From NCBI GenBank assembly GCA_007751255.1, contig CP036296.1:2356001-2420000 (forward strand): DNA of 64,000 nucleotides, in the 5' to 3' direction. Positions 1-64,000 of the stretch are shown here, one piece after another. The notes beneath the pieces were generated by a model that did not search any database, had not been told where the DNA came from, and saw nothing but the letters and a program-made list of their open reading frames with translations. Source of the stretch: Engelhardtia mirabilis (GTDB taxonomy: Bacteria > Planctomycetota > UBA1135 > GCA-002686595). How positions within the stretch are numbered: the first letter of the stretch is position 1; every line of letters starts with the position of its first letter. Both the position numbers and the translations under genes were made by a program.

Positions 1-1
1 G

Positions 2-835
2 CGGCACCGAGACCTGATCTACACCTCCGTCCGCCGGGAGCTCGAGGCGCGCTTCACAGGGACCCTGCTCGGGTGGCTGTGGCCGCTCGTGTACCCGGTG
101 TTCATGTTCGTCGTCTACTACTTCATCTTCGCGCGGCTCCTGGACCTCAAGCTTCCGGATCTGCCCGAGGGGCTGGAGGCGTCGATGGGCATCTACATGT
201 TCACCGGCATCTTGATCTGGTCGGGCTTCGGCGAGGGCTTGGTGCGCGCCACCAACGTGATCGTCGAGAACGGCAACCTGATCAAGAAGCTGGCCTTCCC
301 GACCGAGATCCTGCCGCTCAACATGGTCCTCACCCATCTGGTGACGATGATGTTCGGCGTGGTCGCCTACGTGGCCGTGCTGCATGGCTCGGCCCTCTTC
401 ATGGAGACGCCGATCTTCCCGCCGCCGACGGCGATGTTGGCCTGGATCCCGGTGCTGCTCTTGTTGCAGATCGTGTTCACCTTCGGCTTGGGCCTGCTGT
501 TGGCGACGCTGCAGGTCTTCGTGCGCGACACGATCCAGGTCACGACCCTGCTGGTCACCATCTGGATGTTCATCACGCCCATCTTCTGGGTCGCGAACCC
601 CGAGGTGATGAGCAGCATCGAGCCCTTCCTGGACTCCCTTGCCTTCAACCCCCTCTACCACCTGATCTACGCCTGGCGCGTGGTCCTGATGTCCCGCCAG
701 CCTGAGATCGCCTTCGTGGGCGAAGACTCATTCATCGGCTCCCTGGGGATCTTCGCGGTCTGGTCGGTGGCCGTCTTCCTGGTCGGCTACACCTTCTTCG
801 TCCTGTCCCAACGGCGCTTCGCCGACGAGGTCTGA
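2..835 (+). CDS. wzm: ABC-2 type polysaccharide export permease (5'-truncated)
   Basis: This is the membrane subunit of an ABC exporter that moves a lipid-linked glycan or O-antigen-like polymer across the inner membrane. The frame is open from base 2, so the start codon lies before the window. The visible part begins with an Arg/Glu-rich amphipathic stretch, then LLGWLWPLVYPV, the cytoplasm-to-membrane motif typical of Wzm/TagG permeases. Several hydrophobic segments follow. The last, near residues 240-265 of the visible frame, ends in a short charged tail (SQRRFADEV). The ATPase gene starts two bases downstream, which fits the usual permease-ATPase pairing. Glycosyltransferases follow in the same operon. 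The transported polymer cannot be named from sequence. Confidence 0.9.
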   Translation, partial: RHRDLIYTSVRRELEARFTGTLLGWLWPLVYPVFMFVVYYFIFARLLDLKLPDLPEGLEASMGIYMFTGILIWSGFGEGLVRATNVIVENGNLIKKLAFPTEILPLNMVLTHLVTMMFGVVAYVAVLHGSALFMETPIFPPPTAMLAWIPVLLLLQIVFTFGLGLLLATLQVFVRDTIQVTTLLVTIWMFITPIFWVANPEVMSSIEPFLDSLAFNPLYHLIYAWRVVLMSRQPEIAFVGEDSFIGSLGIFAVWSVAVFLVGYTFFVLSQRRFADEV

Positions 836-837
836 GC

Positions 838-2124
838 GTGACCGGATCCATCTCGAGGAGTGACGGTTGGGCGATCGAGGTCGAGGGCCTCGGCAAGGCC
901 TACCGCATGTACAAGCGCCCCCTCGACCGTTTCGTCGAGTGGGGCAGCGCCGGGCGCTTGCAGCGCCACGGCCAGTTCTGGTCCCTGCGGGACGTGAACT
1001 TCAAGCTGCGTCCGGGCTCGTCCATGGGCCTGTGCGGGGCCAACGGCGCGGGCAAGTCGACCCTTCTGAAGGTGCTCTCGGGCATCACTGCCCCGACCGA
1101 GGGTCGCCTCAAAATGCGTGGCCGCGTGGCCAGTCTGCTGGAGCTGGGCGCGGGCTTCCACCTGGACTTCACGGGCCGGGCCAACATCTTCATGAACGGC
1201 GTGATGATGGGCTTCTCGCGCCGCGAGATGGCCGCCAAGGTTGACGAGATCATCGAGTTCGCGGAGCTCGGCAACTACATCGACGAGCCGGTACGGACCT
1301 ACTCGTCGGGGATGGGCCTGCGCCTGGGCTTCTCGATCGCGGTGGCCGTCGACCCGGACATCCTGATCATCGACGAGGTCTTCGCGGTCGGCGACATGTA
1401 CTTCCAGAAGAAGTGCATCGACAAGATCTACAGCTTCAAGCAGCGCAACAAGACGATCCTGTTCTGCAGCCACAGCCTCTACGACGTGCGCCAGCTGTGC
1501 GACGAGGCCCTGTGGATGCGTGACGGTCGGGCCGCGGCCCAGGGTGATTCGGTTTACGTCACCAACGAGTACACGGCCTTCCAGCGCGACCACATCGGCG
1601 AGCAGAAGGAGGTCCTGGGTGACGAGATCCCCAACGCCTCCGACCACCTCGGAGCGAGCGTCAAGCTGCCGCGCATCCGCGACGCGCGGGTCTACCGCCT
1701 CGGCACCGAGGAGGAGACCTACGAGATCACCTCGGGCGACAGTGTCGAGATCCGAGTCTGGTGGGAGAACCCCGATCCGGCGGCGACGCCGATTCACCTG
1801 GGGGTGGGCTTCTTGCGCCAGGACATGACCACCTGCGGCGGCATGGGGACGCACCTGGACGGCCTCGAGCTCGAGGGTACCTCCGGCTGTACGGTGCTCG
1901 AGATGCCGAACGTCAAGCTGCTCGCGGGTCAGTTCCTGGTGCCGATCCTGCTGCTCGACGAGGGCGGCGTGCACAAGTACCAGGAGTTCCTGCTGCCGGA
2001 GAACCTGGTCGTGCGCTCGGTCACCCGCGACGTCGGCCTGTTCCGACTCGACCACGCCTGGCGTCTGAACGACGACCGGCCGGTCCCCGCACCGGTGGAG
2101 CGCGAGGCGGAGGAGGCCCGTTGA
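838..2124 (+). CDS. wzt: ABC exporter ATPase with C-terminal substrate-binding domain (Wzt type)
   Basis: This is the ATPase partner of the upstream permease (428 aa, GTG start two bases after the permease stop). Residues 1-240 are the nucleotide-binding domain: Walker A GANGAGKST at 67-75, signature YSSGM at 155-159 and Walker B ILIIDE at 175-180. LLELGAGFHLDFTGRANI between Walker A and the signature is typical of the Wzt/TagH subfamily. Residues from about 270 to 428 form a beta-rich extension of the kind that in Wzt proteins binds the modified, non-reducing end of the finished polymer. The extension therefore suggests a chain-terminated polysaccharide. That subfamily role is known for O-antigen exporters; applying it here is inference. 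Confidence 0.92.
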   Translation: MTGSISRSDGWAIEVEGLGKAYRMYKRPLDRFVEWGSAGRLQRHGQFWSLRDVNFKLRPGSSMGLCGANGAGKSTLLKVLSGITAPTEGRLKMRGRVASLLELGAGFHLDFTGRANIFMNGVMMGFSRREMAAKVDEIIEFAELGNYIDEPVRTYSSGMGLRLGFSIAVAVDPDILIIDEVFAVGDMYFQKKCIDKIYSFKQRNKTILFCSHSLYDVRQLCDEALWMRDGRAAAQGDSVYVTNEYTAFQRDHIGEQKEVLGDEIPNASDHLGASVKLPRIRDARVYRLGTEEETYEITSGDSVEIRVWWENPDPAATPIHLGVGFLRQDMTTCGGMGTHLDGLELEGTSGCTVLEMPNVKLLAGQFLVPILLLDEGGVHKYQEFLLPENLVVRSVTRDVGLFRLDHAWRLNDDRPVPAPVEREAEEAR

Positions 2125-3392
2125 GCGAGGCGTCCGCCGCGCCGGCGCCCGAGGTCGGTGTGGGCCCGCGCCACCACCGGCGATTGTCGGCCCTGGTGGT
2201 GAACTACAACACCGGTGCCTTCGCCGTGCAGTGCGTGCGCTCGCTCCTGCGCGAATGGCGCGACGAGGGGCGACGGCCCGAGGACCTCGAGGTGGTGGTC
2301 GTGGACAACGCCTCGCCGGCCGACCAGAGCGCCGCCCTGGCGGAGCTGGAGTCCCTGGGCGTCGTGGTCGTGGCAGCCGGCGACAACCTGGGCTACGCCG
2401 GCGGCATGAACCTGGCCCTGGAGCACACCTCCGGCGGGCCCCAGGACATGGTCGCCCTGCTCAACCCGGACCTGTTCATCCTGCCGGGCGCGATCGGCAC
2501 GATGCTCGAGTTCCTGGTCGACCACGCGGACGTGGGCGCCGTGGATCCGCGAGCCACGATCGATCCGGGTCAGGCCCTGAACCTGCCACGCAATGCCCTG
2601 CCGACGGTGGCCGAGCACGCGCTGATGAACCTGGCCCAGTGGCGGCCCTGGTTCACCCGCGCGTACAGCAAGAGGCGCACTCGCGCGGCGATCGAGTGGT
2701 GGACGGCAGACGGTCCGATCGACGCGGACATGCTCTCGGGCTGCTGCGTGATGCTGCGGCGCGAGGTCATCGCCGAGCTGCCCTACCCGTTGCTCGACCC
2801 GCGCTACCCGCTCTACTTCGAGGACACGGACCTGTTCCGGACCTTGAACCGACTGGGCTACCGCAACGTGCACCTGGGCAACGCGCGGGTGTTGCACCAC
2901 TGGTCGCGCTCGGCCGGCTTCGGCGCTTCCTTCGCCGGCGAGCCCCAGCGACGCCAGCACTTGGCCCAGGCGGCCTACTTCAGCAAGTTCTACGGACGCC
3001 TGGGCGCGCGCCTGGCGGCCTGGCTGTCGAAGAAGGGCGCGCAGTGGGAGGGTGCCGGCGGCGAGCTGCACCCCATGGTCGACCTGGGACCCTGCGCGGA
3101 GCCGCCGGAGCTGGAGTTCGGCTCGCGCCGACGCTTCGTGGTGGAGGTGGGGCTCTCGCCCAAGTTCCTCCTGGCCTGCGGGGTGGTCGGCGAGGGCGAC
3201 CGCTGGCGCTGCGCCGACGACACCTGGACCTGGTGGTTCGAGGGCGCCTACTACCTGCGCGCGCTGGACCTGGACACGGGCGCGCTGATCGGCGCGTGGC
3301 GCCTGGTCAAGACGGCGCCTGGGCGACTGGAACCCATGCGTGAGGACGAGTGGGAGTCCGCCGCCCGCACGGCGGACGGGGTGAGTCGATGA
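2121..3392 (+). CDS. Glycosyltransferase family 2 protein
   Basis: A GT-A fold inverting glycosyltransferase of about 423 aa, probably adding a sugar to the exported glycan on the cytoplasmic face. The start chosen is TTG at 2121, which overlaps the wzt stop as TTGA; this arrangement recurs across the operon. The catalytic domain begins with ALVVNYN (residues 24-30). VVVDNAS (59-65) and NLGYAGGMN (89-97) form the nucleotide-sugar site. NPD at 115-117 sits at the DxD position, and YFEDTDLF (232-239) is the conserved acidic acceptor motif. This pattern is close to rhamnosyltransferase-like GT2 enzymes. About 130 residues after the GT2 core have no recognised domain. Donor and acceptor sugars are unknown. 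Confidence 0.88.
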   Translation: MSEASAAPAPEVGVGPRHHRRLSALVVNYNTGAFAVQCVRSLLREWRDEGRRPEDLEVVVVDNASPADQSAALAELESLGVVVVAAGDNLGYAGGMNLALEHTSGGPQDMVALLNPDLFILPGAIGTMLEFLVDHADVGAVDPRATIDPGQALNLPRNALPTVAEHALMNLAQWRPWFTRAYSKRRTRAAIEWWTADGPIDADMLSGCCVMLRREVIAELPYPLLDPRYPLYFEDTDLFRTLNRLGYRNVHLGNARVLHHWSRSAGFGASFAGEPQRRQHLAQAAYFSKFYGRLGARLAAWLSKKGAQWEGAGGELHPMVDLGPCAEPPELEFGSRRRFVVEVGLSPKFLLACGVVGEGDRWRCADDTWTWWFEGAYYLRALDLDTGALIGAWRLVKTAPGRLEPMREDEWESAARTADGVSR

Positions 3393-4069
3393 GCGAGCAA
3401 CGCTCGCCCCTGCCCGAGGTGGTGGGGGAGCTGCGGCGCGGGCCGGTGCTGCTCCTGGCCCCGCACCCCGACGACGACCTGATCGGACCGGGCTGCACCG
3501 CCGGCCTGCACGCCGCCCAGGGCGACCAGGTGCACGTGGTCGTGGTCTACGACGGCGCGGCCGGCAACGCGGGAAGCGACCTGCCGCGCGAGGAGTTCAT
3601 CGCCCTGCGGCAGCGTGAAGCCCGCGCGGGCGGCGCGCACCTGGGGCTCTCCAGCTACGAGTTCTGGGGCTACCCCGAGGGTCACGAGCCCGGCCCGGCC
3701 GAGTTCCAGGCCGGAGTCGAACGCCTGGCGGCGGTGATCGCCGACAAGCGCCCCGCGACGGTCTACGCCCCCTGGATCGGCGAGCACCACGTGGACCACC
3801 ACGTGCTGGCCAAGGTGACCCGCGCCGCCCTGGAGCTGGCCGGCTTCCAGGGCGAAGCCTGGGGGTATGAAGTCTGGTCCGCGCTCGTGCCGACCCGCGT
3901 GGTCGACATCACCGAACTCTTCGAGCGCAAGGCCGCGGGCCTGCGCGAGCACCGCTCACAGCTCGCCCACACGGACCTGGTCCACTGCATCCGCGGCCTC
4001 AACGCCCACAGAAGCCTCTACCTGCCCCGCGGCGGGGAGGCCTACGCCGAGGGCTTCGCGCCCCTGTGA
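3389..4069 (+). CDS. PIG-L family N-deacetylase
   Basis: A Zn-dependent deacetylase of the PIG-L/LmbE family (226 aa). The ATG start overlaps the previous stop as ATGA. The metal-binding motif is APHPDDD (residues 24-30), and the second metal/catalytic motif is EHHVDHH (132-138). Family members remove N-acetyl groups from GlcNAc-containing substrates. In this operon it most likely trims an amino sugar of the growing glycan or its lipid-linked precursor; this is inferred from context. The length matches single-domain PIG-L proteins. A second PIG-L domain is fused to a glycosyltransferase in the next gene, so the pathway seems to need two deacetylations or two substrates. Confidence 0.88.
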   Translation: MSEQRSPLPEVVGELRRGPVLLLAPHPDDDLIGPGCTAGLHAAQGDQVHVVVVYDGAAGNAGSDLPREEFIALRQREARAGGAHLGLSSYEFWGYPEGHEPGPAEFQAGVERLAAVIADKRPATVYAPWIGEHHVDHHVLAKVTRAALELAGFQGEAWGYEVWSALVPTRVVDITELFERKAAGLREHRSQLAHTDLVHCIRGLNAHRSLYLPRGGEAYAEGFAPL

Positions 4070-4123
4070 GGCGACAGAGTAGGCGGACGTCAGGTGCCAG
4101 GCACAAGACCGCCGCCAAACGGC

Positions 4124-4147
4124 GCGCCCCGTCCGGAAGCGGGGCGC
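4124..4147 (+). terminator. GC-rich hairpin between two glycan genes
   Basis: Perfect 8-bp inverted repeat (GCGCCCCG / CGGGGCGC) with an 8-base loop in the 113-base gap after the PIG-L gene. No T-run follows, so it may be a weak or factor-dependent terminator, or an attenuator inside the operon. TAGACT at 4177-4182, just before the next gene, could restart transcription. Confidence 0.4.
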
Positions 4148-4182
4148 CCGCCCGGGCCTCGAGACCGGCACGGCGGTAGACT

Positions 4183-5940
4183 TTGCCGCTCTCCCTGGCC
4201 CAGAAAGCGCTCTTGAAGCCCCTCTTCCCCCCCCTCGCCGACCCGTCCTCCCTCCCGCGGCGCGTGCTCTGCATCGCTCCCCACGCCGACGACGAGGTCT
4301 TCGGCTGCGGAGGCATGCTGGCCTTCCACGCCCTGCGGGGAGACGAAGTGCGCGTGGTCGTCCTGACCGACGGCGCAGCCGGCGACCCGGGCTCGAAGGA
4401 AGCCGACATCCGGGCGGCCCGCGTGGCCGAAGACCGGGCCGCCGGCGAGGCCCTGGGAGTCACCGACCAGCGCTTCCTGGGCCTCCCCGACGGGACTCTG
4501 GGCGCCCTTCCGGACCTGGTCGCGCGGATGTCGGCGGAACTCGAGGCGTTCGAGCCCGAGTTGGTCTACGGGCCCTCGCCCCAGGAGATGCACCCCGACC
4601 ACCGCGCCGCGAGCCATGCCCTGATGGCGGCCCTGGCCCGCGGTCCCGAGCGCCGCGTGCTGCTCTACGGGGTCAACAACCAGGTCACCGCCGGCGTGCT
4701 GTTCGACACCACCGCCCAATGGGATGCGAAGGTCGCCGCGATCCGCTGCTTCGAGAGCCAGCTGCGCTACCACGACCTGGTGGGCAAGGCCGAGGCCGTC
4801 GACCGTGCGCGCACGGTGAACATCGAGGACGCCAGCGTGCGCTTCGTGGAGGGCTTCGCGGACCTCTCGAGCGACGACCTGGCCACCTACGAAGGCCGCG
4901 TCGGCGCGCTCCTGGACAGCCTGTTCGGGGCCGGCCACGGCCTGCCCTCCAACGCCGCCAACCCGGGGCCCTGGAGCGGCAACGCGACCAGCGGCCAATC
5001 GGTCGCCGCGCGCCGCGGCCTGCCCGAGACCACGGCGGTGATCTCCACCTGGAACAAGGTCGAGGACGTCTGCGCCAACCTGGACGCGATCCGGGCCCAG
5101 ACCCTGCCCTTCGCCGAGGTGGTCGTGGTCGACAACTGCAGCTCGGACGCGACCGTGCGCACGATCCGCGAGCGCTATCCCGAGGTGCGCGTGGTGTCGA
5201 TGCCGCACTCGGCCTACGGCGCCTGCGAGACCTTCAACATCGGCTTCGCCTGCGTCACCACCGAGCTGACCGCGATCCTCGACGACGACATCGTGATGCC
5301 GCCGGAGTGGCTCGAGAAGACCACCGCGCGCCTGCTGAAAGAGCCCGCGAGCACCGCGATCGTCTCCACCAAGATCGTCGAGCCGGGCATGCCCGAGAGC
5401 TACAAGAGCTCCGAGCGCGTCAACACCGAGCGCTACATGAGCACCTTCCGCGGCTGCGCGAGCCTGGCGCGCTCGGCGGCGATCCGCGAGGCGGGCTACT
5501 ACGACGAGCGCCTGTTCATCTACGGCAACGAGCGCGACCTGACCTGCCGCCTGCTGAACCGCGGCTACCGCGTGCTGCAGTACCCGGGGGTGGAGACGTT
5601 CCACCGCACGCCCTTCGGCATCAAGATGGGCAAGCGCAGCCTGTACTTCCACGCGCGCAACGCCTGGCTGACGATGTTCAAGTACGCGCCCCTCGGTGAC
5701 CTCGTGCGCCTGCCCTGGCTGGTGCTCACGCGGGTGCTGCTGCGCGGTTCCAAGTCGGAGGCCAAGGGCAGCGTCACCGACGCCACCGGGACGATCGGCA
5801 TCGGCCGCTCGATCCGGGAGACGCCCGGTGCCTGGTGGGTGCTCGTGCGCGCCGGCTGGAGCGTGGTCGTGAACATTCCGTACTGCCTGGCCCACCGCGA
5901 GCCCGTGCGCGCGGACGACTTCGAGTTGCCGCTCAAGTGA
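4183..5940 (+). CDS. PIG-L deacetylase fused to a GT2 glycosyltransferase
   Basis: A 585-aa two-domain enzyme. Residues about 25-245 are a PIG-L deacetylase with APHADDE near 31-37 and HPDH near 137-140. Residues about 283-500 are a GT2 domain with VISTWN, VVVDNCSSDAT, the DxD-type ILDDDIV and the late acidic motif GNERDLTCRL. A C-terminal segment of about 80 residues includes a hydrophobic, possibly membrane-associated part. An in-frame TAG at 4177 leaves TTG at 4183 as the first possible start; a TTG or CTG slightly downstream is also possible. Fusion suggests that one polypeptide deacetylates an amino sugar and transfers a sugar. The combination is uncommon in my experience, but both domains are clear. 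Confidence 0.85.
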   Translation: MPLSLAQKALLKPLFPPLADPSSLPRRVLCIAPHADDEVFGCGGMLAFHALRGDEVRVVVLTDGAAGDPGSKEADIRAARVAEDRAAGEALGVTDQRFLGLPDGTLGALPDLVARMSAELEAFEPELVYGPSPQEMHPDHRAASHALMAALARGPERRVLLYGVNNQVTAGVLFDTTAQWDAKVAAIRCFESQLRYHDLVGKAEAVDRARTVNIEDASVRFVEGFADLSSDDLATYEGRVGALLDSLFGAGHGLPSNAANPGPWSGNATSGQSVAARRGLPETTAVISTWNKVEDVCANLDAIRAQTLPFAEVVVVDNCSSDATVRTIRERYPEVRVVSMPHSAYGACETFNIGFACVTTELTAILDDDIVMPPEWLEKTTARLLKEPASTAIVSTKIVEPGMPESYKSSERVNTERYMSTFRGCASLARSAAIREAGYYDERLFIYGNERDLTCRLLNRGYRVLQYPGVETFHRTPFGIKMGKRSLYFHARNAWLTMFKYAPLGDLVRLPWLVLTRVLLRGSKSEAKGSVTDATGTIGIGRSIRETPGAWWVLVRAGWSVVVNIPYCLAHREPVRADDFELPLK

Positions 5941-7064
5941 CCGCCGACGGACAGCCGGTCGCCGGGGGGGGGCGTGACCAGGGCGCACCCGCCGGGCCGC
6001 GCATCGCCGCCGTCAGCGCGGTCGTCTGCAACTTCAACGGCGAGACCTATCTGGCCGCCTGCCTGGACGCGCTGCTGGCCATGGGCGAGGAGCTGGACGA
6101 GATCCTGGTGGTGGACAACGGCTCCACCGACCGCTCGATCGAGATCCTGGAGCGCGATTACCCGAGCGTCGACGTGTTGGCGCTGGGGGTCAACGGGGGG
6201 CCTGGGACCGCGCGCAACGCGGGCATGCGGGCGGCGCGCAACCGTTGGGTCCTGGCCGTGGACAACGACGCGGTGCTCGAGCCCGATGTGCTCGCCAAGC
6301 TGCGCGCGGCCCTCGAGGCGGACCACGCCGCGGTCCTGGCCCAGCCCCGCTCGCTGGTGCATTCGGACCCCTCGACGGTCCACTACGACGGGGCCAGCTT
6401 CCACTACGTGGGTCTGTTCACCCTGCGGAACTTCTGGCGCCCCCTGGCCCAGGCCGAGGGCCACGGCACCGTGCCGGTGGACGGCCTGGTCTCGATCTGC
6501 GCCCTGATCGATCGCGATATCGCCCTCGACCAGGGCGGCTACGACGAGGACTTCTTCATCCTGTTCGAGGACTTCGACTTGAGCCTGCGCCTGCGCATCG
6601 CCGGGCATCGGATCCTGTCGGTGGAAGACGCGATCGTGCTCCACAACGCCGGTACCCCCGGCATCAGCTTCCGCAACGAGCAGTACCCGCGCCGGCGCGC
6701 CTTCTACCACTCGCGCAACCGCTGGATCCTCCTGATCAAGAACCACGGTTGGTGGACGCTGCTCTTGAGCTCGCCCGGGATCCTGGTCTACGAACTCGCG
6801 TGGCTCGTGTTCGTCCTGCGCTCCGGGCACCTGGGCGTGCACCTGCGCGGCAAGTGGGTCTTCGTGCGTGATCTGCCGACGACCCTGCGCAAGCGCCGCC
6901 GGATCCAGTCCGGGCGCCGCACCCGCGACCGCGACCTGCTGGTGGGGGGGCCCCTGACCCTCTCGCCCCAACTCGTGGCCAAGCCCGTCGCCGCGCGCCT
7001 GGCGGGCCTGCTCGACGGCGTCCTGCGCCTGTGGTGGGCGCTGGTCCAGCCCCTGGTGCGTTAG
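5937..7064 (+). CDS. Glycosyltransferase family 2 protein
   Basis: A GT2 enzyme of 375 aa. The start chosen is GTG at 5937, overlapping the preceding stop as GTGA. The domain begins near residue 24 with VSAVVCNFNG; VVDNGSTDRS follows, and VDNDAVLEPD (DND at 109-111) carries the metal-binding acidic residues. DEDFFILFEDFDLSLRLR is the conserved ED motif. The C-terminus has a hydrophobic segment (LLLSSPGILVYELAWLVFVL) and a basic tail, so the protein probably sits on the inner membrane. It is close in type to the GT2 at 2121. It likely adds one residue of the repeat unit; donor and linkage are unknown. Confidence 0.87.
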   Translation: MTADGQPVAGGGRDQGAPAGPRIAAVSAVVCNFNGETYLAACLDALLAMGEELDEILVVDNGSTDRSIEILERDYPSVDVLALGVNGGPGTARNAGMRAARNRWVLAVDNDAVLEPDVLAKLRAALEADHAAVLAQPRSLVHSDPSTVHYDGASFHYVGLFTLRNFWRPLAQAEGHGTVPVDGLVSICALIDRDIALDQGGYDEDFFILFEDFDLSLRLRIAGHRILSVEDAIVLHNAGTPGISFRNEQYPRRRAFYHSRNRWILLIKNHGWWTLLLSSPGILVYELAWLVFVLRSGHLGVHLRGKWVFVRDLPTTLRKRRRIQSGRRTRDRDLLVGGPLTLSPQLVAKPVAARLAGLLDGVLRLWWALVQPLVR

Positions 7065-7076
7065 CCTCTTGGCCCC

Positions 7077-8549
7077 ATGCGGATCCTCTTCGTCAGCCAC
7101 AACTTCCTCCCCAAGCACCCCGCGGGGACGGAGATCTACACCTTCCAGTGCGGGCGCGCGCTGGCGGAGCGTGGCCACGAGGTGCACGTCTTCACGACCG
7201 AGAAGGACATCGGCCGCAAGCACCTGACGGTCAACGTGCGCGAGTACGAGGGCTTGCCGGTCCACGAGCTGGTCAACAACCTCTTCTACAAGGACTTCCG
7301 CAGCACCTGGGACAACCCGGCCATCGCGCGGACCTTCGCCGACTTCCTCGACGACCTGAAGCCGGACGTGGTGCACTTCATGCACCTGATGTACCTCTCG
7401 GTCGGCTGCCTCGAGGAGGCGGCCAAGCGCGCGCCGGTCTTCTACACCCTGCACGATTATTGGCTGCAGTGCGCGCGCTTCGGCCAGCGAGTGCACGCCG
7501 ATCGCTCGATCTGCCACACGATCGACACCGATCGCTGCGGCCGCTGCATGGTCGACTTCAAGTTTCGACAGAGCGACACCCAGCGCCGAATGGCGAAGGT
7601 CATTGCCGCGGTCAACGGCGCGACCGGGATCGACCTGGGGCCGGCGGCGCGGCGCTTCGAGGCGCGGCTGCAGCCCTCCAAAGGCGCGCTCGAACAGGCG
7701 CCGCCGGGCTCCCTGCGGATGCCCGACGGCACCGAGCAAGCGCCCGTTGCCGCCGAGCCCCTCACGCCCGAGGAACAGGTCATGGCCGACTCGATCCGCG
7801 AGCGCGACGAGGCCCTGCGTGCGCGCATCCTGCCGGCGGTCACGCGCTTCATCGCCCCCAGCCGCTTCCTGCGCGGTTCCTTCGTCGAATGGGGCATCCC
7901 CGAGCAGCAGATCCTTCACATGCGGACGGGGATCGACCTGCGCCGCTTCGAGGGGCTCGAACGCCGCCGGGGCGAGAAGCTGCGTGTGGGCTTCATCGGC
8001 ACGATCGTGCCGCACAAGGGCCTGCACGTGCTGTTGCAGGCCTGGCAGCAGCTTCCCGCCGACCTGCGCGCCAAGGCGGAGCTGGCCGTCTACGGTCCGA
8101 CCGAGCACAACCCCCCTTACGTGCGCGCGGTGCGCGAGCTGGCCACGTCGATGGGGGTGCCCCTGCGCGGGCGCCTCAAGGCCGGCGACGTGGCGGAGAT
8201 CCTGCGCGGGGTCGACCTGTTGGTCGTGCCCAGCGTGTGGTACGAGAACTCGCCGCTGATCATCCTCGAGGCCCTGGCCACGCGCACGCCGCTGATGGTC
8301 TCGAACCTGGGTGGCATGGCCGAGCTGGTCGAGCCCGAGGTGACCGGCTTCCGCTTCGAGGTGGGCGACCCGCGCGACCTCGGCCACCGGTTGCGGTTGA
8401 TCCTCGAGGAGCCCGGCCAGCTCGAGGCGCTGTACCCGGACCACAAGCAGATCCGCTCCGCCGAGGACGATGCCGAGGCCCTCGAGGAGCTCTACGGGGC
8501 CGCCCTGCGTGGGACCGTCGACCAGGTCGTGATCGGAGGACCGGGTTGA
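7077..8549 (+). CDS. Glycosyltransferase family 4 protein
   Basis: A GT-B fold retaining glycosyltransferase (490 aa) starting at ATG 7077, with TAGCCT ten bases upstream as a possible -10 element. The N-terminal Rossmann half opens with RILFVSHNFLPKHPAGTE. The donor-binding half contains VGFIGTIVPHKGLHVLL and the E-x7-E type motif VWYENSPLIILEA near residues 385-397. A Cys cluster (CHTIDTDRCGRC, C-x7-C-x2-C) follows HDYW; equivalent clusters occur in the next two glycosyltransferases. A region around residues 180-240 looks like an insertion. It is the first of three adjacent GT4 genes and probably acts in sequence with them. Confidence 0.9.
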   Translation: MRILFVSHNFLPKHPAGTEIYTFQCGRALAERGHEVHVFTTEKDIGRKHLTVNVREYEGLPVHELVNNLFYKDFRSTWDNPAIARTFADFLDDLKPDVVHFMHLMYLSVGCLEEAAKRAPVFYTLHDYWLQCARFGQRVHADRSICHTIDTDRCGRCMVDFKFRQSDTQRRMAKVIAAVNGATGIDLGPAARRFEARLQPSKGALEQAPPGSLRMPDGTEQAPVAAEPLTPEEQVMADSIRERDEALRARILPAVTRFIAPSRFLRGSFVEWGIPEQQILHMRTGIDLRRFEGLERRRGEKLRVGFIGTIVPHKGLHVLLQAWQQLPADLRAKAELAVYGPTEHNPPYVRAVRELATSMGVPLRGRLKAGDVAEILRGVDLLVVPSVWYENSPLIILEALATRTPLMVSNLGGMAELVEPEVTGFRFEVGDPRDLGHRLRLILEEPGQLEALYPDHKQIRSAEDDAEALEELYGAALRGTVDQVVIGGPG

Positions 8550-9952
8550 AGGTGGCCCTGGTCCTGCACGGCTATCCGCCGGAGCAGGTGGGGGGGACCG
8601 AGCTCTCGGTCCGCACCCTGGCCCACAACTTGGTCGCCGAAGGGCTCGAGGTCGTGGTCATCGCGGGCACCCTCGATTGGTCGCCGGGCTTCGCCACGAC
8701 GACTTCGATCGACGAGGGCGCGTCGCGTCCGATCACTGTCTACAAGCTCCATCGCGGCGATCTCTACTTCGATCACTGGCAGAAGGGACGTGAGCCCCGC
8801 GTCTCCCGCGCCTTCGCCGAGATCCTGCGCAGCGAACGGCCCGACGTGGTCCACGTGCACCATTGGGTGCGGCTCTCGAACGATCTGGTGGCTGTCGCGG
8901 CGCGCTGCGGCATTCCGGCCGTGGTGACCCTGCAGGACCTGTGGAGCACCTGTCTGTTGACCTTCCGCGTGCGGCCGGACACTCGCAGCTTCTGCGAGGC
9001 CGAGATGGCGCCCGACCCGTGCCTGGACTGCGCGAGCGTCCTGCGGCCGCGTACGCCGTGGATGTCGCGCGCCCAGGCCGAAGCTCGCTTCGGCGAGCGC
9101 ACCGCGTTCCTGCGTCGCGAGCTCGACCTCGCGCGGATCCGCATCGCCGCCTGCGGCTCGCACGCCCAGACGGTGCGGCAGTTCCTTGGCGTGTCCGATG
9201 TAGAGATCGATCTCTTGCCGCCGGGGGTCGACGTCCAGCTGGCTCGCCGAGCGCCCCGCGCTCTGCCCGGCGAGGGGGAGCCGCTGCGCATCGGCGCTTG
9301 GGGGCACCTCGCGCCCCTCAAAGGAGCCGACGTCCTGATCGAAGCCCTGCGGCTGCTGCCGAACCCGAACGCTGTGCGGCTGGAGTTGGCCGGCGGCGAG
9401 GTCGACCCGGCCTTCGCGGCGCACCTGCGCGAGCGCAGCGAGGGCCTGGACGTCCACTTTCATAGCGCCTACGAACTGGCGGAGCTCGACCGCAACTCGG
9501 TCAGCGACGTGCACCTGATGGCGACTGGCACCCGCGCCCACGAGTCCTGGGGGCTCGTGCTCGACGAGGCCCTGCTGATGGGACTGCCGAGCCTGCTGCC
9601 GGCCGCCGGCGCCCTGCTCGATCGCGCCCAGGGCCGGGGCTTCGCGGCCCTGTACCGCCAGGGCGACCCCGCCGACCTGGCGCGGGTCATCGGCGAACTC
9701 TTGGCCGACCCCGCGCGCATCGAGGCCATGCGTGCCGCAATCCCGGCTCCGGACGATTGTCGTCTGACCGGCGTCGACCACGCGCGGCTCACGGTCACGC
9801 TCTACCAGCGCGCGATCACCGCCGGCGCGCCGGCAGTCGAACCCGTGGACGAGGCCGACGAGCAGCGCGCCATCGAGTTCCAGGACGCCTGGGACGAGGG
9901 ACTCAAGGCCGCTTCCGCCGTGGAGCTCGGCTTCGAGGAGGAGCCGTCGTGA
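8546..9952 (+). CDS. Glycosyltransferase family 4 protein
   Basis: A GT4 enzyme of about 468 aa. The start chosen is TTG 8546, overlapping the upstream stop as TTGA and placing the sugar-nucleotide fold at the very N-terminus (KVALVLHGYPPEQVGGTE). The C-terminal half has IGAWGHLAPLKGADVLI and the donor-site motif HESWGLVLDEALLMGLP. A Cys-rich insert (CEAEMAPDPCLDC, C-x8-C-x2-C) lies after the QDLW region, matching its two neighbours. It belongs to the same translationally coupled operon and presumably elongates the same glycan. Confidence 0.88.
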   Translation: MKVALVLHGYPPEQVGGTELSVRTLAHNLVAEGLEVVVIAGTLDWSPGFATTTSIDEGASRPITVYKLHRGDLYFDHWQKGREPRVSRAFAEILRSERPDVVHVHHWVRLSNDLVAVAARCGIPAVVTLQDLWSTCLLTFRVRPDTRSFCEAEMAPDPCLDCASVLRPRTPWMSRAQAEARFGERTAFLRRELDLARIRIAACGSHAQTVRQFLGVSDVEIDLLPPGVDVQLARRAPRALPGEGEPLRIGAWGHLAPLKGADVLIEALRLLPNPNAVRLELAGGEVDPAFAAHLRERSEGLDVHFHSAYELAELDRNSVSDVHLMATGTRAHESWGLVLDEALLMGLPSLLPAAGALLDRAQGRGFAALYRQGDPADLARVIGELLADPARIEAMRAAIPAPDDCRLTGVDHARLTVTLYQRAITAGAPAVEPVDEADEQRAIEFQDAWDEGLKAASAVELGFEEEPS

Positions 9953-11217
9953 GGATCCTCGCCGTGGTCCACGACTACCTCCCGGCCCACATCGGCGGGA
10001 CGGAGATCCACGCCCACCAGATGGCCTGCCACATGTTGGCCGCCGGCCACGAGGTGGCGGTGGCCTTCACCGAGCGCGATCTGAGCGCGCCCGAGGGCCA
10101 GGTGCGCCGCGGCGAGCTGGACGGCGTTCCAACCTTCGAAGTCGTGCACCAGCGCGAGTACGGCGACGTGCGCGAGACGTTCCGTCCGCCGGTCACGCCC
10201 AGCGTCTTCGCGCAGCTGCTGGCCGAGTTGAAACCGGAGCTGGTCCACTTCCAGCACTTCGCCCACTGGGGTGCCGAATGCGTGGGCCTCGCCCGGCGCT
10301 CCGGCGCGGCGGTGGTGGTGACCCTGCACGATTACCACCTGATCTGCGACGCGGCCACCCTGATGCGGCCCGACGGGTCGCTCTGCACCACGGCGTCCAG
10401 CGGCGACTGCAGCGCGTGCCTCGAGCGCTACCCCCACGCGGCCGTGGGTGAGCGGCCGGAGCTGGCGAGTTTCCGCTGGGCCGAGGTGGCCCGCGACCGC
10501 ATCGAGACCCACCGCTGGTTCCTGCGCGAGGCCGACCGGGTCATCTGCCCGTCGCACTTCCTGGCCGCACGCATGGTCGAGGCGCGCATCCTGCGCGAGG
10601 ACCAGGTGGAGGTCATGCAAGCGGGCTATCCGGGCACCTACCACCCCCTGCGCCCGGCGCGGCGCGGCGCGGCGCTGCGCGTCGGCTACATCGGCGGGAT
10701 CTACCCGTCGAAGGGCGTGCACGTCCTGGTCAACGCCATGCGTCATCTGCCCGCCGGTGTGGCCGAGCTGAACGTGCACGGGATCCTCGAGTGGTTCCCC
10801 GACTACGTCGAGCGCCTGCGCGCCGCGGCCGAGGGCTTGCCGGTGACCTTCCACGGACGCTTCGAGCCGGCGGAGGTCGATCGGGTAATGCAGTCGGTCG
10901 ACGTGCTCGTGGTGCCCAGCGTCTGGTACGAGAACATGCCGCTGACGATCCAGGAGGCCTTCCGCAACGGGGTGCCCGTGGTCGTCACGGGCTTCGGCGG
11001 CATGGCTGAAGCCGTGCGCGACGGCGTCGACGGCCTGCACTTCCCGCGCGGCGACGCCGAGGCCCTGGCCGGGGTTCTCACGCGACTAGCGGGCGACCGC
11101 GAGCTGCTCGAGCGCCTGTCCGCCGGCCGCCCGCCCGTGGCCACCGTGGAGCAGGTGGGCGAGCAGCTCGAAGCCATCTATCGCGCCAGCGTCGACCGTC
11201 GTCTCCGCGAAGCCTGA
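9949..11217 (+). CDS. Glycosyltransferase family 4 protein
   Basis: A 422-aa GT4 enzyme. GTG 9949 is preferred because AGGAGG at 9936-9941 lies seven bases upstream and the codon overlaps the previous stop as GTGA. Motifs: RILAVVHDYLPAHIGGTE at the N-terminus, HDYHLIC and then CTTASSGDCSAC (C-x7-C-x2-C), VGYIGGIYPSKGVHVLV, and VWYENMPLTIQEAF with the two donor-site glutamates. It shares architecture with the genes at 7077 and 8546, which suggests gene duplication followed by specialisation. It is the last gene of the polysaccharide operon. Confidence 0.88.
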   Translation: MRILAVVHDYLPAHIGGTEIHAHQMACHMLAAGHEVAVAFTERDLSAPEGQVRRGELDGVPTFEVVHQREYGDVRETFRPPVTPSVFAQLLAELKPELVHFQHFAHWGAECVGLARRSGAAVVVTLHDYHLICDAATLMRPDGSLCTTASSGDCSACLERYPHAAVGERPELASFRWAEVARDRIETHRWFLREADRVICPSHFLAARMVEARILREDQVEVMQAGYPGTYHPLRPARRGAALRVGYIGGIYPSKGVHVLVNAMRHLPAGVAELNVHGILEWFPDYVERLRAAAEGLPVTFHGRFEPAEVDRVMQSVDVLVVPSVWYENMPLTIQEAFRNGVPVVVTGFGGMAEAVRDGVDGLHFPRGDAEALAGVLTRLAGDRELLERLSAGRPPVATVEQVGEQLEAIYRASVDRRLREA

Positions 11218-11256
11218 GGCTCCCCTTCGGCGGGCTGGGGACCGGCCGGGATGGCC

Positions 11257-11262
11257 TACAAT
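11257..11262 (+). promoter_or_regulatory. Possible -10 element (TACAAT)
   Basis: TACAAT is one of the best -10 matches in this GC-rich window and lies in the short gap after the glycan operon. Six bases later is an ATG (11269), the geometry of a leaderless start, but the lipoprotein signal downstream argues for translation from GTG 11422. No convincing -35 was seen. Confidence 0.4.
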
Positions 11263-11421
11263 CCCGCGATGGCAATCCTGGCAGGCGTCCTGGGTCGGAA
11301 ACTCGCCGGCACCTCCCGGGCCGCGGGCGGCGATGCGCCACGCGCGCGGATCGCGGCGGATTCGAGCCCATGCCGCGTCATGCCCGGGACGACCCGGACG
11401 CCCGCGCACGACCGCGATCGA

Positions 11422-12333
11422 GTGAAGCGCGGCACTTCGCGCTCGCGGTTGGGACCGGCGGGTCTGCTCCTGGCCCTGGCCGCCGGCTGCAGCACGCCCG
11501 AGGGTCCCAAGCGAGTCTCATTCGACCAGCTCCCCCCCGAGTACCGCGCCGCCCTCGCGGCCTACGACGAGGGCGGGGAGACTTGGAGCGCGACGCGGGA
11601 GCAGGCCCTGGCGAACCCTGACTTGGCCCGGTTCCTGGTCGACAACCTCTCGGTCAAGATGGTGCGCTCCTTCGAGACGGCGAAGATGGGCTCGCCGGAA
11701 GCGCGCAACTTTCCCTTCCAGCGGGCCCAGTCGGAGCTGGTGCTGATGGCCCAGTACTCCCTGCCGTTGATGACCGGCATGGTCGCCACGGACGACGAGA
11801 TCCTGGCGCACCTGGGGGCGGAGACCTGCGCTCGGATCGGGGTGTCGGCCCTGGAGCCCGCGATCGAGCTGCTCGGCCACGAGCGTTCCCAGGTGCGCCG
11901 GCGCGCCGCCGACCTCCTGGGTCGCCTGCCGAGCGCTGGCGAAGGCGAGCTGGAGCTGATCGCGGCCCTGGCACGCACCGCGAGCGACGATCCCGATTGG
12001 GTCGTGCGGGCCCAGGCGGTACGCGCACTCACCGCGCGCGCCGGACACCAGTTGCGAATCGGCGCCCTGCGCGAGGCCCTCGAACGGGCAACGCGCGATC
12101 GAGATCCGGCCGTGGCGGGGGAGGGTGCACGAGGCCTGGGACACCTCGGTGACCTGGAGGCGATCCCGACCCTGCTGAGTACACTCGAGCGCGCGTATGA
12201 GGACGGCGAGATGACCCTCTGGAACGACACCCAGGACGCGCTGGTCGCCCTGGCCGGCGGCCCCAAGCGCGATCTGGCGGGTTGGCGCCAGTGGTCGAAG
12301 GACCAACGCCGCCAGGACCGCAACCGACGCTGA
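11422..12333 (+). CDS. HEAT-repeat lipoprotein
   Basis: A probable lipoprotein of 303 aa. Starting at GTG 11422 gives a compact signal (basic n-region, LGPAGLLLALAAGC) with a clear lipobox LAAGC. An upstream ATG at 11269 would bury this signal inside a long leader, so it is less likely. After the Cys comes a helical region, then repeated helix pairs from about residue 120 to 280 (for example SQVRRRAADLLGRL, DWVVRAQAVRALTA, PAVAGEGARGLGHL) that read as HEAT/PBS-type repeats. Such proteins act as protein-binding scaffolds. It lies between the glycan operon and the dcw cluster; no specific partner can be named. Confidence 0.78.
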   Translation: MKRGTSRSRLGPAGLLLALAAGCSTPEGPKRVSFDQLPPEYRAALAAYDEGGETWSATREQALANPDLARFLVDNLSVKMVRSFETAKMGSPEARNFPFQRAQSELVLMAQYSLPLMTGMVATDDEILAHLGAETCARIGVSALEPAIELLGHERSQVRRRAADLLGRLPSAGEGELELIAALARTASDDPDWVVRAQAVRALTARAGHQLRIGALREALERATRDRDPAVAGEGARGLGHLGDLEAIPTLLSTLERAYEDGEMTLWNDTQDALVALAGGPKRDLAGWRQWSKDQRRQDRNRR

Positions 12334-12375
12334 CGAACCCGCGGACCGATCCGCACGCGACCTCCCCGACAGGCC

Positions 12376-13089
12376 ATGAGCCAATCCACCTGGAAGTACT
12401 CCCGCCGCCATCCCTCCTGCGTCGACTGCGAGCGGGAATTCGCCGATGGCGAGGCCCACTACTCGGTCCTGCGGGTCGACGACACGGCGGCGCTCCTGCG
12501 GGACGACGTCTGCAAGGCCTGCTGGAACGAGGAGCGCGAGGGCAGCGGAGACCTGTGGTGGAGGACACGGCGCCAGATCGAGCGCCGTGGTGGCCTGCAA
12601 GTCGACATGGAAGCTCTGGAGCACGTGTTCCACCAGTTGGCGGAGCGCGACGAGCCGCGCCTGCGCGAGCTGCGCTACGTCCTGTGCCTGCTGCTGATGC
12701 GTAAGCGACGCCTGCTCCTGGGTCGCGCGACCCGGCGCAAGGGCGGCGAGTACATGCTCGTCCGCCGGCCCCGCCGCAAGGAGGAGATCGAGGTCGAGGT
12801 CTTCGACCTGGGCACCGAGCGGCTGGACGAGGTGCGCGCCATGCTCCAGAGCCTCTTCGAGGGGGAGGGGCTGACCGAGGAGAGCCAGCTGACCGGCGAG
12901 GGCGAGCCTTCGGCCGACGGCAGTGTTGGAGCCAGCGACGGCGACAACAGCGACGACAGCGACGAGGCCGACGAGGCCGACGAGGCCGACGAGGCCGACG
13001 AGGCCGACGAGGTGGTTGCTGTTGCATCCGAGCCCGCGGATGCCGGCGACGGCTCCGAGGGGCGTCAGGACCTTCCGACGGGCAACTGA
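12376..13089 (+). CDS. Uncharacterised Zn-ribbon-like protein with acidic repeat tail
   Basis: No named family was recognised (237 aa). The N-terminus has CVDCER and, about 35 residues later, CKAC. These two C-x2-C knuckles could bind one zinc. Residues about 75-155 are charged and helix-rich (HVFHQLAERDEPRLRELR, then RRKEEIEVEVFDLG). The C-terminus from residue 160 is very acidic, with a DEA tripeptide repeat encoded by a 9-bp tandem repeat. It starts 42 bases after the HEAT lipoprotein and may be co-transcribed with it. Placement directly before the mraZ regulatory region is worth comparing across relatives. Function unknown. Confidence 0.7.
   Translation: MSQSTWKYSRRHPSCVDCEREFADGEAHYSVLRVDDTAALLRDDVCKACWNEEREGSGDLWWRTRRQIERRGGLQVDMEALEHVFHQLAERDEPRLRELRYVLCLLLMRKRRLLLGRATRRKGGEYMLVRRPRRKEEIEVEVFDLGTERLDEVRAMLQSLFEGEGLTEESQLTGEGEPSADGSVGASDGDNSDDSDEADEADEADEADEADEVVAVASEPADAGDGSEGRQDLPTGN
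12961..13014 (+). repeat. 9-bp tandem repeat in a coding region
   Basis: GACGAGGCC is repeated five times perfectly (12961-13005), followed by a degenerate sixth unit. It encodes an Asp-Glu-Ala tract in the acidic tail. Such tracts change copy number easily, so length variation between strains is likely. Confidence 0.9.
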
Positions 13090-13147
13090 CCCGGGCGCCG
13101 CGGAACCGGTCGGCCGGTCGCGGCGGCCGCGCCGGCAGCCGGGCCGT

Positions 13148-13163
13148 TCCACTTTCTGCCACC
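13148..13163 (-). promoter_or_regulatory. MraZ-like double box, distal copy
   Basis: Read on the minus strand this is GGTGG-CAG-AAAGTGGA: two GTGG cores exactly 10 bp apart. A near-identical element lies at 13234-13249. GTGG/TGGG-type repeats with a 10-bp period are the known recognition pattern of MraZ in several phyla; binding here is inferred. Confidence 0.5.
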
Positions 13164-13233
13164 GCGCCGCGCGGGGACTGGTCGCGGCCTGGCCGCGAAC
13201 GGCTCGTTCGGGCGCCTGGGCCTGGTCGAGTGC

Positions 13234-13249
13234 TCCACTTTGCCCCACC
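13234..13249 (-). promoter_or_regulatory. MraZ-like double box, proximal copy
   Basis: On the minus strand, GGTGG-GGC-AAAGTGGA: two GTGG cores 10 bp apart. It matches the distal copy in 13 of 16 positions and starts 86 bp after it. Its orientation is opposite to the main array at 13384-13437. Confidence 0.5.
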
Positions 13250-13383
13250 GCCTTGACGGGGTCGTGGGGGCCCCTCGCCGGCGCCCGGAGTGGCGCCAGC
13301 CGAAACCCCACCCCGGCCAGGTCCCCGGAATGGCCCTCGAATGCGGGATCTATTCCAGGACGAGGGGATTCCTACCACACGAG

Positions 13384-13437
13384 TTGGCGCTCGGTGGCAT
13401 GATGTGCCGATAGGTGGTGGAGGGTGGAGCGAAGTGC
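13384..13437 (+). promoter_or_regulatory. Six-unit MraZ-box array
   Basis: Six four-base cores occur at an exact 10-bp period: TTGG 13384, GTGG 13394, GTGC 13404, GTGG 13414, GTGG 13424, GTGC 13434. The flanks do not repeat. MraZ is known to bind direct repeats of this kind upstream of its own gene and repress the dcw operon. The array stops at 13437, 178 bases before mraZ. Six units is longer than the three or four usually described. Confidence 0.7.
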
Positions 13438-13614
13438 TCAGCGCGTCTGGGCAGCCCCCGAGTGGGGCTCGCGACGATCGTTCCTGACCCGCCCGGCCGT
13501 GGGCGCCCCGACGGGGTGCCTGGACGTCGACGAGATCGACGGACGGTCCCGCGGGCCTGAACGCCGCCGCCCCCCCGACCCGGTCGGGATTCGCGCGCTG
13601 AAAGCCATTCGGTC

Positions 13615-14112
13615 GTGTACGGAAAGTCCACTCACAGTCTCGACGCCAAGGGTCGCGTCTTCGTTCCCAAGCGCCTGCAGTCTCACCTGCCGGTCGGGGA
13701 CGACGGCCAACGTCTTGGAATGTTGTCTCGCGGCTTCGACGGCTGCCTGGCTCTGATGAGCCCGGAAGAGTTCGAGCGCGAGATCGCCCGTTTGGAGACC
13801 GGCCTCTTCGCCGGGCCCGAGGGCCGTCGTTTCCAGCGCATCTTCTTCTCGTCGACCTTCCCGGTCACCCTCGACAAGTCGGGCCGCCTGCAGATCCCCA
13901 AGGAGCTGCGGTCACTGGCAAAGCTGCCCGAAGAGTCGAGCGTCGAGCTGATCGGCATGCGCGGTCGGATCGAGATCTGGGGCGCCGACCACTGGCGAGA
14001 CGAGGTCGAGTCGCACAGCGACGACTTCGATTCCATGGCCCCGCAGGTCTCCGATCCGTGGTCGTCCCAGAGCGGGACGGCTGGCGGCGGCGCGGGAGAG
14101 GGGGCGAGGTGA
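13615..14112 (+). CDS. mraZ: Transcriptional regulator MraZ
   Basis: MraZ is a DNA-binding ring-forming regulator of the division and cell-wall cluster that it heads. The 165-aa product has the two SpoVT-AbrB-like (AbrB/MraZ) halves: MYGKSTHSLDAKGRVFVPKR at the N-terminus and VTLDKSGRLQIPKEL near residues 82-96. These DxKGR / DxxGR motifs are diagnostic. GTG 13615 is chosen because it gives the standard N-terminus, although no good Shine-Dalgarno is visible. The C-terminus carries about 20 extra Ser/Gly-rich residues compared with the usual ~145-150 aa. The GTGG array upstream suggests autoregulation. Confidence 0.95.
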   Translation: MYGKSTHSLDAKGRVFVPKRLQSHLPVGDDGQRLGMLSRGFDGCLALMSPEEFEREIARLETGLFAGPEGRRFQRIFFSSTFPVTLDKSGRLQIPKELRSLAKLPEESSVELIGMRGRIEIWGADHWRDEVESHSDDFDSMAPQVSDPWSSQSGTAGGGAGEGAR

Positions 14113-15047
14113 TCGCCGTGGCGGAAAGGCAACCCGTCCACAGCCCCGTCCTCGTGGCTCCGATCCTCGCGGCCTGCGAGCGGGTGCTCGGCACCGATCC
14201 CCGGGGTTGGTTCGCCGACGCCACGGTGGGGGCGGGCGGGCACTTGACCGCCGCCCTCGAGCGCTTCGAGGGTCTCTGCGGTGTCGGCTTCGACTGGGAC
14301 CCCGACTCCCTGGCGGAGGCCCGCGCGAACCTCGAGCCCTTCGGCGATCGAGTGCGCCTGGCGCGGTCGGCCTTCGCCGAGCTCGAGTCCGGCCTGGCGG
14401 CGACCGAGGTCGAGCGCCCCTTGGCGGTCCTGGCCGACCTGGGCGTGTGCTCCCTGCACTTCGACCGCCCCGAACGGGGCTTCTCGGCCCTCAAGGACGG
14501 TCCCCTGGACATGCGGATGTCGCCCGACGTGGAGCTGACCGCGGCCGAGATCGTCAACTCCTGGTCCGAGGAGCGTCTGGCCGACCTGTTCTTCATCGAA
14601 GGTGGCGAGCGCCGCTCGAGGCGCGCCGCCGCGGCGGTGGTGGAGGCGCGCCGGCGTGTACCCTTCCAGCGCACCATGGCCCTGGCCGAGACGGTCGAAC
14701 GCGCCCTCGGCCCCGGCGGCAAGGTCCACGCGGCGACTCGCGTGTTCCAGGCCCTGCGCCGCGCGGTGAACGACGAGGGCGGGCAACTGGAGCACGGCCT
14801 GGCGGCCGCCGAGCGCGCCCTGGCCCCCGGGGGGCTGTTGGCGATCATCAGCTTCCACTCCGGCGAGGACGGCGTCGTGAAGCGCTTCCTCGCCGCAGCC
14901 GCCAAGGCCGGCCGCTTCGAGTCGGACGGGAACAAGCCCGTTGGGCCCGAGCGTTCGGAAGCTCTGGCGAATCCGCGTTCGCGCTCCGCGCGCCTGCGTA
15001 CGGCCCGCCGCACCGACGTCCCCGCCCCCGCGGAGGAACGCCCGTGA
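14109..15047 (+). CDS. rsmH: 16S rRNA (cytosine-1402-N4)-methyltransferase RsmH
   Basis: RsmH (MraW) uses S-adenosylmethionine to methylate N4 of C1402 in the 16S rRNA decoding centre. About 312 aa from GTG 14109, which overlaps the mraZ stop as GTGA. Diagnostic motifs: HSPVL near residue 11, the SAM-binding DATVGAGGH (37-45), DLGVCSLHFDRPERGFS, GPLDMRM, RRVPFQRT, ATRVFQALRRAVNDE and ISFHSGEDGVVK. In the last motif the usual LEDR is GEDG, a small deviation that leaves the fold intact. Position right after mraZ is standard. Confidence 0.96.
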   Translation: MIAVAERQPVHSPVLVAPILAACERVLGTDPRGWFADATVGAGGHLTAALERFEGLCGVGFDWDPDSLAEARANLEPFGDRVRLARSAFAELESGLAATEVERPLAVLADLGVCSLHFDRPERGFSALKDGPLDMRMSPDVELTAAEIVNSWSEERLADLFFIEGGERRSRRAAAAVVEARRRVPFQRTMALAETVERALGPGGKVHAATRVFQALRRAVNDEGGQLEHGLAAAERALAPGGLLAIISFHSGEDGVVKRFLAAAAKAGRFESDGNKPVGPERSEALANPRSRSARLRTARRTDVPAPAEERP

Positions 15048-15289
15048 CCCGCGGCGTGCCCCTCTACCTGCTCGGAGTGTCCTGCGTCGCCTTGGGGCTC
15101 GCCGTGGCCTGGATCCAGTCCGAGAACCACGCCGTGGCCGACGAGCTGCAGCGCACCGAGCGCGCCAACCTCGACCTCGAGGTGCGGATCGAGGCCCTGG
15201 ACAACGACTGCGTGATGGAAGTTCACCGGGTCCTGGCGGGCGAGCCCGCCGTCCTCGAGCCCGGCATCGACGGCGAGGTGATCCAGTGA
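15044..15289 (+). CDS. ftsL: Small FtsL-like division protein
   Basis: An 81-aa single-pass membrane protein between rsmH and the transpeptidase gene, exactly where ftsL lies in dcw clusters. GTG 15044 overlaps the rsmH stop as GTGA and is preceded by GGAGG. Residues about 5-25 are the membrane segment, followed by a short heptad-like stretch (ENHAVADELQRTERANLDLE) that could pair with a FtsB-like partner. Sequence conservation of FtsL is always low, so the call rests on size, topology and position. In characterised bacteria FtsL activates the FtsW-FtsI synthase; both are encoded nearby. Confidence 0.75.
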   Translation: MTRGVPLYLLGVSCVALGLAVAWIQSENHAVADELQRTERANLDLEVRIEALDNDCVMEVHRVLAGEPAVLEPGIDGEVIQ

Positions 15290-17910
15290 GCCCCGCCCTG
15301 CTGGATCGTCGTCAACGCAACGTCACCGGCGCCGGCTTGTTCCTGCTGCTCAGCCTGGCCCTGGTGGGCGTGGGCGCGCGCATGGGCACCCTGGCCCAGA
15401 CGGTTCCGACACCCGCCAAGCGGCTGACCCACGATCGCGGCGAGTTCAAGCAGCCGCCCTTCTTCACCCTGCTCGATCGAGACGGGCGCGCCCTGGCTCG
15501 ATCCCTGCCGACCTACGCCGTCGAAGCGTCGCTCTACAACCTGTGGCTCGGCCACACGCCGGAGCGGATCATCGACGGCCTGGCCGAGGCCCTCGACCTG
15601 GACGACGCGGGCCGCGACGAGCTGCGCGACACCATGCTCGACCTGGACCAGGCGGGGGAGCGGCGTGTCACGCGCTGGCCCTTGACCCAGGTCGAGGCCC
15701 TGGCCCTGTCCGAGTGGATCGGCGCCGGGGGCCCCGGCGACTCCGGACGGCCCGTGCCCGGTTTCCGACTCGAGCGGTACGCGCCCGATCCTGACGTGGC
15801 CGACGCGGTCGCGCTCCTGGCCGATGTGTCCGGCCCCTTCTTCGAGCTCGTCTGGCGGCCCCAGGTGGTGCTGTCGGAGGAGACTCGCGAGCGCGTCTGC
15901 TCCGAGCTCGATGGCATGCGCGGAGCGGCGGCCCGTTGGGTGCGCGTGCTCGGGCAGGGCCTGGCGCCCTTCTTCGAAGCGGCGCGCGAGAGGGAGCTGG
16001 CCCTGATGCGCGCCAAGGGTGAGGCCGACGCACCCCGCTACCACGTGCTCGCGGCGGACATCGCCCCCAGCCGTGGTCTGGCCGCCGAGCTGCGCTCCAT
16101 GCTGGTCGGCGACGCCAACGCTCCCGATCCCGACGAGTGGATCTTCGTCGGGCCCCTGCACGAGTGGGTCTTCGACGGCCTGATGCCCCGCCGCCACGCG
16201 GAGCTGGCCGCCCTGCTGCCCGTCGAGCACCTCGAGACGGTGCGCGCGTTGATCGAGTCCGAGGACATCTCGGCCTACCAGCTCTGGCTCCAACCCACCG
16301 CGGAGCGCGTCTATCCGTTGGGGGAGTCCGGCGTCGTCGGCTCCTGGGAGTGGTTGCCGCCGCTCGATCCCGAGCCCACCGTCGACGGGCGCGATCCCGA
16401 TCCGGTGCTGCGTCCTTCCCGCGGCCTGGAGCACCTCGGCTTCACGGTGTTGCGCGCGATCGAGCAGAGCGAGGGCCCCGAGATCCCCCTGGTGGAGGAC
16501 GGCCTGACCCTGCGCTTGGATCACCTCGTGGCTGGGGAAGGCGACGAGCTTCAGCGGCTCCTCTTGCGCCCGCGCCGACCGGGCACGCCGCGCGACTACT
16601 ACCTCGACCGCCGCGACGGCATCCATCCCGCCGAGCTCGAGACCACACTCGACCTGGACCTGCAGGCCTACCTCGGCCAACGCCTCCAGCGCGTGGTCGA
16701 GGGGCAGGACGCGGCCCTGGTCATGGCCGTGGCGATCGAGTTGGAGTCGCGCGAGGTCCTGGCCATGGACTGGCGCTCGAAGTACGGCTCGATCACCTTC
16801 CCGCCGCTGCAGCACGGCTTCACGCCCGGCTCGACCTTCAAGCTGGTGACGATGGCCCTGGCGCTGCAACAGGGAGTCGTCACGCCGAATGAGTTGATCA
16901 ACGTCGGCGAGGGGCAGTTCCAGGTGAGCCCGCCCGAGGGGCGTCGGGGCAGGGCCCGCATCATCCGCGAGGCCGAGGGCTTCGCGCGCGGCGTGATCAC
17001 GGCCGCCATGTGCGTGGCGCGCTCGTCCAACGCCGGCATGGTGCAGATCGGCCTGCGCGTCCCGGTCGCCGTGTGGAAGCGCGCCACCGCGGACCTCGGC
17101 TACGGCACCGCGGCATGTCCCGAGCTGCTCGCTTCGGGCCTGCTCAACGTCGACGGGCAGATCGGCGAGAGCGACACCCGCGGGGGCGACCCCTGGGAGC
17201 GCCGCCGCAGCCACGCCTCGGTCTCCTTCGGCGATTCGATCACGACCACACTGCTGCAGCACGCCGCGGCCATCTCGGCCCTGCTCGACGACGGCGCCTG
17301 GCGTCCACTGCGTTTCGCCCGCGGGCTCGAGGTCGATGACGGCTACCACGAGCTCGTCGACGCCCGCAGCTGCCAGGTCGTGCGCCCCGAGATCCCGGGT
17401 CAACTGCGCGCGATGATGGCCATGGGCGCCACGATCGGAACCGGCAAGGACCTCGTGCGTCCGGCCGGCTTGACCCTCTACAGCAAGACGGGCACGACGG
17501 AGAAGCTGGCCTTCGACGTCTGCGAGCACAAATACCGCAGCGAGTACTCCCACGCCCTCGAAACGGGCGCGGACTGGGACGACGCCGCGGTGCGCAGCCG
17601 ACTGCGCGGGGACTTCTCCCCGCGCCGGGCGTGCTACGTGCCTTCGATCGTCGTCATGGCCGCGCACCCGGAGACGGGGCGCGAGGTGCTGGTCATGCTG
17701 GTCGTGGACGACCCGCACGGCGACGAGAAGTTCGGCTCGAAGGTCGCGGGTCCCGCCGCGGTCGACGTTCTCTGCCGCGCGCTCGGACTGCGCGCGCCCT
17801 CCGAGCCGGTCGCGCAGGCGCAGGAGCAGCCGGTCCTCGATCTGGCCCCCGGCGCCGACTTGCCCTGGGCCCCCGCCGCCTCGGCCGCAGCGGAGGTTTC
17901 GCCGTGGTGA
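15286..17910 (+). CDS. ftsI: Class B penicillin-binding protein (FtsI/PBP3-like)
   Basis: A transpeptidase that crosslinks septal or elongation peptidoglycan, anchored by one N-terminal membrane helix (about residues 14-32). GTG 15286 overlaps ftsL as GTGA, giving 874 aa. The active-site motifs are complete: nucleophile STFK at 516-519, SSN at 580-582 and KTGT at 734-737. The N-terminal non-catalytic region is unusually long, near 480 residues, so the protein is some 250 aa longer than typical FtsI. A C-terminal tail of about 50 residues is Pro/Ala-rich. Its neighbours on both sides are dcw genes, and FtsW is its expected partner. Confidence 0.93.
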   Translation: MSPALLDRRQRNVTGAGLFLLLSLALVGVGARMGTLAQTVPTPAKRLTHDRGEFKQPPFFTLLDRDGRALARSLPTYAVEASLYNLWLGHTPERIIDGLAEALDLDDAGRDELRDTMLDLDQAGERRVTRWPLTQVEALALSEWIGAGGPGDSGRPVPGFRLERYAPDPDVADAVALLADVSGPFFELVWRPQVVLSEETRERVCSELDGMRGAAARWVRVLGQGLAPFFEAARERELALMRAKGEADAPRYHVLAADIAPSRGLAAELRSMLVGDANAPDPDEWIFVGPLHEWVFDGLMPRRHAELAALLPVEHLETVRALIESEDISAYQLWLQPTAERVYPLGESGVVGSWEWLPPLDPEPTVDGRDPDPVLRPSRGLEHLGFTVLRAIEQSEGPEIPLVEDGLTLRLDHLVAGEGDELQRLLLRPRRPGTPRDYYLDRRDGIHPAELETTLDLDLQAYLGQRLQRVVEGQDAALVMAVAIELESREVLAMDWRSKYGSITFPPLQHGFTPGSTFKLVTMALALQQGVVTPNELINVGEGQFQVSPPEGRRGRARIIREAEGFARGVITAAMCVARSSNAGMVQIGLRVPVAVWKRATADLGYGTAACPELLASGLLNVDGQIGESDTRGGDPWERRRSHASVSFGDSITTTLLQHAAAISALLDDGAWRPLRFARGLEVDDGYHELVDARSCQVVRPEIPGQLRAMMAMGATIGTGKDLVRPAGLTLYSKTGTTEKLAFDVCEHKYRSEYSHALETGADWDDAAVRSRLRGDFSPRRACYVPSIVVMAAHPETGREVLVMLVVDDPHGDEKFGSKVAGPAAVDVLCRALGLRAPSEPVAQAQEQPVLDLAPGADLPWAPAASAAAEVSPW

Positions 17911-19442
17911 ACCTCGGTCACCTCGTGCGCGACTTCGGCGGGCGCGCCGTGGGACTCGACGGGCCTGGCCCCGACGTGACCGACGTGCGCCTCGACAGCC
18001 GCCAGGTCACCGCCGGCGACCTGTTCGCGGCCCTGCCCGGTGCGGCCGCCGACGGGCTCAGCTTCGCGGGACAGGCCGTGGCCAACGGCGCCGTGGCGCT
18101 CCTCGCTCCCGAGGATGCGGGCGCGCACCTGGCCAGCGTCCCCGACCTGCGCGGCGTCCCGGTCTGGCTCCACGGCGAGGCCCGCCGCGCGGTGGGCGAG
18201 GCCGCCGCTCGCGTGCACGGCGACCCCTCGGCCAAGCTGGACGTGATCGCCGTCACGGGCACCAACGGCAAGACCACCGTGGCCTGGCTAGCCACGCAGT
18301 TGTTGCGGGCCGCCGGTCGCCGCCCGGCCTTCGTCGGCACGGTCGGACACGAGCTGAGCGCCGGGACCCTGGCGCCGACCCGCAACACCACCCCCGATGC
18401 CTGCGATCTGCAGCGGCTGTTGGCCGCGCACCTGGCGGCGGGGGGCGATTGCGTGGCCCTCGAGGCCAGCAGCCACGCCCTGGTCCAGGACCGCCTCGCC
18501 GGGTTGCACCTGGACGTGGCGATCTTCACCAACTTGACCCGCGACCACTTGGACTACCACGGCGACATGGCGAGCTACGCGGCCGCCAAGCGTCGCCTGT
18601 TCGAGTCCCTGCCCGAGGGCGGCACGGCGATCGTGCCGGCCACCGGGGAGTACGCGGAGTTCATGGCTCGCGCCGCCGCCGAGCGCGGCGCGCGGGTCAT
18701 CACGTACGGCATGGGGTCCCGAGCGGACCTGCGTGCCACTCGACTTGTCGTGTCGCCCGAAGGTTCCACCTTCGCCATCGCTGGAATGGGGATTCCAACA
18801 AGCTCGGATCTGGTCACTGTCTCCGGGCGACACAACGTCGAGAACGCACTGGCGGCATTCGCCGCCGTGCTGGTTACGGGAGCGAGCCCTGACGCGCTGC
18901 GTTCAGGGCTGCGTTCCTGTGACCCCACGGCCTCTCACGACCGAATCTCTCTCTCTCTGCCCCCGGGGCGTCTCGAGCGCGTCTCGGCCCCGGGGCACCC
19001 CTTCCGCGTGTTGGTGGACTACGCCCACACGCCGGACGCCCTGCGCGCGGTGCTGACGGCCCTGCGGGAGGAGCTGGATGCTGCGGGCGAAGGCCGGCTG
19101 ATCTGCGTCTTCGGCTGCGGCGGGAACCGCGATCGCGGCAAGCGAGCGCCCATGGGGAGCGTGGTGGGGGAGCTGTCCGACGTGGCCGTGTTGACCAGCG
19201 ACAACCCGCGCGGCGAGACGCCCGAGGCGATCATCGACGAGGTGCTCGAGGGCCTCGTCGGCGCCCAGACGGAGCTGTTGGTGGAGGTCGATCGCCGCGA
19301 TGCGATCGAGCGCGCCATCGGCCTCGCCCGGCCGTGCGACGCGGTGCTGATCGCCGGCAAGGGGCACGAGGACTACCAGATCCTGCCCACGGGCCGGATC
19401 GAGTTCGACGACCGCGCCGTGGCACGGGAGGTGCTCGGATGA
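17904..19442 (+). CDS. murE: UDP-MurNAc-tripeptide synthetase MurE (meso-DAP type)
   Basis: MurE is the cytoplasmic ligase that adds the third stem-peptide residue. The product is 512 aa from GTG 17904, seven bases after GGAGG; GTG 17907 is the alternative. DVRLDSRQV near residue 31 is the UDP-MurNAc end, the ATP loop is VTGTNGKTT (117-125), and TRNTTPD follows. DNPR at 433-436 is the specificity motif found in enzymes that add meso-diaminopimelate, so a DAP-type peptidoglycan is predicted. A stretch at about 18715-18955 has noticeably more A/T at third codon positions than the rest of the gene. It overlaps ftsI by seven bases. Confidence 0.95.
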   Translation: MVNLGHLVRDFGGRAVGLDGPGPDVTDVRLDSRQVTAGDLFAALPGAAADGLSFAGQAVANGAVALLAPEDAGAHLASVPDLRGVPVWLHGEARRAVGEAAARVHGDPSAKLDVIAVTGTNGKTTVAWLATQLLRAAGRRPAFVGTVGHELSAGTLAPTRNTTPDACDLQRLLAAHLAAGGDCVALEASSHALVQDRLAGLHLDVAIFTNLTRDHLDYHGDMASYAAAKRRLFESLPEGGTAIVPATGEYAEFMARAAAERGARVITYGMGSRADLRATRLVVSPEGSTFAIAGMGIPTSSDLVTVSGRHNVENALAAFAAVLVTGASPDALRSGLRSCDPTASHDRISLSLPPGRLERVSAPGHPFRVLVDYAHTPDALRAVLTALREELDAAGEGRLICVFGCGGNRDRGKRAPMGSVVGELSDVAVLTSDNPRGETPEAIIDEVLEGLVGAQTELLVEVDRRDAIERAIGLARPCDAVLIAGKGHEDYQILPTGRIEFDDRAVAREVLG

Positions 19443-20839
19443 TTCGACTGACTTTCAAGGAACTGCTCGCGGCCACCGGTGCACGGGAAGTTCGGCCGCA
19501 CCACGGCGAACCCATGGTCGGTGTCAGCACGGACTCCCGTTCCGTGCGACCTGGCGAGCTCTTCGTGGCCCTCTCCGGCCCCAACTTCGACGGCACGCGC
19601 TTCGCGCCCGGGGCCGCCGCGGCCGGCGCGGCCGCGCTGCTGGTGCGCGAGGGCGGCATGCTCGACCTCGAGGCCCTGCCGCCGGGCATCGGCGTCGCGG
19701 TGCACGACGACCCCCTGCGGGCTCTCGGTGACCTGGCGGCCTGGCATCGTTCGAGACTGAAGGCACCCGTGATCGCGATCACGGGTTCCTGCGGCAAGAC
19801 CTCCACCAAGAACATCCTGGCCCAACTGCTGCAGCAGGCGGGCGAGACCGTCGCCAGCCCCGGCTCGTTCAACAACGCCATCGGCGTGCCCCTGACCCTG
19901 TTCCTCGCCGACGAGGACACGGACTTCGTGGTGGTCGAGGTGGGGACCAGTGGACCGGGCGAGATCGCGGCCCTGTGCCGCATCGCGCGACCGGACGTGG
20001 GCCTCGTGACGAACGTGGGGGCCTCGCACCTGCTCGGGCTCGGCTCTGTCGACGGTGTGGCCGAAGAGAAGTCGGCCCTGCCGGCCAGCCTCTCCGACAC
20101 GGGCCTGCTGATCGTCAACGACGACTGCCGCTACTCGAAGCTGATGCGCTCGCGCAACCGCGGACGCACGATCGGGTTCAGCGTCGACGGCGACGGCGCC
20201 TCGGACCTGGACGCCACCGACGTGCTGTTCCACTCCGGAGGGACGAGCTTCCGACTGGACGGCGTCGAGGTGGCCTCGCCGCTCCTGGGGACGCACAACG
20301 TGCAGAACCTGCTGGCGGCTCTGGCCGTGTGCGACGGGCTGTCCGTCCCGCGCGCCAAGGTCCTGCCCGCGGTGCAGCGCCTGGCCGGCGCCCGTCGGCG
20401 CATGGAGCGCCACGAACTCGGTGAGCTGACCGTGTTCGACGATTCGTACAACTCGAACCCGTCCTCCGCCCTCGCCGCCGTGCGAGTGCTGGAGGGCCTG
20501 TTCGGCTATCGCCGCCGCGTGCTCGTGCTCGGGGACATGCTCGAGCTGGGGGAGCTCGCGGCTGAACTCCACCATCAGGTGGGAATGGAAGCGGCCCGCG
20601 CGGGCCTGGAAGTAGTCGTCGCCGTGGGGGAATTGGCGAAGGCTGCTGCAGCGGGCGCGCTCGAGGGAGGGATGCCACCGGAGGCGGTGCACCACCTCGA
20701 GCGCGCCGAGGATGCGGCGCGCGTCGTGCCGGACCTGGTCCGGCACGGCGACGCCGTCCTCGTCAAGGCCAGCCGCGCGCTGGCCCTCGAACGCGTCGTC
20801 GACGCGCTCATCGCTCGCCACCGCCGCGAGGCCTGCTGA
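19439..20839 (+). CDS. murF: UDP-MurNAc-tripeptide:D-Ala-D-Ala ligase MurF
   Basis: MurF joins D-Ala-D-Ala to UDP-MurNAc-tripeptide, completing the cytoplasmic precursor. 466 aa; the ATG start overlaps murE as ATGA. TDSRSVRPGELF (residues 31-42) is the substrate-binding N-domain motif, ITGSCGKTSTK (114-124) the ATP loop, and EVGTSGPGEIAAL and DDSYNSNPSSALAA the central and C-terminal signatures. Length and domain order are normal. The ligase for D-Ala-D-Ala itself (ddl) is not in this window. Confidence 0.95.
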   Translation: MIRLTFKELLAATGAREVRPHHGEPMVGVSTDSRSVRPGELFVALSGPNFDGTRFAPGAAAAGAAALLVREGGMLDLEALPPGIGVAVHDDPLRALGDLAAWHRSRLKAPVIAITGSCGKTSTKNILAQLLQQAGETVASPGSFNNAIGVPLTLFLADEDTDFVVVEVGTSGPGEIAALCRIARPDVGLVTNVGASHLLGLGSVDGVAEEKSALPASLSDTGLLIVNDDCRYSKLMRSRNRGRTIGFSVDGDGASDLDATDVLFHSGGTSFRLDGVEVASPLLGTHNVQNLLAALAVCDGLSVPRAKVLPAVQRLAGARRRMERHELGELTVFDDSYNSNPSSALAAVRVLEGLFGYRRRVLVLGDMLELGELAAELHHQVGMEAARAGLEVVVAVGELAKAAAAGALEGGMPPEAVHHLERAEDAARVVPDLVRHGDAVLVKASRALALERVVDALIARHRREAC

Positions 20840-20840
20840 A

Positions 20841-21989
20841 ATGCTCGCGGAACTGCTCGGTCGCCTGTTCGGCTACTCGCTGTTCGACTACCTGTCGTTC
20901 CGCACGGCCATGGCGGCCATGACGGCGTTCGCCCTGGCGCTGATCACCGGGGGTCCGACGATCGCCTGGCTGCGCGCGCGCAGCGTGCGCGACAACGTCG
21001 ACACGAGTGGTTCCGCGGACCTGGCCGAGAAGGCTCGGCAGGGCGGCAAGAACGACACCACCACGATGGGCGGGGCCTTCCTGATCGTCTCGCTCCTGGC
21101 GGCGGTGCTGCTGTGGGCGGACGTGACCTCGATGCCGGTCGTGCTGGCGGTGGTGCTGACCGCCGGCCTGGGCGCCGTGGGCTTCGTGGACGACTACCGC
21201 AAGCTGACCGAGCCCGAGAGCCGCGGCCTGACGCGTCGGGCCAAGCTGGTGGGCATGAGCGTGGTCACCCTGGCGGTGCTGGTGGCCCTGGTCCAGTTCG
21301 CCCTGCTGCGCGAGAGCGAGACCCTGCTTGCGCTCTATCCGCCCCTGTTCAAGGACGCGCGCATCGACTTCCTGGCCTGGGGTCCCTTGGGCTTGGTGGT
21401 CTTCGTCGGCTTCCAGTGGCTGGTGGTGGTGGGCACCGCCAACGCCGCCAACATCGTCGACGGTCTCGACGGCCTGGCAGCCGGCTGCATGGCCATCTCG
21501 GGCCTCGCGCTGACCCTGTTCTGCTACGTCACCGGTCGCGCCGACTGGACCGCCTACCTGAGCCTGCCCCACGTGCCCGCCGCCGGCGACATGGCCGTGG
21601 TCGGTGGGGCCCTGTGCGGCGCGTGCCTCGGTTTCCTGTGGTTCAACGCCTACCCGGCCAAGGTCTTCATGGGCGACTCCGGCTCGCTGCCCCTGGGCGG
21701 CCTGTTGGCCTGGATGGCCGTGGTCTCGAAGCAGGAGCTGGTGCTGCCCCTGATCGCGATCGTGCTGGTGGTCGACCTGGGCTCGTCTTGGTTGCAGACC
21801 TTCTGGTACCGCCGCTCGGGCGGCCGCCGCATCTTCACCTGCGCGCCCGTCCACCACGGCCTTCAGCTCTACGGCGGCGTCTTCAAGCGGCGCGCCGAGG
21901 GCATCCACGAAGTCACCGTCGTGATCCGCTTCTGGATCCTGGCGATCGTCGGCGCTCTCGCGAGCCTGGCCCTCTTGAAGGTGCGCTGA
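20841..21989 (+). CDS. mraY: Phospho-N-acetylmuramoyl-pentapeptide transferase MraY
   Basis: MraY transfers phospho-MurNAc-pentapeptide to undecaprenyl phosphate to give lipid I. 382 aa, polytopic, ATG one base after the murF stop. Conserved residues: ARQGGKNDTTTMGG near 65-78, the catalytic aspartates in GFVDDYRK (117-118), NAANIVDGLDGLAAG (201-215), FMGDSGSLPLGG, and HHGLQL in place of the more usual HHHYEL. The last change is in a cytoplasmic loop and still keeps two histidines. The gene is followed directly by ftsW; murD, which normally separates them, is absent. Confidence 0.95.
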   Translation: MLAELLGRLFGYSLFDYLSFRTAMAAMTAFALALITGGPTIAWLRARSVRDNVDTSGSADLAEKARQGGKNDTTTMGGAFLIVSLLAAVLLWADVTSMPVVLAVVLTAGLGAVGFVDDYRKLTEPESRGLTRRAKLVGMSVVTLAVLVALVQFALLRESETLLALYPPLFKDARIDFLAWGPLGLVVFVGFQWLVVVGTANAANIVDGLDGLAAGCMAISGLALTLFCYVTGRADWTAYLSLPHVPAAGDMAVVGGALCGACLGFLWFNAYPAKVFMGDSGSLPLGGLLAWMAVVSKQELVLPLIAIVLVVDLGSSWLQTFWYRRSGGRRIFTCAPVHHGLQLYGGVFKRRAEGIHEVTVVIRFWILAIVGALASLALLKVR

Positions 21990-23177
21990 ATGGTCCGCGT
22001 GCCCCTCCCCAGGTCGCGCCGCGACCCCGCCGCCGACAGCGGTCTGAAGCAGCTTCGCATCGGCGACGTGCTCCAGAGCGTCGTGCGGCATGTTGAGGAC
22101 GCCGACCCCTCGCGGCCGGCCCGGCGCCTGTTCGCGGTGACCCTGGCGCTGCTGGGCTTCGGCCTGGTACTCCAGGCCAGCCACGCCGCGACGACCCTGG
22201 GCCCGGGTCAGTTCCGCGTGGACCTGCTCTGGGAGGTCGCCTTCCGCTCCGTGGCACTGGGTGTGCTGCTGGTCGCCGCCATGGTCGGTCCCGCGCGCCT
22301 GCGCCCGCTCTTGCCCCTGGTGATCTGTGGCGCCATCGCGCTGCTCGTCTGCGTCTGGGTGCCCGGCCTCGAGGCCCCCTACAACGGCGCCCACCGCTGG
22401 GTGCACCTGGGTTTCAGCCTGCAACCGTCGGAGCTGGCGCGCGTGGCGCTGATCCTGTGGATCGCCGATCGCACGGCCAAGATGGGGGACAAGGGGCGCA
22501 CCTACGGTCGCCCTGTCTTCAAGACCCTGGCCCTGGTGACCCTCTTCGCGGGCCTGATCGGCCGTCAACCCGACCTGGGCGGGGCGCTGGTCCTTCTGAT
22601 CTGCGCCTTCGCGACCATGTGGGAGGGCGGCGTGGACATCAAGCGCGCCGGTGCGCCCTTCCTGCTGCTGGTCGCCACGGTCTTCGGCTTCGTCGCCGCC
22701 GTGCGCCCCTACGTCCGCAGCCGCCTGGGCATGTGGTTCGGGGACGTCCAGAACGACCAGGTCGCCGCCAGCATCGAGGCCCTCTCGAACGCCGGGCCGG
22801 TGGGCACGGGTCTCGGCCTGGGCGTGCTTCGCAACCAGGGCTTCCACTACAACGACTCGGACTTCGTCTTCGCTCTGGTGGCGGAGGAGTTCGGTTGGTT
22901 CGGCATGGCCCTCGTGCTGCTGTTGCTGTTGGCCTTCCTGGCCTTCGCGCTGCAGCTCGTGGCCTCGATCCGCGATCGGTTCTGCGCGACCGCCGCATTC
23001 GGGCTGTGTATCTCGGTCCTGTTCCAGGCCCTTGTACACGTCCAGGTCGTCGCCGGAGTCGCGCCCCCCAAGGGAATGACGTTGCCGTTCTTGAGTGACG
23101 GCGGCACATCGTTGATCGTGTCCTCACTAGCGGTCGGTCTCGCCATAGGCGCCGGTCGCAGACACCGCACGGAGTGA
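21990..23177 (+). CDS. ftsW: SEDS family peptidoglycan glycosyltransferase FtsW/RodA
   Basis: SEDS proteins polymerise lipid II into glycan strands with a class B PBP partner. 395 aa; ATG abuts the mraY stop. About ten membrane segments follow a 45-residue cytoplasmic N-terminus. Conserved features: GAHRWVHLGFSLQPSELARV, RQPDLGGALVLL (with the functional Asp), NDSDFVFALVAEEFGWFG, and PPKGMTLPFLSDGGTSLI near the C-terminus, where SDGGTS replaces the common SYGGSS. Called FtsW because of its dcw position; RodA cannot be excluded by sequence alone. The final 200 bases show relaxed codon bias. Confidence 0.92.
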   Translation: MVRVPLPRSRRDPAADSGLKQLRIGDVLQSVVRHVEDADPSRPARRLFAVTLALLGFGLVLQASHAATTLGPGQFRVDLLWEVAFRSVALGVLLVAAMVGPARLRPLLPLVICGAIALLVCVWVPGLEAPYNGAHRWVHLGFSLQPSELARVALILWIADRTAKMGDKGRTYGRPVFKTLALVTLFAGLIGRQPDLGGALVLLICAFATMWEGGVDIKRAGAPFLLLVATVFGFVAAVRPYVRSRLGMWFGDVQNDQVAASIEALSNAGPVGTGLGLGVLRNQGFHYNDSDFVFALVAEEFGWFGMALVLLLLLAFLAFALQLVASIRDRFCATAAFGLCISVLFQALVHVQVVAGVAPPKGMTLPFLSDGGTSLIVSSLAVGLAIGAGRRHRTE

Positions 23178-23183
23178 AATCAG

Positions 23184-24329
23184 ATGCAGGAGATCGAACG
23201 CTACGGACTGATCACGCTGCTCTTCCTCGTCGTCTCGGCGGTGGCCGTCTCCCTGTGGGACGGCTCCGACTCGAACGCGACGAGCGAGGGCGGGCCCCTG
23301 CCCCTCGTGGCTGACGTCGACCAGGCCCAGGTGGGCCGGGACTCGGCGGCGCGCGAGAACCGGCGTCGGGAGAGCGAGCGCCTCACCAGTGGGGCGCCGG
23401 TCGCTGAGCCCACGGGCCCCGCCGGCAACGCGAGTGCCCAGACCCGCGGAACGGCCGCAACGGCCGCAACGGGCGCGGGAGAGGAGCGGGGCCAGCGCGG
23501 ACCTGGCGCGGCCGATTCCGAGGCCAACCGCCTGGCCAACGCCAGATCCGCGGGTGCGGTGCCCCAGGACGGGAGCAGGGGCGAGGCGCCGAGCCCGACT
23601 TGGTCGCCGGACGGCCGTCGCTTGACCCCGGCCGATGCCGACAAGGACCCGGCCCCGACCGCGTCGGAGCGCGAGGCACTCCTGGCCGCCCGAGCTGCCG
23701 CCGAATCGAACCGGACCGGCGACCGACGGGAAGGTCCCGTGTCTCCGGTGGGCGATGGCACTGTCGAGCGCCCGGGCGCCCGGAAGACCGCGGGAGCCCA
23801 TGGCCTCGGGGGTGCCGCCAACGCGCCGCTGCAGGTCAAGCTGCCCGAGGGGGAGACCCTCTCCCACCTGGCCCAGCGCTACCTGGGCAAGGCTTCGCGC
23901 TGGCAGGAGATCGCTGCGGCCAACCCGACCCTGAACCCTGACAACGTGTTGGCGGGCACCCTGGTCACGATCCCGCGCACGGACGATTCCGTCCCCGCGG
24001 CAGCCCCGTCTTCATCCGGCAGGGACGCCGATTCCAAGTCGGCCGAGCCGAGTGCGTCCCTCGCCGAATCGGCGCGGGCCAAGACGGCAGCCGCCGACAA
24101 GGCCCAAGGCGCGGGCATGCCGTCCGGGACCCGCGCCTATGTGGTGGCCCGTGGCGACAGCGCCTGGAAGATCGCGGAGCGCGAGTTGGGCAGCGGCGCT
24201 CGCTACGTCGAGTTGGCCGCCCTCAACCCGAGCCTGAACCTCGATCGCCTGACCGAGGGCGCGACGCTCTACCTGCCGCTGGGGGCCGTGGCCTCGAATG
24301 GTCCCGGACGACGGAGCGGCGTCCGATGA
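23184..24329 (+). CDS. Membrane-anchored protein with two LysM domains
   Basis: A probable peptidoglycan-binding protein of 381 aa. Residues about 8-25 (LITLLFLVVSAVAVSLW) form a single membrane anchor. Residues 30-210 are low-complexity, rich in Ala, Gly, Arg and Pro, likely a periplasmic linker. Two LysM-type modules follow: one around residues 215-265 (LPEGETLSHLAQRYLG, NPTLNPDNVLAGTLVTIP) and one around 315-370 (VVARGDSAWKIAERELG, NPSLNLDRLTEGATLYLP). LysM modules bind N-acetylglucosamine in glycans. It is inserted in the dcw cluster between ftsW and murG, where E. coli has no such gene, so a role at the site of wall synthesis is plausible. Confidence 0.8.
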   Translation: MQEIERYGLITLLFLVVSAVAVSLWDGSDSNATSEGGPLPLVADVDQAQVGRDSAARENRRRESERLTSGAPVAEPTGPAGNASAQTRGTAATAATGAGEERGQRGPGAADSEANRLANARSAGAVPQDGSRGEAPSPTWSPDGRRLTPADADKDPAPTASEREALLAARAAAESNRTGDRREGPVSPVGDGTVERPGARKTAGAHGLGGAANAPLQVKLPEGETLSHLAQRYLGKASRWQEIAAANPTLNPDNVLAGTLVTIPRTDDSVPAAAPSSSGRDADSKSAEPSASLAESARAKTAAADKAQGAGMPSGTRAYVVARGDSAWKIAERELGSGARYVELAALNPSLNLDRLTEGATLYLPLGAVASNGPGRRSGVR

Positions 24330-24613
24330 GCCGAGGGCTCCTGACCGTCCTGCTGCTCGGTAGTGCGGCTGTGGTCGGCGCTCACCTGGGATCCTCGATC
24401 GACTCGGCCGCCGGCGCCGTGGCGCGGGCGATCGAAGTCGGTCGCGGTTCCACCGCCCTGATCGACGCGGCCCAGGCCCTGGGGCTCGGCGACGATCCCT
24501 CGGCGGCCGATGCGTCGGGGATCGAGGGCGTCGGAGCCGTCCTGATCGCTACCGAGGGCGAGAACGAGACGATCCTCGTCGCCAGCGCAGTAGAGCTCGA
24601 CGGCCAGGGGTGA
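24326..24613 (+). CDS. Small exported or membrane protein in the dcw cluster
   Basis: A 95-aa protein whose ATG overlaps the LysM gene stop as ATGA, implying co-translation. The N-terminus (LLTVLLLGSAAVVGAHLG) is a signal peptide or membrane anchor. The remainder is Ala/Gly-rich with one predicted helix (AAGAVARAIEVGRG). No family was recognised. Its position suggests a small partner of the LysM protein or of the wall synthase complex; this is only context. Confidence 0.6.
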   Translation: MSRGLLTVLLLGSAAVVGAHLGSSIDSAAGAVARAIEVGRGSTALIDAAQALGLGDDPSAADASGIEGVGAVLIATEGENETILVASAVELDGQG

Positions 24614-24668
24614 GTATCGTCGTGGCTTCGCAGCGCGCAGGCCACACCGAGACGCCCCCCCTCCGTCC

Positions 24669-27272
24669 TTGACCGCCTCCATCCAACCTTCGATCCCGAC
24701 CCCCCTGCGGCTGGCCCTGGCCGGCGGCGGGACGGGCGGGCACCTGGCTCCGGGTCTGCACCTGCTCGACTGGCTGGTCGAGGCACGCGGCCTGGACGAC
24801 GTCCTCTGGCTGGCCGGGGACCGTCGCGTCGACCGACGCATGCTGGCCGACCTGGCGGCGCGCCTGGACGGGGTGCCGGCGCGGGTTCGGTCCCTGGGGA
24901 TCGAGGGCGGCCGCGACGCGGCCCCTTCCCACGGGACCCAATTGGTGCGGATGCCCGTCGCGTTCGCGCGCGCCCGTCGAGCGCTGGTGGAGCACCGCAG
25001 CGAGCTGCTCCTGGGCCTGGGCGGCTACGTCAGCCTGCCCGCGGTCCTGGCAGCACGCAGCCTGGGGATCCCGGTCGTGTTGCTCGAAGTCAACGCGGTG
25101 ATGGGCGGAGCCACCCGACTCCTCTCGCCCCTGGCGGCGCGGATCCTGCACTCGGTCCAAGCGAGCATGCCCACCGGCGCTCCGAAGGACAGCCGTCACC
25201 GCGTCAGCGGCCCGCCCCTGGCGCCGGTCTACACCCAGGACGATGGGGCGGCTCAGGCGGAGGCGTCGGCCTTCGTTGCCGCGCTCGGACTCGATCCTGC
25301 GCGGCCCCTGCTGCTCGTGCTCGGGGGCAGCCAGGGGGCGGGTCCATTGAACGGCTTCGTGCGCGAGCACCTGGATCTGTTGTTGGAGGGCGGCGTGCAA
25401 GTCCTGCACCAGGTTGGACCCGGTCGTCGCGACGAGGGGGCGGCGGACCGGCCGGGCTACCGCGCCGTGGAGTTCGTCGATCCGACCCATCGGGCCCTGC
25501 GCGCGTCGACCGCGGTCCTGGCCCGCGCCGGCGCTTCGAGCCTGGCGGAGATTGCCGCGCTGGGCGTGCCCGCGGTGCTCGTGCCCTACCCCCAGGCCAG
25601 TGGCAATCACCAGCAGCTCAACGCCGCGCAGCTCGGCGCTGGCGTCGTCGTGCTGCCCCAGGCCCAGCTCGACGCGGAGCGCGCCTCGGCCCTGGCGCGC
25701 CTGATTGGCGAGGAGGGCGCAGAACGCAGGACCAGCATGGCCGCCGAACTTCGTCGCCGCGTGCCTGGTGACGGTTCCGCGCGACTTGTCGTCAAGCTCG
25801 AAGAGCTGCTCGGACGCACGATCGTCGAGCGCGCGCCCCGCGAGGTCGCGGTCCCCGCGGGGGGCGAGCCCCTGCACCCGGCCCTGCCGCGGCGCATCCA
25901 CCTGCTCGGCGTCGGTGGCGCGGGCGTGTCGGGCATGGCCCGCCTGCTGGTTGCCCGCGGCCACCGGGTCAGCGGGCACGATCGCAGCCCGTCGCCCGCG
26001 CTCGAGCGGCTCGCCGCCCTCGGAATCGAGGTGCGCCACGGCGACTCGTCCGCCGACGGCCTGCCGCCTGAGGCCGAGCTTGTGGTGCGCTCCGCGGCCG
26101 TGCCGGAGGACGATCCCCAGGTCGAAGCGGCGCGGGAGCGGGGCATCCCGGTGCTGAAGTACGCGGCCGCCCTGGGGCGGCTGGCCCCGGCCGGCCGGAC
26201 CCTGGCGATCACGGGCACCCACGGCAAGACCACCACCTCCTGGTTGACCCTGCACGCCCTGCGCGCGGCGGTTCATGAACCCACTCCCGGTGGGCTGATC
26301 GGCGGGGTGTGCCTCGACCTCGCCACCAACGCGATCCCGCCCGGACCCGACGGTTGGTTCGTGGTAGAGGCCTGCGAGTTCGACCACAGCTTCCTCGAGC
26401 TGCGTCCCACCGCCGCCGCGATCACCAACGTCGAAGCCGATCACCTGGACTGCTACGGCGACCTGCAGGGGGTGATCGACGGCTTCAGCGCCTTCGCGGC
26501 GCGGGTCGACCCTGGCGGACTGTTGGTCGTGGGGGCCAATGTGCCCGAGCGGGTCGAGCGGGCGGCGCGCTGCGCGGTCTGGCGCCTGGGGCGTGAGTTG
26601 ATCGTGACGCCGCGCGGCCAGCGGGACGGCCACCACGCCTTCGCCCTCGCCGGGCCGGGCTTCGAGCTGGACCTGGTGGTGCCCGGGGTGCCCGGCCGCT
26701 TCAACGTGGAGAATGCGGCCCTGGCACTGGCCCTGGCCGTTCACGCAGCCGGCCCCGGCCGGGCCGCAGCGGCCGCCGAGGGCCTGGCGCGCTTTCGCGG
26801 TGCCGGTCGCCGCTTCGAGCGCTGGCTCGACGAGGAGGGCCTGGCCGTCGTCCACGACTACGCGCACCATCCGACGGAGGTCCGCGCGACCTTCGAAGCG
26901 GCGCGCGAGGTGTTTCCCGATCGACGCCTGGTGGTGCTCTTCCAGCCGCACCAATACAGCCGCACGGCGCACTTCCTCGAGGAGTTCGCGGCCGCATTGG
27001 CCCTCGCCGACGAGGTGCTCGTGTCCGACGTCTACGGCGCGCGTCGGCCCGCTCCCGGTGAGCCCTCCGCCGAAGCGCCGGATCTGGTCGCGCGAATCCA
27101 AGTGGCGGGCACCGCGGCCCTGGCGGCGGGTAACCTCTGCGCTGCCACCGAAGCCCTGGCCCAACGCTTGACGCCGCCCTGCGTCGCGATGGTCATCGGC
27201 GCGGGCGACGTGGAGTCCATAGCCCATGATCTCCTTGGAAGACTGGCCCTGCGCGGCGGTTCGCAACGCTGA
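24669..27272 (+). CDS. murG/murC: MurG-MurC fusion (lipid II synthase / UDP-MurNAc-Ala ligase)
   Basis: One uninterrupted 867-aa frame joins two cell-wall enzymes. Residues about 12-385 are MurG, which adds GlcNAc to lipid I: GGGTGGHLAPG (19-29), LGLGGYVSLPA, GGSQGAGPLN (219-228), and ARAGASSLAEIAALGVPAVL with SGNHQQLNAAQLG. Residues about 408-867 are MurC, which adds L-Ala to UDP-MurNAc: HLLGVGGAGVSGMA (411-424), ATP loop GTHGKTTT (516-523), EACEFDHSFL, and HDYAHHPTEV with FQPHQYSRT. The linker is about 20 residues. TTG 24669 is the only sensible start. Separate murG and murC genes are the norm, so fusion is unusual. MurG works on the membrane and MurC in the cytosol. Confidence 0.93.
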   Translation: MTASIQPSIPTPLRLALAGGGTGGHLAPGLHLLDWLVEARGLDDVLWLAGDRRVDRRMLADLAARLDGVPARVRSLGIEGGRDAAPSHGTQLVRMPVAFARARRALVEHRSELLLGLGGYVSLPAVLAARSLGIPVVLLEVNAVMGGATRLLSPLAARILHSVQASMPTGAPKDSRHRVSGPPLAPVYTQDDGAAQAEASAFVAALGLDPARPLLLVLGGSQGAGPLNGFVREHLDLLLEGGVQVLHQVGPGRRDEGAADRPGYRAVEFVDPTHRALRASTAVLARAGASSLAEIAALGVPAVLVPYPQASGNHQQLNAAQLGAGVVVLPQAQLDAERASALARLIGEEGAERRTSMAAELRRRVPGDGSARLVVKLEELLGRTIVERAPREVAVPAGGEPLHPALPRRIHLLGVGGAGVSGMARLLVARGHRVSGHDRSPSPALERLAALGIEVRHGDSSADGLPPEAELVVRSAAVPEDDPQVEAARERGIPVLKYAAALGRLAPAGRTLAITGTHGKTTTSWLTLHALRAAVHEPTPGGLIGGVCLDLATNAIPPGPDGWFVVEACEFDHSFLELRPTAAAITNVEADHLDCYGDLQGVIDGFSAFAARVDPGGLLVVGANVPERVERAARCAVWRLGRELIVTPRGQRDGHHAFALAGPGFELDLVVPGVPGRFNVENAALALALAVHAAGPGRAAAAAEGLARFRGAGRRFERWLDEEGLAVVHDYAHHPTEVRATFEAAREVFPDRRLVVLFQPHQYSRTAHFLEEFAAALALADEVLVSDVYGARRPAPGEPSAEAPDLVARIQVAGTAALAAGNLCAATEALAQRLTPPCVAMVIGAGDVESIAHDLLGRLALRGGSQR

Positions 27273-28224
27273 CCTCGCCGCTCGCACCACCCTGAAGGTG
27301 GGGGGCACGACACCCCTCTTGCTCGAGCCCGGCGATCCCGAGGAGCTGCGCCGCGCGGTGACCTGGGTGCGCGAGCGCGGCTTCGAAGTGCGCATCCTGG
27401 GCGGCGGTGCGAACCTGATCATCGCCGACGGCGAGGTGCCCGGCCCGGTGATCGCCACCGATCGGATTCGCCGCGCCTTCCGCTACGTGCCCTTCGAGCT
27501 GCGGATGGACCTGGGCGGCTCGCGCGAAGAAGAAGAGGCCGACCCCTTCGTCGAGGTGCAGCCGCGCCAGCACTTCCCCGAGTCCGAGCCGACGCCGCGC
27601 CTGGTGGCCTGGGCCGGCGCTTCGATGCCCGGCCTGGTCGGCATGTCCAAGCGCCTGGGTTGGAGCGGGATCGAAGGCTTGGCCGGGGTACCCGGCTCGA
27701 TCGGGGGCGGCGTGGCCATGAACGCCGGCGGCTCGTGGGGCGACCTGTGGGACGCGGTCGAGCGCGTGCGCGTGATCGACGAGACGGGGGAGTTCAAGGA
27801 TCTGCTGCGCGCCGACTGCCAACCGAGCTACCGCAACGGCAACCTCGGTGGGGCGATCGTGGCCGGCGTGGTGCTCGAGTTCGAGCCGAGCCACCCCAGG
27901 GTGGTCGACGAGGAGGTGCGCCGCTACCTGCTCCACAAGCGCCAGGTGCAACCGGTCACCGAGCAGTCGGCTGGCTGCGTCTTCAAGAACCCCGACCCCG
28001 AGCTCTCGGGCGGCCGCAGCGCGGGGCAGCTCGTGGACGAGGCCGGCCTCAAGGGTCGCACCCGCGGCGGTGCCCAGGTCTCCGAGAAGCACGGCAACTT
28101 CGTGGTCAACCGTGGCGGCGCGACCGCCGCCGACGTGCTCGCGCTGATCGAGGAAGTGCGCCAAGAGGTCGCCAGCCGCTTCGGCGTGGAGCTGGCCACC
28201 GAGGTCAAGCTCTGGGGCGTCTGA
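27226..28224 (+). CDS. murB: UDP-N-acetylenolpyruvoylglucosamine reductase MurB
   Basis: A FAD-dependent enzyme that reduces UDP-GlcNAc-enolpyruvate to UDP-MurNAc with NADPH. 332 aa; the ATG lies 47 bases inside the end of murC. FAD-binding motifs: TTLKVGG, ILGGGANLIIADG and GLAGVPGSIGGGVAMNAGG. YRNGNLGG is the conserved substrate Tyr-Arg. In SAGCVFKNP the position that is usually the proton-donating Ser is Cys, a substitution found in some MurB enzymes. The C-terminal half (GLKGRTRGGAQVSEKHGNF) is the compact type II form. It is the last gene of the dcw run; ddl and ftsQ, usually next, are not here. Confidence 0.94.
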   Translation: MISLEDWPCAAVRNADLAARTTLKVGGTTPLLLEPGDPEELRRAVTWVRERGFEVRILGGGANLIIADGEVPGPVIATDRIRRAFRYVPFELRMDLGGSREEEEADPFVEVQPRQHFPESEPTPRLVAWAGASMPGLVGMSKRLGWSGIEGLAGVPGSIGGGVAMNAGGSWGDLWDAVERVRVIDETGEFKDLLRADCQPSYRNGNLGGAIVAGVVLEFEPSHPRVVDEEVRRYLLHKRQVQPVTEQSAGCVFKNPDPELSGGRSAGQLVDEAGLKGRTRGGAQVSEKHGNFVVNRGGATAADVLALIEEVRQEVASRFGVELATEVKLWGV

Positions 28225-28245
28225 GCGCTCTGGCCCGGCCGCCGT

Positions 28246-28271
28246 GCGGGGCCACCGCGCGGGGCCACCGC
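28246..28271 (+). repeat. 13-bp tandem duplication
   Basis: GCGGGGCCACCGC occurs twice back to back, directly after murB. It could be slippage-derived or part of a transcription stop region. Confidence 0.8.
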
Positions 28272-28444
28272 ATCCGGAGCCGCCGGTCGGAAACGTCGGG
28301 GCCGACGTCAGCCGGTGCCCGTGGCGCACCGATGGGAAGCCGGAAGCTCTTTGTATCGAGAGGGTTAGCGCAGCCAGTCCGGCAAGCGGGGCGCAGCGTG
28401 GACTGAACCACCAAGGTTCTGGGCCCAGCGCCCGATACCTGGTG

Positions 28445-28587
28445 TGCGGCCGCGGCACCCACCGAAGCCGACCCCCACCGCAGGGCGGACCGACCCCCAC
28501 TTCCCCGTGTCCCCCCGGGCCCCGTCTCGCACGGAACCCATTGCCCTGCGACCCCCCTTTCGGAATCTCGCGGGTGCCGCGGCCGCA
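28445..28587. repeat. Perfect 16-bp inverted repeat with 111-base spacer
   Basis: TGCGGCCGCGGCACCC at 28445-28460 is exactly complementary to 28572-28587. The 111-base interior is C-rich on the plus strand. It lies between convergent genes. Options are a structured RNA, a two-way terminator or a small non-autonomous element. I saw no flanking target-site duplication. Confidence 0.75.
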
Positions 28588-28622
28588 ACTCCATTCGCCG
28601 GTCGGAGCTGATCGGTGCGGCG

Positions 28623-30239
28623 TCAGCCCTCCAGGATCAACGAGGTCGTGAAGGAGATCGCCAGCACGTCGCCGGCGCCGGGCACGTCGAAGACCAGGGC
28701 AGCGTGCCACAGGGTCGAGCCCGCGAGGGTCGCTGGGGCGCCGCTGGGCAGGGCGAAGGTCGCCGTCGCTGAACCGTCGGGCGCGAGGAACCCCGAACTC
28801 CCGATCAAGGGCGCAGTGCCCGGATGGGAGAGGGTGAGCAGGGTGTAGCCGTCGACCGTGAGGGGCAGGGTCAGGCCATCGACGAGGGGACCCGCGGCTG
28901 TTCCCGTCGCGCTGCCGAGCACCAGGTAGAAGCGGTTGCCCAGGCCGCCGCAACCGTCCAGCGAGAGGGTCTGGGTCCCGCCACTCGCGAGCGAGAGGCT
29001 GGCGGGTGCGCTCGACAGGGCCAGAGCCTGGGCGGCTGCGGTCCCGAGCACGTACACGGCGCCCGAGCGGGGCGCCGATGGATCCGCCAGCGGAGCGCCG
29101 ACGAACGCGCCCAGGGAACCGAGGGCGACGGACCGTCCGAATTGATCCAGAGTCTGGGTGCTGTCCGGAACGACCTGCGTGTGTTCCGTGAAACCATTCG
29201 GCGTGCGCTCGAACAGGTGCGCCGAGCCCTGGCCGAGCGGACCGCCGCCCGGCGCGCCGGCCAGGATCCAATCGCCGCGGATGTCCACCGAGGTGCCGAG
29301 TTGGGCGTTGCCCGGCACACTGGTCGAAGCCAGGGTCGCGACCTCGACCCAGCCCTGGCCCGCGACCCAGTCGTAGACCGCGCAGGCACCGGACAGGCCG
29401 GCGGTGACGTTGGCGAGGGGCGCGCCGATGACCGCTGTGTCACCGTCCACGGCCACCCAGGCTCCGGCGAATGCGGGGCCCGAGGCCACCTGGGGCACCA
29501 GCTTCTGCTGCTCGACGAACAAGCCCGCCTGTCGCTCGAAGTAGTAGACCGCGCCGGCGTCCTCGCCGCCCTCGTCGTCGTGCCGCGCTCCCACCAACAG
29601 CCGGTCGCCGTCGAGGGCGAAGGACAGTCCGAAGTGGTCGTGCACGTGCGAGCCCGAGGACGCGAACGTCTGCACCAGTTGCCAACCGCCGGGCCCTGGC
29701 TCGAAGTGGTAGGCCCGGCCGGCTACAGGGGCTACGTCGTCGGCCACGTGCATCCCGACCAGGATCGTGTCGCCGTCGACGGCGCAGGACTCGCCGAAGC
29801 GTTCCTTGACCAAGGGCTGGGGGGCGACGAGCTTCGCCTGCTCGGTCCACGTGCGGCCGGTGCGCTCGAAGACGTAGGCCGCGCCCGCCTGGACCACGGT
29901 GCCGTCCGCCGTGTTGGCGCCCACCACCAAGCGCTCACCGTCGAGGGCGACCGAGTAGCCGAAGGTGTCGTTGGGCGCCGCGTCCGAAGCGGTCAGGACA
30001 GTCTCGAGGGTCCATCCCGGGGGGCTCCACTGGTAGACGTAGACCGCGCCGGCACCGGGGCCGGCGCTCGAGTCGAAGCGGGCGCCGACGACCAGGGTCG
30101 TGCCGTCCACGGCCAGGGCGTAGCCCAGTTGGGAGTTGAGGTCCCCGTCCGTCAGCAGGTCCAGTTCACACTGGGCTGCTGCAGTGGGCGCGGTCAGGGC
30201 AAGGGCGACGAGCAGGCTTCGGACCTTCGAGTGGCGCAT
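28623..30239 (-). CDS. Secreted FG-GAP beta-propeller protein
   Basis: An exported 538-aa protein. Residues 1-22 are a classical signal peptide ending TAAAQ. Residues about 25-390 contain seven repeats of the form ...FGxSVALDGDRLLVGAxxDD...GAVYVFER, the FG-GAP-like blades of a beta-propeller; clear blades start near DLNSQLGYALAVDG, NDTFGYSVALDG and DHFGLSFALDG. Residues about 405-538 are a distinct beta-rich C-terminal domain (SGGTQTLSLDGCGG, FYLVLGSATGTAAGP, GSTLWHAALVFD) that I associate with secreted proteins of some Planctomycetota. Function is unknown; extracellular adhesion or substrate binding is a guess. It is a single gene on the minus strand between plus-strand operons. Confidence 0.85.
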   Translation of the reverse strand: MRHSKVRSLLVALALTAPTAAAQCELDLLTDGDLNSQLGYALAVDGTTLVVGARFDSSAGPGAGAVYVYQWSPPGWTLETVLTASDAAPNDTFGYSVALDGERLVVGANTADGTVVQAGAAYVFERTGRTWTEQAKLVAPQPLVKERFGESCAVDGDTILVGMHVADDVAPVAGRAYHFEPGPGGWQLVQTFASSGSHVHDHFGLSFALDGDRLLVGARHDDEGGEDAGAVYYFERQAGLFVEQQKLVPQVASGPAFAGAWVAVDGDTAVIGAPLANVTAGLSGACAVYDWVAGQGWVEVATLASTSVPGNAQLGTSVDIRGDWILAGAPGGGPLGQGSAHLFERTPNGFTEHTQVVPDSTQTLDQFGRSVALGSLGAFVGAPLADPSAPRSGAVYVLGTAAAQALALSSAPASLSLASGGTQTLSLDGCGGLGNRFYLVLGSATGTAAGPLVDGLTLPLTVDGYTLLTLSHPGTAPLIGSSGFLAPDGSATATFALPSGAPATLAGSTLWHAALVFDVPGAGDVLAISFTTSLILEG

Positions 30240-30348
30240 GGCAAGAACTCCTGGATGCCGCGAGGCTAGGCCGTGTCGACGGCTCCAGCCAGGCCCCCGA
30301 TCGCAGATCGCTTCCAGGTCAGGGGGCGAGAGGCCGCCGGGGGTGGGC

Positions 30349-30354
30349 TAGACT
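30349..30354 (+). promoter_or_regulatory. Putative thrS -10 element (TAGACT)
   Basis: TAGACT lies about 100 bases before the thrS start and just upstream of two leader hairpins. The same hexamer precedes the genes at 4183 and 35742. No clear -35 was seen at 16-18 bp. Confidence 0.45.
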
Positions 30355-30361
30355 CTCACCC

Positions 30362-30388
30362 TCGCACGCCATCGGGGACGGCGTGCGA
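30362..30388 (+). promoter_or_regulatory. thrS leader hairpin 1
   Basis: Perfect 9-bp stem (TCGCACGCC / GGCGTGCGA) with a 9-base loop, located between the probable promoter and the thrS start. It may be part of an autoregulatory leader like those known for other thrS genes; no T-box consensus was found. Confidence 0.5.
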
Positions 30389-30406
30389 CGTCGGCGTCCC
30401 AGGTGG

Positions 30407-30423
30407 GGGCGCGCGACGCGCCC
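30407..30423 (+). promoter_or_regulatory. thrS leader hairpin 2
   Basis: Perfect 7-bp stem (GGGCGCG / CGCGCCC) closed by a 3-base loop, ending 19 bases before the Shine-Dalgarno AAGGAGAT at 30443-30450. It could act on ribosome access or as an attenuator, although no T-run follows. Confidence 0.5.
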
Positions 30424-30455
30424 AGATCCCCGCTTCATCCCGAAGGAGATCCGAC

Positions 30456-32270
30456 ATGGATCCCGCTTCTCAAGTCGCGTCCGGAGCCGAGTCGGCTGCC
30501 GGCGCTGACGCCTCGCAGGGCCCCTTCCCCCTCTCGACCCTGCGCCACTCGGTGTCGCACTTGATGGCCTCGGCCGTCGAGCGGCTGTACCCGGGCACGA
30601 AGTTCGGTTTCGGTCCGTCGATCGAGCACGGCTTCTACTACGACATGGAGCTCCCGGAGCCGCTCGAGGAGAAGGACCTCAAGCGGATCGAGAAGGAGAT
30701 GCGCCGCATCGCCAAGCAGACCCCGCAGATGGTCTGCACGGAGCTCTCGCGCGACGAGGCCAAGGCCAAGCTCGCGGCCCAGGATCAGACCTACAAGGTC
30801 GAGGCCGTGGACCTGATCCCGGAGGACGAGACGATCACCTTCTGGTCCCACGGAGACTGGGCCGACCTGTGCGAAGGTCCCCACGTCGACCGGCTCGACC
30901 GCGAGTTCCACTTCAAGCTGCTCAGCCTCGCCGGCGCCTATTGGCGCGGCGACGAGAAGCGGCCGATGCTGCAGCGCATCTACGGCACCGCCTTCTGGAC
31001 CAAGGAGGACCTCGAGGCACACCTGGCCTGGCTCGAGCAGGTCAAGCTGAGCGACCACCGCCGTATCGGCACCGACCAGGACCTGTTCTCGGTCCACGCC
31101 GAGGCCGGTGCGGGCTTCGTCTTCTGGCACCCGCGCCTGGGCGTCGTGCGCAAGGAGATCGAGGACTTCTGGTGGCACGAGCACCGCGTGCGCGGCTACC
31201 AGCCCGTGTACACGCCGCACGTGTCGCGCGAGGACCTGTTCGCCGTCTCGGGTCACCTCGAGAACTACGGCGAGATGATGTACGCCCCGATGGACATCGA
31301 GGACATCCCCTACCGGGTGAAGCCGATGAACTGCCCCGGGCACATCCTGATCTACCAGAACCGTGGGCGCAGCTACCGCGAGCTGCCCCTGCGTTGGGCG
31401 GAGCTCGGCACGGTCTACCGCTTCGAGAAGTCCGGCGTGGTCCACGGCATGCTGCGCGTGCGCGGCTTCACCCAGGACGACAGCCACATCTTCTGCACCC
31501 CCGACCAGCTCGCCGACGAGATCGCCGGGGTGCTCGAGCTCGTGCGCACGATCCTGGACGCCTTCGGCTTCAGCTTCACCGCCTACCTGGCCACCCGGCC
31601 GGAGAAGGCCATCGGCGAAGAGGACATCTGGGAGCGCGCCATCGACGCCCTGCAGCGCGGCGCGCAGAAGGCCGGAATCGAGCTCGAGCTCGACGAGGGC
31701 GGTGGCGCCTTCTACGGCCCCAAGATCGACTTCAAGGTCAAGGACGCCATGGGTCGCGAGTGGCAGCAGTCGACGGTCCAGTGCGACTTCAACCTGCCCG
31801 ATCGCTTCGATCTGACCTACACCGACACGGACGGTCACAAGAAGCGGCCGATCATGGTGCACCGCGCCATCCTGGGCAGCTTCGAGCGCTTCGTCGGCGT
31901 CTTGATCGAGCACTTCAGCGGCAAGTTCCCCTTCTGGCTCGCGCCGGACCAGGTGGCCGTGATCCCGATCCGCGAGGACCACGCGGACTATGCCCGCGAG
32001 CTGACCGCGCGTATGGAGCGTGAGGGTTTCCGTGTCAACTGCATGGATGACCCGAGCCACATGAACAAGCGCATCAAGCACGCCCAAGGGGATCAGACAC
32101 CGTTCATGCTGATCGTCGGCGAGCGCGAAGCGGCTGAAGGCACCTGCGCCGTGCGCCCGCGCGGCACCCGCGACCAGGTGGACATGCCCTTCGAGCGCTT
32201 CCTCGACCTGGCCCGCGACCTGCGCGCCAGTCGGGCCCTGGAGTTGCCGAACCTGTCGCCCGCGACGTAG
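30456..32270 (+). CDS. thrS: Threonyl-tRNA synthetase lacking the TGS domain
   Basis: ThrRS charges tRNA-Thr. ATG 30456 is fixed by AAGGAGAT five bases upstream, giving 604 aa. The N-terminus goes almost directly into the N2 editing domain (HSVSHLMASAVERLYPG with its His pair, and DLCEGPHV), so the ~60-residue TGS (N1) domain of typical ~640-aa enzymes is missing. The class II core follows: motif 2 region VYRFEKSGVVHGMLRVRGF, zinc ligand in MNCPGH (291-296), and the later Zn/active-site His region and GSFERFVGVLIEH motif 3. The anticodon-binding domain occupies about residues 505-590. Loss of TGS is seen in some lineages and should not abolish charging. Confidence 0.95.
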   Translation: MDPASQVASGAESAAGADASQGPFPLSTLRHSVSHLMASAVERLYPGTKFGFGPSIEHGFYYDMELPEPLEEKDLKRIEKEMRRIAKQTPQMVCTELSRDEAKAKLAAQDQTYKVEAVDLIPEDETITFWSHGDWADLCEGPHVDRLDREFHFKLLSLAGAYWRGDEKRPMLQRIYGTAFWTKEDLEAHLAWLEQVKLSDHRRIGTDQDLFSVHAEAGAGFVFWHPRLGVVRKEIEDFWWHEHRVRGYQPVYTPHVSREDLFAVSGHLENYGEMMYAPMDIEDIPYRVKPMNCPGHILIYQNRGRSYRELPLRWAELGTVYRFEKSGVVHGMLRVRGFTQDDSHIFCTPDQLADEIAGVLELVRTILDAFGFSFTAYLATRPEKAIGEEDIWERAIDALQRGAQKAGIELELDEGGGAFYGPKIDFKVKDAMGREWQQSTVQCDFNLPDRFDLTYTDTDGHKKRPIMVHRAILGSFERFVGVLIEHFSGKFPFWLAPDQVAVIPIREDHADYARELTARMEREGFRVNCMDDPSHMNKRIKHAQGDQTPFMLIVGEREAAEGTCAVRPRGTRDQVDMPFERFLDLARDLRASRALELPNLSPAT

Positions 32271-32283
32271 CGGGGGTGAGACT

Positions 32284-32320
32284 CGGAGTTCCGGGTGCCT
32301 GACGCGCACCCGGAGCTCCG
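32284..32320 (+). terminator. thrS terminator
   Basis: A 15-bp stem (CGGAGTTCCGGGTGC paired with GCACCCGGAGCTCCG, one G-U pair) with a 7-base loop begins 13 bases after the thrS stop. ATTCTCG follows, a modest T tract. This is the strongest terminator-like structure in the window. Confidence 0.8.
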
Positions 32321-32382
32321 ATTCTCGACCTTCGAGCTGTAACCTCGAGCCGCGCGACCAGTCCTGAGGCTGGAGACCTGAC

Positions 32383-33428
32383 TTGAGCCTGTTCCCCATC
32401 TACGACTTGAGCTCGGCGTCGGTGGACCCCGAGCGGCCAGAGCCCGAGGGCACGAAGGCGAAGTTCTGGTTCGAAGCGACCGACGAACTGGCTGCCCGAT
32501 TGGGTGTGCGCGTCGAGGACGCGGTGCTCTACAAGTTCCATCGCCTCGATCAAGGCCGCTACCGCGGCGAGGACTGGGCCGAGAAGATCGCGGCGGAGCT
32601 GGCCGGGTTGTTGGGGTTGCCCGCAGCTCAGGTGGACCTGGCACGCTACGACGGTCGTCGAGGTATCGTCAGTCCAAGCTTCCTGCGGCGCGAGTCACCC
32701 ACGGGCAATCGCCAGTACGCCGCGCTGACATCGGGGGATCGACTGCTTCAGGAGGACGATCCGGACTATCCGATCGACCGTCACGATGGTCGGCAATTCC
32801 GCCGGGTCTCGAGGCATACGCTGGCGTCGATCCTTGCGGCCATCGACCGCCGCCCCGACGGGACCGAAGTGGGCGCACCTCGGACGGGACTCGCTCGATC
32901 AGACTCTGCCCCCGCCGGCGGGGGCGTTGAGGTCCGCATCCCGGCAAGCTTCTTCATGGTCGGCTACCTGATGCTCGACGCGTGGATCGCGAACACGGAT
33001 CGCCACCATGGCAACTGGGGCGTGGTTCAGGAGCCGTCCGGCGGGCTGACCCTAGCGCCCACCTTCGACCATGCTGCGAGCTTGGGGGCGAGCCTACTCG
33101 AGGCGAAGCGGGCCGCGAAGCTGACCGGGGGGGTGACCATGGCGTCGAGGGATTCGCCCGATCCACCAAGAAAGGAGCCCGCTCAGCGATCTTCCTCTCT
33201 GAATGCGCGGAGGCTCCGGCATTCATGCACGACGTCTGGCGTGCGGCGTCTGAGCGCTACCCCGAGGCGGGCTCGCGGTGGCTCCAGGCTCTCGAGGCAG
33301 TGGAGCCCGAGGCGATTCGGACCCTGTGCGCTCGAGTCCCGGAGGAGTTCATGAGTCAGGACGCGCAGGAGTTCACCTGGCGGCTACTGGTCTACAATCG
33401 TCGGCGACTCCTCGAAGTGAACCAATGA
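32383..33428 (+). pseudogene. HipA-like kinase gene, frameshifted
   Basis: The gene encodes a HipA-type Ser/Thr kinase domain of about 348 codons split over two frames. The first frame starts at TTG 32383 (GGAG eight bases upstream) and contains AVLYKFHRLDQGRYRGEDWAEKI cut here as the ATP/N-lobe region, the catalytic loop WIANTDRHHGNWG and the metal-binding APTFDHAASLG. After KLTG the family-like sequence continues one frame back as GDHGVEGFARSTKKGARS and runs to 33428. The switch falls in a run of seven G at 33127-33133; an eighth G would restore the frame. It is therefore a one-base deletion, a sequencing error in a homopolymer, or a slippage site. Codon bias is weaker than in neighbours, suggesting transfer. 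Confidence 0.75.
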
Positions 33429-34273
33429 GCGAAGCAACCCTCTATATCGCCTGGCAAGACGCCGAGCGGCGACGCTGGTACCCGGTAGCGCGTCTGGATC
33501 GCAGCGCAGATCACTTCGTCTTCGAGTACCTGCGCGGTGCTGCAGCCGCGGCGACCGAGAGTGAGTTCGGTGGATTCCTCGAGTTTCCGTCGACGTTGGA
33601 TCGCTACCGATCGAAGGAGCTCTTTCCGTTGTTTCGCAATCGGATCCTCTCCAAGAGTCGACCGGAGTACGCCGACGTGATGCATTGGCTCGACCTCGAG
33701 GCAGGCGAGCTCGAGCCGATCGACGCCGAGCTGGAGGTTCTGGGGCGCTCCCACGGATTGCGTGGGACGGACCGGCTCCAGCTCTTCGCGCCGCCTCGAC
33801 TCCGGGAGGATGGCCGGTGGGGCGTGACCTTCCTCGTACATGGCAGTCGCCACCTCAAACGGCGCGGGGGCGAAGTCTTCGAGGCGCTGGCCCCTGGCGA
33901 CCGGCTACTGCCCATGCTCGACATGGAGAACGAGCAGGATCCCGGAGCGGTGTGCCTGCGGACGGACGATGGCCACAGCTCGGGGCTCCTGGTGGTGGGC
34001 TACTTGCCGCGATTCTTCGCGCCATTCGTGTATCGAGCGCTCGAATCGCAAACCGCCGAGATGCGAGGGCGGGAACCCATCGATGTCGCCATCGAAGTCG
34101 TGCGGGTCAACTCAGCGGCGACGACGCCCATGGCCTACCGCTTGCTCTGTCGGATGACGTGGCCGTCTGACAGCGTGGTAGGGGCGAGTATGCCGGGCGA
34201 GTCGTTCGAGAGCGCGGTGGGAGATGAGGGCGTCGCCGCGCAGCTGAATCCTCTGCGCCGGCATCCCGCGTGA
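33425..34273 (+). CDS. HIRAN-domain protein with a HipA-N1-like N-terminus
   Basis: A 282-aa protein whose ATG overlaps the end of the HipA-like gene as ATGA, so the two are translationally coupled. The C-terminal half resembles HIRAN: FLVHGSRHLKRRGG, LAPGDRLLPMLDMENEQDPG and VGYLPRFFAPFVYRAL. HIRAN domains bind DNA 3' ends in repair proteins. The N-terminal 120 residues (FVFEYLRGA, FPSTLDRYRSKELFPLFRNR, RPEYADVMHWL) resemble the N1 lobe of HipA. Together with the neighbour this looks like a split HipA with an added HIRAN module. No HTH antitoxin is adjacent. Function is unproven; a stress or defence role is speculation. Confidence 0.72.
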   Translation: MSEATLYIAWQDAERRRWYPVARLDRSADHFVFEYLRGAAAAATESEFGGFLEFPSTLDRYRSKELFPLFRNRILSKSRPEYADVMHWLDLEAGELEPIDAELEVLGRSHGLRGTDRLQLFAPPRLREDGRWGVTFLVHGSRHLKRRGGEVFEALAPGDRLLPMLDMENEQDPGAVCLRTDDGHSSGLLVVGYLPRFFAPFVYRALESQTAEMRGREPIDVAIEVVRVNSAATTPMAYRLLCRMTWPSDSVVGASMPGESFESAVGDEGVAAQLNPLRRHPA

Positions 34274-35718
34274 CCAGCACTTCCAGCGCAGTGAGTCGAC
34301 GCGGTGAGGCGCCGGTCGTTGCGGTCCTCGCCGGGCTGCTGGCCCTGTCGCTTCCTGCCTGCTCGGCGGGGGATGATCCCGGGGCCGGGCGCGGGCCGGA
34401 CATCATCCTGATCAGTCTCGACACGGTCCGTGCGGATCGCCTGAGCTGCTACGGGAACCCGGCCGAGACGACGCCGTTCCTCGATCGCACCGCGGCCCTG
34501 GGTGTGCGCTTCGAGCATGCCTACAGCTCGGCGCCGCACACGGCGCCGAGTCACATGAGCCTGTTCACCGGGCTCGATCCGATGGCCCACGGGATTCCCA
34601 ACAAGCCGGCCGGGCGGGGGGAGCTGCGGATGGTCAATCCGGGGGTTCCGACCCTGCCCGAGGTGTTGTCGGCCAACGGGTACCACACCCTGGGCATCAC
34701 GGATCGCGGGCAGCTCTCGCCGGCCATGGGCTTTGGGCGCGGCTTTGACGAGACCTACTTCAAGTACTCGAAGTTCGACGAGAAGCTCGACGCCTTCGGG
34801 GACCTGGTGGCCGAGGTGCCCGACGACGGCGCGCCGCTGTTCGTCTTCTTCCACAGCTACGAGTGCCACGCGCCCTACCTGCCGCCCCTGGCCGTGATGC
34901 GTCGCTTCTGCGACATGGAGTACCGGGGCGAGTTCCGTACCCGCTACGACAGCCTGCGGCGCAGTCCGACGGGCTTCCTCACCACCCAGGCGGGGCGCTT
35001 CCTGGAGCGCTTCCCCGGGATGGGGGACGAGGACCTCGCTTGGCTGCAGAGCCTCTACGACGCGAACCTGTCCTTTGCCGACAGCCAGGTGGCGGAGCTG
35101 TGGCGCCGGTGGGCCGAGCTGCGCGATGCGGACAACACGGTCCTCATGGTCGTCTCCGACCACGGCGAGGGCTTCGGCGAGCACGGCTTCCTCGGGCACC
35201 CCGCACGCCTCGAACGCGAGCTGCTGCGGGTGCCGCTGATCGTGCGCGGTCCCGGCGTGGGCGTGGGCGTGGTCGACGAGCCCGTGCCCACCAGTGGCCT
35301 GCTCGCGACGGTGCTGGAGCTGATCGGTATCGACGCACCGAGCCACGCCGAGCCGAGCTTCGTGGACGCCCTGCGCGATCCGAGCCGCGCCCCGGCACCC
35401 CGCGCCCTGCATCAGCAGCTCGTCGGCATCCCCGGCGACCGGCGCAGCGATGCGGTCGCCGTCGGCGGCGTGCGCCTCCTGCGCCGTCCGGGTCCCGAGG
35501 ACGTGCTGTTCGATTTCCCCGGCGATCCGCTCGAACAGTCGCCCCTCGAGGCCGGCGAGGCGCGCCTCGAGCCCCTGCGCGAGGCGATCAGCGAGCGCAG
35601 GCGAGTGGGCATGGAGTTCCGCGACCGATTCCCAGCCGAGCTCGCCGATCCGGACGAGACAGATCGCGCAGACGAGCTCGAGGCCCTGGGCTACATCGAG
35701 GGCGCAGACGAGCGGTGA
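34270..35718 (+). CDS. Sulfatase-like lipoprotein
   Basis: An alkaline-phosphatase-superfamily hydrolase (482 aa), exported as a lipoprotein (lipobox LPAC near residue 31). GTG 34270 overlaps the HIRAN gene stop as GTGA. Core motifs: DIILISLDTVRADRLSCYG (first metal site) and TAPSHMSLFTG at the nucleophile position, where classical sulfatases have C/S-x-P-x-R. Threonine therefore replaces the formylglycine residue, as in phosphotransferase-like branches of the superfamily. VVSDHGEGFGEHG carries the second metal-site Asp-His. The substrate could be a sulfate or phosphate ester of a surface glycan. A paralogue follows immediately. Confidence 0.85.
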   Translation: MTSTSSAVSRRGEAPVVAVLAGLLALSLPACSAGDDPGAGRGPDIILISLDTVRADRLSCYGNPAETTPFLDRTAALGVRFEHAYSSAPHTAPSHMSLFTGLDPMAHGIPNKPAGRGELRMVNPGVPTLPEVLSANGYHTLGITDRGQLSPAMGFGRGFDETYFKYSKFDEKLDAFGDLVAEVPDDGAPLFVFFHSYECHAPYLPPLAVMRRFCDMEYRGEFRTRYDSLRRSPTGFLTTQAGRFLERFPGMGDEDLAWLQSLYDANLSFADSQVAELWRRWAELRDADNTVLMVVSDHGEGFGEHGFLGHPARLERELLRVPLIVRGPGVGVGVVDEPVPTSGLLATVLELIGIDAPSHAEPSFVDALRDPSRAPAPRALHQQLVGIPGDRRSDAVAVGGVRLLRRPGPEDVLFDFPGDPLEQSPLEAGEARLEPLREAISERRRVGMEFRDRFPAELADPDETDRADELEALGYIEGADER

Positions 35719-35728
35719 ACTCGGGTTG

Positions 35729-35734
35729 TAGACT
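35729..35734 (+). promoter_or_regulatory. Possible leaderless -10 element (TAGACT)
   Basis: TAGACT ends seven bases before ATG 35742, the distance expected if transcription starts at or next to the start codon. No Shine-Dalgarno precedes this ATG, which fits a leaderless transcript for the second sulfatase-like gene. Confidence 0.45.
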
Positions 35735-35741
35735 CGTGCCC

Positions 35742-37145
35742 ATGATCCGGCGTCCCTCGACCCCTCTCGCCGTCGCCGCGCTCGGCCTGGTCAGTGCCTG
35801 TGGTGGCGGCGGCCCCGAGAGCCCGCCGGACATCCTGCTGATCAGCCTCGACACCCTGCGGGCCGACCGCGTGTCCGCCTACGGCTCGAGGCAGGAGACG
35901 ACCCCCAATCTGGACCGCATCGCGGCCTCCGGGGTGCTCTTCTCCGAGGCCTGCTCGCCCGCCTCGCAGACCGCACCGAGCCACGTCAGCATCTTCTCCG
36001 GCTTGGATCCCTTGGCCCACGGAGTGCGCAACACGTCGCGCTACGACGAGAGCTCGACGCGCCTGGCCGACAATGCGCCGATGCTCAGTGAGCTGGTCCA
36101 GGCCGCCGGTTGGTACACCGGCGTGATCGGCGACACCGGCAACGTCCATCCGGACATGGGCTTCGACCGCGGCTTCGACTTCCAGGTCTTCGGGATGCAG
36201 CAGCTGCCCGCGAAGCTGCCCCAGGTGAACGACTTCTGTGACGAGGTGCCGGACGGCCAGCCGGCCTTCCTCTTCGTGCACACCTATCAGATCCACTCGC
36301 CCTACGTGCCGCCGGCGCGCTACTTCGGCAAGTTCGCCGACCAGGAGTACCAGGGGGTCTTCCGCCAGCGCTACGACCGATTGGTCGGCAAGCCGATGTC
36401 GGCGGTGTTCGGCGAAGCCGCCGAGTTCCTGACCGAGTTCGAGGGCATGGGGCCGGACGACGTGGCCTGGCTGTCGGACCTCTACGACGACAACGTGCGT
36501 TGGACCGACTTCGGCATCGGCAAGCTGCTCGAGATCTGGAGGGAACGTCGCGGCGAGGACTCGATCGTGATCGTGCTCTCCGACCACGGCGAGCAGTTCG
36601 GCGAGCAGGGCAACCTCGGGCACCGCACCGGCCTGACCCGCGTCTTGACCCATGTGCCGTTGATCGTGGCCGGCCCAGGAGTCGGTCGGGGCGTCGTCGA
36701 TCGGCCCGTGAGCTTGACCGGCATTCCCGCGACCCTCTGCGACCTGCTCGGGCTCGAGATGCCTGCGGCCTTCCAGGTTGGCTCCTTCGCCGATGCGCTG
36801 CGGGATCCCGCCACCTTCGCGCCCGGCGGCCCGGCCTTCGAGCAGCTCCTGATCGGTCGCAAGGCCGGCTTCTTCGAGGGTGTCACCGACGACCGCTGGC
36901 ACCTGGTGCGTGCGTCGGTGGACGGCGACGTGACCGAGAGCCTGTTCGACCTGGACTCGGACCCCAGTGGCCTGCTCGACGTGCGCGACCAGCACGAGGA
37001 AGTGGTCGGGTCGCTGCTCTCGGAGCTCTCCGACCGGCGGCGGCAGAACGTGGACCTGCAGACGCGCTTCGCGACCCTGCGCGGCCCCAGGCTCTCGGTC
37101 CAGCGCCAGCAGGAGCTCGAGGCCCTGGGCTACACCGATCGGTAG
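35742..37145 (+). CDS. Sulfatase-like lipoprotein, paralogue
   Basis: A 467-aa paralogue of the preceding gene. ATG 35742 gives a lipoprotein signal ending LVSAC followed by a Gly run. Motifs: DILLISLDTLRADRVSAYG, nucleophile region TAPSHVSIFSG (Thr again), and VLSDHGEQFGEQGNLGH for the second metal site. It probably acts on the outer face of the inner membrane or in the periplasm. The two genes arose by tandem duplication. Neither has the Cys/Ser needed for formylglycine formation, so both may be transferases or phosphatases rather than sulfatases. Confidence 0.85.
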   Translation: MIRRPSTPLAVAALGLVSACGGGGPESPPDILLISLDTLRADRVSAYGSRQETTPNLDRIAASGVLFSEACSPASQTAPSHVSIFSGLDPLAHGVRNTSRYDESSTRLADNAPMLSELVQAAGWYTGVIGDTGNVHPDMGFDRGFDFQVFGMQQLPAKLPQVNDFCDEVPDGQPAFLFVHTYQIHSPYVPPARYFGKFADQEYQGVFRQRYDRLVGKPMSAVFGEAAEFLTEFEGMGPDDVAWLSDLYDDNVRWTDFGIGKLLEIWRERRGEDSIVIVLSDHGEQFGEQGNLGHRTGLTRVLTHVPLIVAGPGVGRGVVDRPVSLTGIPATLCDLLGLEMPAAFQVGSFADALRDPATFAPGGPAFEQLLIGRKAGFFEGVTDDRWHLVRASVDGDVTESLFDLDSDPSGLLDVRDQHEEVVGSLLSELSDRRRQNVDLQTRFATLRGPRLSVQRQQELEALGYTDR

Positions 37146-37216
37146 GGCTGCGGGCGGATCTGCCCTTCAGCAAGCACGATCAAGCACCGCGGACTTGGCC
37201 GGCCGAGGCTGGGGCC

Positions 37217-38116
37217 ATGCAACAGACTCAGCCGACCGTGACCGAACCCCCCGCCCGCTCGGACCAGGACTATGCCGCCCGCATCCGGCGGGCCCAGCGC
37301 CTGCTCGAGGAGCGGTTGTCCGAGGACCTGCCCCTGGCCGAGGTGGCCGCGGCGGCGGGCCTTTCGCCCTTCCACTTCCACCGGCTCTTCCGCGGGCTCG
37401 TCGGCGAGCCGGTCGCGGCCCATGTGCGGCGCCTGCGCCTCGAGCGTGCCGCCCACCGGTTGGAGCAGACCGACGCCGACATCCTGTCGATCGCCCTCGA
37501 CGTCGGCTACGGCAGCAACGAGGCCTTCACCCGGGCCTTCGCACGGCAGTTCGGCGTGGCCCCCTCGACCTACCGAGCCGAGGGTGCCTCCAGCGGTGGG
37601 GGCGGCGATAGGGAGGGTGACGGCGGAGGCGACGATCTGCCGCCGATCGACGTGCGCCTCGAGCCACGCGAGCCCGAGCGCGTGGCCTGCGTACGCCACG
37701 TGGGCCCCTACTCCGATGTCGCGAGCGCCTGGAAGACCCTCTTCAAGTGGGGTTGGCGACACATGATCTTCGGCCGCCCGGCGATGTTCGCCCTGTGCCA
37801 CGACGACCCGGAGGTGACCCAGCCCGAGCGCTGCCGCTACGACGCCTGCCTGGTGGTCAAGGCCAGCGCGAGGATCGCCGGACCGGTCAGCGAGATCCGC
37901 CTGCCCGGCGGCAACTTCGCCGTCGTCCGGCACCGCGGACCCTACGACGGGTTGGGCCAGACCTACGCCGCCCTGTTCGCCCGCGTCGCCTCGGGCCCGA
38001 TCGACGGCGAATGGCGCCGCCTGGGCGACCCGCCCTCCCTCGAGCGCTACCTCAACGATCCGCGCAAGACGGCACCGGAAGACCTCGAGACCGAGGTTTG
38101 GATGCCGCTGGTCTGA
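37217..38116 (+). CDS. AraC-type regulator with GyrI-like effector domain
   Basis: A 299-aa transcription regulator starting at ATG 37217. Residues about 20-120 hold the two helix-turn-helix units of AraC proteins (LPLAEVAAAAGLSPFHFHRL and ILSIALDVGYGSNEAFTRAF, then FGVAPSTYR). A Gly/Asp linker follows. Residues about 145-299 are a GyrI/BmrR-like small-molecule-binding domain (VACVRHVGPYSDVASAW, LPGGNFAVVRHRGPYDGL, ERYLNDP). This domain order is that of Rob/SoxS-related multidrug-responsive regulators. No obvious target gene is adjacent on the plus strand; targets elsewhere are likely. Confidence 0.88.
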   Translation: MQQTQPTVTEPPARSDQDYAARIRRAQRLLEERLSEDLPLAEVAAAAGLSPFHFHRLFRGLVGEPVAAHVRRLRLERAAHRLEQTDADILSIALDVGYGSNEAFTRAFARQFGVAPSTYRAEGASSGGGGDREGDGGGDDLPPIDVRLEPREPERVACVRHVGPYSDVASAWKTLFKWGWRHMIFGRPAMFALCHDDPEVTQPERCRYDACLVVKASARIAGPVSEIRLPGGNFAVVRHRGPYDGLGQTYAALFARVASGPIDGEWRRLGDPPSLERYLNDPRKTAPEDLETEVWMPLV

Positions 38117-38247
38117 AGAACTCGCGGGTAGATCGAGGGGTCGCGCCGAGTTAGAGCAACGCCGTCGCGCGCGTCAGGCCCGGGTCGTCACCCATTGGCC
38201 CCCGCGGCCCCGGGACCTGTTCATTGCTTGCCGCCCGCGTTCCGAAG

Positions 38248-38279
38248 CCGATCCGATGCGGCCAAGCCGCTTTGATCGG
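38248..38279. terminator. Bidirectional hairpin between convergent genes
   Basis: A compound stem: outer CCGATC / GATCGG, inner GCGGC / GCCGC with a CAA loop, separated by a small internal loop. It lies between the AraC-type gene and oleD, which converge here, and could terminate both. Confidence 0.55.
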
Positions 38280-38284
38280 AAGCC

Positions 38285-39316
38285 CTACGCGCAGCAGCCC
38301 TCGATCACCCGCCTGGTGCACCCGGCCAGGGAGAAGCGCTCCTCGTAGCCGAAGTCGCGCACCGCGGGCTCGATCGAATAGGTGTGGTCGAGGGCCAGTT
38401 GCTGGGCCACGAAGCGCGTCATCGGCGGCTCGCCCGAGAATCGCAGGAGCTTCCACAGTCCTTCGAGCGCGGCGCCGAGGCGGTAGGCCGCGGGGGCCGA
38501 CAACCGACGGCCCGGGCGAGGTGCGCCGGCGGCGTCGAGGATCTGGCCGATCCAGTCCCACAGCACGACTTCCTCGCGCTGGTTCACGAAGTAGGCGCGG
38601 CCGGCGTGGGGGGCGTCGGGCGCCAGGCGCGCTGCCGCCTGGACGTGGGCGGCCGCGGCGTTCGCCACGTCGGTGATCGAGACGCGATTGCGACCGTCGC
38701 CGACGATCGCCAGGCGGCCGGCGCGGGCGCGGTCGAGCAGGCGCGGAACCAGATGGGGATCGCCGGGGCCCACGATCAGGTGCGGGCGCAGGGCGACCGT
38801 GGCCAGGTCGCCGCCGCCGGCGAGGGGGCTGCCATTGGCCGTGAGGACGCGACGCTCGGCCTCGGCCTTGGACTCGGGGTAGGGCGACAGGAAGCGCGTT
38901 GGGTAGTCGAGCTCGTCCGCGGTGGCGCCCAGATGGCCCCTGCCGCCGAAGACCACGCTAGGACTCGAACAGTGCACCAGGCGGACGACGCCTGCGTCGA
39001 CGCAGGCGTCGAGCACGCTCTGGGTGCCGTCGACGTTGGTGGTCCAGAAGTCGGCCCGGCGGCCGAAGACGCCGGTCAGGGCGGCCACATGAAAGGCCGT
39101 GTCGTGTCCGGCGAGGGCGGCTCCGACGGCCGTGCGGTCACGCAGGTCCACCGCCGCGCACTGGGCGCCGAGGCGCTCCACGGCCGGATGCCTGCTGCGG
39201 CTGGCGCTGGTGACCTCGCAGCCGGCCGCGCGCAACTGGCGCACCAGTTCGAGGCCCAGGAACCCGCCGCCGCCGGTCACGAAGCAGCGCCCGAGTTGCG
39301 CCGACAGACTGCTCAA
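38285..39316 (-). CDS. oleD: 2-alkyl-3-oxoalkanoate reductase OleD
   Basis: An SDR-family NADPH reductase that turns the beta-keto acid made by OleA into a beta-hydroxy acid. About 343 aa. TTG 39316 is preferred: it overlaps the oleC stop as TTGA and has GGAG eight bases upstream; ATG 39337 would add seven residues. The cofactor motif is FVTGGGGFLG at the N-terminus, the catalytic Tyr-Lys lies in SPYPESKAEAE, and VALRPHLIVGPGD is typical of the 3-beta-HSD-like branch. The C-terminal region is basic and probably membrane-associated. The order oleB-oleC-oleD on one transcript supports the call. Confidence 0.88.
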   Translation of the reverse strand: MSSLSAQLGRCFVTGGGGFLGLELVRQLRAAGCEVTSASRSRHPAVERLGAQCAAVDLRDRTAVGAALAGHDTAFHVAALTGVFGRRADFWTTNVDGTQSVLDACVDAGVVRLVHCSSPSVVFGGRGHLGATADELDYPTRFLSPYPESKAEAERRVLTANGSPLAGGGDLATVALRPHLIVGPGDPHLVPRLLDRARAGRLAIVGDGRNRVSITDVANAAAAHVQAAARLAPDAPHAGRAYFVNQREEVVLWDWIGQILDAAGAPRPGRRLSAPAAYRLGAALEGLWKLLRFSGEPPMTRFVAQQLALDHTYSIEPAVRDFGYEERFSLAGCTRRVIEGCCA

Positions 39317-41040
39317 CGCAGTTGCTCCGTGGCCCATTCGGCAAGCAGCGGGCGATCGATCTTGGCGTTGTGGCGCACGTCGACCGGGAAGCCGGGGTGG
39401 AACAGGGTTCGCGTCACGCGGCTCGCGGTCGCCACCCGATCGCGGCCGTGGGCCAGGATGGCGTCGGCCAGGGCCTCGGTCGGCCGCTCGCTCGGTTCCA
39501 GCTCGATCACCAGCACCGGCAGTTCGGAACCCCGTGCTCCAACCCCGACCAAGGCCGTGCGCCGCACCGCCGGATGGGTGTTGAAGGCGTTCTCGGTGGG
39601 CACGCAGGGCAGCACGCCCAGCTCCGTCTCCAAGCGGTGACTCTTGCGACCCTGGAACCAGAACCGACCGTCGCCGTCGACGCAGCCCAGATCGCCCATG
39701 CGGTGCCAGACGCCGCCGCGGCCGTCGTCGATCTTGGCCAGGGCCGTGGCGCCGGGGTCCTCCGCATAGGCCGGCGTCACCACCGGCCCGCGCACGCAGA
39801 GCTCACCCAACTCGCCGGCTGCGACCTCGAGCTCGTCGCTCCAACTCGCGATCGGTCCGTCGTCGATGCGGATCACGCGCAGGTCCATGCCCGGGGCCGG
39901 TCGGCCGATGCAGTTGCCGCCGCCTGTCTCCGAGTGGGAGCGGATCGAGGCGTCGACGATCTCCGCGCCGGAGACACTGGACACCGGCAGGGACTCGGTC
40001 GCGCCGTAGGGAGTGTGGACGTCGCCGCCGTCGGGCAGCACCGCGCGCAGCGCTTCGACCAACTGCGGCGGGACCGGGGCTCCGGCCACGAGCACGCGGC
40101 GCAGCCCGCCCAGGCGTTCGCCGCGGGCCGCGCACCAGGGCGCCACCCGGCGCCAGATGGCGGGCGAGCCGAAGGCCAGGGTCGCCCCGCTCTCGACCAC
40201 CGCCCGGTGGATCAGGGCCGGATCGCACTGCGCCGGGCGCGTCGGATCCATGTCCGGGAAGACGCTCGTCATCCCCAGGGCGTTGTCGAACAGGGCGAAG
40301 AGCGGGAAGCAGGCCACGTCGACCTCGCCCGGCTGCAGGTCGTACAGGTCGCGCAGGGCCGCGACCTGGGCTTCGAAGATGCCGTGGGTGTAGACCACGC
40401 CCTTGGCCGGACCGGTGCTGCCGCTGGTGAACAGGATCGCCGCCGTCTCGCGGGCGGTGGTGTCCGCGTGGGTGAAGCGGCCGTCGCCGGCGGCTTCGAG
40501 GGCATCGAGGCGCAGCGCGCCGAAGTGCGGGCCGGGGCCGACGCCGACTCGCACGCGGCAGGTTCGGAAGGCGTGGCGGAAGAGCAGCCGAGCCACGTGG
40601 GCGCGGCGCACGCCGATCAGGGCCGCCGGCGCCATGCGCTCGACGCAGGCCAGGAAGGAGCTGCGGCCCATGCCCGGATCGATCAAGACCGGCACGAGCC
40701 CCGCGCGCAGGCAGGCGTAGGTGATCGCGATCAGGTCGATGCCGGGCTCCACCAAGAGGCTCACGCGGTCGCCCCGCACGAGCCCCTGGGCCAGGAGCCC
40801 GGACGCGATGCGCCGACTGCGCGCGGCGAGCACCGCGAAGCTCTGGGACTCCCACTGGCCCGGTCGCCTGCGCACGGCAGCGCGCACCGCCGGGCGCTCG
40901 GGGGCGTCGGCGGCGAAGCGGTCCAGGTGGCGCGCGACGTTGGCGATCCCATCGCCCGCAGTCCCATCGCCCGCAGTCCCTCGTCCCGAGCCGTCGGTGT
41001 CACCGCGCGATCGGCGCGGAGCCCCCGCCGGCCCGGTCAC
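39313..41040 (-). CDS. oleC: Olefin beta-lactone synthetase OleC
   Basis: An acyl-CoA-synthetase-superfamily enzyme (575 aa) that in the ole pathway activates the beta-hydroxy acid with ATP and closes it to a beta-lactone. GTG 41040 overlaps the oleB stop as GTGA. The AMP-binding motif is LFTSGSTGPAKGVVYTHG. TPYGATESLPVS matches the substrate-pocket motif of OleC, and MGDLGCVDGDGRFWFQGRKSHR is the hinge region. The C-terminus (FPVDVRHNAKIDRPLLAEWA) is also OleC-like. The N-terminal ~25 residues are low-complexity with a 15-bp tandem repeat. Position between oleB and oleD gives strong support. Confidence 0.9.
   Translation of the reverse strand: MTGPAGAPRRSRGDTDGSGRGTAGDGTAGDGIANVARHLDRFAADAPERPAVRAAVRRRPGQWESQSFAVLAARSRRIASGLLAQGLVRGDRVSLLVEPGIDLIAITYACLRAGLVPVLIDPGMGRSSFLACVERMAPAALIGVRRAHVARLLFRHAFRTCRVRVGVGPGPHFGALRLDALEAAGDGRFTHADTTARETAAILFTSGSTGPAKGVVYTHGIFEAQVAALRDLYDLQPGEVDVACFPLFALFDNALGMTSVFPDMDPTRPAQCDPALIHRAVVESGATLAFGSPAIWRRVAPWCAARGERLGGLRRVLVAGAPVPPQLVEALRAVLPDGGDVHTPYGATESLPVSSVSGAEIVDASIRSHSETGGGNCIGRPAPGMDLRVIRIDDGPIASWSDELEVAAGELGELCVRGPVVTPAYAEDPGATALAKIDDGRGGVWHRMGDLGCVDGDGRFWFQGRKSHRLETELGVLPCVPTENAFNTHPAVRRTALVGVGARGSELPVLVIELEPSERPTEALADAILAHGRDRVATASRVTRTLFHPGFPVDVRHNAKIDRPLLAEWATEQLR
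40947..40976 (+). repeat. 15-bp tandem repeat in oleC
   Basis: TCCCATCGCCCGCAG occurs twice in tandem and encodes a short Gly/Asp/Ala-Thr repeat near the OleC N-terminus. Copy number may vary between strains. Confidence 0.8.
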
Positions 41041-42077
41041 GCCCCGCTGGCCCCGGGGGCTGCCGCGACCTCGACCGGGTGGGCTTCGAGGAAGGCCGCG
41101 ATGTGGTTCAGCACCTCTTCGGGCGCGTCCTCGAGCACCCAGTGCCCCGCGTTGGCGATGGTGTGGACCTCGGCGGCGGGGAAGAACTGCTGGTAGCGAT
41201 CGCGGAACTCGGTGGTGAAGCACCAGTCGCGCGCGCCCCAGACGATGCAGGTGGGTCGATCGGCGAGCCCGCTGAGGGACTCCTCGATCGCGACCAGGTC
41301 GTTCCAACTGCGATGGGAGGGGTCCATCGGGATGTCGTCCACGAACGCCTGGATCGCGACGCGATCGGCCCAGGAGGCGTAGGGCAGCAGGTAGCCGCGC
41401 CGCTCGGCGCGGGTCCAGCGCTTGCGCTCCACCGCCCACATCAGGGCCAGGCGCGAGAAGAGCCCGAGGCCGCGGATGCCCAGGCGACCCAGGAAGGGCA
41501 CGCGACCCATGGCGATGCGCCCGGGCATGCGCGTCGAGCGAAAGGCGCCCGAGTTGAGGATCACGAGGCGCTCGACCAGCTCCGGCCGACGCGCCGCCAG
41601 GCCGAGTCCGATGGCCCCGCCCCAATCCTGGACCACGAGCGTCGCGCGCTCGATGCCGAGCTCGTCCACCAGGGTCTCGAGCGAGTCGATGTGCCGCGCG
41701 AGGCGGTAGTCGAAGTCGGCCGGCTTCTCGGAGAAGCCGCAGCCGATCAGGTCCGGGGCCACCACGCGGTGGGTGAAGCGGAAGCGGTCGATCAGGCGAC
41801 GCCAGTGGAAGGACCAGCTGGGGTTGCCGTGTACGCAGAGCAGCACCGGCGCGGCGGGGTTGCCCTCGTCGACGAAGTGCATCCACGGGCCCCCGTCCAC
41901 GCGCACGAAGTGGGGCGTCACCTCGTACTCGGGGACCAGCTTGTTCTTGAGGCGGCGGCGGTCGTCGGCGAGGTCGAGCGGAGCCCGCTCGGCGCCGCGC
42001 TGACGCGACTTGCCTCCGGCCGGACGCACGGTGCGGCCCTGGGCGGCGGGCTCGGAGGTCGGATCGGTGGAGGGCAT
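41037..42077 (-). CDS. oleB: Beta-lactone decarboxylase OleB (alpha/beta hydrolase)
   Basis: A haloalkane-dehalogenase-like hydrolase of 346 aa that in the ole pathway decarboxylates the beta-lactone to a cis-olefin. The nucleophile elbow is VVQDWGG (Asp nucleophile), the oxyanion region VHGNPSWSFHWR, and the catalytic His lies in NAGHWVLED. HFVDEGNPAAPVLLCVHGNP and LIGCGFSEKP are typical of this subfamily. An N-terminal extension of about 45 basic residues precedes the fold; the true start could be internal. It overlaps oleC by four bases and starts 52 bases after fabI. Confidence 0.87.
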   Translation of the reverse strand: MPSTDPTSEPAAQGRTVRPAGGKSRQRGAERAPLDLADDRRRLKNKLVPEYEVTPHFVRVDGGPWMHFVDEGNPAAPVLLCVHGNPSWSFHWRRLIDRFRFTHRVVAPDLIGCGFSEKPADFDYRLARHIDSLETLVDELGIERATLVVQDWGGAIGLGLAARRPELVERLVILNSGAFRSTRMPGRIAMGRVPFLGRLGIRGLGLFSRLALMWAVERKRWTRAERRGYLLPYASWADRVAIQAFVDDIPMDPSHRSWNDLVAIEESLSGLADRPTCIVWGARDWCFTTEFRDRYQQFFPAAEVHTIANAGHWVLEDAPEEVLNHIAAFLEAHPVEVAAAPGASGA

Positions 42078-42129
42078 GGGAGGTGGGGGGGCGCGCAGAG
42101 GATAGCGGCCCGGCCGCCATCGGGAGCGA

Positions 42130-42954
42130 TCAGACTCCGTCGGGTCGCGTGGCGCGGCTCACGATCTCTTGGTCGAAGTAGTTCAGCTCCATCCCGGCGT
42201 CGACCACCAGGCCCTGGCCGTTGAGGCCGCTGGAGCGGGGCGAGAGCAGGAAGACGGCCGTGTCGGCGACCTCCACCGTCGCCAGGCCGCGCTTTCTGGG
42301 GATGGCCGCCTCCGCGAAGAGGTAGCTCTCCAGGTAACCGGGGATGCCGGCGGAGGAGCTGGTCTTGAGCAGGCCGGCCTTGACGGCGTTGAAGCGCACC
42401 TCCGTGTCGGCCGAGAAGCTCTTGGCCAGGAAGGCCACGGACGAGTCCAGGGCGGCCTTGACCGGGGCCATGTAGCCGTAGTTCTCCGAGGCCATGCGGG
42501 TGGTCGAGATCGAGATCGTGACCACGGAGGCGTCGTGGGCGAAGAGCGGCTTGAGCGTGCGCGAGAGCTGCACCAGGGAGAAGCACGAGACGTTGATCGC
42601 CTGCAGGAAGTCGTCGCGGCCGGTCTCGTGGAAGGGCTTGGGGCCCTCCGAGTAGTTGGCGAAGGCGATCGAGTGGCACAGGCCGTGGAGCTGGTCCACG
42701 CCCGCGTCGCGCAGGGCGCCGGGTAGGGCCTCGATCTGGCCCTGGTCCTCGACGTCGCAGACCACCACGGGGCCGTCGCCGGGGAGCTTGGCGGCCAGCT
42801 CGTCGCGGCGCTGCTCGCTGCGAACGCTCCAGCAGACCCGAGCCCCGGCCTCGACCAGGCGCTTGCCCACCTGGAATCCGACGCTCTTCTTGTTGGCCAC
42901 CCCGGCGATCAGGATGCGCCGGCCCGCGAGGCCCATGAAGTCGGTGGCGCTCAT
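42130..42954 (-). CDS. fabI: Enoyl-ACP reductase FabI
   Basis: An NADH-dependent SDR enzyme (274 aa) that reduces trans-2-enoyl-ACP, the last step of chain elongation. The start ATG 42954 overlaps the dehydratase gene as ATGA. FabI signatures: [18 protein letters not shown] for cofactor binding, [29 protein letters not shown] with Y-x6-K, and [19 protein letters not shown]. Being inside a secondary lipid cluster with a dedicated ACP and synthase suggests either the housekeeping FabI placed here or a copy for a special chain. The downstream ole genes would use the product. Confidence 0.9.
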
Positions 42955-43430
42955 CGGTCCACGCGACCCATGGCGCCGGCGGCGCTGAGCACGAAGGAGA
43001 GGTCCACCGCCTTCTTGCCTCCGCAGCGCACCACGCCGCGCAGGATCCAGGCCGGGCCGAGGCGCTCGACCAGCTTGACCTCGGTCTCGACGGTCTCGCC
43101 CGGCAGCACCATGCGGCGGAAGCGCGCGCCCTCGAGCTTGGTGACCACGGGCACACCGTCACCGGCGTCGAAGCCCGCCAAGGCGCGGCTGACGAGCAGC
43201 GCCCCGGACTGCAGGGCGTGCTCGCACAGCAGTACCCCCGGAGTCACCGGCTGACCCGGGTAGTGCCCGCGGAACCAATCGGCATCAGCGGGCACGGTCC
43301 AGCGCGTGACGATGCGCTCGTCCTGCGCCTCGAGCACCTCGTCGACCAGCAGGAAGGGCTCGCGGTGGGGGATGGCGGCTTCGATCGCCGCGCGATCGGC
43401 GGGTGCCTCGAGTCGGGTGGACTGGGTCAT
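42951..43430 (-). CDS. 3-hydroxyacyl-ACP dehydratase, FabZ/FabA-like hot-dog protein
   Basis: A 159-aa hot-dog fold dehydratase that removes water from 3-hydroxyacyl-ACP. [15 protein letters not shown] marks the N-terminus. The catalytic His and the acidic partner lie in [40 protein letters not shown] follows, as in FabZ. Length is normal for FabZ. It sits between the FAD oxidoreductases and FabI in a single operon, providing the dehydration step in the same elongation set. Confidence 0.87.
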
Positions 43431-43449
43431 GGGAGCGGTTCGCGCGGGG

Positions 43450-44979
43450 TCAGGCGCTGACTTCGGCCAGGGAGTAGAGCCAGGCGTCGACCTTGTTGGC
43501 GCAGATCGCGCCGTAGTTCGCCGCCCCGAGCCAACCGGACATGATGATCCCGACGCTGCCGGCGTGGAACAGGCCGCCGATCTCGTCGGGCAGCTGGGTC
43601 GAGACCTCGAGGCCCTCGAACTTGGTGCCGAAGGAGGTCCCGGTGGGGTGCTCGGTGTAGAAGGCGAAGGTGCGCGGCGTGGCGACCTCCACGTGGTCGA
43701 TCAGTCCGCCCACCCCGGGCACGTAGCCCTCCAGGCAGGCCAGGGTGTCGGCGGCGAGCTTGTCCTTGGCGGCGTCGTAGGCGGCCTGGTCGAGCTCGGC
43801 CCAGTCCTCCCAGCGCGCGTTGGTGGAGCTGACCACGCTGTAGCGCGGACGACCCTGGGGGCGGGTCTTCGGGTAGTAGAAGGAGAAGGTGCGGCTCTCG
43901 CCGTGGAAGTCGCACAGGGACTCGGACGTGAAGGTCGGCCGTGTGGACGTGAACAACAGGTCCGTCACCCAGGGCAGCTCGGCGCCATCGCGCACGCCCA
44001 TGTAGACCTGGCAGCTCGACGTGTTCAGGCGCACCTTGCCGGCCTTGGCCACGAAGTCCGGGTCGAAGTGCGCCGCGCCGACCAGCTTGTGGACGGTGGT
44101 CAGCACGTTGGCGTTGGAGACCACGGCCTTGGCGGCGATGAAGCGTCCCAGGGCCTCGACGCCGGCTACGCGGCGCTCACCCATGGGGCTCTCCTCGATC
44201 ACGATCTTGTCGACCAGCACGGAGTTGAAGATCTCTACGCCGTTGGCGACCAGCTCGGCCTTCATCTTCTTGATCAGGGTGTCGGTGCCGCCACTGAAGG
44301 TGTACACGCCCTTGCTCATGAAGTTCGAGAAGACGATCCCGTAGCTGATCGCCGGGTCGTCGAGGGTCGAGCCGTTGGCGTAGCTGATCGGCTCCATCAA
44401 GAGCCGGTGGACGTCGTTGCGCCCGGGGAAGCAGCGCTCGAGCAGCTCGCCCGTGGTCTCGGTGGTCGGGTCGAAGAAGTCCATCCGACGCAGTTCGTCG
44501 TAGAAGGCCTCGACCTTCGCGCGCTCGAGCCCGAACACGTCGACCAGCTTGTTCGTGAAGTCGACCCGCGTGAACTCGGTCTCGAAGGAGAACTGCGGGT
44601 TGTCGAAGCGCACCCCGTCGAGCTGCTCGATCGAGTCGGCGATCTCCTGGGTCCAGTACTTGCGGCACGTCTTCTTCATCCCGATCGGGAAGCCGTGCAG
44701 GGAGATGTCGAACGTGTGCCCGCCCTTGCGGCGGAACCAGGTGGCCAGGCCGCCGAAGTTGTAGTGCTGCTCGAGCAGGGCCACCCCGTGTCCGGCGCGG
44801 CCGAGCACGTTGGCCGCGGTCAAACCGCCCAGGCCACTGCCGATCACCACCAGGTCGTAGGCGGAGGCGGCCCCTTCGAGGGGGTCCTTGGTCAGGGGCC
44901 GCTTGCCGTCGGTGCTGCCCTTGAAGTAGCGCACGTCGCGCTCGCCCCGGGGGCGCGGGATCTCGTCGGAGTGAGTCAT
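43450..44979 (-). CDS. CrtI-like FAD oxidoreductase
   Basis: A 509-aa flavoprotein of the phytoene desaturase/carotenoid isomerase superfamily. The dinucleotide-binding motif is [20 protein letters not shown] followed by [13 protein letters not shown]; the C-terminal FAD contact is [16 protein letters not shown]. These enzymes desaturate or isomerise long hydrophobic chains. No carotenoid gene (phytoene or squalene synthase) is nearby; instead it is surrounded by ACP, synthase, dehydratase and reductase genes. I infer an acyl-chain substrate, perhaps introducing or rearranging double bonds. The next gene is a second member of the family. Confidence 0.82.
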
Positions 44980-44994
44980 GGCTGGAGTTCGGGG

Positions 44995-46395
44995 CTAGCG
45001 GGCGGCCATCGCGTGCTGGGTGGCGATCGAGATCCCCGAGACCGCCGCGCCGATCACGCCCAGGAAGCCCTGGTCGGTGCCGCAGAGGTACAGGCCCGCC
45101 ACGGGGGTGGAGCCGTCGGGACGCTTGCGCGGGCTGCCGTAGATCGCGCCGCCGAGCTTGCGCGTGTACTTGGTGAGCGTGCGCGGTGTGAACACGTCCC
45201 GGAAGGTCTCGTGGGGGCGCACGTCGGCGCAGAAGGCGGTCGTGGCCTCGAGCGCTGCATCGGACAGGAGCTGCTTGCGGGCCACGTACTCGTCCTCTTC
45301 CAGCGCGACCCAGCGCTCGTGGTCCGCCAGCACCGTGACGCGGAACAGCGGCTCGCGCTCCGCCGGCGTGCCCGCGAAGTTGGTCGGCATCGAGATCACG
45401 CCGGAGCTCACGTCCACCAGGCGGTCGGGCCGCTCGTAGCGGAAGCGCTCACCCGTGGAATAGAAGATCACCGCTGCGTCCATGTCCGGCCCCAGCTCGT
45501 GGGGCCAGCGGTCGAGCACGCAGATCGTCTCGACGAACGACAGGCGGCCGGCGTCGCCAGGGCGCACGTGCTCGGACTCGAGCGCCTCTCCGCACAGGTG
45601 CATGGTCTCGACCCAGCCGGCGGAAGAGATCACCCGGTCGGTCGCCAGCCGCGTCCCGTCGGCCAGGACGACCGCGCGAGCCGCGCCGCCCTCGACTTCG
45701 ATGCGCGCCACGTCGGACTTGAGCCGCAGCTCGGCACCGGCGGCGACGAGGCGGTCCTTGAACAGGGCCAGGAAGGGCCGGATGCCCTCGGCGGGCATGG
45801 CCAGGCCTTCCAGGAAGATCGAGCGGAACAGGATCACGAACTGGTCCCAATCCACGTCGTTCTCGCGCGCGCTGCCGTAGTAGCAGGTGGGCACCAGTAG
45901 GAGGTCGACGAGGTCGGCGTCGCCGAGGCGCGCCGTCAGGCGCTCGCGCGCGCTGGACGGGTCGGGCTCGCCCAGGGGGGCGTCGCGGAGCTCGTCGACC
46001 AGCGCGACAAAGGCGTCGACGCGCGCCGGGAAGCAGCGACCGATCTCCTCGATCAGGAGCTCGACCTGATTCGAAAAGCGCACGCGATGCCCGGCACAGA
46101 CGACCTGCGACGTCTTCTGGGGCAACAGGTTCAGCTCGTCGTGGCTGATCCGCAACTGCTTGCAGACCCGGGCCAGGGGCGTGCCCCGGGTGCCCTTGGG
46201 CACGTAGTTCGTCAGGGCGTGCATCCCGGTGTCGAACAGGTGCCCGCCGCGCTTGTAGAACGAGTTGAGGCCGCCCCAGAGGTAGTGTTGCTCCAGGACG
46301 GCCACACGCTGGCCGAACATGGCCAGCCTGATCCCCGCCGCCATGCCACTCAGGCCGGCGCCGATGACGATCGTGTCGTAGCGCTCAGGGATCAT
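44995..46395 (-). CDS. CrtI-like FAD oxidoreductase, second copy
   Basis: A 466-aa flavoprotein related to the adjacent one, with TIVIGAGLSGMAAGIRLAMFG and LEQHYLWGGLNSFYKRGG at the N-terminus and LYLCGTDQGFLGVIGAAVSG at the C-terminal FAD site. The gene order gives two similar desaturase/isomerase-like enzymes 15 bases apart on one transcript. They may act in sequence on the same chain or as a pair. The shared LEQHYxxGGL element supports common descent. The substrate is unknown; an ACP-bound acyl chain is the contextual guess. Confidence 0.82.
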   Translation of the reverse strand: MIPERYDTIVIGAGLSGMAAGIRLAMFGQRVAVLEQHYLWGGLNSFYKRGGHLFDTGMHALTNYVPKGTRGTPLARVCKQLRISHDELNLLPQKTSQVVCAGHRVRFSNQVELLIEEIGRCFPARVDAFVALVDELRDAPLGEPDPSSARERLTARLGDADLVDLLLVPTCYYGSARENDVDWDQFVILFRSIFLEGLAMPAEGIRPFLALFKDRLVAAGAELRLKSDVARIEVEGGAARAVVLADGTRLATDRVISSAGWVETMHLCGEALESEHVRPGDAGRLSFVETICVLDRWPHELGPDMDAAVIFYSTGERFRYERPDRLVDVSSGVISMPTNFAGTPAEREPLFRVTVLADHERWVALEEDEYVARKQLLSDAALEATTAFCADVRPHETFRDVFTPRTLTKYTRKLGGAIYGSPRKRPDGSTPVAGLYLCGTDQGFLGVIGAAVSGISIATQHAMAAR

Positions 46396-46441
46396 GGAGA
46401 GGGACCATCCGCCGACAGCAGGCGCCCATTCGGCGCATGCT

Positions 46442-46461
46442 CCAACGCCGCCAGGCGTTGG
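46442..46461 (-). terminator. Hairpin after the ACP gene
   Basis: Perfect 8-bp stem (CCAACGCC / GGCGTTGG) with a 4-base loop, downstream of the acyl carrier protein gene on the minus strand. With the adjacent 7-bp hairpin it may separate the KAS-ACP unit from the FAD oxidoreductase genes. No T-run is present. Confidence 0.5.
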
Positions 46462-46480
46462 GCCAACAGTACCTGCGCTA

Positions 46481-46497
46481 CTCGGGCTATGCCCGAG
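46481..46497 (-). terminator. Hairpin overlapping the ACP stop
   Basis: Perfect 7-bp stem (CTCGGGC / GCCCGAG) with a TAT loop. The ACP stop codon lies within it. Together with 46442-46461 it forms a double-hairpin stop or attenuation region inside the cluster. Confidence 0.5.
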
Positions 46498-46762
46498 AAG
46501 CGCAGTGAAGCTCTTTGTCCGCGAGCTTCGGGCCGAGGTAGTCGACGCAGCCCTGCAGGGTGCCGAGCTCCTTGTAGTCCTCCTCGGGGACCTGCACGCC
46601 GTAGAGCTTGCGCAGCTCCATGACGATGTCGAGGAAGTCCATGGAGTCCAGCTCGATCTGGTCGCGCAGGCGCTCGTTCATGTCCAGGCCGTCGACCTCC
46701 TCGTCGGGGGCGATGGTCTGGATGATGTCCTTGATGGCGACGACGACTTCTTCCGGGGTCAT
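46487..46762 (-). CDS. Acyl carrier protein
   Basis: A 91-aa acyl carrier protein. The phosphopantetheine attachment Ser is residue 40 in IELDSMDFLDI. Helix I (VVAIKDIIQTIAP) and the acidic helices are typical. DSMDF replaces the usual DSL of housekeeping ACPs, as in carriers dedicated to secondary lipid or polyketide pathways. ATG 46762 is 47 bases after the synthase stop. The last 15 residues (after YLGPKLADKEL) extend past the normal end. It likely holds the growing chain for the synthase, dehydratase and reductase of this cluster. Confidence 0.88.
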   Translation of the reverse strand: MTPEEVVVAIKDIIQTIAPDEEVDGLDMNERLRDQIELDSMDFLDIVMELRKLYGVQVPEEDYKELGTLQGCVDYLGPKLADKELHCASRA

Positions 46763-46809
46763 GGCGGTGGTGGGGTAGGCGGTCAGGGGTGGGGTGGTTC
46801 CAGGTGAAC

Positions 46810-48051
46810 TCAGCCGCGGTGGTACTTCTTGACCACGACGGCCGAGTTGATTCCGAGCATCCCGAAGGACATGTTCATCACGTGCTCGACCTCGCCGATC
46901 CGGCGGGGCTCGTTCAGCACCAGGCCGCGCAGGTCGCACTCGGGGTCGAGGTCATCGACGTTGATCGTGGCGTGGACCACGCCGTCCTCGAAGCTGGGCA
47001 GGTTGCCGGCCAGCTCGAGGGCGCCGGCCGCGCCCATGGCGTGGCCGATGAAGCTCTTGGTGTTGTTGACGTGGACGCGCGGCTCGTCGCCGAAGACCTC
47101 GCGCACGGCTCGGCACTCGACGGTGTCGCCCGAGGGCGTCGAGGTGGCGTGGGTCGACAGCACGTCGATCTCGCCCGGCTCGATCCCGGCGCTCTCCAGG
47201 GCCAGGCGCATGCAGCGGTTCTGGCCGTCGGAGTCGGGCAGCACGAAGTCGGTGGCGTCCGAGTTGACCGAGTGCCCGACGACCTCGCCGTAGATCCGCG
47301 CACCGCGGGCCAGGGCGTCGTCCAGGCGCTCGAGGGTGTAGAGCGCGCCGCCCTCAGCCACGACGATCCCGTTTCGAGCGGTGTCGAAGGGTCGCGAGGC
47401 CTTGGTCGGGTCCGCGTGGGTGGCCAGGGCGCCCTGGGCGTTGAACGAGGCGAAGATCCCGAAGGTGTGGATCGACTCCGAGACGCCGCCCGCCAAGGCC
47501 AGGTCCACCTGCCCGAGCTGCAGCATCTGCATGCCCTGGATCAGGCCGAGGTTGCCCGCCGCGCAGGCGCCGCCCAGGCAGTAGGCCGGCCCGCCGATGC
47601 CGAGGTTCAGGGTCACCTCGCCCGCGGGGTTGTTGGCCACCGTGCGCGGGTTGTGGTGGTGGGACCAGTAGGAGCAGTCGTAGCCGTACTGGCTGATGTT
47701 GAAGACCTCGGCCTCGGTCTCCACGTTGCCGTGCTCGGTGGTGCCGATGTAGATGCCCACGCGGTTGCGGTCGCGGGTCTCGAGGTCGATCCCGGCGTCG
47801 GCCAGGGTCTCGTTGGCGCAGAACACCGCGATCGAACCGGCGCGGGTGCCGCGGCGGACTTCCTTGCGCTTCTGGTAGCGCAGGGCGTCGAAGTCGCAGA
47901 TGCCGGCCAGGGTCTTGCCGAAGTAGCGGATCTCGTAGGGCTGGACGCCCGAGACGCCCGCGAGCAGGTTCTTGCGGTACTCGGCCAGGGAGTTGCCGTT
48001 GGGGCTCGTCAGCCCGATCCCGGTGATCACGACGCGGGGCAGGTCGATCAC
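46810..48051 (-). CDS. 3-oxoacyl-ACP synthase, FabF-like
   Basis: A condensing enzyme of the KAS I/II family (413 aa) that extends ACP-bound chains with malonyl-ACP. GTG 48051 overlaps the regulator gene stop as GTGA. The catalytic set is complete: Cys163 in GGACAAGN, His301 in STHATSTPSGD, Lys332 and His337 in NNTKSFIGHAMG. The loop around HHHNPRTVANNPAGEV is standard. Sequence around Cys (ACAAGN rather than ACATS) differs from housekeeping FabF, suggesting a specialised chain. It forms a unit with the GbsR-like regulator and ACP. Confidence 0.88.
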   Translation of the reverse strand: MIDLPRVVITGIGLTSPNGNSLAEYRKNLLAGVSGVQPYEIRYFGKTLAGICDFDALRYQKRKEVRRGTRAGSIAVFCANETLADAGIDLETRDRNRVGIYIGTTEHGNVETEAEVFNISQYGYDCSYWSHHHNPRTVANNPAGEVTLNLGIGGPAYCLGGACAAGNLGLIQGMQMLQLGQVDLALAGGVSESIHTFGIFASFNAQGALATHADPTKASRPFDTARNGIVVAEGGALYTLERLDDALARGARIYGEVVGHSVNSDATDFVLPDSDGQNRCMRLALESAGIEPGEIDVLSTHATSTPSGDTVECRAVREVFGDEPRVHVNNTKSFIGHAMGAAGALELAGNLPSFEDGVVHATINVDDLDPECDLRGLVLNEPRRIGEVEHVMNMSFGMLGINSAVVVKKYHRG

Positions 48052-48782
48052 GATCGGGCCTCCTGCGGCTCGTCGTCGCCCGACGGACCCTCGAGGGTGG
48101 ACTCGGCCTGTTGGCGGGCCTCCTCCTCGGCGCGGATCGCGGCCAGGGCCGGGGTGGCGAGGGCGACGAGGTCGTCGGTGGTAGCGTCCTTGCCCTTGCC
48201 GCCGAAGCCGACCTTCAGGGCGGCGTGGATCGCGCGGCTCAAGATCGACTGGCTGTCGCCGAGGGCGTTGGCGACCGCGCCCACGAGCAGGGTCATCAGA
48301 GCCTCCGCGATCTCGCAGGCCGAGATGATCGAGCGCAGGGTCAGGACCCGCGGGTCCCGCTCGCCGTAGCGCTTCTGGACGAACTTGAGGGAGCGGTCGG
48401 CGGTCAATCGGAACTGCTGGAAGGCCACCGCCTCGCGCCGGCGCAGGATCGTCGCCGCGATCGAGAGGGCGTTGCCGACCGGGCTGTGGAGGTGGCAGCG
48501 GCGGTGGCTGTCGAAGGTCCGCGTGACTGCGCCCCACTCGACCAACTCGCCCAGGGTGGTGCTGGCCGCCCCCTGGCTGATCTCGATCTGCTCGCAGATG
48601 TCCTTCGCGGACAGGTGCTGCTCGGAGAGCACCAACAGGCCCCAGACCCGGCCGTGGACGCGCTTGAACCCGAAGGTCTTGAAGAACTGCTCGAACGCCG
48701 GGAGCTCGGCCGCAAGCTCGGGGTCGAGCGGCGTCAATCCACCGCCGGTGGCAGTGGAGGGGGGGTGGAGGGTCGAGGACAT
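48048..48782 (-). CDS. GbsR/MarR-type transcription regulator
   Basis: A winged-helix regulator of about 244 aa that heads the lipid cluster. ATG 48782 is chosen because it removes a non-conserved, palindrome-containing leader. The DNA-binding domain is near residues 30-100 (FKRVHGRVWGLLVLSEQHLSA, then DICEQIEISQGAASTTLGEL). This is GbsR-like (COG1510 type), a MarR relative. The C-terminal part is helical, with an acidic tail rich in Glu. A 22-bp palindrome 17 bases upstream is a natural operator. It probably controls its own operon and perhaps the downstream ole genes. Confidence 0.82.
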   Translation of the reverse strand: MSSTLHPPSTATGGGLTPLDPELAAELPAFEQFFKTFGFKRVHGRVWGLLVLSEQHLSAKDICEQIEISQGAASTTLGELVEWGAVTRTFDSHRRCHLHSPVGNALSIAATILRRREAVAFQQFRLTADRSLKFVQKRYGERDPRVLTLRSIISACEIAEALMTLLVGAVANALGDSQSILSRAIHAALKVGFGGKGKDATTDDLVALATPALAAIRAEEEARQQAESTLEGPSGDDEPQEARS

Positions 48783-48798
48783 GGCTGGCGGGGCCCCG

Positions 48799-48820
48799 GA
48801 TTTCAGGAATCCCTGAAATC
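48799..48820. promoter_or_regulatory. Candidate operator palindrome
   Basis: GATTTCAGG and CCTGAAATC are perfect 9-bp arms around a 4-base centre. The A/T-rich arms stand out from the GC-rich surroundings, and the element lies 17 bases before the regulator start. It fits a homodimeric winged-helix operator. Confidence 0.65.
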
Positions 48821-49069
48821 GGGGGCGGGGGTTGTCCCACAAGCCGGTTGCCCTGTCCACCGGTCCAGATGCCTTTTCCGCCAGCCGGGACCAGCACCCG
48901 GCGACGCGCCTCACCGGCCCGAGCAGCGGCCGGGACAGGCGCGGATGGCGGCTCGGCGTTCAGGGCACTCGGGCCTTGCCCCCGAGCCGGGGTGGGCCGG
49001 CAGGGCCCCGCCCCTGGTCAGAAGGACGGGGCTCGAGCCCCCTGTGGAAGCCCCCAGGTCCTGCGCCCC

Positions 49070-49234
49070 TCAGAACATCGAGTACAGGAACGGCGACAGC
49101 AGGGGGAAGGCCGCGCCGATGCCGATCACCGAACCGACCAGGACCAGGGCCAAGACGATCACCAGCATGTGACGGTTCTCGCGCCGGGTCGCTTGCCCCA
49201 CCAGATCGGCGAGGGTGGAGAGCTTGTCCTTCAT
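49070..49234 (-). CDS. Small DUF5989-like membrane protein
   Basis: A 54-aa protein with one membrane segment (MLVIVLALVLVGSVIGIGAA cut here as residues 23-42) and the ending FPLLSPFLYSMF, which resembles the DUF5989 family that accompanies carbamoyltransferases in glycan clusters. ATG 49234 overlaps the carbamoyltransferase stop as ATGA, so it is translationally coupled. The N-terminus (KDKLSTLADLVGQATRRENR) is cytoplasmic and basic. Function of the family is unknown to me. Confidence 0.7.
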   Translation of the reverse strand: MKDKLSTLADLVGQATRRENRHMLVIVLALVLVGSVIGIGAAFPLLSPFLYSMF

Positions 49235-51036
49235 GCGCTGGGCTCCAGGGTCGCGCTTTCGGCCGGGACGGGAACCGGGTCCTTGGCCGGTCGAACGAGG
49301 TGGGGGTAGGCGGCGAGCAGGCCCAGCCCGCAGCGGCGGGCGGAGCGCAGGCCGTCGTCGAGGCTGTTGACGATCGGCTCGCCCGCGTCGTTGAAGCTGG
49401 TGTTCACCAGGGCCGGGATGCCGGTGAGCGCGTGGAAGCGGGCAAGGACCCGATGCAGCAGCGGTCCGTCGCAGGGTCGCAGGCACTGCACCCGCGCCGA
49501 GCCGTCCACGTGGGTCACGGCCGCCAGGCGCCCGCGCCACGCCTTCCGGGTCGTGACCGTGGCCAGCATGTGCCGCTCGAGCTCGCGCCCGGGGCACAGG
49601 CCCTCGAACAGCTCCTCGGCCCACTCGTCCAGGACCACCGGGGCGAAGGGCCGGAAGTCCTCGCGGTGCTTGACCATCCGGTTGAGCCTGCGCTGCTGCC
49701 CGGGCGAATCCGGGCGGGCCAGGATGCTGCGCGCTCCGAGCGCCCGCGGACCCCACTCGGCGCCGCCCTGCATCCAGCCCACCACCTCGTCGTCCGCGAG
49801 GGCCTGGGCGACGTGCTCGACGAACTCGTCCTCGCTCTGCGTTCGCTGGAACGAGTCGGAGCCCGAGTCGGAGCCCGAATCGTCGAACGTCAGCCCCGCG
49901 AACTCCGCGCTAGACACGTCCAAGCCCAGGAAGGGGCTGAACGCTCCAGCCGGTCGGTAGATGCCGTGGCTGGCGCAATAGGCCAGGGCCGCTCCCAGGG
50001 CGCCGCCCGCGTCACCTGACGCCGGGTGGATGAGCAGGCGCGAGAAGGGACCTTCCCGCGCCAGCTTGCCGTTGGCGACGCAGTTCAGCGCCACACCGCC
50101 GGCATAGCAGAGCACCGACTCCCCGGTCAGCTCCCGCGCGCGCTCGAACAGGCGCAGGAGCTCCTCTTCGAGCACCACTTGGAGCGACGCCGCGATGTCC
50201 GCGCAGCGCTGGAACTCGGTGCCCTCGCGCCCCAGCCGCAGTGGACGGCCAGGATTGCGAGGCGGGCCCAGGAGACGCTCGAGCTCCGCCGACCAGCCGC
50301 GAGTGACCGAGCGGTCGTGGCTGAAGTAGCGCAGGTCCAACTCGAACAGCCCATCGTCCGGGTGCCGGATCAGCTGCCGCAACTCCGGTACGAAGCGCGG
50401 CTGGCCGTAGGGCGCCAGGCCCATCACCTTGTACTCGCCCTCGTTGACGCGAAAGCCGAGGAAGGCGGTCAGGGCCGAGTACAGCAGGCCCAGGGAGTGG
50501 GGGAAGTCGACGGACCCGAAGACGTCGTAGACCATGGCCCCCTCGGCGCGCGACAGGCGACCCAGGGTCGTCGAGGTCCACTCGCCCACGCCGTCCACCA
50601 CCAGCGTCGCCGCCGAGGGCACGTCGTGGGTCAGGAACGCCGCGGCGGCGTGGGACAGGTGGTGGTCGGAGAAACGCACCCTGTCGAGCGGGACTCCGAG
50701 GGCCTTGGCGATCTCGCTCTTGATCCAGAGCTTGCTCTCGAACCAGGAGTGCAGGGCGCCCTTGAAGGCGCGGAACCCGCCCGGCGCGTTGGCGAGGGAC
50801 GTCGAGACGATGCGATAGAACTTGCGGAAGGGCTTCTCGTAGAAGACCACCGCGTCCAAGTCGGTGGCTTCGATGCCGCCTCTTTCCAAGCAGAACGACG
50901 CCGCGCGGATCGGCAGGCTCGAATCGCCCTTGCGCCGGGAGAAGCGCTCCTCCTGGGACGCGGCAATCGGGCGACCGTCGATCACGAGGGCTGCTGCCGA
51001 GTCGTGGAAGTGGGAGGAGAGACCGAGGACTTTCAA
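49231..51036 (-). CDS. NodU/CmcH-type O-carbamoyltransferase
   Basis: A 601-aa enzyme that transfers a carbamoyl group from carbamoyl phosphate to a hydroxyl, via a carbamoyl-adenylate. TTG 51036 is supported by GGAG six bases upstream. The N-terminal Kae1-like domain has GLSSHFHDSAAALVIDG, EERFSRRKGD, SDHHLSHAAAAFLTHD (metal-binding His), VDGVGEWTSTT and CYAGGVALNCVANGKL. The C-terminal domain has QGGAEWGPRALGARSILA, VKHREDFRPFAPVVL and PALVNTSFNDAGEPIV. The substrate is probably a surface sugar, given the neighbouring DUF5989 and SGNH genes. A Ser/Asp-rich repeat (DSGSDSGSDSF) lies in the middle. Confidence 0.9.
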   Translation of the reverse strand: MKVLGLSSHFHDSAAALVIDGRPIAASQEERFSRRKGDSSLPIRAASFCLERGGIEATDLDAVVFYEKPFRKFYRIVSTSLANAPGGFRAFKGALHSWFESKLWIKSEIAKALGVPLDRVRFSDHHLSHAAAAFLTHDVPSAATLVVDGVGEWTSTTLGRLSRAEGAMVYDVFGSVDFPHSLGLLYSALTAFLGFRVNEGEYKVMGLAPYGQPRFVPELRQLIRHPDDGLFELDLRYFSHDRSVTRGWSAELERLLGPPRNPGRPLRLGREGTEFQRCADIAASLQVVLEEELLRLFERARELTGESVLCYAGGVALNCVANGKLAREGPFSRLLIHPASGDAGGALGAALAYCASHGIYRPAGAFSPFLGLDVSSAEFAGLTFDDSGSDSGSDSFQRTQSEDEFVEHVAQALADDEVVGWMQGGAEWGPRALGARSILARPDSPGQQRRLNRMVKHREDFRPFAPVVLDEWAEELFEGLCPGRELERHMLATVTTRKAWRGRLAAVTHVDGSARVQCLRPCDGPLLHRVLARFHALTGIPALVNTSFNDAGEPIVNSLDDGLRSARRCGLGLLAAYPHLVRPAKDPVPVPAESATLEPSA

Positions 51037-51049
51037 AGACGGCTCCGGG

Positions 51050-51853
51050 CTACTGCTCGGCCCAATAGGTCGAGTCGAGCTGAACGCGCTGGGGCGCCAC
51101 CGGCCCGTCTGTTTCTGTTCGGCGTAAGCGGTCGCGACGGGCGAGACCCAAGAGTCGCAGGCCGAAACCATAGGGCGTGACGAGCAAGAAATAGAACAGG
51201 CTGCCCATCACCGCCGAGCCACCGACCTGGATCAGCTTCGAGAGGTCGACGAGGTCTTGCCGCGCGATGTAGACAGCCACGCGTGCGGCGCCCCTGATGC
51301 GCGCCAGGGGCGCGCGGCGAAACTCGCGCCAAGCGTAGTGCAGCGAATAGGCCACGTGCCGCTTCTCGTCCACGAGCACGCTGGGGATCCAGGTTCGGCA
51401 GCGCTCGTCGTAGCGGTTGAGCCACTGGTAGAGCTTGAACTGGATCACCGCCCGACTCTCCGACAGGAAGATGTAGAGCATGTAGTCCCCGAGCTCGGGC
51501 AGGCGCCGGTTGGGCGCGGCCTCCTGCTCCGCGGACCAGCGCACCGATCGACGATCGGGCTGCTCGACGCCATCGGGGTCACCGAAGTTGACGCCGTTGT
51601 TGTGCGAGGCCGTATAGGGCGCAACCCGCTGGGCCCACTCCTTGAAGATCTTGTAGTGGCGGCCCTCGTCGCTGGCGTGGCGCTCCATGGCCTCGCGCAC
51701 CTCGCCCTCCTGCCGCCGCGCCACGGCACCGATGTCGTAGCTGGTGTACAGCTCCGTGTACGCGAACTTCAGTAGCTGACGACTGAAGCGCGGTTTCGAC
51801 AAAACCACAGCGGGCGAAATCAACCCAGCAATGAACTCTCGGATGTAGATCAT
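51050..51853 (-). CDS. Ferritin-like di-iron protein
   Basis: A helical protein of 267 aa. ATG 51853 is preferred; a longer frame upstream has no conservation. Two helices carry carboxylate/His pairs expected of a ferritin-like di-iron centre: RHASDEGRHYKIF (E63, H66) and VLVDEKRHVAYSLHY. A hydrophobic C-terminal segment (VGGSAVMGSLFYFLLVTPYG) suggests membrane association. It lies 13 bases upstream of the carbamoyltransferase gene in one operon. It may be an oxidase or hydroxylase acting on a lipid or glycan; the reaction is not predictable from sequence. Confidence 0.7.
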   Translation of the reverse strand: MIYIREFIAGLISPAVVLSKPRFSRQLLKFAYTELYTSYDIGAVARRQEGEVREAMERHASDEGRHYKIFKEWAQRVAPYTASHNNGVNFGDPDGVEQPDRRSVRWSAEQEAAPNRRLPELGDYMLYIFLSESRAVIQFKLYQWLNRYDERCRTWIPSVLVDEKRHVAYSLHYAWREFRRAPLARIRGAARVAVYIARQDLVDLSKLIQVGGSAVMGSLFYFLLVTPYGFGLRLLGLARRDRLRRTETDGPVAPQRVQLDSTYWAEQ

Positions 51854-52012
51854 GGCGAGCGCCTCGTGTGCCCGGACCGGGCGGGGGGCCCGGACTGCGA
51901 GTTGGGCCATCCTAGGGGCGGCAGAGCGGTCCGTGTAGGGGTGGCCGTGAAGTCCCACGAGGACTCGAATTTCGGGCAAAACCCACCGCGCGCCGATGGC
52001 GAGCGTTGGTCT

Positions 52013-52018
52013 AGGGTG
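52013..52018 (+). promoter_or_regulatory. Possible -10 element before the radical SAM gene
   Basis: TAGGGT ends eight bases before ATG 52027, matching a leaderless layout. The region 51854-52026 lies between divergent genes and must hold both promoters; no -35 is obvious. Confidence 0.35.
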
Positions 52019-52026
52019 GGGCTTCG

Positions 52027-53253
52027 ATGAGCGGCAAGATCCCTAATCCCAGGCGGCTTTCGGGCCGGCTGCTCAATCGGTTGGAGTCCAGGCTGGGGCG
52101 CGAGCGACTCCATTCCAAGCCGGTTGCCGTCGATGTCGTGTTGACCAAGGCCTGCAACCTGGCTTGCAGCTTCTGCCGCGACTACGAGCTGGTCGGTGCC
52201 AAGCGCATGACCGTCGAAGGCATGGAACTCCTGGCGGCGGAGCTGTTCCCCAATGCCGCCTGGGTCAACATCTGCTCCGGTGGCGAGCCCTACCTGCACA
52301 AGGGCTTGGAACACCTGCTGCTCCTGGCCCAGGGGCACGGGGCCCAGCGTTGGGTGCTCTCCAACGGCATGCTGCTGGAGGGTCAGCGCATGCAGTCCAT
52401 CGTCGAGCGGGACCTGATCACGCTCCACGGCTTCTCGGTCGACGGTATCCGTGCAGACACCGTGGAGTCGATTCGAACCGGCGCCGAGCTGCCGCGCATC
52501 CTCGCCAACATCGAGCGCTACCTGCGGCTCGGCGAGCAGATCCACGGCCGTCGCTCGCGGGTGGTGATCCGCTACGCGCTGATGCGGCGCAACGTCGACC
52601 AGTTGGCGCAGGCCGTGCGCTACTGGGGCGAACGCGGAGTCGAGCGCATCGACGCGGGCTACCTGGCCCTGGCCAACGGGATCGATCGCAACGAGAGCCT
52701 GTTCTTCCACCAGGACCACATGCGGCGCGCCTTCGACGGGGCCCGCGCGGTGGCCGAGGACTATCCCGAGACCGAGCTGCGCCTGCCCCCGACGGTGGAG
52801 GAGGACCGTGCCCGGCGTGACTCGCCCAAGGCCTGCCGCGCGCCCTGGGAGTTCGTGATGATCGACGCGAGCGGTGCGGTGCTGCCGTGCTACCGCGCCT
52901 TCGAGGCGATCCAGATGGGGCACGTGCTCGGCTCCGAGGCGCGGCCGTTCAACGAGATTTGGAACGGACCCCTGTACCGCGAGCTGCGCCGGAACGTCAA
53001 CGTCGATCGCGACACCGGAGACCCCGCCGCGCCGAACCGCAAGGGCTATGGCTACTGCCGTGTGTGCGAGAACCGCTTCGGTTGGAGCTCGATCGAGCCC
53101 CACCTGGGCGACGACACGTGGCAGCGGACGGCCATGGGCGAGGGGGGCCAGGCCATCGACCACCGACGCCAGGGATTCAGGGACTGGTCACCCGAGGCCA
53201 GGCCCGCTGGCGGGCCGATCGACGGCCAGCGGGATGGAGAGCAGCGCGCCTGA
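52027..53253 (+). CDS. Radical SAM/SPASM-type enzyme
   Basis: A 408-aa radical SAM protein. The iron-sulfur cluster motif is CNLACSFC (Cys 43, 47, 50), and the SAM-binding GGE appears in CSGGEPYLHKG. A C-terminal SPASM-like region has further cysteines: CRAPWEFVMI, VLPCYRAF and YCRVCENRFG. Members of this group mature peptides or modify sugars and lipids. The gene is divergent from the ferritin-like and carbamoyltransferase genes and followed by an SGNH hydrolase. No small precursor peptide was seen nearby, so a glycan or lipid target is more likely than a RiPP. Confidence 0.87.
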   Translation: MSGKIPNPRRLSGRLLNRLESRLGRERLHSKPVAVDVVLTKACNLACSFCRDYELVGAKRMTVEGMELLAAELFPNAAWVNICSGGEPYLHKGLEHLLLLAQGHGAQRWVLSNGMLLEGQRMQSIVERDLITLHGFSVDGIRADTVESIRTGAELPRILANIERYLRLGEQIHGRRSRVVIRYALMRRNVDQLAQAVRYWGERGVERIDAGYLALANGIDRNESLFFHQDHMRRAFDGARAVAEDYPETELRLPPTVEEDRARRDSPKACRAPWEFVMIDASGAVLPCYRAFEAIQMGHVLGSEARPFNEIWNGPLYRELRRNVNVDRDTGDPAAPNRKGYGYCRVCENRFGWSSIEPHLGDDTWQRTAMGEGGQAIDHRRQGFRDWSPEARPAGGPIDGQRDGEQRA

Positions 53254-53292
53254 GGCGCGCGCGGTCGAGGGCGGCCGCCGACGGGAGCATCG

Positions 53293-54375
53293 ATGCGTAG
53301 ACGGACCTTCTTCCTGACCCTGGCGGCGATCTTCGTAGGTGGTCTCGGCGCCGCCGAGTGGGTCGTGCGCCTGCGGGCCCATTCGATCTACGGCGAGTAC
53401 CTGGACATCTACGAGATCCACGAGCGCCTGCCGGAGCTGGACCTGATTCGTCCCCTGCCGAACCTGGACGTCGTGTTCGGCAAGCGCAGCCGCATCGAGA
53501 CCGACTCCCACGGCTTCCGCAGCCCGGAGCTGGCCGAGCCCAAGCCGGGAGGGAGCCTGCGCCTGGCCTTCGTGGGCGGATCGACCACCTTCTGCGCCCA
53601 GGCCGAGACGAACTCCGGCACCTGGCCGGCGCGGGTCGTCGAGGGGCTGGGCGAGCGCTTTCCCGAGGTCCAATGGGAGTACCTGAACGCGGGCGTGACG
53701 GGCTACCGCACCGTCGACTCGCGCACGAACATGGCCCGGCGCATCGCGCCCCTGGAGCCGGACGTGGTCGTGATCTACCACGCCACCAACGACCTGGCCG
53801 TGGACAGTCGACCACTGGCGGTGGACGCGGGGCTGGTGGACGAGGTCGAGCCGCGGCCGCCGTCGGGGCCGTCGCTCCTGTGGAACCTGGTGGTGAAGAA
53901 CCTGCGCTACATGGCGGCCCAGGAGGCAGGTCGCGACGATGGGCGCAAGTTGAGCTACGACGCGGGTGAGTTGGCGCGCACATTCCACGGCCACCTGCTG
54001 GAACTGGTGCGGGAGTGCCAGCGATCGGCAGACCTGGTCGTGCTGGTGACCTTCAGCCAGAAGGTCCGCCGGGACCAGCCGCGCGAAGACCAACTCGAGA
54101 ACCTGCAGCAGGCTTTCACCTTCATGCCCTACTTGAGCGTCGAGGGCATCCTCGAGGGCTACGAGGCCTTCAACGCCACGATCCGCGCGGTGGCCGCCGA
54201 GACGGGCGCGCTCTTGATCGAGGGCGAGGCGTCGATCCCCGGCGATGACGCGCACTTCATCGACTCCGTGCACTTCACCGCCCTGGGCTGCGAAGCGATG
54301 GCCCAGCGGGTGCTCAGGGGTTTGAGCGAGTCCGGGGCTCTGTCTGCGCTCGCATCCGAAGCCGCGCGCCGCTGA
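53293..54375 (+). CDS. SGNH/GDSL hydrolase, membrane-anchored
   Basis: A 360-aa esterase-fold protein with an N-terminal membrane segment (TFFLTLAAIFVGGLGAAEW). SGNH blocks: VGGSTTF (Ser), NAGVTGY (Gly), HATND (Asn) and DSVHFT (Asp-His). Such proteins remove or transfer acyl groups on extracellular glycans. In Planctomycetota similar genes often lie near carbamoyltransferases. It follows the radical SAM gene by 39 bases. It belongs with the surface-modification neighbourhood of this region. Confidence 0.83.
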   Translation: MRRRTFFLTLAAIFVGGLGAAEWVVRLRAHSIYGEYLDIYEIHERLPELDLIRPLPNLDVVFGKRSRIETDSHGFRSPELAEPKPGGSLRLAFVGGSTTFCAQAETNSGTWPARVVEGLGERFPEVQWEYLNAGVTGYRTVDSRTNMARRIAPLEPDVVVIYHATNDLAVDSRPLAVDAGLVDEVEPRPPSGPSLLWNLVVKNLRYMAAQEAGRDDGRKLSYDAGELARTFHGHLLELVRECQRSADLVVLVTFSQKVRRDQPREDQLENLQQAFTFMPYLSVEGILEGYEAFNATIRAVAAETGALLIEGEASIPGDDAHFIDSVHFTALGCEAMAQRVLRGLSESGALSALASEAARR

Positions 54376-54383
54376 CGGCCGGC

Positions 54384-55103
54384 CTAGCGCTTCCGCACGG
54401 TCGCGCCGATGTAGACGCCGCCCGGGTGAATCGGGTTGGCGAAGTACCGTTCGACCTGATCGGGCGTCAGCACCTGCCCCAACTCGTCCACGAACGTCTC
54501 CTTGTCGGCCCTGGCCCTGTCCGCGAGGACCTCCTTGTCGACCCGGTCACGCCACAGTCGCGCCTGGTCTTCCTCGCGCGCGACCTTGGCATGCAGGACC
54601 GATGCCAGCCTCTCGGCCTGGTCCGAGGTGATGCCCAGGTCCTCTGCGAGGCGGGGCATGACCGTCTCGATCGTCGAGCGCTCCGCAGCGAGTCGGGAGA
54701 GCCACTTCTCCACGCCCTCTTCGTGCTCGAGCTCCTCGATCGCCGCGGCCACGCGCTCCCGGAAGCGCGCGGGATCCGCAGCTCCGTCGGTCGTTCCTGC
54801 ATCGCGCTCGGTCAGGGCAGCCAAGAGCTCCGCGCGCAGGGCGTCGAGATCTTCGCTCGACGCGGCGTCCGGGGAGACGGCGACGCGGGCGCTGCTCACT
54901 GGGCGCAACTCGAGGGCGTCGAGCCGCTCGCGGAGGTCGCGATTCTCCGCGGCGAGTTGGTTGACGCGATCGAGCAGAAGGGGCTCCGGCACGGCAACGG
55001 CTTGATCGAGCGTGCGGACGGGAGAGGGGCGCAGGAGCGTCAGCGCCAGTGCGGCGCCGCCGAGGGCCATGGCGAGGGCGGATGCAGCGTGGGAAGGGTT
55101 CAT
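54384..55103 (-). CDS. Exported coiled-coil protein, CpxP/Spy-like helical
   Basis: A 239-aa protein with an N-terminal signal or anchor (ASALAMALGGAALALTLL). Residues 45-70 are a coiled coil (DRVNQLAAENRDLRERLDAL). Residues about 110-225 are helical and charged, with repeated Glu/Arg/Leu pattern (RFRERVAAAIEELEHEEGVE, VDKEVLADRARADKETFVDELG) reminiscent of CpxP/Spy-type periplasmic chaperones. LTPDQVERY near the end matches the small helix motif of such proteins. No family assignment is certain. Confidence 0.6.
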   Translation of the reverse strand: MNPSHAASALAMALGGAALALTLLRPSPVRTLDQAVAVPEPLLLDRVNQLAAENRDLRERLDALELRPVSSARVAVSPDAASSEDLDALRAELLAALTERDAGTTDGAADPARFRERVAAAIEELEHEEGVEKWLSRLAAERSTIETVMPRLAEDLGITSDQAERLASVLHAKVAREEDQARLWRDRVDKEVLADRARADKETFVDELGQVLTPDQVERYFANPIHPGGVYIGATVRKR

Positions 55104-55139
55104 CAGCCTGCTCAGTCGTGTGGGCGCACGGCCGGGCCT

Positions 55140-56177
55140 CTAGACCTCGACCCCCAGCATCAGGCACTGTAGCCCCGAGCCGATCCCCAGCAACGCCACC
55201 CGCTGCCCCGCCACGATGTGCCCCGCCTCGCGCGCCAGGGCGTAGGTCGCCGGAAGGGACACCGAGCCGATGTTTCCGAGCACCTCGACCGTCGGCCAGT
55301 CGAGCTGCGGATCGACGCCGATCGAGCCCAGCAGTGCGCGCCGGTGGGCGACGCCCACCTGGTGGGTCACGATGCGGTCCACGTCGCTCGCCGACCACTC
55401 GAGCTCCTCGAGGAACCGTGGCCAGGTCTCCGCCGCCAGGGCGCATCCGGCCACGAGCAGCGCCTCGCTGTCGGTTTCCATCAGCGGACCGCTCGCGCCC
55501 TCCACCCGGTCACCGCGGCAGAGGTGGTTGTGCTCGGTCGCCGCGCGCAGGAGGCCACCGCGCAGGCGCGCGCCGTCCGGGGCCAGGTCGGCGTGGCACA
55601 GCACCGCCGCCGCACCCCCGGAGCCGATGGTGAGCGAAGCGAAGGCGCGCTTGAGCTCCGCCTTGCCCACGGACTCGGCCCCGAGCAACTGTTCGATCGT
55701 GGCTTCCACCAGCGGCCCCCCGTCCTCACCGGCCACCACCAGCGCCGCCTCGAGGTCGCCGCGCTCGATCTGGCCCGCCGCCACCGTCATCGCGTGGGCG
55801 AAGCCCAGGCAGGCGTTGGACAGATCGAAGGCGGCGCAGTGGTGGGCCAGTCCCAGAGCAGCGTGGACCACGGTGGCCGTGGCTGGCTCCATGAAGTCGC
55901 GGCAGACAGCCGAGTGCACCACCAGACCGATTCGAGCGGGGTCGATCCCCGCCTCGCCCAGGGCCCGCCGGGCGGCCGCGATCGAAGCGTCGCTGGGCAG
56001 TGTCCCCGGATCCCAGAAGCGTCGCTCGCGGATGCCGCTCATCAGCTCCAGGCGCCCGACGCGCAGCCTCAGCGCCTCGTAGACCGGGCTCAGCCGCTGC
56101 TCGAGCTCCTCGGACGTGACCACCCGTTCGGGCAGGGCCGGGGCCAAGGCGGCGATACGTACGTCGCGGAAGCGCAT
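55140..56177 (-). CDS. oleA: Head-to-head condensing enzyme OleA
   Basis: A thiolase-superfamily enzyme (345 aa) that joins two acyl-CoAs in a non-decarboxylative Claisen condensation to a beta-keto acid, the first step of long-chain olefin synthesis. The catalytic Cys is residue 123 in FDLSNACLGFA. His lies in THQVGVAHRRAL and Asn in LGNIGSVSLPATYALA. N-terminal PERVVTSEELEQRLSPVYEA and LELMSGIRERRFWDPG are close to known OleA. The other ole genes are about 13 kb away on the same strand. It diverges from dinB with a 57-base shared promoter region. Confidence 0.88.
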   Translation of the reverse strand: MRFRDVRIAALAPALPERVVTSEELEQRLSPVYEALRLRVGRLELMSGIRERRFWDPGTLPSDASIAAARRALGEAGIDPARIGLVVHSAVCRDFMEPATATVVHAALGLAHHCAAFDLSNACLGFAHAMTVAAGQIERGDLEAALVVAGEDGGPLVEATIEQLLGAESVGKAELKRAFASLTIGSGGAAAVLCHADLAPDGARLRGGLLRAATEHNHLCRGDRVEGASGPLMETDSEALLVAGCALAAETWPRFLEELEWSASDVDRIVTHQVGVAHRRALLGSIGVDPQLDWPTVEVLGNIGSVSLPATYALAREAGHIVAGQRVALLGIGSGLQCLMLGVEV

Positions 56178-56234
56178 GGGGGCGTTAGCTTACCCGGTTC
56201 CGCAGGGGAGATTCCCCAGCCGCGACCACCCCCC

Positions 56235-57467
56235 ATGACTGCCGCCGCACCGGATCCCAAGATCCTCCACGTCGACATGGACGCCTTCTATGCGTCGGTG
56301 GAGATCCGCGATCGGCCCGAGCTGGCCGACCGGCCGGTGGCGGTGGGGGGCACGGCCGAGGGCCGCGGGGTGATCTCCGCCGCCAACTACCCGGCGCGCG
56401 AGTACGGCGTGCGCTCGGCCCTGCCCACGGCGCGCGCCTTGCAGCTGTGTCCGGAGTTGGTGCTGCTGCCGCCGGACTTCGACAAGTACACGACCGTCAG
56501 CCGCGAGATCATGCGGATCTTCCGCAGCTACACGCCGCTGGTCGAACCCCTCTCCCTCGACGAGGCCTTCCTCGACGTGTCCGGCTGCGAGCGGCTGCAC
56601 GGCAATGCCGAGACCATCGGACGCAAGATCCGCTCGGACATCCTGCGCGAGACAGGCTTGGTCGCCTCGATCGGCGTGGCCCCGACCAAGTTCCTGGCCA
56701 AGCTCGCCTCCGACCTCGACAAGCCCGACGGCTTCCGCGTGATCCGCGGGCCGGAGCTGCGCGAGGTGCTCGACCCCCTGCCGGTCTCCAAGATCTTCGG
56801 CGTGGGCGAGCGCACGGCCAAGCGCCTCGAGTCCATGGGCGTGACCACCATCGGCCAGCTCGCGTCGAAGTCGCGCGACGAGGTCAAGGCGACCTTCGGC
56901 GCGACCGGCACGTGGATCCACGACCTGGCCCACGGCATCGACGACCGGCGGGTGACGCCCAACCGGGTCGAGAAGAGCCACGGCAAGGAGCGCACCTTCC
57001 CCGAGGACGTCACGGACCGCGAGCTGCTGCGACGCTGCCTGTACGACTTCGCCGAGGAGGTCGCCTACGACCTGCGCGACCGCGGCCTGCGCGGCAAGAC
57101 GGTCTCGGTCAAGGCGCGCTTCTGGAACTTCAAGACGGTCACGCGCTCCAAGACCCTCGACTTCCCGACCAACCTGGGCCCGCGCATCTTCGCCACCGCG
57201 CGGGAGCTGCTCGAGCGCGTCCCGGCCGGGCCCCTGCGCCTGCTCGGCGTACAAGTCTCGAACCTCGAGGACGTGCGGACCCCGGTGCAGACCGGATTGT
57301 TCGACGACGGGGCCGCTTTCCAGGCGCCGCGGGAGGACACCCGCCTGGGCCGCGCCACGGAGGGCGTCGACCAGTTGCGGCGGCGCTTCGGCCGCGACGT
57401 GGTCAGGCCCGCCAGCTTGATCGACGCGCCCGACGAGCGGCGAGGATCGCGCGACCCGCGCCCCTGA
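56235..57467 (+). CDS. dinB: DNA polymerase IV
   Basis: A Y-family translesion polymerase of 410 aa, starting at ATG 56235. Catalytic carboxylates are in ILHVDMDAFYASVE and EPLSLDEAFLDVSG. VGGTAEGRGVISAANYPARE is the steric-gate region; SIGVAPTKFLAKLASDLDKPDG and FGVGERTAKRLESMGV are the palm and helix-hairpin-helix signatures. The little-finger domain spans about residues 245-355. The C-terminus (LFDDGA) resembles a clamp-binding motif Q-T-G-L-F. It is isolated from other repair genes and diverges from oleA. Confidence 0.95.
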   Translation: MTAAAPDPKILHVDMDAFYASVEIRDRPELADRPVAVGGTAEGRGVISAANYPAREYGVRSALPTARALQLCPELVLLPPDFDKYTTVSREIMRIFRSYTPLVEPLSLDEAFLDVSGCERLHGNAETIGRKIRSDILRETGLVASIGVAPTKFLAKLASDLDKPDGFRVIRGPELREVLDPLPVSKIFGVGERTAKRLESMGVTTIGQLASKSRDEVKATFGATGTWIHDLAHGIDDRRVTPNRVEKSHGKERTFPEDVTDRELLRRCLYDFAEEVAYDLRDRGLRGKTVSVKARFWNFKTVTRSKTLDFPTNLGPRIFATARELLERVPAGPLRLLGVQVSNLEDVRTPVQTGLFDDGAAFQAPREDTRLGRATEGVDQLRRRFGRDVVRPASLIDAPDERRGSRDPRP

Positions 57468-57551
57468 CCTTCCGCGGCGCAGAGTACCTTCTAGCCTCCC
57501 GCAGACTGCCGAGGCGCGCTTGCCCCGGCCGCGAGGGCGCGAGAACCAGCG

Positions 57552-60500
57552 ATGACCCAGGTGGCGATTGGCGACGACGAACAGCAGCAGCTCCGTGCCC
57601 CGCGCGCGGCTGGGCTGGTCCTATTGGCACTGACCGCCCTGTGCGGCGCCCCGGCCTGCGGCGGTGGGGGTGGCGGAGGACCGGCCGCCACCAGCGTCGG
57701 TCCCGCGAGCCCCAACCCGCTGGGGATCTCGATCGTGCCGCCGCCCGCTGCGACCCTGGCCCCGGTGGTCGTCGTCGCCGGCAAGGCCTCGGCCGCGGGG
57801 AGTGCGGTCACGGTCCAGGGCGGCGCGAGCGAGGCGAGCGTCGTCGCGGGCACCGACCGTTCGTTCAGTGTCAACGTGCCGCTGGTCGCCGACCGCCGCA
57901 ACGCCCTGTTCCTGCGCGAGACCACACCGACCGGCGAGGGCCTCCCGGCCGTGCCGCTCGAGGTCGTGCAGGACGGAACGCCGCCCCGCGTGGCGATCGA
58001 GTTCCCCGCCGACGGCGCCACGTTGACCAGCTCGACCACGGCGGTGAGCGGTCGCGTCGGTGACCTGTTGAGCGGCTTCGCTGGACTCTCGGTCACCGTC
58101 GACGGCGTCCCGGCCGTCGTCGACCGCGGCTTCGGGTCCGACGGGAGCTTCTGGCTCGATGGCGTGGTACTCGATCCCTTCGCGCCGACGCAGATCGAAG
58201 TCGTGGCCACGGACGCCGTCGGCAACGAGTCCACGACGAGCGCCACCGTCGTCTTCCAAGAGCCCGCCGGCTTCACCCTCGCGGCGGATGGCGGGGACGG
58301 TCAGACCGCCGTCGCCGGTCAGTTCGCCGCAGCGCCCTTGGAGGTGGGTCTGTCGCGTCCCGACGGCAGCCCCCTGGCGGGCAAGTTGGTCCGCTTCGAG
58401 GTCGCCGCCGGCGGCGGGAGGCTGGCGCCGGACGACGGATCCGGCGTGGATCCGAGCTCGCCCCAGCGGGTGCAAGTCCTGACCGACTCGATCGGCGTCG
58501 CGCGCGCCCGCTTCGAGCTCGGGTCCCGCGCCGGTCGCGGGGTCCACCGCGTGCGGGCCGACAGCGTCGACGTCGAGGGCCAGGCCTGGTTCCTGGCCTC
58601 CGCCGTCGCCGGATCCGAGCTGCAGGTGCACGCGGTGACGGGCGAGCTCCAGTCCCAGGTCGCGGGCGGCGTCGCGGGCCGCATGCTCGAGGCGCGGGTC
58701 ACCGACGGGGCCAACCCGATCGCCGGGCGCGCCGTGCGCTTCCAAGTCATGGGTGGCACCGGAGTCGTGCGCAATCCCGCCACGGGAGTCCAGGCCGCCG
58801 CGGTCACGGCCAACAGCGACGCCACCGGCCTCGCTCGAGTCCAGTACTTCACGGGCGCCGAGCCCGGCATCGAACGGATCGAAGCGCGGCTCGACGGGCT
58901 GCCCGAAGCGGGCCTGACGCAGTTCACTCTCCGGGTCCTGGCGGCGGGGCAGCCCGCGACGTCTTTCGGCGGCTTCGTCATCGACGGTGGGCTGCAACCC
59001 CTCGTCGGCGGCACCTGTCGGTTGCAGCTCGGCGAGCTCGAACTGACCGCGGTGACCGACGAGCGCGGTCGCTTCCTCTTCAGCGGCATCGAGGGCGACG
59101 GCCCGGCGACGCTCACCATCGACGGCGATACGGTTTCGGCGGTGCTCGGCCCGGCGGGCTTCGTGCCGGTCAGCGTGGTCGCGCCCTACCCGACGGTCAC
59201 ACGCGAGGTCTTCATCGCGCCCGGGGTGGCCGGCAGCCTGCCGGGTCCCCTGGTCCTGCCGCGCCTGCCGTCCAGTGGTGGCCAGCTCTACAACGGGACC
59301 AGTGACGTGACGCTGACCCTGGCCGGGCTGCCGGGCTTCCGGCTGACGATTCCCGCGGGCTCCCTGACGCTCCCGCCGCACACGGTGCTGGGCGACGGTT
59401 CCTCGCTCGGCGCCACGGTCACTCCCTCGCCCGGCGATCCGCTGCCGGTGCCGGCGATCCTGACCGCGGTCCAGGTCGCCATCGACGACCTGCCCGCGCC
59501 GCTTCCGGACGGCGCGCCGGCCCTCTTGGGCTGGTACCTCTCGCCTGGTGGTGCGAGCGTCTCGGCGCCGACGACCCTGAAGCTGCCCAACCTCGGCGGC
59601 CTGCGCCCCGGCGCGCGCGCGGCGGTTCAGTTCTTCGACGAGGCGGGCGGACGCTTCGAGCGCTTCGCCCTCGCCACGGTCGAACCCGACGGTCGAAGCC
59701 TCGTGGCGAGTCTCGAGGGCGGCCTGGCGACGAGTGGCTGGATGGCCCTCTCCGCCGGCGGCGCCGCGGGGATCGCCGCGACCTTCGACGAGAGCGCCGC
59801 CGCTACACCGAAGTTCAGCCCCCTGTGGTCCATCCGACTCGGTGGCCGCGTCGTCCCCGGCGGGGCCCAGGGTGGCTTCGAGCTGCGCGACGTGCCCGTC
59901 CGCGACGGCATCGGCGATCAGGGTGCCGGCGGCGTCGCCGATGGCCTGGCCGATCGAATGCTGCGCGTCACCGGCGTGCGCGAGAGCGGCGGCGGCCTGC
60001 TCTTCGCGACGACCGCGCCCCTGACCTTCTCCGCCGGCGAGAGCCTGGCGGTCACCCCCGGCTCCCTCTCGAGCCTGCCGCCGAACCTGCCGGCCTCCCT
60101 GGCGTTCGGTCTGGACCTGACCGCCCTCGTCAGCGGCGGCGTGGCCTTCCCCAGCTTCGTGGCGACCCTCTCCAACGGCGCCAAGGTGAGCGTGGTCTCG
60201 GCTGCCGCGGGGGCGACCTACGTCAGCACCGATGCGCACGTCGCCACGGTCGACGACGGCGGGGTGGTCACGGCGACGGGCGCGGGCAGCGCCACCATCG
60301 GGGCCTTCAACGACGGCTTGGCGGCCTCGGTCGACGTCGCCGTGACGAATCCTGCGCCACTCACGGTCTCGGTGGTGGGGTCGGTCGTGACCGCGGAGGG
60401 CGCGCCGGTGCCGGGAGCCACGGTGAGTCTCGGTGGTCTGGGTGTTTCGGTTCTGAGCGCCGCGGACGGTTCCTTCGCATTGGCCGACCTGGTGGTGCAG

Positions 60501-61265
60501 CAGGGGGCGGGTTTGTCGGTGACCGCGCTGCTCGAGGTCGGCTCGAGCCTGCTCCTGGGCAGCGCCGCGCTGCCCGCACCGGTCGACGACGGAATCGTCG
60601 ATGCGGGCCTGTTGTCGCTCCAGGTCGCCGACCGCGCGCTGGTCTTCGGCGAGCCGGTGGACGGGACCTTCCAGGCCGAGCTCGTGGCGGACGCCCTGAC
60701 GGCGGCGGGTCTCTTCGCGGAGTACCTGCCCACCCTCCCGACCGACCTGGACGCCTATGCAGTCCTGTGGTGCGCGGAGACCTTCGGCTCCCTGACCCTG
60801 GCGCAGGAACAAGCACTGGTCGAGTTTGTCCAGTCAGGTCGGGGACTGCACCTCTCCGGTGAGCGCGATGCCTGCTGCTCGGCGGCCAACGCGTTCGTCC
60901 AGCGCATCTTGGACGGGTTGCTCGTGAACGGTGTCACGGTGGGCGGGGCGGGCGACGTCTCCGGGCCCTACCTGGTCAATCCCTCCGCCGCGGGCAACGC
61001 GGACAGCCAGCCCAACGACCTGGCGCAGCTGCCCCTGTGCGCCGCCGGCGCGCTGGTCGGCAGCATTGCGCCCAAGAACGTCCTGGCAGCCGGCGTCACC
61101 GATCTGGTCGTGGCCGCCGTCTTCGAAGGCAGCGACCTGATCGGCGGCCTGGGCCGGGTGAGCGTGGTCATGGACACCGACTGGGAGTTCCTCGCCGGCT
61201 GCGAGAATCCCAACGCGGACGCCTTCGAGGCCATCGCGAACATCGCGTCGTTCCTGGCGCCCTGA
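57552..61265 (+). CDS. Large multidomain surface lipoprotein
   Basis: A 1237-aa probable surface lipoprotein. The leader (LVLLALTALCGAPACGGGG) has a Cys-Gly run typical of lipoproteins in this group. Tandem Ig-like modules begin near residue 135 (PPRVAIEFPADGATLTSST, then SPRDG-type blocks) and continue to about 480. A carboxypeptidase-regulatory-like repeat is at about 470-520, a Big_2-like block near 880-935 (AAGATYVSTDAHVATVDDGG), and a second regulatory repeat near 945-1000. The last ~220 residues (YAVLWCAETFGSLTLAQEQALVE and LHLSGERDACCS) resemble a GATase/ThuA-like domain without an evident catalytic nucleophile role. It may be an adhesin or binding protein. It is transcribed alone. Confidence 0.72.
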   Translation: MTQVAIGDDEQQQLRAPRAAGLVLLALTALCGAPACGGGGGGGPAATSVGPASPNPLGISIVPPPAATLAPVVVVAGKASAAGSAVTVQGGASEASVVAGTDRSFSVNVPLVADRRNALFLRETTPTGEGLPAVPLEVVQDGTPPRVAIEFPADGATLTSSTTAVSGRVGDLLSGFAGLSVTVDGVPAVVDRGFGSDGSFWLDGVVLDPFAPTQIEVVATDAVGNESTTSATVVFQEPAGFTLAADGGDGQTAVAGQFAAAPLEVGLSRPDGSPLAGKLVRFEVAAGGGRLAPDDGSGVDPSSPQRVQVLTDSIGVARARFELGSRAGRGVHRVRADSVDVEGQAWFLASAVAGSELQVHAVTGELQSQVAGGVAGRMLEARVTDGANPIAGRAVRFQVMGGTGVVRNPATGVQAAAVTANSDATGLARVQYFTGAEPGIERIEARLDGLPEAGLTQFTLRVLAAGQPATSFGGFVIDGGLQPLVGGTCRLQLGELELTAVTDERGRFLFSGIEGDGPATLTIDGDTVSAVLGPAGFVPVSVVAPYPTVTREVFIAPGVAGSLPGPLVLPRLPSSGGQLYNGTSDVTLTLAGLPGFRLTIPAGSLTLPPHTVLGDGSSLGATVTPSPGDPLPVPAILTAVQVAIDDLPAPLPDGAPALLGWYLSPGGASVSAPTTLKLPNLGGLRPGARAAVQFFDEAGGRFERFALATVEPDGRSLVASLEGGLATSGWMALSAGGAAGIAATFDESAAATPKFSPLWSIRLGGRVVPGGAQGGFELRDVPVRDGIGDQGAGGVADGLADRMLRVTGVRESGGGLLFATTAPLTFSAGESLAVTPGSLSSLPPNLPASLAFGLDLTALVSGGVAFPSFVATLSNGAKVSVVSAAAGATYVSTDAHVATVDDGGVVTATGAGSATIGAFNDGLAASVDVAVTNPAPLTVSVVGSVVTAEGAPVPGATVSLGGLGVSVLSAADGSFALADLVVQQGAGLSVTALLEVGSSLLLGSAALPAPVDDGIVDAGLLSLQVADRALVFGEPVDGTFQAELVADALTAAGLFAEYLPTLPTDLDAYAVLWCAETFGSLTLAQEQALVEFVQSGRGLHLSGERDACCSAANAFVQRILDGLLVNGVTVGGAGDVSGPYLVNPSAAGNADSQPNDLAQLPLCAAGALVGSIAPKNVLAAGVTDLVVAAVFEGSDLIGGLGRVSVVMDTDWEFLAGCENPNADAFEAIANIASFLAP

Positions 61266-61644
61266 TCGCGAGCGCGGCGCCGCGCGATGGGCGGCCTGGA
61301 CCGGGGCCCGAGCTCGCCGGCGGACTCTGCCAGTTCCTGGCAGGTCGTCAGGTCGATGTCCTCGAACTCCTGCCTGCGCTCGGGGCGCGCGATCACCAGT
61401 GTCCCTTGCCGTCCAGGTCGATCCGGACATCGACCCCATGTGGCGCGGAGTTCGAGGCACGGCCGGGAGATCGGCAGCCCCGAACCGTGTTCACGACCGC
61501 GGGATGGAGCTCCCGTTGCTCGAGTCTGAATTCGACTCTTGCACCCAGGTCCGTGATCGGACTCCTGTCGCTCGGCCTGGCATTCAGAAGCGCGAACGAA
61601 GCGACTCCAGGACCCGAGCCGCTCGAGAAGAGGTCCACCGCCAC
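61266..61644 (-). pseudogene. Probable gene remnant, frameshifted
   Basis: On the minus strand, one frame ends in VDVRIDLDGKG and a second frame continues with TLVIARPERRQEFEDIDLT and TCQELAESAG. The second part has strong third-position GC bias. A single lost base in the run AAGGGACACTGG would join them. The joined segment resembles the middle of exported proteins seen in Myxococcota and Planctomycetota, which have a DGK...FEDID...C.EL pattern. Its start and C-terminus are missing. The alternative is chance openness in GC-rich DNA. Confidence 0.35.
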
Positions 61645-61682
61645 TTGGATCCGGTTGTAACCTAGACCCGGGGACTGCTTCC
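61266..61682. other. Intergenic region, remnant plus promoter
   Basis: About 417 bases between the lipoprotein and the SGNH gene. Besides the minus-strand remnant, TAGACC at 61663-61668 may be a -10 for the gene starting at 61683. No other feature was seen. Confidence 0.4.
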
Positions 61683-63248
61683 TTGGAACGAGCTGACTTC
61701 AAGAATCGACTGGCGGCAGGCGTCGTCGGGGTTGCGCTGGGGCTCTTCGTGACGGAAGGAGTCGCCTCCTTGCTCGTGGGGACCTCGCTGCGGCAACTGC
61801 GCGTCGAGGTCGAGGGCAGCGGGCCCGCAGGGGTGCTGGGGGAGGCCGAGCGCCGGGCAGCCGGGGCACTCACGGAGGGGCCCTACCGACTCAGCGTCGA
61901 CCCCCTGGTCTGCTACGAGTTCAAGGCCGACTGGAACGCCGCCTACTTCGGCGTGCCCGCCAGCACCGACGCCCAGGGACTGCGTTCGCGCCTTGGACCC
62001 GAGCCCACCGCCGACGCGCCTCGGATCGTGATTCTCGGCGACTCCGTGGCCTTCGGCATGGGGGTGCGAGATGACGAGACTCTCGCGCACCATCTCGAGG
62101 CGATCTTGACCGAGGCTGGTGGCGTCCGTCCCATCGTCCGCACCGTCGCATGCCCTGGCTGGAACTTGCTCAGTTCCACGGCCATGCTCCGCGCGCGGCT
62201 CATGGAGTTGCGACCGGACGTCGTCCTGCTCGTCCCGGTCGGCAATGACCTCAGCGATTCCATGGTGGTGACCGAGACGGGGCACCTCACCGTGGGCTGG
62301 AGCCCGGCGACCGGGATCGCGGCCCCCTACATCTCGGACGCCTTTCCGCAGTTCTTGTATTCGGAGCTGGCTGAGATCCTCCCCGCAGCGCAGTACCGCG
62401 AGCTGACGAGGCCGGCGATCAGCATCGCACTCATGGGGGCGGTGACGCCCGAGTCGCTGCGCCGCTACCGCGAGGCGGCGCAGGCCATCATCGGTCTCGA
62501 GCGGCAACTGCGCGAGTTGGACTGTGAGTTCGGACTCGTCTTCACATCGGAGGGCTACTTCCAAGAGCGGCTGCAGCAGGTGGTGGCGGCCACCGGCGCG
62601 ACGACGGCTGTCCTGCCGGTCTTCGAGGGCTTCGACAATGCCCGCGACCGTCTCAGCGACAACGCTCACTTCACCTCCAGCTGCATGCGTGCGATGGCCT
62701 GGCGGCTGGCCGAGGCCCTGGTCGATAGGGGCTGGTACGAGCTGCCGCCGGGCGCCGCGCTGCCCCCCGAGGATGAGGACTACGTGGGCAATCGCGGCCG
62801 CTTCCCTGTCGGGGACGAGCTCGTGGCCGAGAGGCTTCGCATGGACGCGCAGGCCGCCGCCCTGCTGCGGCCGCGAATCGACATGACGACCGGGACCGGA
62901 ATCGACCAGGTCTACGGCGGCCTTCGACCCGACGGCCACTTCGGTATCTCCTGCCTCGTGGCCCTCGCGAACCCCGGAGGGGGCCGCCTGCGATTCGAGC
63001 TCGAGCCCCTCGCCGACTCCCCGGGGCTGTATCCGCTGGAGCTCGCGATAAGCGTGAACGGTCAGTTGGTGGCGGCCATCGAGGTCACGGACGGATCCTC
63101 CGCCTCCCACTCTGTCGAGCTGCCACCGGAGCTGCGCGGGGCCCCCTCGTTCGACGTCTTGATGTCTGCGTCGGCCTGGATCCGCGAGAGCTATCGAGGG
63201 CTACAGCGGCTCGGGTCGGTCCGCTTGCTGCGGATCGAGGCCGAGTAG
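61683..63248 (+). CDS. SGNH/GDSL hydrolase with C-terminal extension
   Basis: A 521-aa protein with an N-terminal membrane segment (LAAGVVGVALGLFVTEGVAS). TTG 61683 is the first usable start. SGNH blocks: VILGDSVAFGMGV (Ser), CPGWNLLSS (block II), LVPVGNDLSDS (Gly-Asn-Asp) and SDNAHFTS (Asp-His). Residues about 385-521 are a beta-rich C-terminal domain with no recognised family. It is larger than the SGNH protein at 53293 and only distantly similar. It probably deacylates or acylates an extracellular polymer. Confidence 0.8.
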   Translation: MERADFKNRLAAGVVGVALGLFVTEGVASLLVGTSLRQLRVEVEGSGPAGVLGEAERRAAGALTEGPYRLSVDPLVCYEFKADWNAAYFGVPASTDAQGLRSRLGPEPTADAPRIVILGDSVAFGMGVRDDETLAHHLEAILTEAGGVRPIVRTVACPGWNLLSSTAMLRARLMELRPDVVLLVPVGNDLSDSMVVTETGHLTVGWSPATGIAAPYISDAFPQFLYSELAEILPAAQYRELTRPAISIALMGAVTPESLRRYREAAQAIIGLERQLRELDCEFGLVFTSEGYFQERLQQVVAATGATTAVLPVFEGFDNARDRLSDNAHFTSSCMRAMAWRLAEALVDRGWYELPPGAALPPEDEDYVGNRGRFPVGDELVAERLRMDAQAAALLRPRIDMTTGTGIDQVYGGLRPDGHFGISCLVALANPGGGRLRFELEPLADSPGLYPLELAISVNGQLVAAIEVTDGSSASHSVELPPELRGAPSFDVLMSASAWIRESYRGLQRLGSVRLLRIEAE

Positions 63249-63627
63249 CGCGCGGACGCGTAGTGCCAGGCGGAGCCGAGCGCTGGCGCGAAGGCTCCGA
63301 CGCCTGACGGGACCGCAGCAGGCCTCAGCGCGAATGGGCGGCGAGCCCGACCGATTCGCAGCTCTCGGCCGAACCTGGGATCGCGGGACGGTCACGATGG
63401 CGCCCAGGGCCGAGATCGAGAGCACGACCGGCGTCCGTCGGCGCGCGCCTGACTGGGCAGGGCCAGGTGTGCAGGCAGGACGGTCTTGGGCGTCGGCATG
63501 GGAGCGCGTCTCGGTGGACGGTCGGGCCGTCGCCATGGAGGCTCCCGCGTCACGCAGTCCCCATGGGCCGCGGTCACCGTTCGGGGCCGCGATGGGTTCG
63601 GCGCTCTTCGCGGCCCCCCGAGCACCG
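63249..63627. other. Convergent intergenic region
   Basis: About 379 bases between the SGNH gene (+) and the PDZ gene (-). A hairpin at 63268-63304 may end the SGNH transcript. The remaining sequence has open frames on both strands but no recognisable product. Confidence 0.5.
63268..63304 (+). terminator. Probable terminator after the SGNH gene
   Basis: AGGC-GGAGCC pairs with GGCTCC and CGCCT across a 15-base loop, with a 2-3 base bulge. It starts 20 bases after the stop codon. No strong T-run follows. Confidence 0.45.
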
Positions 63628-64000
63628 CTACTCGCTTCGACGTGCTGGCTCCAGCTCGATGGTCAGGTGCTCCTCGCCCCGCCGCAGCTCGAGCAGCAAG
63701 GTCGCGCCGCCGTTGAGCGCGGGGCCCAGTGCAGCCATCGGATCGGGCCAGATCGAGCTGCCGTCGGCCCCGACGATCACGTCACCGGCGCGGATGCCGG
63801 CCGCCGCTGCGGGACCGCCGGGGGTGACCGAGGCCACCACCAGGGACTGGGGCGGTTGGAACTCGAGCTCGAGCCCCAGGGTGAAGGGCGGCCGGGCCTC
63901 TGTCAGGCACAGCTCGGCGATCGGCTCGGCGACGCCCGCGAAGGCGTCCATGGTGTCGGGCCCCACGGAGTTGCTGACCACGAACATGTAGGTGTCGGGC
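63628..64000 (-). CDS. PDZ-domain protein, 3' part only
   Basis: The C-terminal part of a longer protein that runs past the right edge; the frame is still open at base 64000, so the internal ATG at 63987 is not a proper start. About 80 residues form a PDZ-like fold: LVVASVTPGGPAAAAGIRAGDVIVGADG, shown here as the carboxylate-binding and GDVIVGADG region, then LLLELRRGEEHLTIELEP. PDZ domains at C-termini occur in M28 peptidases and secreted proteases, but the catalytic part is outside the window. Confidence 0.75.
   Translation of the reverse strand, partial: PDTYMFVVSNSVGPDTMDAFAGVAEPIAELCLTEARPPFTLGLELEFQPPQSLVVASVTPGGPAAAAGIRAGDVIVGADGSSIWPDPMAALGPALNGGATLLLELRRGEEHLTIELEPARRSE

Follow-up and report, generated by a model that had tools for sequence, protein, structure and literature searches.

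What does a gene cluster make that sets fatty-acid-synthase-type genes and two CrtI-like flavoproteins directly beside the olefin genes oleBCD? We addressed this question in Engelhardtia mirabilis (GenBank assembly GCA_007751255.1), on a stretch of 64,000 nucleotides (contig CP036296.1, positions 2,356,001 to 2,420,000) that we call the window and whose coordinates are used throughout. The cluster and the nearby gene for OleA probably form one pathway, in which a type II counterpart of the Pfa synthase, equipped with CrtI-like isomerases, would supply OleABCD with the chains for a C31:9-like hydrocarbon.

Gene content of the operon

Ten genes occupy positions 38285-48782, all on the minus strand, in the order GbsR-like regulator, FabF-type ketoacyl synthase (KAS), acyl carrier protein (ACP), CrtI2, CrtI1, FabZ, FabI-like reductase, OleB, OleC and OleD. 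Because the gaps between neighbours range from -25 to +91 nt, all below 100 nt, we treat them as one operon. The close succession of ten minus-strand genes described in the first-pass annotation is thereby confirmed, and its gene list stands for the operon; it had overlooked OleA, which lies 6.4 kb upstream with other genes in between. Families were named by Pfam and NCBIfam profile searches:

38285-39337, minus strand: putative OleD, 2-alkyl-3-oxoalkanoate reductase (3Beta_HSD family; NF042422, E 5e-104, 348 bits against a cut-off of 580)
39313-41040, minus strand: OleC, olefin beta-lactone synthetase (AMP-binding; NF006754, 621 bits, exceeding the cut-off of 478; NF045786, 533 bits, below 900; start codon taken as GTG at 41040)
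41037-42077, minus strand: putative OleB, beta-lactone decarboxylase (alpha/beta hydrolase, haloalkane-dehalogenase-like; PF00561, E 3e-32; haloalkane-dehalogenase-like abhydrolase model, 146 bits against 265)
42130-42954, minus strand: FabI-like enoyl-ACP reductase (SDR; PF13561, E 3e-54; best FabI model, 163 bits against 370)
42951-43430, minus strand: FabZ, 3-hydroxyacyl-ACP dehydratase (PF07977; TIGR01750, E 2e-26, 93 bits against 155)
43450-44979, minus strand: CrtI1, CrtI/CrtISO-like FAD protein (TIGR02730, E 2e-24; PF01593)
44995-46395, minus strand: CrtI2, second CrtI/CrtISO-like FAD protein (TIGR02730, E 1e-19; PF01593)
46487-46762, minus strand: dedicated acyl carrier protein with a Ser-containing LDSM motif (PF00550, E 5e-8)
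46810-48051, minus strand: FabF-type KAS (TIGR03150, E 2e-94, 316 bits against 494)
48048-48782, minus strand: GbsR/MarR-like transcription regulator that opens the operon (PF12802, E 2e-7)
55140-56177, minus strand: OleA, head-to-head acyl condensing enzyme (NF006720, 419 bits, exceeding the cut-off of 285)

As most of the proteins score under the equivalog cut-offs, most of these names hold, on profile matches, at the level of the family rather than of the equivalog. OleB, OleC and OleD are all present as adjacent, overlapping genes; OleB and OleD, both under equivalog cut-offs, are assigned by family and gene position. The KAS retains Cys163, His301 and His337, which are invariant in 17/17 KAS sequences of the family, and its gate loop is changed (SFGMLGINS in the gate alignment). 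The family-motif His and Glu of FabZ, which we take to be catalytic, are present in 24 of the 24 aligned rows printed. In OleA, the Cys, His and Asn as well as Glu97, presumably the catalytic triad and a further catalytic residue, all align with those of 3fk5, which we take to be the OleA of X. campestris. FabG and a phosphopantetheinyl transferase (PPTase) are encoded outside the operon, elsewhere in the genome.

CrtI1 and CrtI2 are about 29% identical to each other and exceed the cut-offs of both PF01593 and PF13450, which places them in the FAD-binding amine-oxidase family. Their best NCBIfam model is the carotenoid isomerase TIGR02730, at 86 and 70 bits against a cut-off of 587, and neither reaches the level of a curated carotenoid isomerase or desaturase equivalog in NCBIfam. 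The nearest solved chains by sequence are 4dgk and 4rep. The idea of mobility found no support: among 72,556 plasmid records, four hold CrtI-family proteins, all of them distant (25-27% identity). A search for phytoene synthase (PF00494) gave no match in the window's genome and was positive in 7 of 14 control genomes; for this genome a carotenoid reading of the flavoproteins is thus ruled out, in agreement with the first-pass annotation.

Neither a radical-SAM enzyme nor a SAM-methyltransferase was found by Pfam among the ten operon genes. A SPASM radical-SAM gene is located at 52027-53253, on the strand opposite to the operon, and has no match in the corresponding stretches of 24/24 relatives.

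Conservation, co-occurrence with OleA and alternation with Pfa

Conservation of the gene order in relatives had been proposed as a check on the cluster, and the order is indeed kept. Its conservation goes well beyond chance: each of the 24 further genomes searched from the family carries CrtI1 at 64-72% identity, and the 16 genomes from the order's other families hold weak paralogues only, or nothing. The consensus order is OleA-GbsR-KAS-ACP-CrtI2-CrtI1-[FabG]-FabZ-FabI-[PPTase]-OleBCD: KAS-ACP-CrtI2-CrtI1 is found in 22/24 family loci, FabZ-FabI after CrtI1 in 22/24, OleB after FabI in 18/24 (4-6 kb off in two of the 18), and OleA upstream of GbsR, at a distance of 0.2-4.5 kb, in 12/24, several of the misses in these counts being contig ends. 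FabG lies between CrtI1 and FabZ in 13/24. A gene for the GbsR/MarR-like regulator occurs in most of these loci, and at one locus the 20 kb read contain no ole gene. The gaps read in the relatives' operons contain FabG and PPTase-like genes; the latter were identified by eye, in 12 of 16 gaps read between FabI and OleB, and one example of each was checked with Pfam. We mapped 80/80 loci, out of 566 relatives reported; in other families the gene order differs and ole genes still adjoin the module.

Co-occurrence was counted in 392 Planctomycetota and 240 Verrucomicrobiota genomes. In Planctomycetota, OleA is carried by 96 of the 98 genomes with CrtI1, the two exceptions being 80% and 61% complete, and by 50 of the 294 without it. 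In Verrucomicrobiota, OleA occurs in 62/65 genomes with CrtI1 and CrtI1 in 62/66 with OleA (one of the 66 lies under the OleA cut-off), leaving three genomes with CrtI1 alone and four with OleA alone. OleA was also present in 25 of 28 CrtI1 genomes picked from named loci, 21 of the 28 showing no visible ole gene near CrtI1; two of the three genomes that lack it are among seven Nitrospinota. The two genes need not be linked: in one family, f32, they are about 0.47-3.6 Mb apart (13 single-contig genomes measured). Fisher p-values for these counts overstate independence, because the genomes within a phylum sample are related. The first-pass annotation had regarded the KAS/ACP unit and the ole genes as parts of a single pathway, a reading that would fail if they never co-occurred; they co-occur almost always.

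Among the 146 OleA-positive Planctomycetota genomes, 96 carry CrtI1, 47 carry PfaD, none carries both and three carry neither; five further genomes of the 392 have PfaD without OleA. PfaD (TIGR02814) is absent from the window's genome and from all 98 CrtI1-positive genomes of this sample. A PfaA-type multidomain synthase was likewise not found in the window's genome, where the best match to TIGR02813 reaches 290 bits against a cut-off of 1010, and the large polyketide synthase reading frame, which lies beside an NRPS module, has the domain order KS-AT-DH-ER-KR-ACP. A Pfa system is therefore rejected for this genome. No FabA-type dehydratase/isomerase is among the operon genes, which include FabZ, whereas FabA-type domains are present in both Pfa reading frames examined beside oleA in other genomes. 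What follows from the alternation is that the module takes the place of Pfa as the partner of OleA, not that both make the same chain.

A tree of OleA separates 59 sequences from genomes with the CrtI-like module and 26 from genomes with Pfa by one branch with a support of 100/100. Grouping the ten OleA sequences of family f32 as a single clade was rejected (p-AU 5e-7), this group having been named after a first tree had been seen. Of the three Planctomycetota genomes with neither partner, G177 falls on the Pfa side; the CrtI1 side holds G043, which is 92% complete and has a very long branch, and G310, which is 54% complete. Two of the four Verrucomicrobiota genomes with OleA alone, the two covered by the placement, lie in the Pfa clade. 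By itself, the split of this sequence tree shows partner specificity only.

A proposed route and its alternatives

In the route that we favor, KAS, ACP, FabZ and the FabI-like reductase would be joined by a ketoreductase and a phosphopantetheinyl transferase to form a type II synthase dedicated to making a polyunsaturated acyl chain independently of oxygen. FabZ would introduce a trans-2 double bond, and CrtI1 and CrtI2, as flavin isomerases, would convert it to cis-2 or shift it to cis-3, so that the bond outlasts the next elongation, while the FabI-like enzyme would reduce the double bonds that are not kept. With 2,3-isomerisation at C6 and C12, 2,2-isomerisation at C8 and C14 and full reduction at C4, C10 and C16, the predicted chain is 16:4n-3. 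OleA would condense two such chains head to head, OleD would reduce the ketone, OleC would form the beta-lactone and OleB would release CO2, giving a C31:9-like polyene hydrocarbon. Polyunsaturation, isomerase role, chain length and product are what we infer; gene content, gene order, co-occurrence, the alternation with Pfa, the OleA split and the retained catalytic residues are what we observe. Excerpts of published work describe Pfa of marine bacteria as providing a predicted 16:4n-3 to OleA (PMC6463001), two proposed isomerisation modes in PUFA synthases (PMC4882568) and the linoleate isomerase of P. acnes as an FAD-containing member of the amine-oxidase family (PMC2885616). For the polyunsaturated chain envisaged by the first-pass annotation, the Pfa alternation and the OleA tree provide strong indirect support. 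That this is a second, unrelated bacterial synthase of polyunsaturated chains, a dissociated type II system shared by Planctomycetota, Verrucomicrobiota and Nitrospinota, in which the CrtI-like pair performs the two isomerisations credited in Pfa to FabA-type domains and which explains C31:9 without Pfa, is a proposition to which we give even chances.

CrtI1 and CrtI2 could instead serve the same pathway as oxidative acyl-ACP desaturases of the finished chain, passing electrons to a quinone or another acceptor. Their relatives CrtI and CrtD are desaturases, such a role is discussed for Kuenenia and Desulfotalea in the available part of Rattray et al. (PMC2649909), and kuste3336 and kuste3607 failed to substitute for CrtI in lycopene formation, so that another substrate is likely (PMC4790861, in excerpt). 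We nevertheless consider desaturation unlikely, because the NCBIfam model that fits both proteins best, even if they fall far short of its cut-off, is that of carotenoid isomerase, desaturation of a saturated chain should be chemically harder than isomerisation of an enoyl thioester, and the operon's own synthase genes would fit double bonds formed during elongation. Less plausible again is a specialised chain without polyunsaturation, of a certain length, with a branch or with just one double bond, and suited to the OleA that it feeds. Such a chain would satisfy the partner specificity seen in the tree, and Xanthomonas OleA takes ordinary FASII chains according to parts of PMC6463001, but the module alternates with a maker of polyunsaturated chains and not with nothing, and two isomerase- or desaturase-like flavoproteins would be left without an obvious job.

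The first-pass annotation had also allowed for a rearranged chain. By analogy, a ladderane-like or otherwise cyclised product might be considered, as FabF, ACP, FabZ and CrtI-like gene types are common to the clusters proposed for anammox bacteria in the literature excerpts available; we judge it very improbable. It is unsupported because the operon contains no radical-SAM enzyme and the Cys and two His of the KAS are intact; a SAM-methyltransferase gene is also missing from the operon, the SPASM gene is on the other strand and absent from the 24 relatives' stretches, and D. psychrophila, whose gene set is similar, yields acyclic polyenes (PMC2649909, in part). Every component belongs to a large, promiscuous family, and carotenoid-type flavoproteins and accessory FAS genes might simply have come to lie beside unrelated ole genes. 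Yet the order is conserved within the family, the different orders of other families still adjoin ole, CrtI1 and OleA co-occur without linkage, and phytoene synthase is absent from the window's genome, so that mere chance is hardly credible.

Significance and relation to known systems

The portions of the open-licence PMC literature covered yielded no description of the module with ole genes or of its alternation with Pfa. The module is a concrete candidate, in three phyla, for the chain synthesis behind C31:8 and C31:9 hydrocarbons made without Pfa. It would need no oxygen, and since its small separate proteins can be expressed and omitted one by one, the question is directly testable. If our reading is right, it provides a new route to polyunsaturated chains, a function for a sizeable set of proteins called “phytoene dehydrogenase-like” and a non-carotenoid reading of such clusters; models of anammox ladderane synthesis, built on similar gene types, would also be affected.

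Compared by description, the FASII/CrtI clusters of Desulfotalea psychrophila and Kuenenia stuttgartiensis share FabF, ACP and phytoene-dehydrogenase-like genes with the operon. Unlike it, they include a gene resembling acyl-CoA ligases as well as radical-SAM enzymes, have FabI elsewhere, and, in Kuenenia, contain divergent FabF paralogues without the active-site residues that are invariant in the KAS sequences of the family here (Rattray et al. 2009, PMC2649909, in the parts available). The same parts state that D. psychrophila makes C31:8 and C31:9 with no PUFA synthase of the PKS type found in it, that its FASII clusters include CrtI-like proteins, that both polyenes are also reported from Planctomycetes, and that the chain-making enzymes in those organisms are proposed only; a related anaerobic FASII/CrtI route to polyunsaturation was put forward there. 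A search for words starting with “ole” gave no match in the PMC2649909 text.

The carotenoid isomerase/CrtD family (TIGR02730, TIGR02733) belongs, by sequence, to the same FAD-binding amine-oxidase family as CrtI1 and CrtI2; the two proteins lie far below the TIGR02730 cut-off, in a genome devoid of a phytoene synthase match. A chemical precedent, by description, is the linoleate isomerase of Propionibacterium acnes, which shifts a fatty-acid double bond (PMC2885616, in part), although its substrate is free linoleate and not the acyl-ACP proposed here. A further close parallel is Pfa with OleABCD in Shewanella and Geobacter, whose product is C31:9: there, as in the module, OleABCD is partnered with a dedicated synthase that has a carrier protein of its own. 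Within the 392 Planctomycetota genomes the two systems are alternatives, and their OleA proteins stand on opposite sides of the tree. Pfa is built from the multidomain proteins PfaA-C and uses PfaD and FabA-type domains, whereas the module consists of separate type II proteins, with FabZ and two CrtI-like flavoproteins and without PfaD.

The operon and OleA in the window

Ten successive genes on the minus strand, from a GbsR/MarR-like regulator (48782) to OleD (38285), are separated by gaps of -4, 47, 91, 15, 19, -4, 52, -4 and -25 nt. Pfam and NCBIfam place these genes in the same families as the first-pass annotation had done from the sequence. Most of the proteins score under the curated equivalog cut-offs, and therefore we regard them as relatives of FabF, FabI, FabZ and carotenoid isomerase rather than as the standard enzymes. 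While the families in the earlier gene list stand, the list was incomplete, as it lacked a same-strand OleA, the enzyme for head-to-head acyl condensation:

55140-56177, minus strand, OleA (NF006720, 419 bits, cut-off 285)

This gene is upstream of the GbsR-like regulator, 6,357 nt away. Its product aligns over the full length with OleA 3fk5 of X. campestris and retains the catalytic residues Cys, His, Asn and Glu. Between the operon and OleA are a carbamoyltransferase (49231-51171), a protein without Pfam match (51050-51979) and, on the plus strand, a SPASM radical-SAM protein (52027-53253) and a GDSL lipase-like protein (53293-54375); none of the four had a match in 24 mapped stretches from relatives (each at most 20 kb). 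Elsewhere in the window, the ORFs 34270-35718 and 34863-37145 contain two tandem stretches that are sulfatase-like by eye.

CrtI1, one of the two CrtI-like proteins, was searched in 41 genomes, 40 of which are relatives of the window's own. Each of the 24 further same-family genomes has it at 64-72% identity, while the 16 genomes from other families of the order gave weak paralogues or none. The order KAS-ACP-CrtI2-CrtI1 is found in 22 of the 24 family loci, FabZ-FabI follow CrtI1 in 22, and OleB follows FabI in 18, with 4-6 kb between them in two loci (L042 and L055). In 12 of the 24, OleA precedes GbsR by 0.2-4.5 kb. Several missing genes are explained by contig ends; one locus (L038) had no ole gene within the 20 kb read, and in a same-family member that is 92% complete (G070) neither CrtI1 nor OleA was matched.

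FabG sits between CrtI1 and FabZ in 13 of the 24 loci. Of 16 FabI-OleB gaps that were read, 12 contain an ORF recognized by eye as PPTase-like; Pfam confirmed one FabG and one PPTase. Both are absent from these positions in the window operon. The genome (6.9 Mb, two contigs) carries two PPTases elsewhere; one of them resembles the cluster PPTase of the relatives (41% over 80 residues). It also has a FabG that adjoins the core FabF and shares 40% identity with the relatives' cluster FabG. Identity between the core FabF and the cluster KAS is 34%. A separate secondary-metabolite cluster is present at G000:C1:672500-690500 of this genome (L181:1-10253), where a type I PKS ORF (KS-AT-DH-ER-KR-ACP, 2271 aa) adjoins a condensation-adenylation NRPS ORF.

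Distribution of the module and its association with OleA

An alignment scan of named genome contigs with CrtI1 gave at least 566 relatives. The best 80 of these, which were mapped, belong to Planctomycetota, Phycisphaerae, Verrucomicrobia/Opitutales, Nitrospinota and one Nitrospirae. Many of the 80 loci hold the core KAS-ACP-CrtI2-CrtI1-(FabG)-FabZ-FabI; ole genes precede it, follow it or were not seen nearby. In some loci CrtI1 stands alone (e.g. L103, L106, L119). Locus L071, from Planctomycetes bacterium Poly30 (CP036434), has OleA-GbsR-KAS-ACP-CrtI2-CrtI1, but the 10 kb read beyond CrtI1 showed no FabZ, FabI or OleBCD. We searched for OleA in 28 genomes taken from these loci: 4 in which OleA was visible beforehand (L066, L071, L074, L136), 3 with visible OleC-OleD (L091, L094, L131) and 21 with no ole gene in the locus. 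OleA was found in 25 of the 28, including 5 of 7 Nitrospinota and the genome of L103 (Coraliomargarita sp. SDUM461004), and was not found in the genomes of L096, L111 and L135.

At L092:11470-12630 and L085:6984-8087 the fabZ frame contains an in-frame insert of about 230 residues of the IS200/Y1 transposase family (PF01797), past which the FabZ sequence resumes. Split FabZ matches also occur in L090, L107 and L174, the Pfam assignment covering L092 and L085, and a similar locus, L175, has a plain FabZ. The FabZ of L084:11466-12428 is preceded, within a single open frame, by a PDDEXK_3 nuclease-superfamily domain (PF13366, E 2e-38) at its N-terminus. The CrtI1 match spans one or two stop codons in G072, G191, G279, G319, G552, G646, G664 and other genomes, which may reflect alignment beyond the C-terminus or real breaks.

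In a sample of 392 genomes from the window's phylum (CrtI1 at E <= 1e-60, OleA and PfaD over cut-off), CrtI1 is present in 98, OleA in 146 and PfaD, the enoyl reductase that marks the polyunsaturated-fatty-acid synthase Pfa, in 52. CrtI1 occurs together with OleA in 96 genomes and without it in two (G301, 80% complete; G368, 61% complete), PfaD with OleA in 47 and without it in five. No genome among the 392 has both CrtI1 and PfaD, and three have OleA with neither partner (G043, G177 and G310, the last 54% complete). Both types are represented in families f32 and f52, but no single genome there combines them. As measured in 13 single-contig genomes of f32, CrtI1 and OleA lie about 0.47-3.6 Mb from each other, and therefore the co-occurrence there is not due to linkage. 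Among 240 Verrucomicrobiota, the phylum of L136 (Opitutae), CrtI1 is found in 65, OleA in 66 (65 over cut-off) and both in 62, leaving three with CrtI1 and four with OleA alone. The Fisher values for co-occurrence (about 5e-51 and 1e-48) are descriptive only, because genomes within a phylum share kinship.

A careful tree of OleA from 59 CrtI1-type loci (with the window), 26 PfaD-positive genomes and G177 separates the two types by a single branch (100/100), which recurs in 100% of 200 bootstrap trees. It leaves out the unlabelled L226 (G043, a very long branch) and L227 (G310). The first quick tree, whose 88 rows include both, has the same split; there the two rows group with the CrtI1 type, even though neither genome gave a CrtI1 match, and the OleA of G177 groups with the Pfa type. 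Two Verrucomicrobiota OleA from genomes without CrtI1 (G486, G564) likewise join the Pfa type when the quick tree is extended. A single clade for ten f32 OleA rows, a group chosen after the first tree was seen, is rejected (p-AU 5e-7), and thus OleA within one family tracks its partner, not its host. In these genomes the type II module stands in for Pfa as the partner of OleA, and we infer that it would supply a polyunsaturated chain.

Possible chemistry

Cys163, His301 and His337 are kept by the cluster KAS in all 17 of the 17 family members compared. Among 25 KAS sequences covering three phyla, the gate-loop motif is GMLGINS in 21 and GMxGINS in a further two, the remaining two being unread by the pattern; the aligned FabF chain 4ls6 has GFGGHNA at this position. 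The altered loop (GMLG plus INS) may be usable as a signature of the module.

Standard FabZ is not known to isomerise. In two PfaD-positive loci (L188, L197), the ORF directly upstream of oleA combines two or three ketosynthase stretches with three FabA-like ones, and matches NF003509 (FabA dehydratase/isomerase) over cut-off; in place of the FabA-like stretches of these Pfa ORFs, the window operon has FabZ and two CrtI-like flavoproteins. PUFA synthases, as discussed in a 2016 review (PMC4882568), are thought to use trans-2 to cis-2 and trans-2 to cis-3 isomerisation. The P. acnes linoleate isomerase is described in PMC2885616 as a flavoenzyme of the amine-oxidase family that moves a double bond in a fatty acid. 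By extension, the CrtI-like proteins could act as isomerases. Two-carbon elongation with 2,3-isomerisation at C6 and C12, 2,2-isomerisation at C8 and C14 and reduction at C4, C10 and C16 would then yield 16:4n-3, and joining two such chains with loss of CO2 would give a C31 product with nine double bonds.

Relation to known systems

The credit for CrtI-like enzymes in an anaerobic polyunsaturation route belongs to Rattray et al. 2009 (PMC2649909), who for Desulfotalea psychrophila give C31:8 and C31:9, no PKS-type PUFA synthase, and FASII clusters with phytoene-dehydrogenase-like genes common to this organism and Kuenenia, and put such a route forward. Words starting with "ole" were not matched in that text. 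Shulse and Allen 2011 (PMC3098273) linked pfa-like synthases to ole genes in Deltaproteobacteria and Planctomycete strains. A type II/CrtI module joined to OleABCD, or alternating with Pfa, was not found in the open-licence papers searched. The clusters of Rattray et al. include radical-SAM genes, whereas the window operon is without any. According to the 2016 review (PMC4882568), every C31:9 producer also makes EPA or DHA, which is at odds with the Desulfotalea result and with the present reading.
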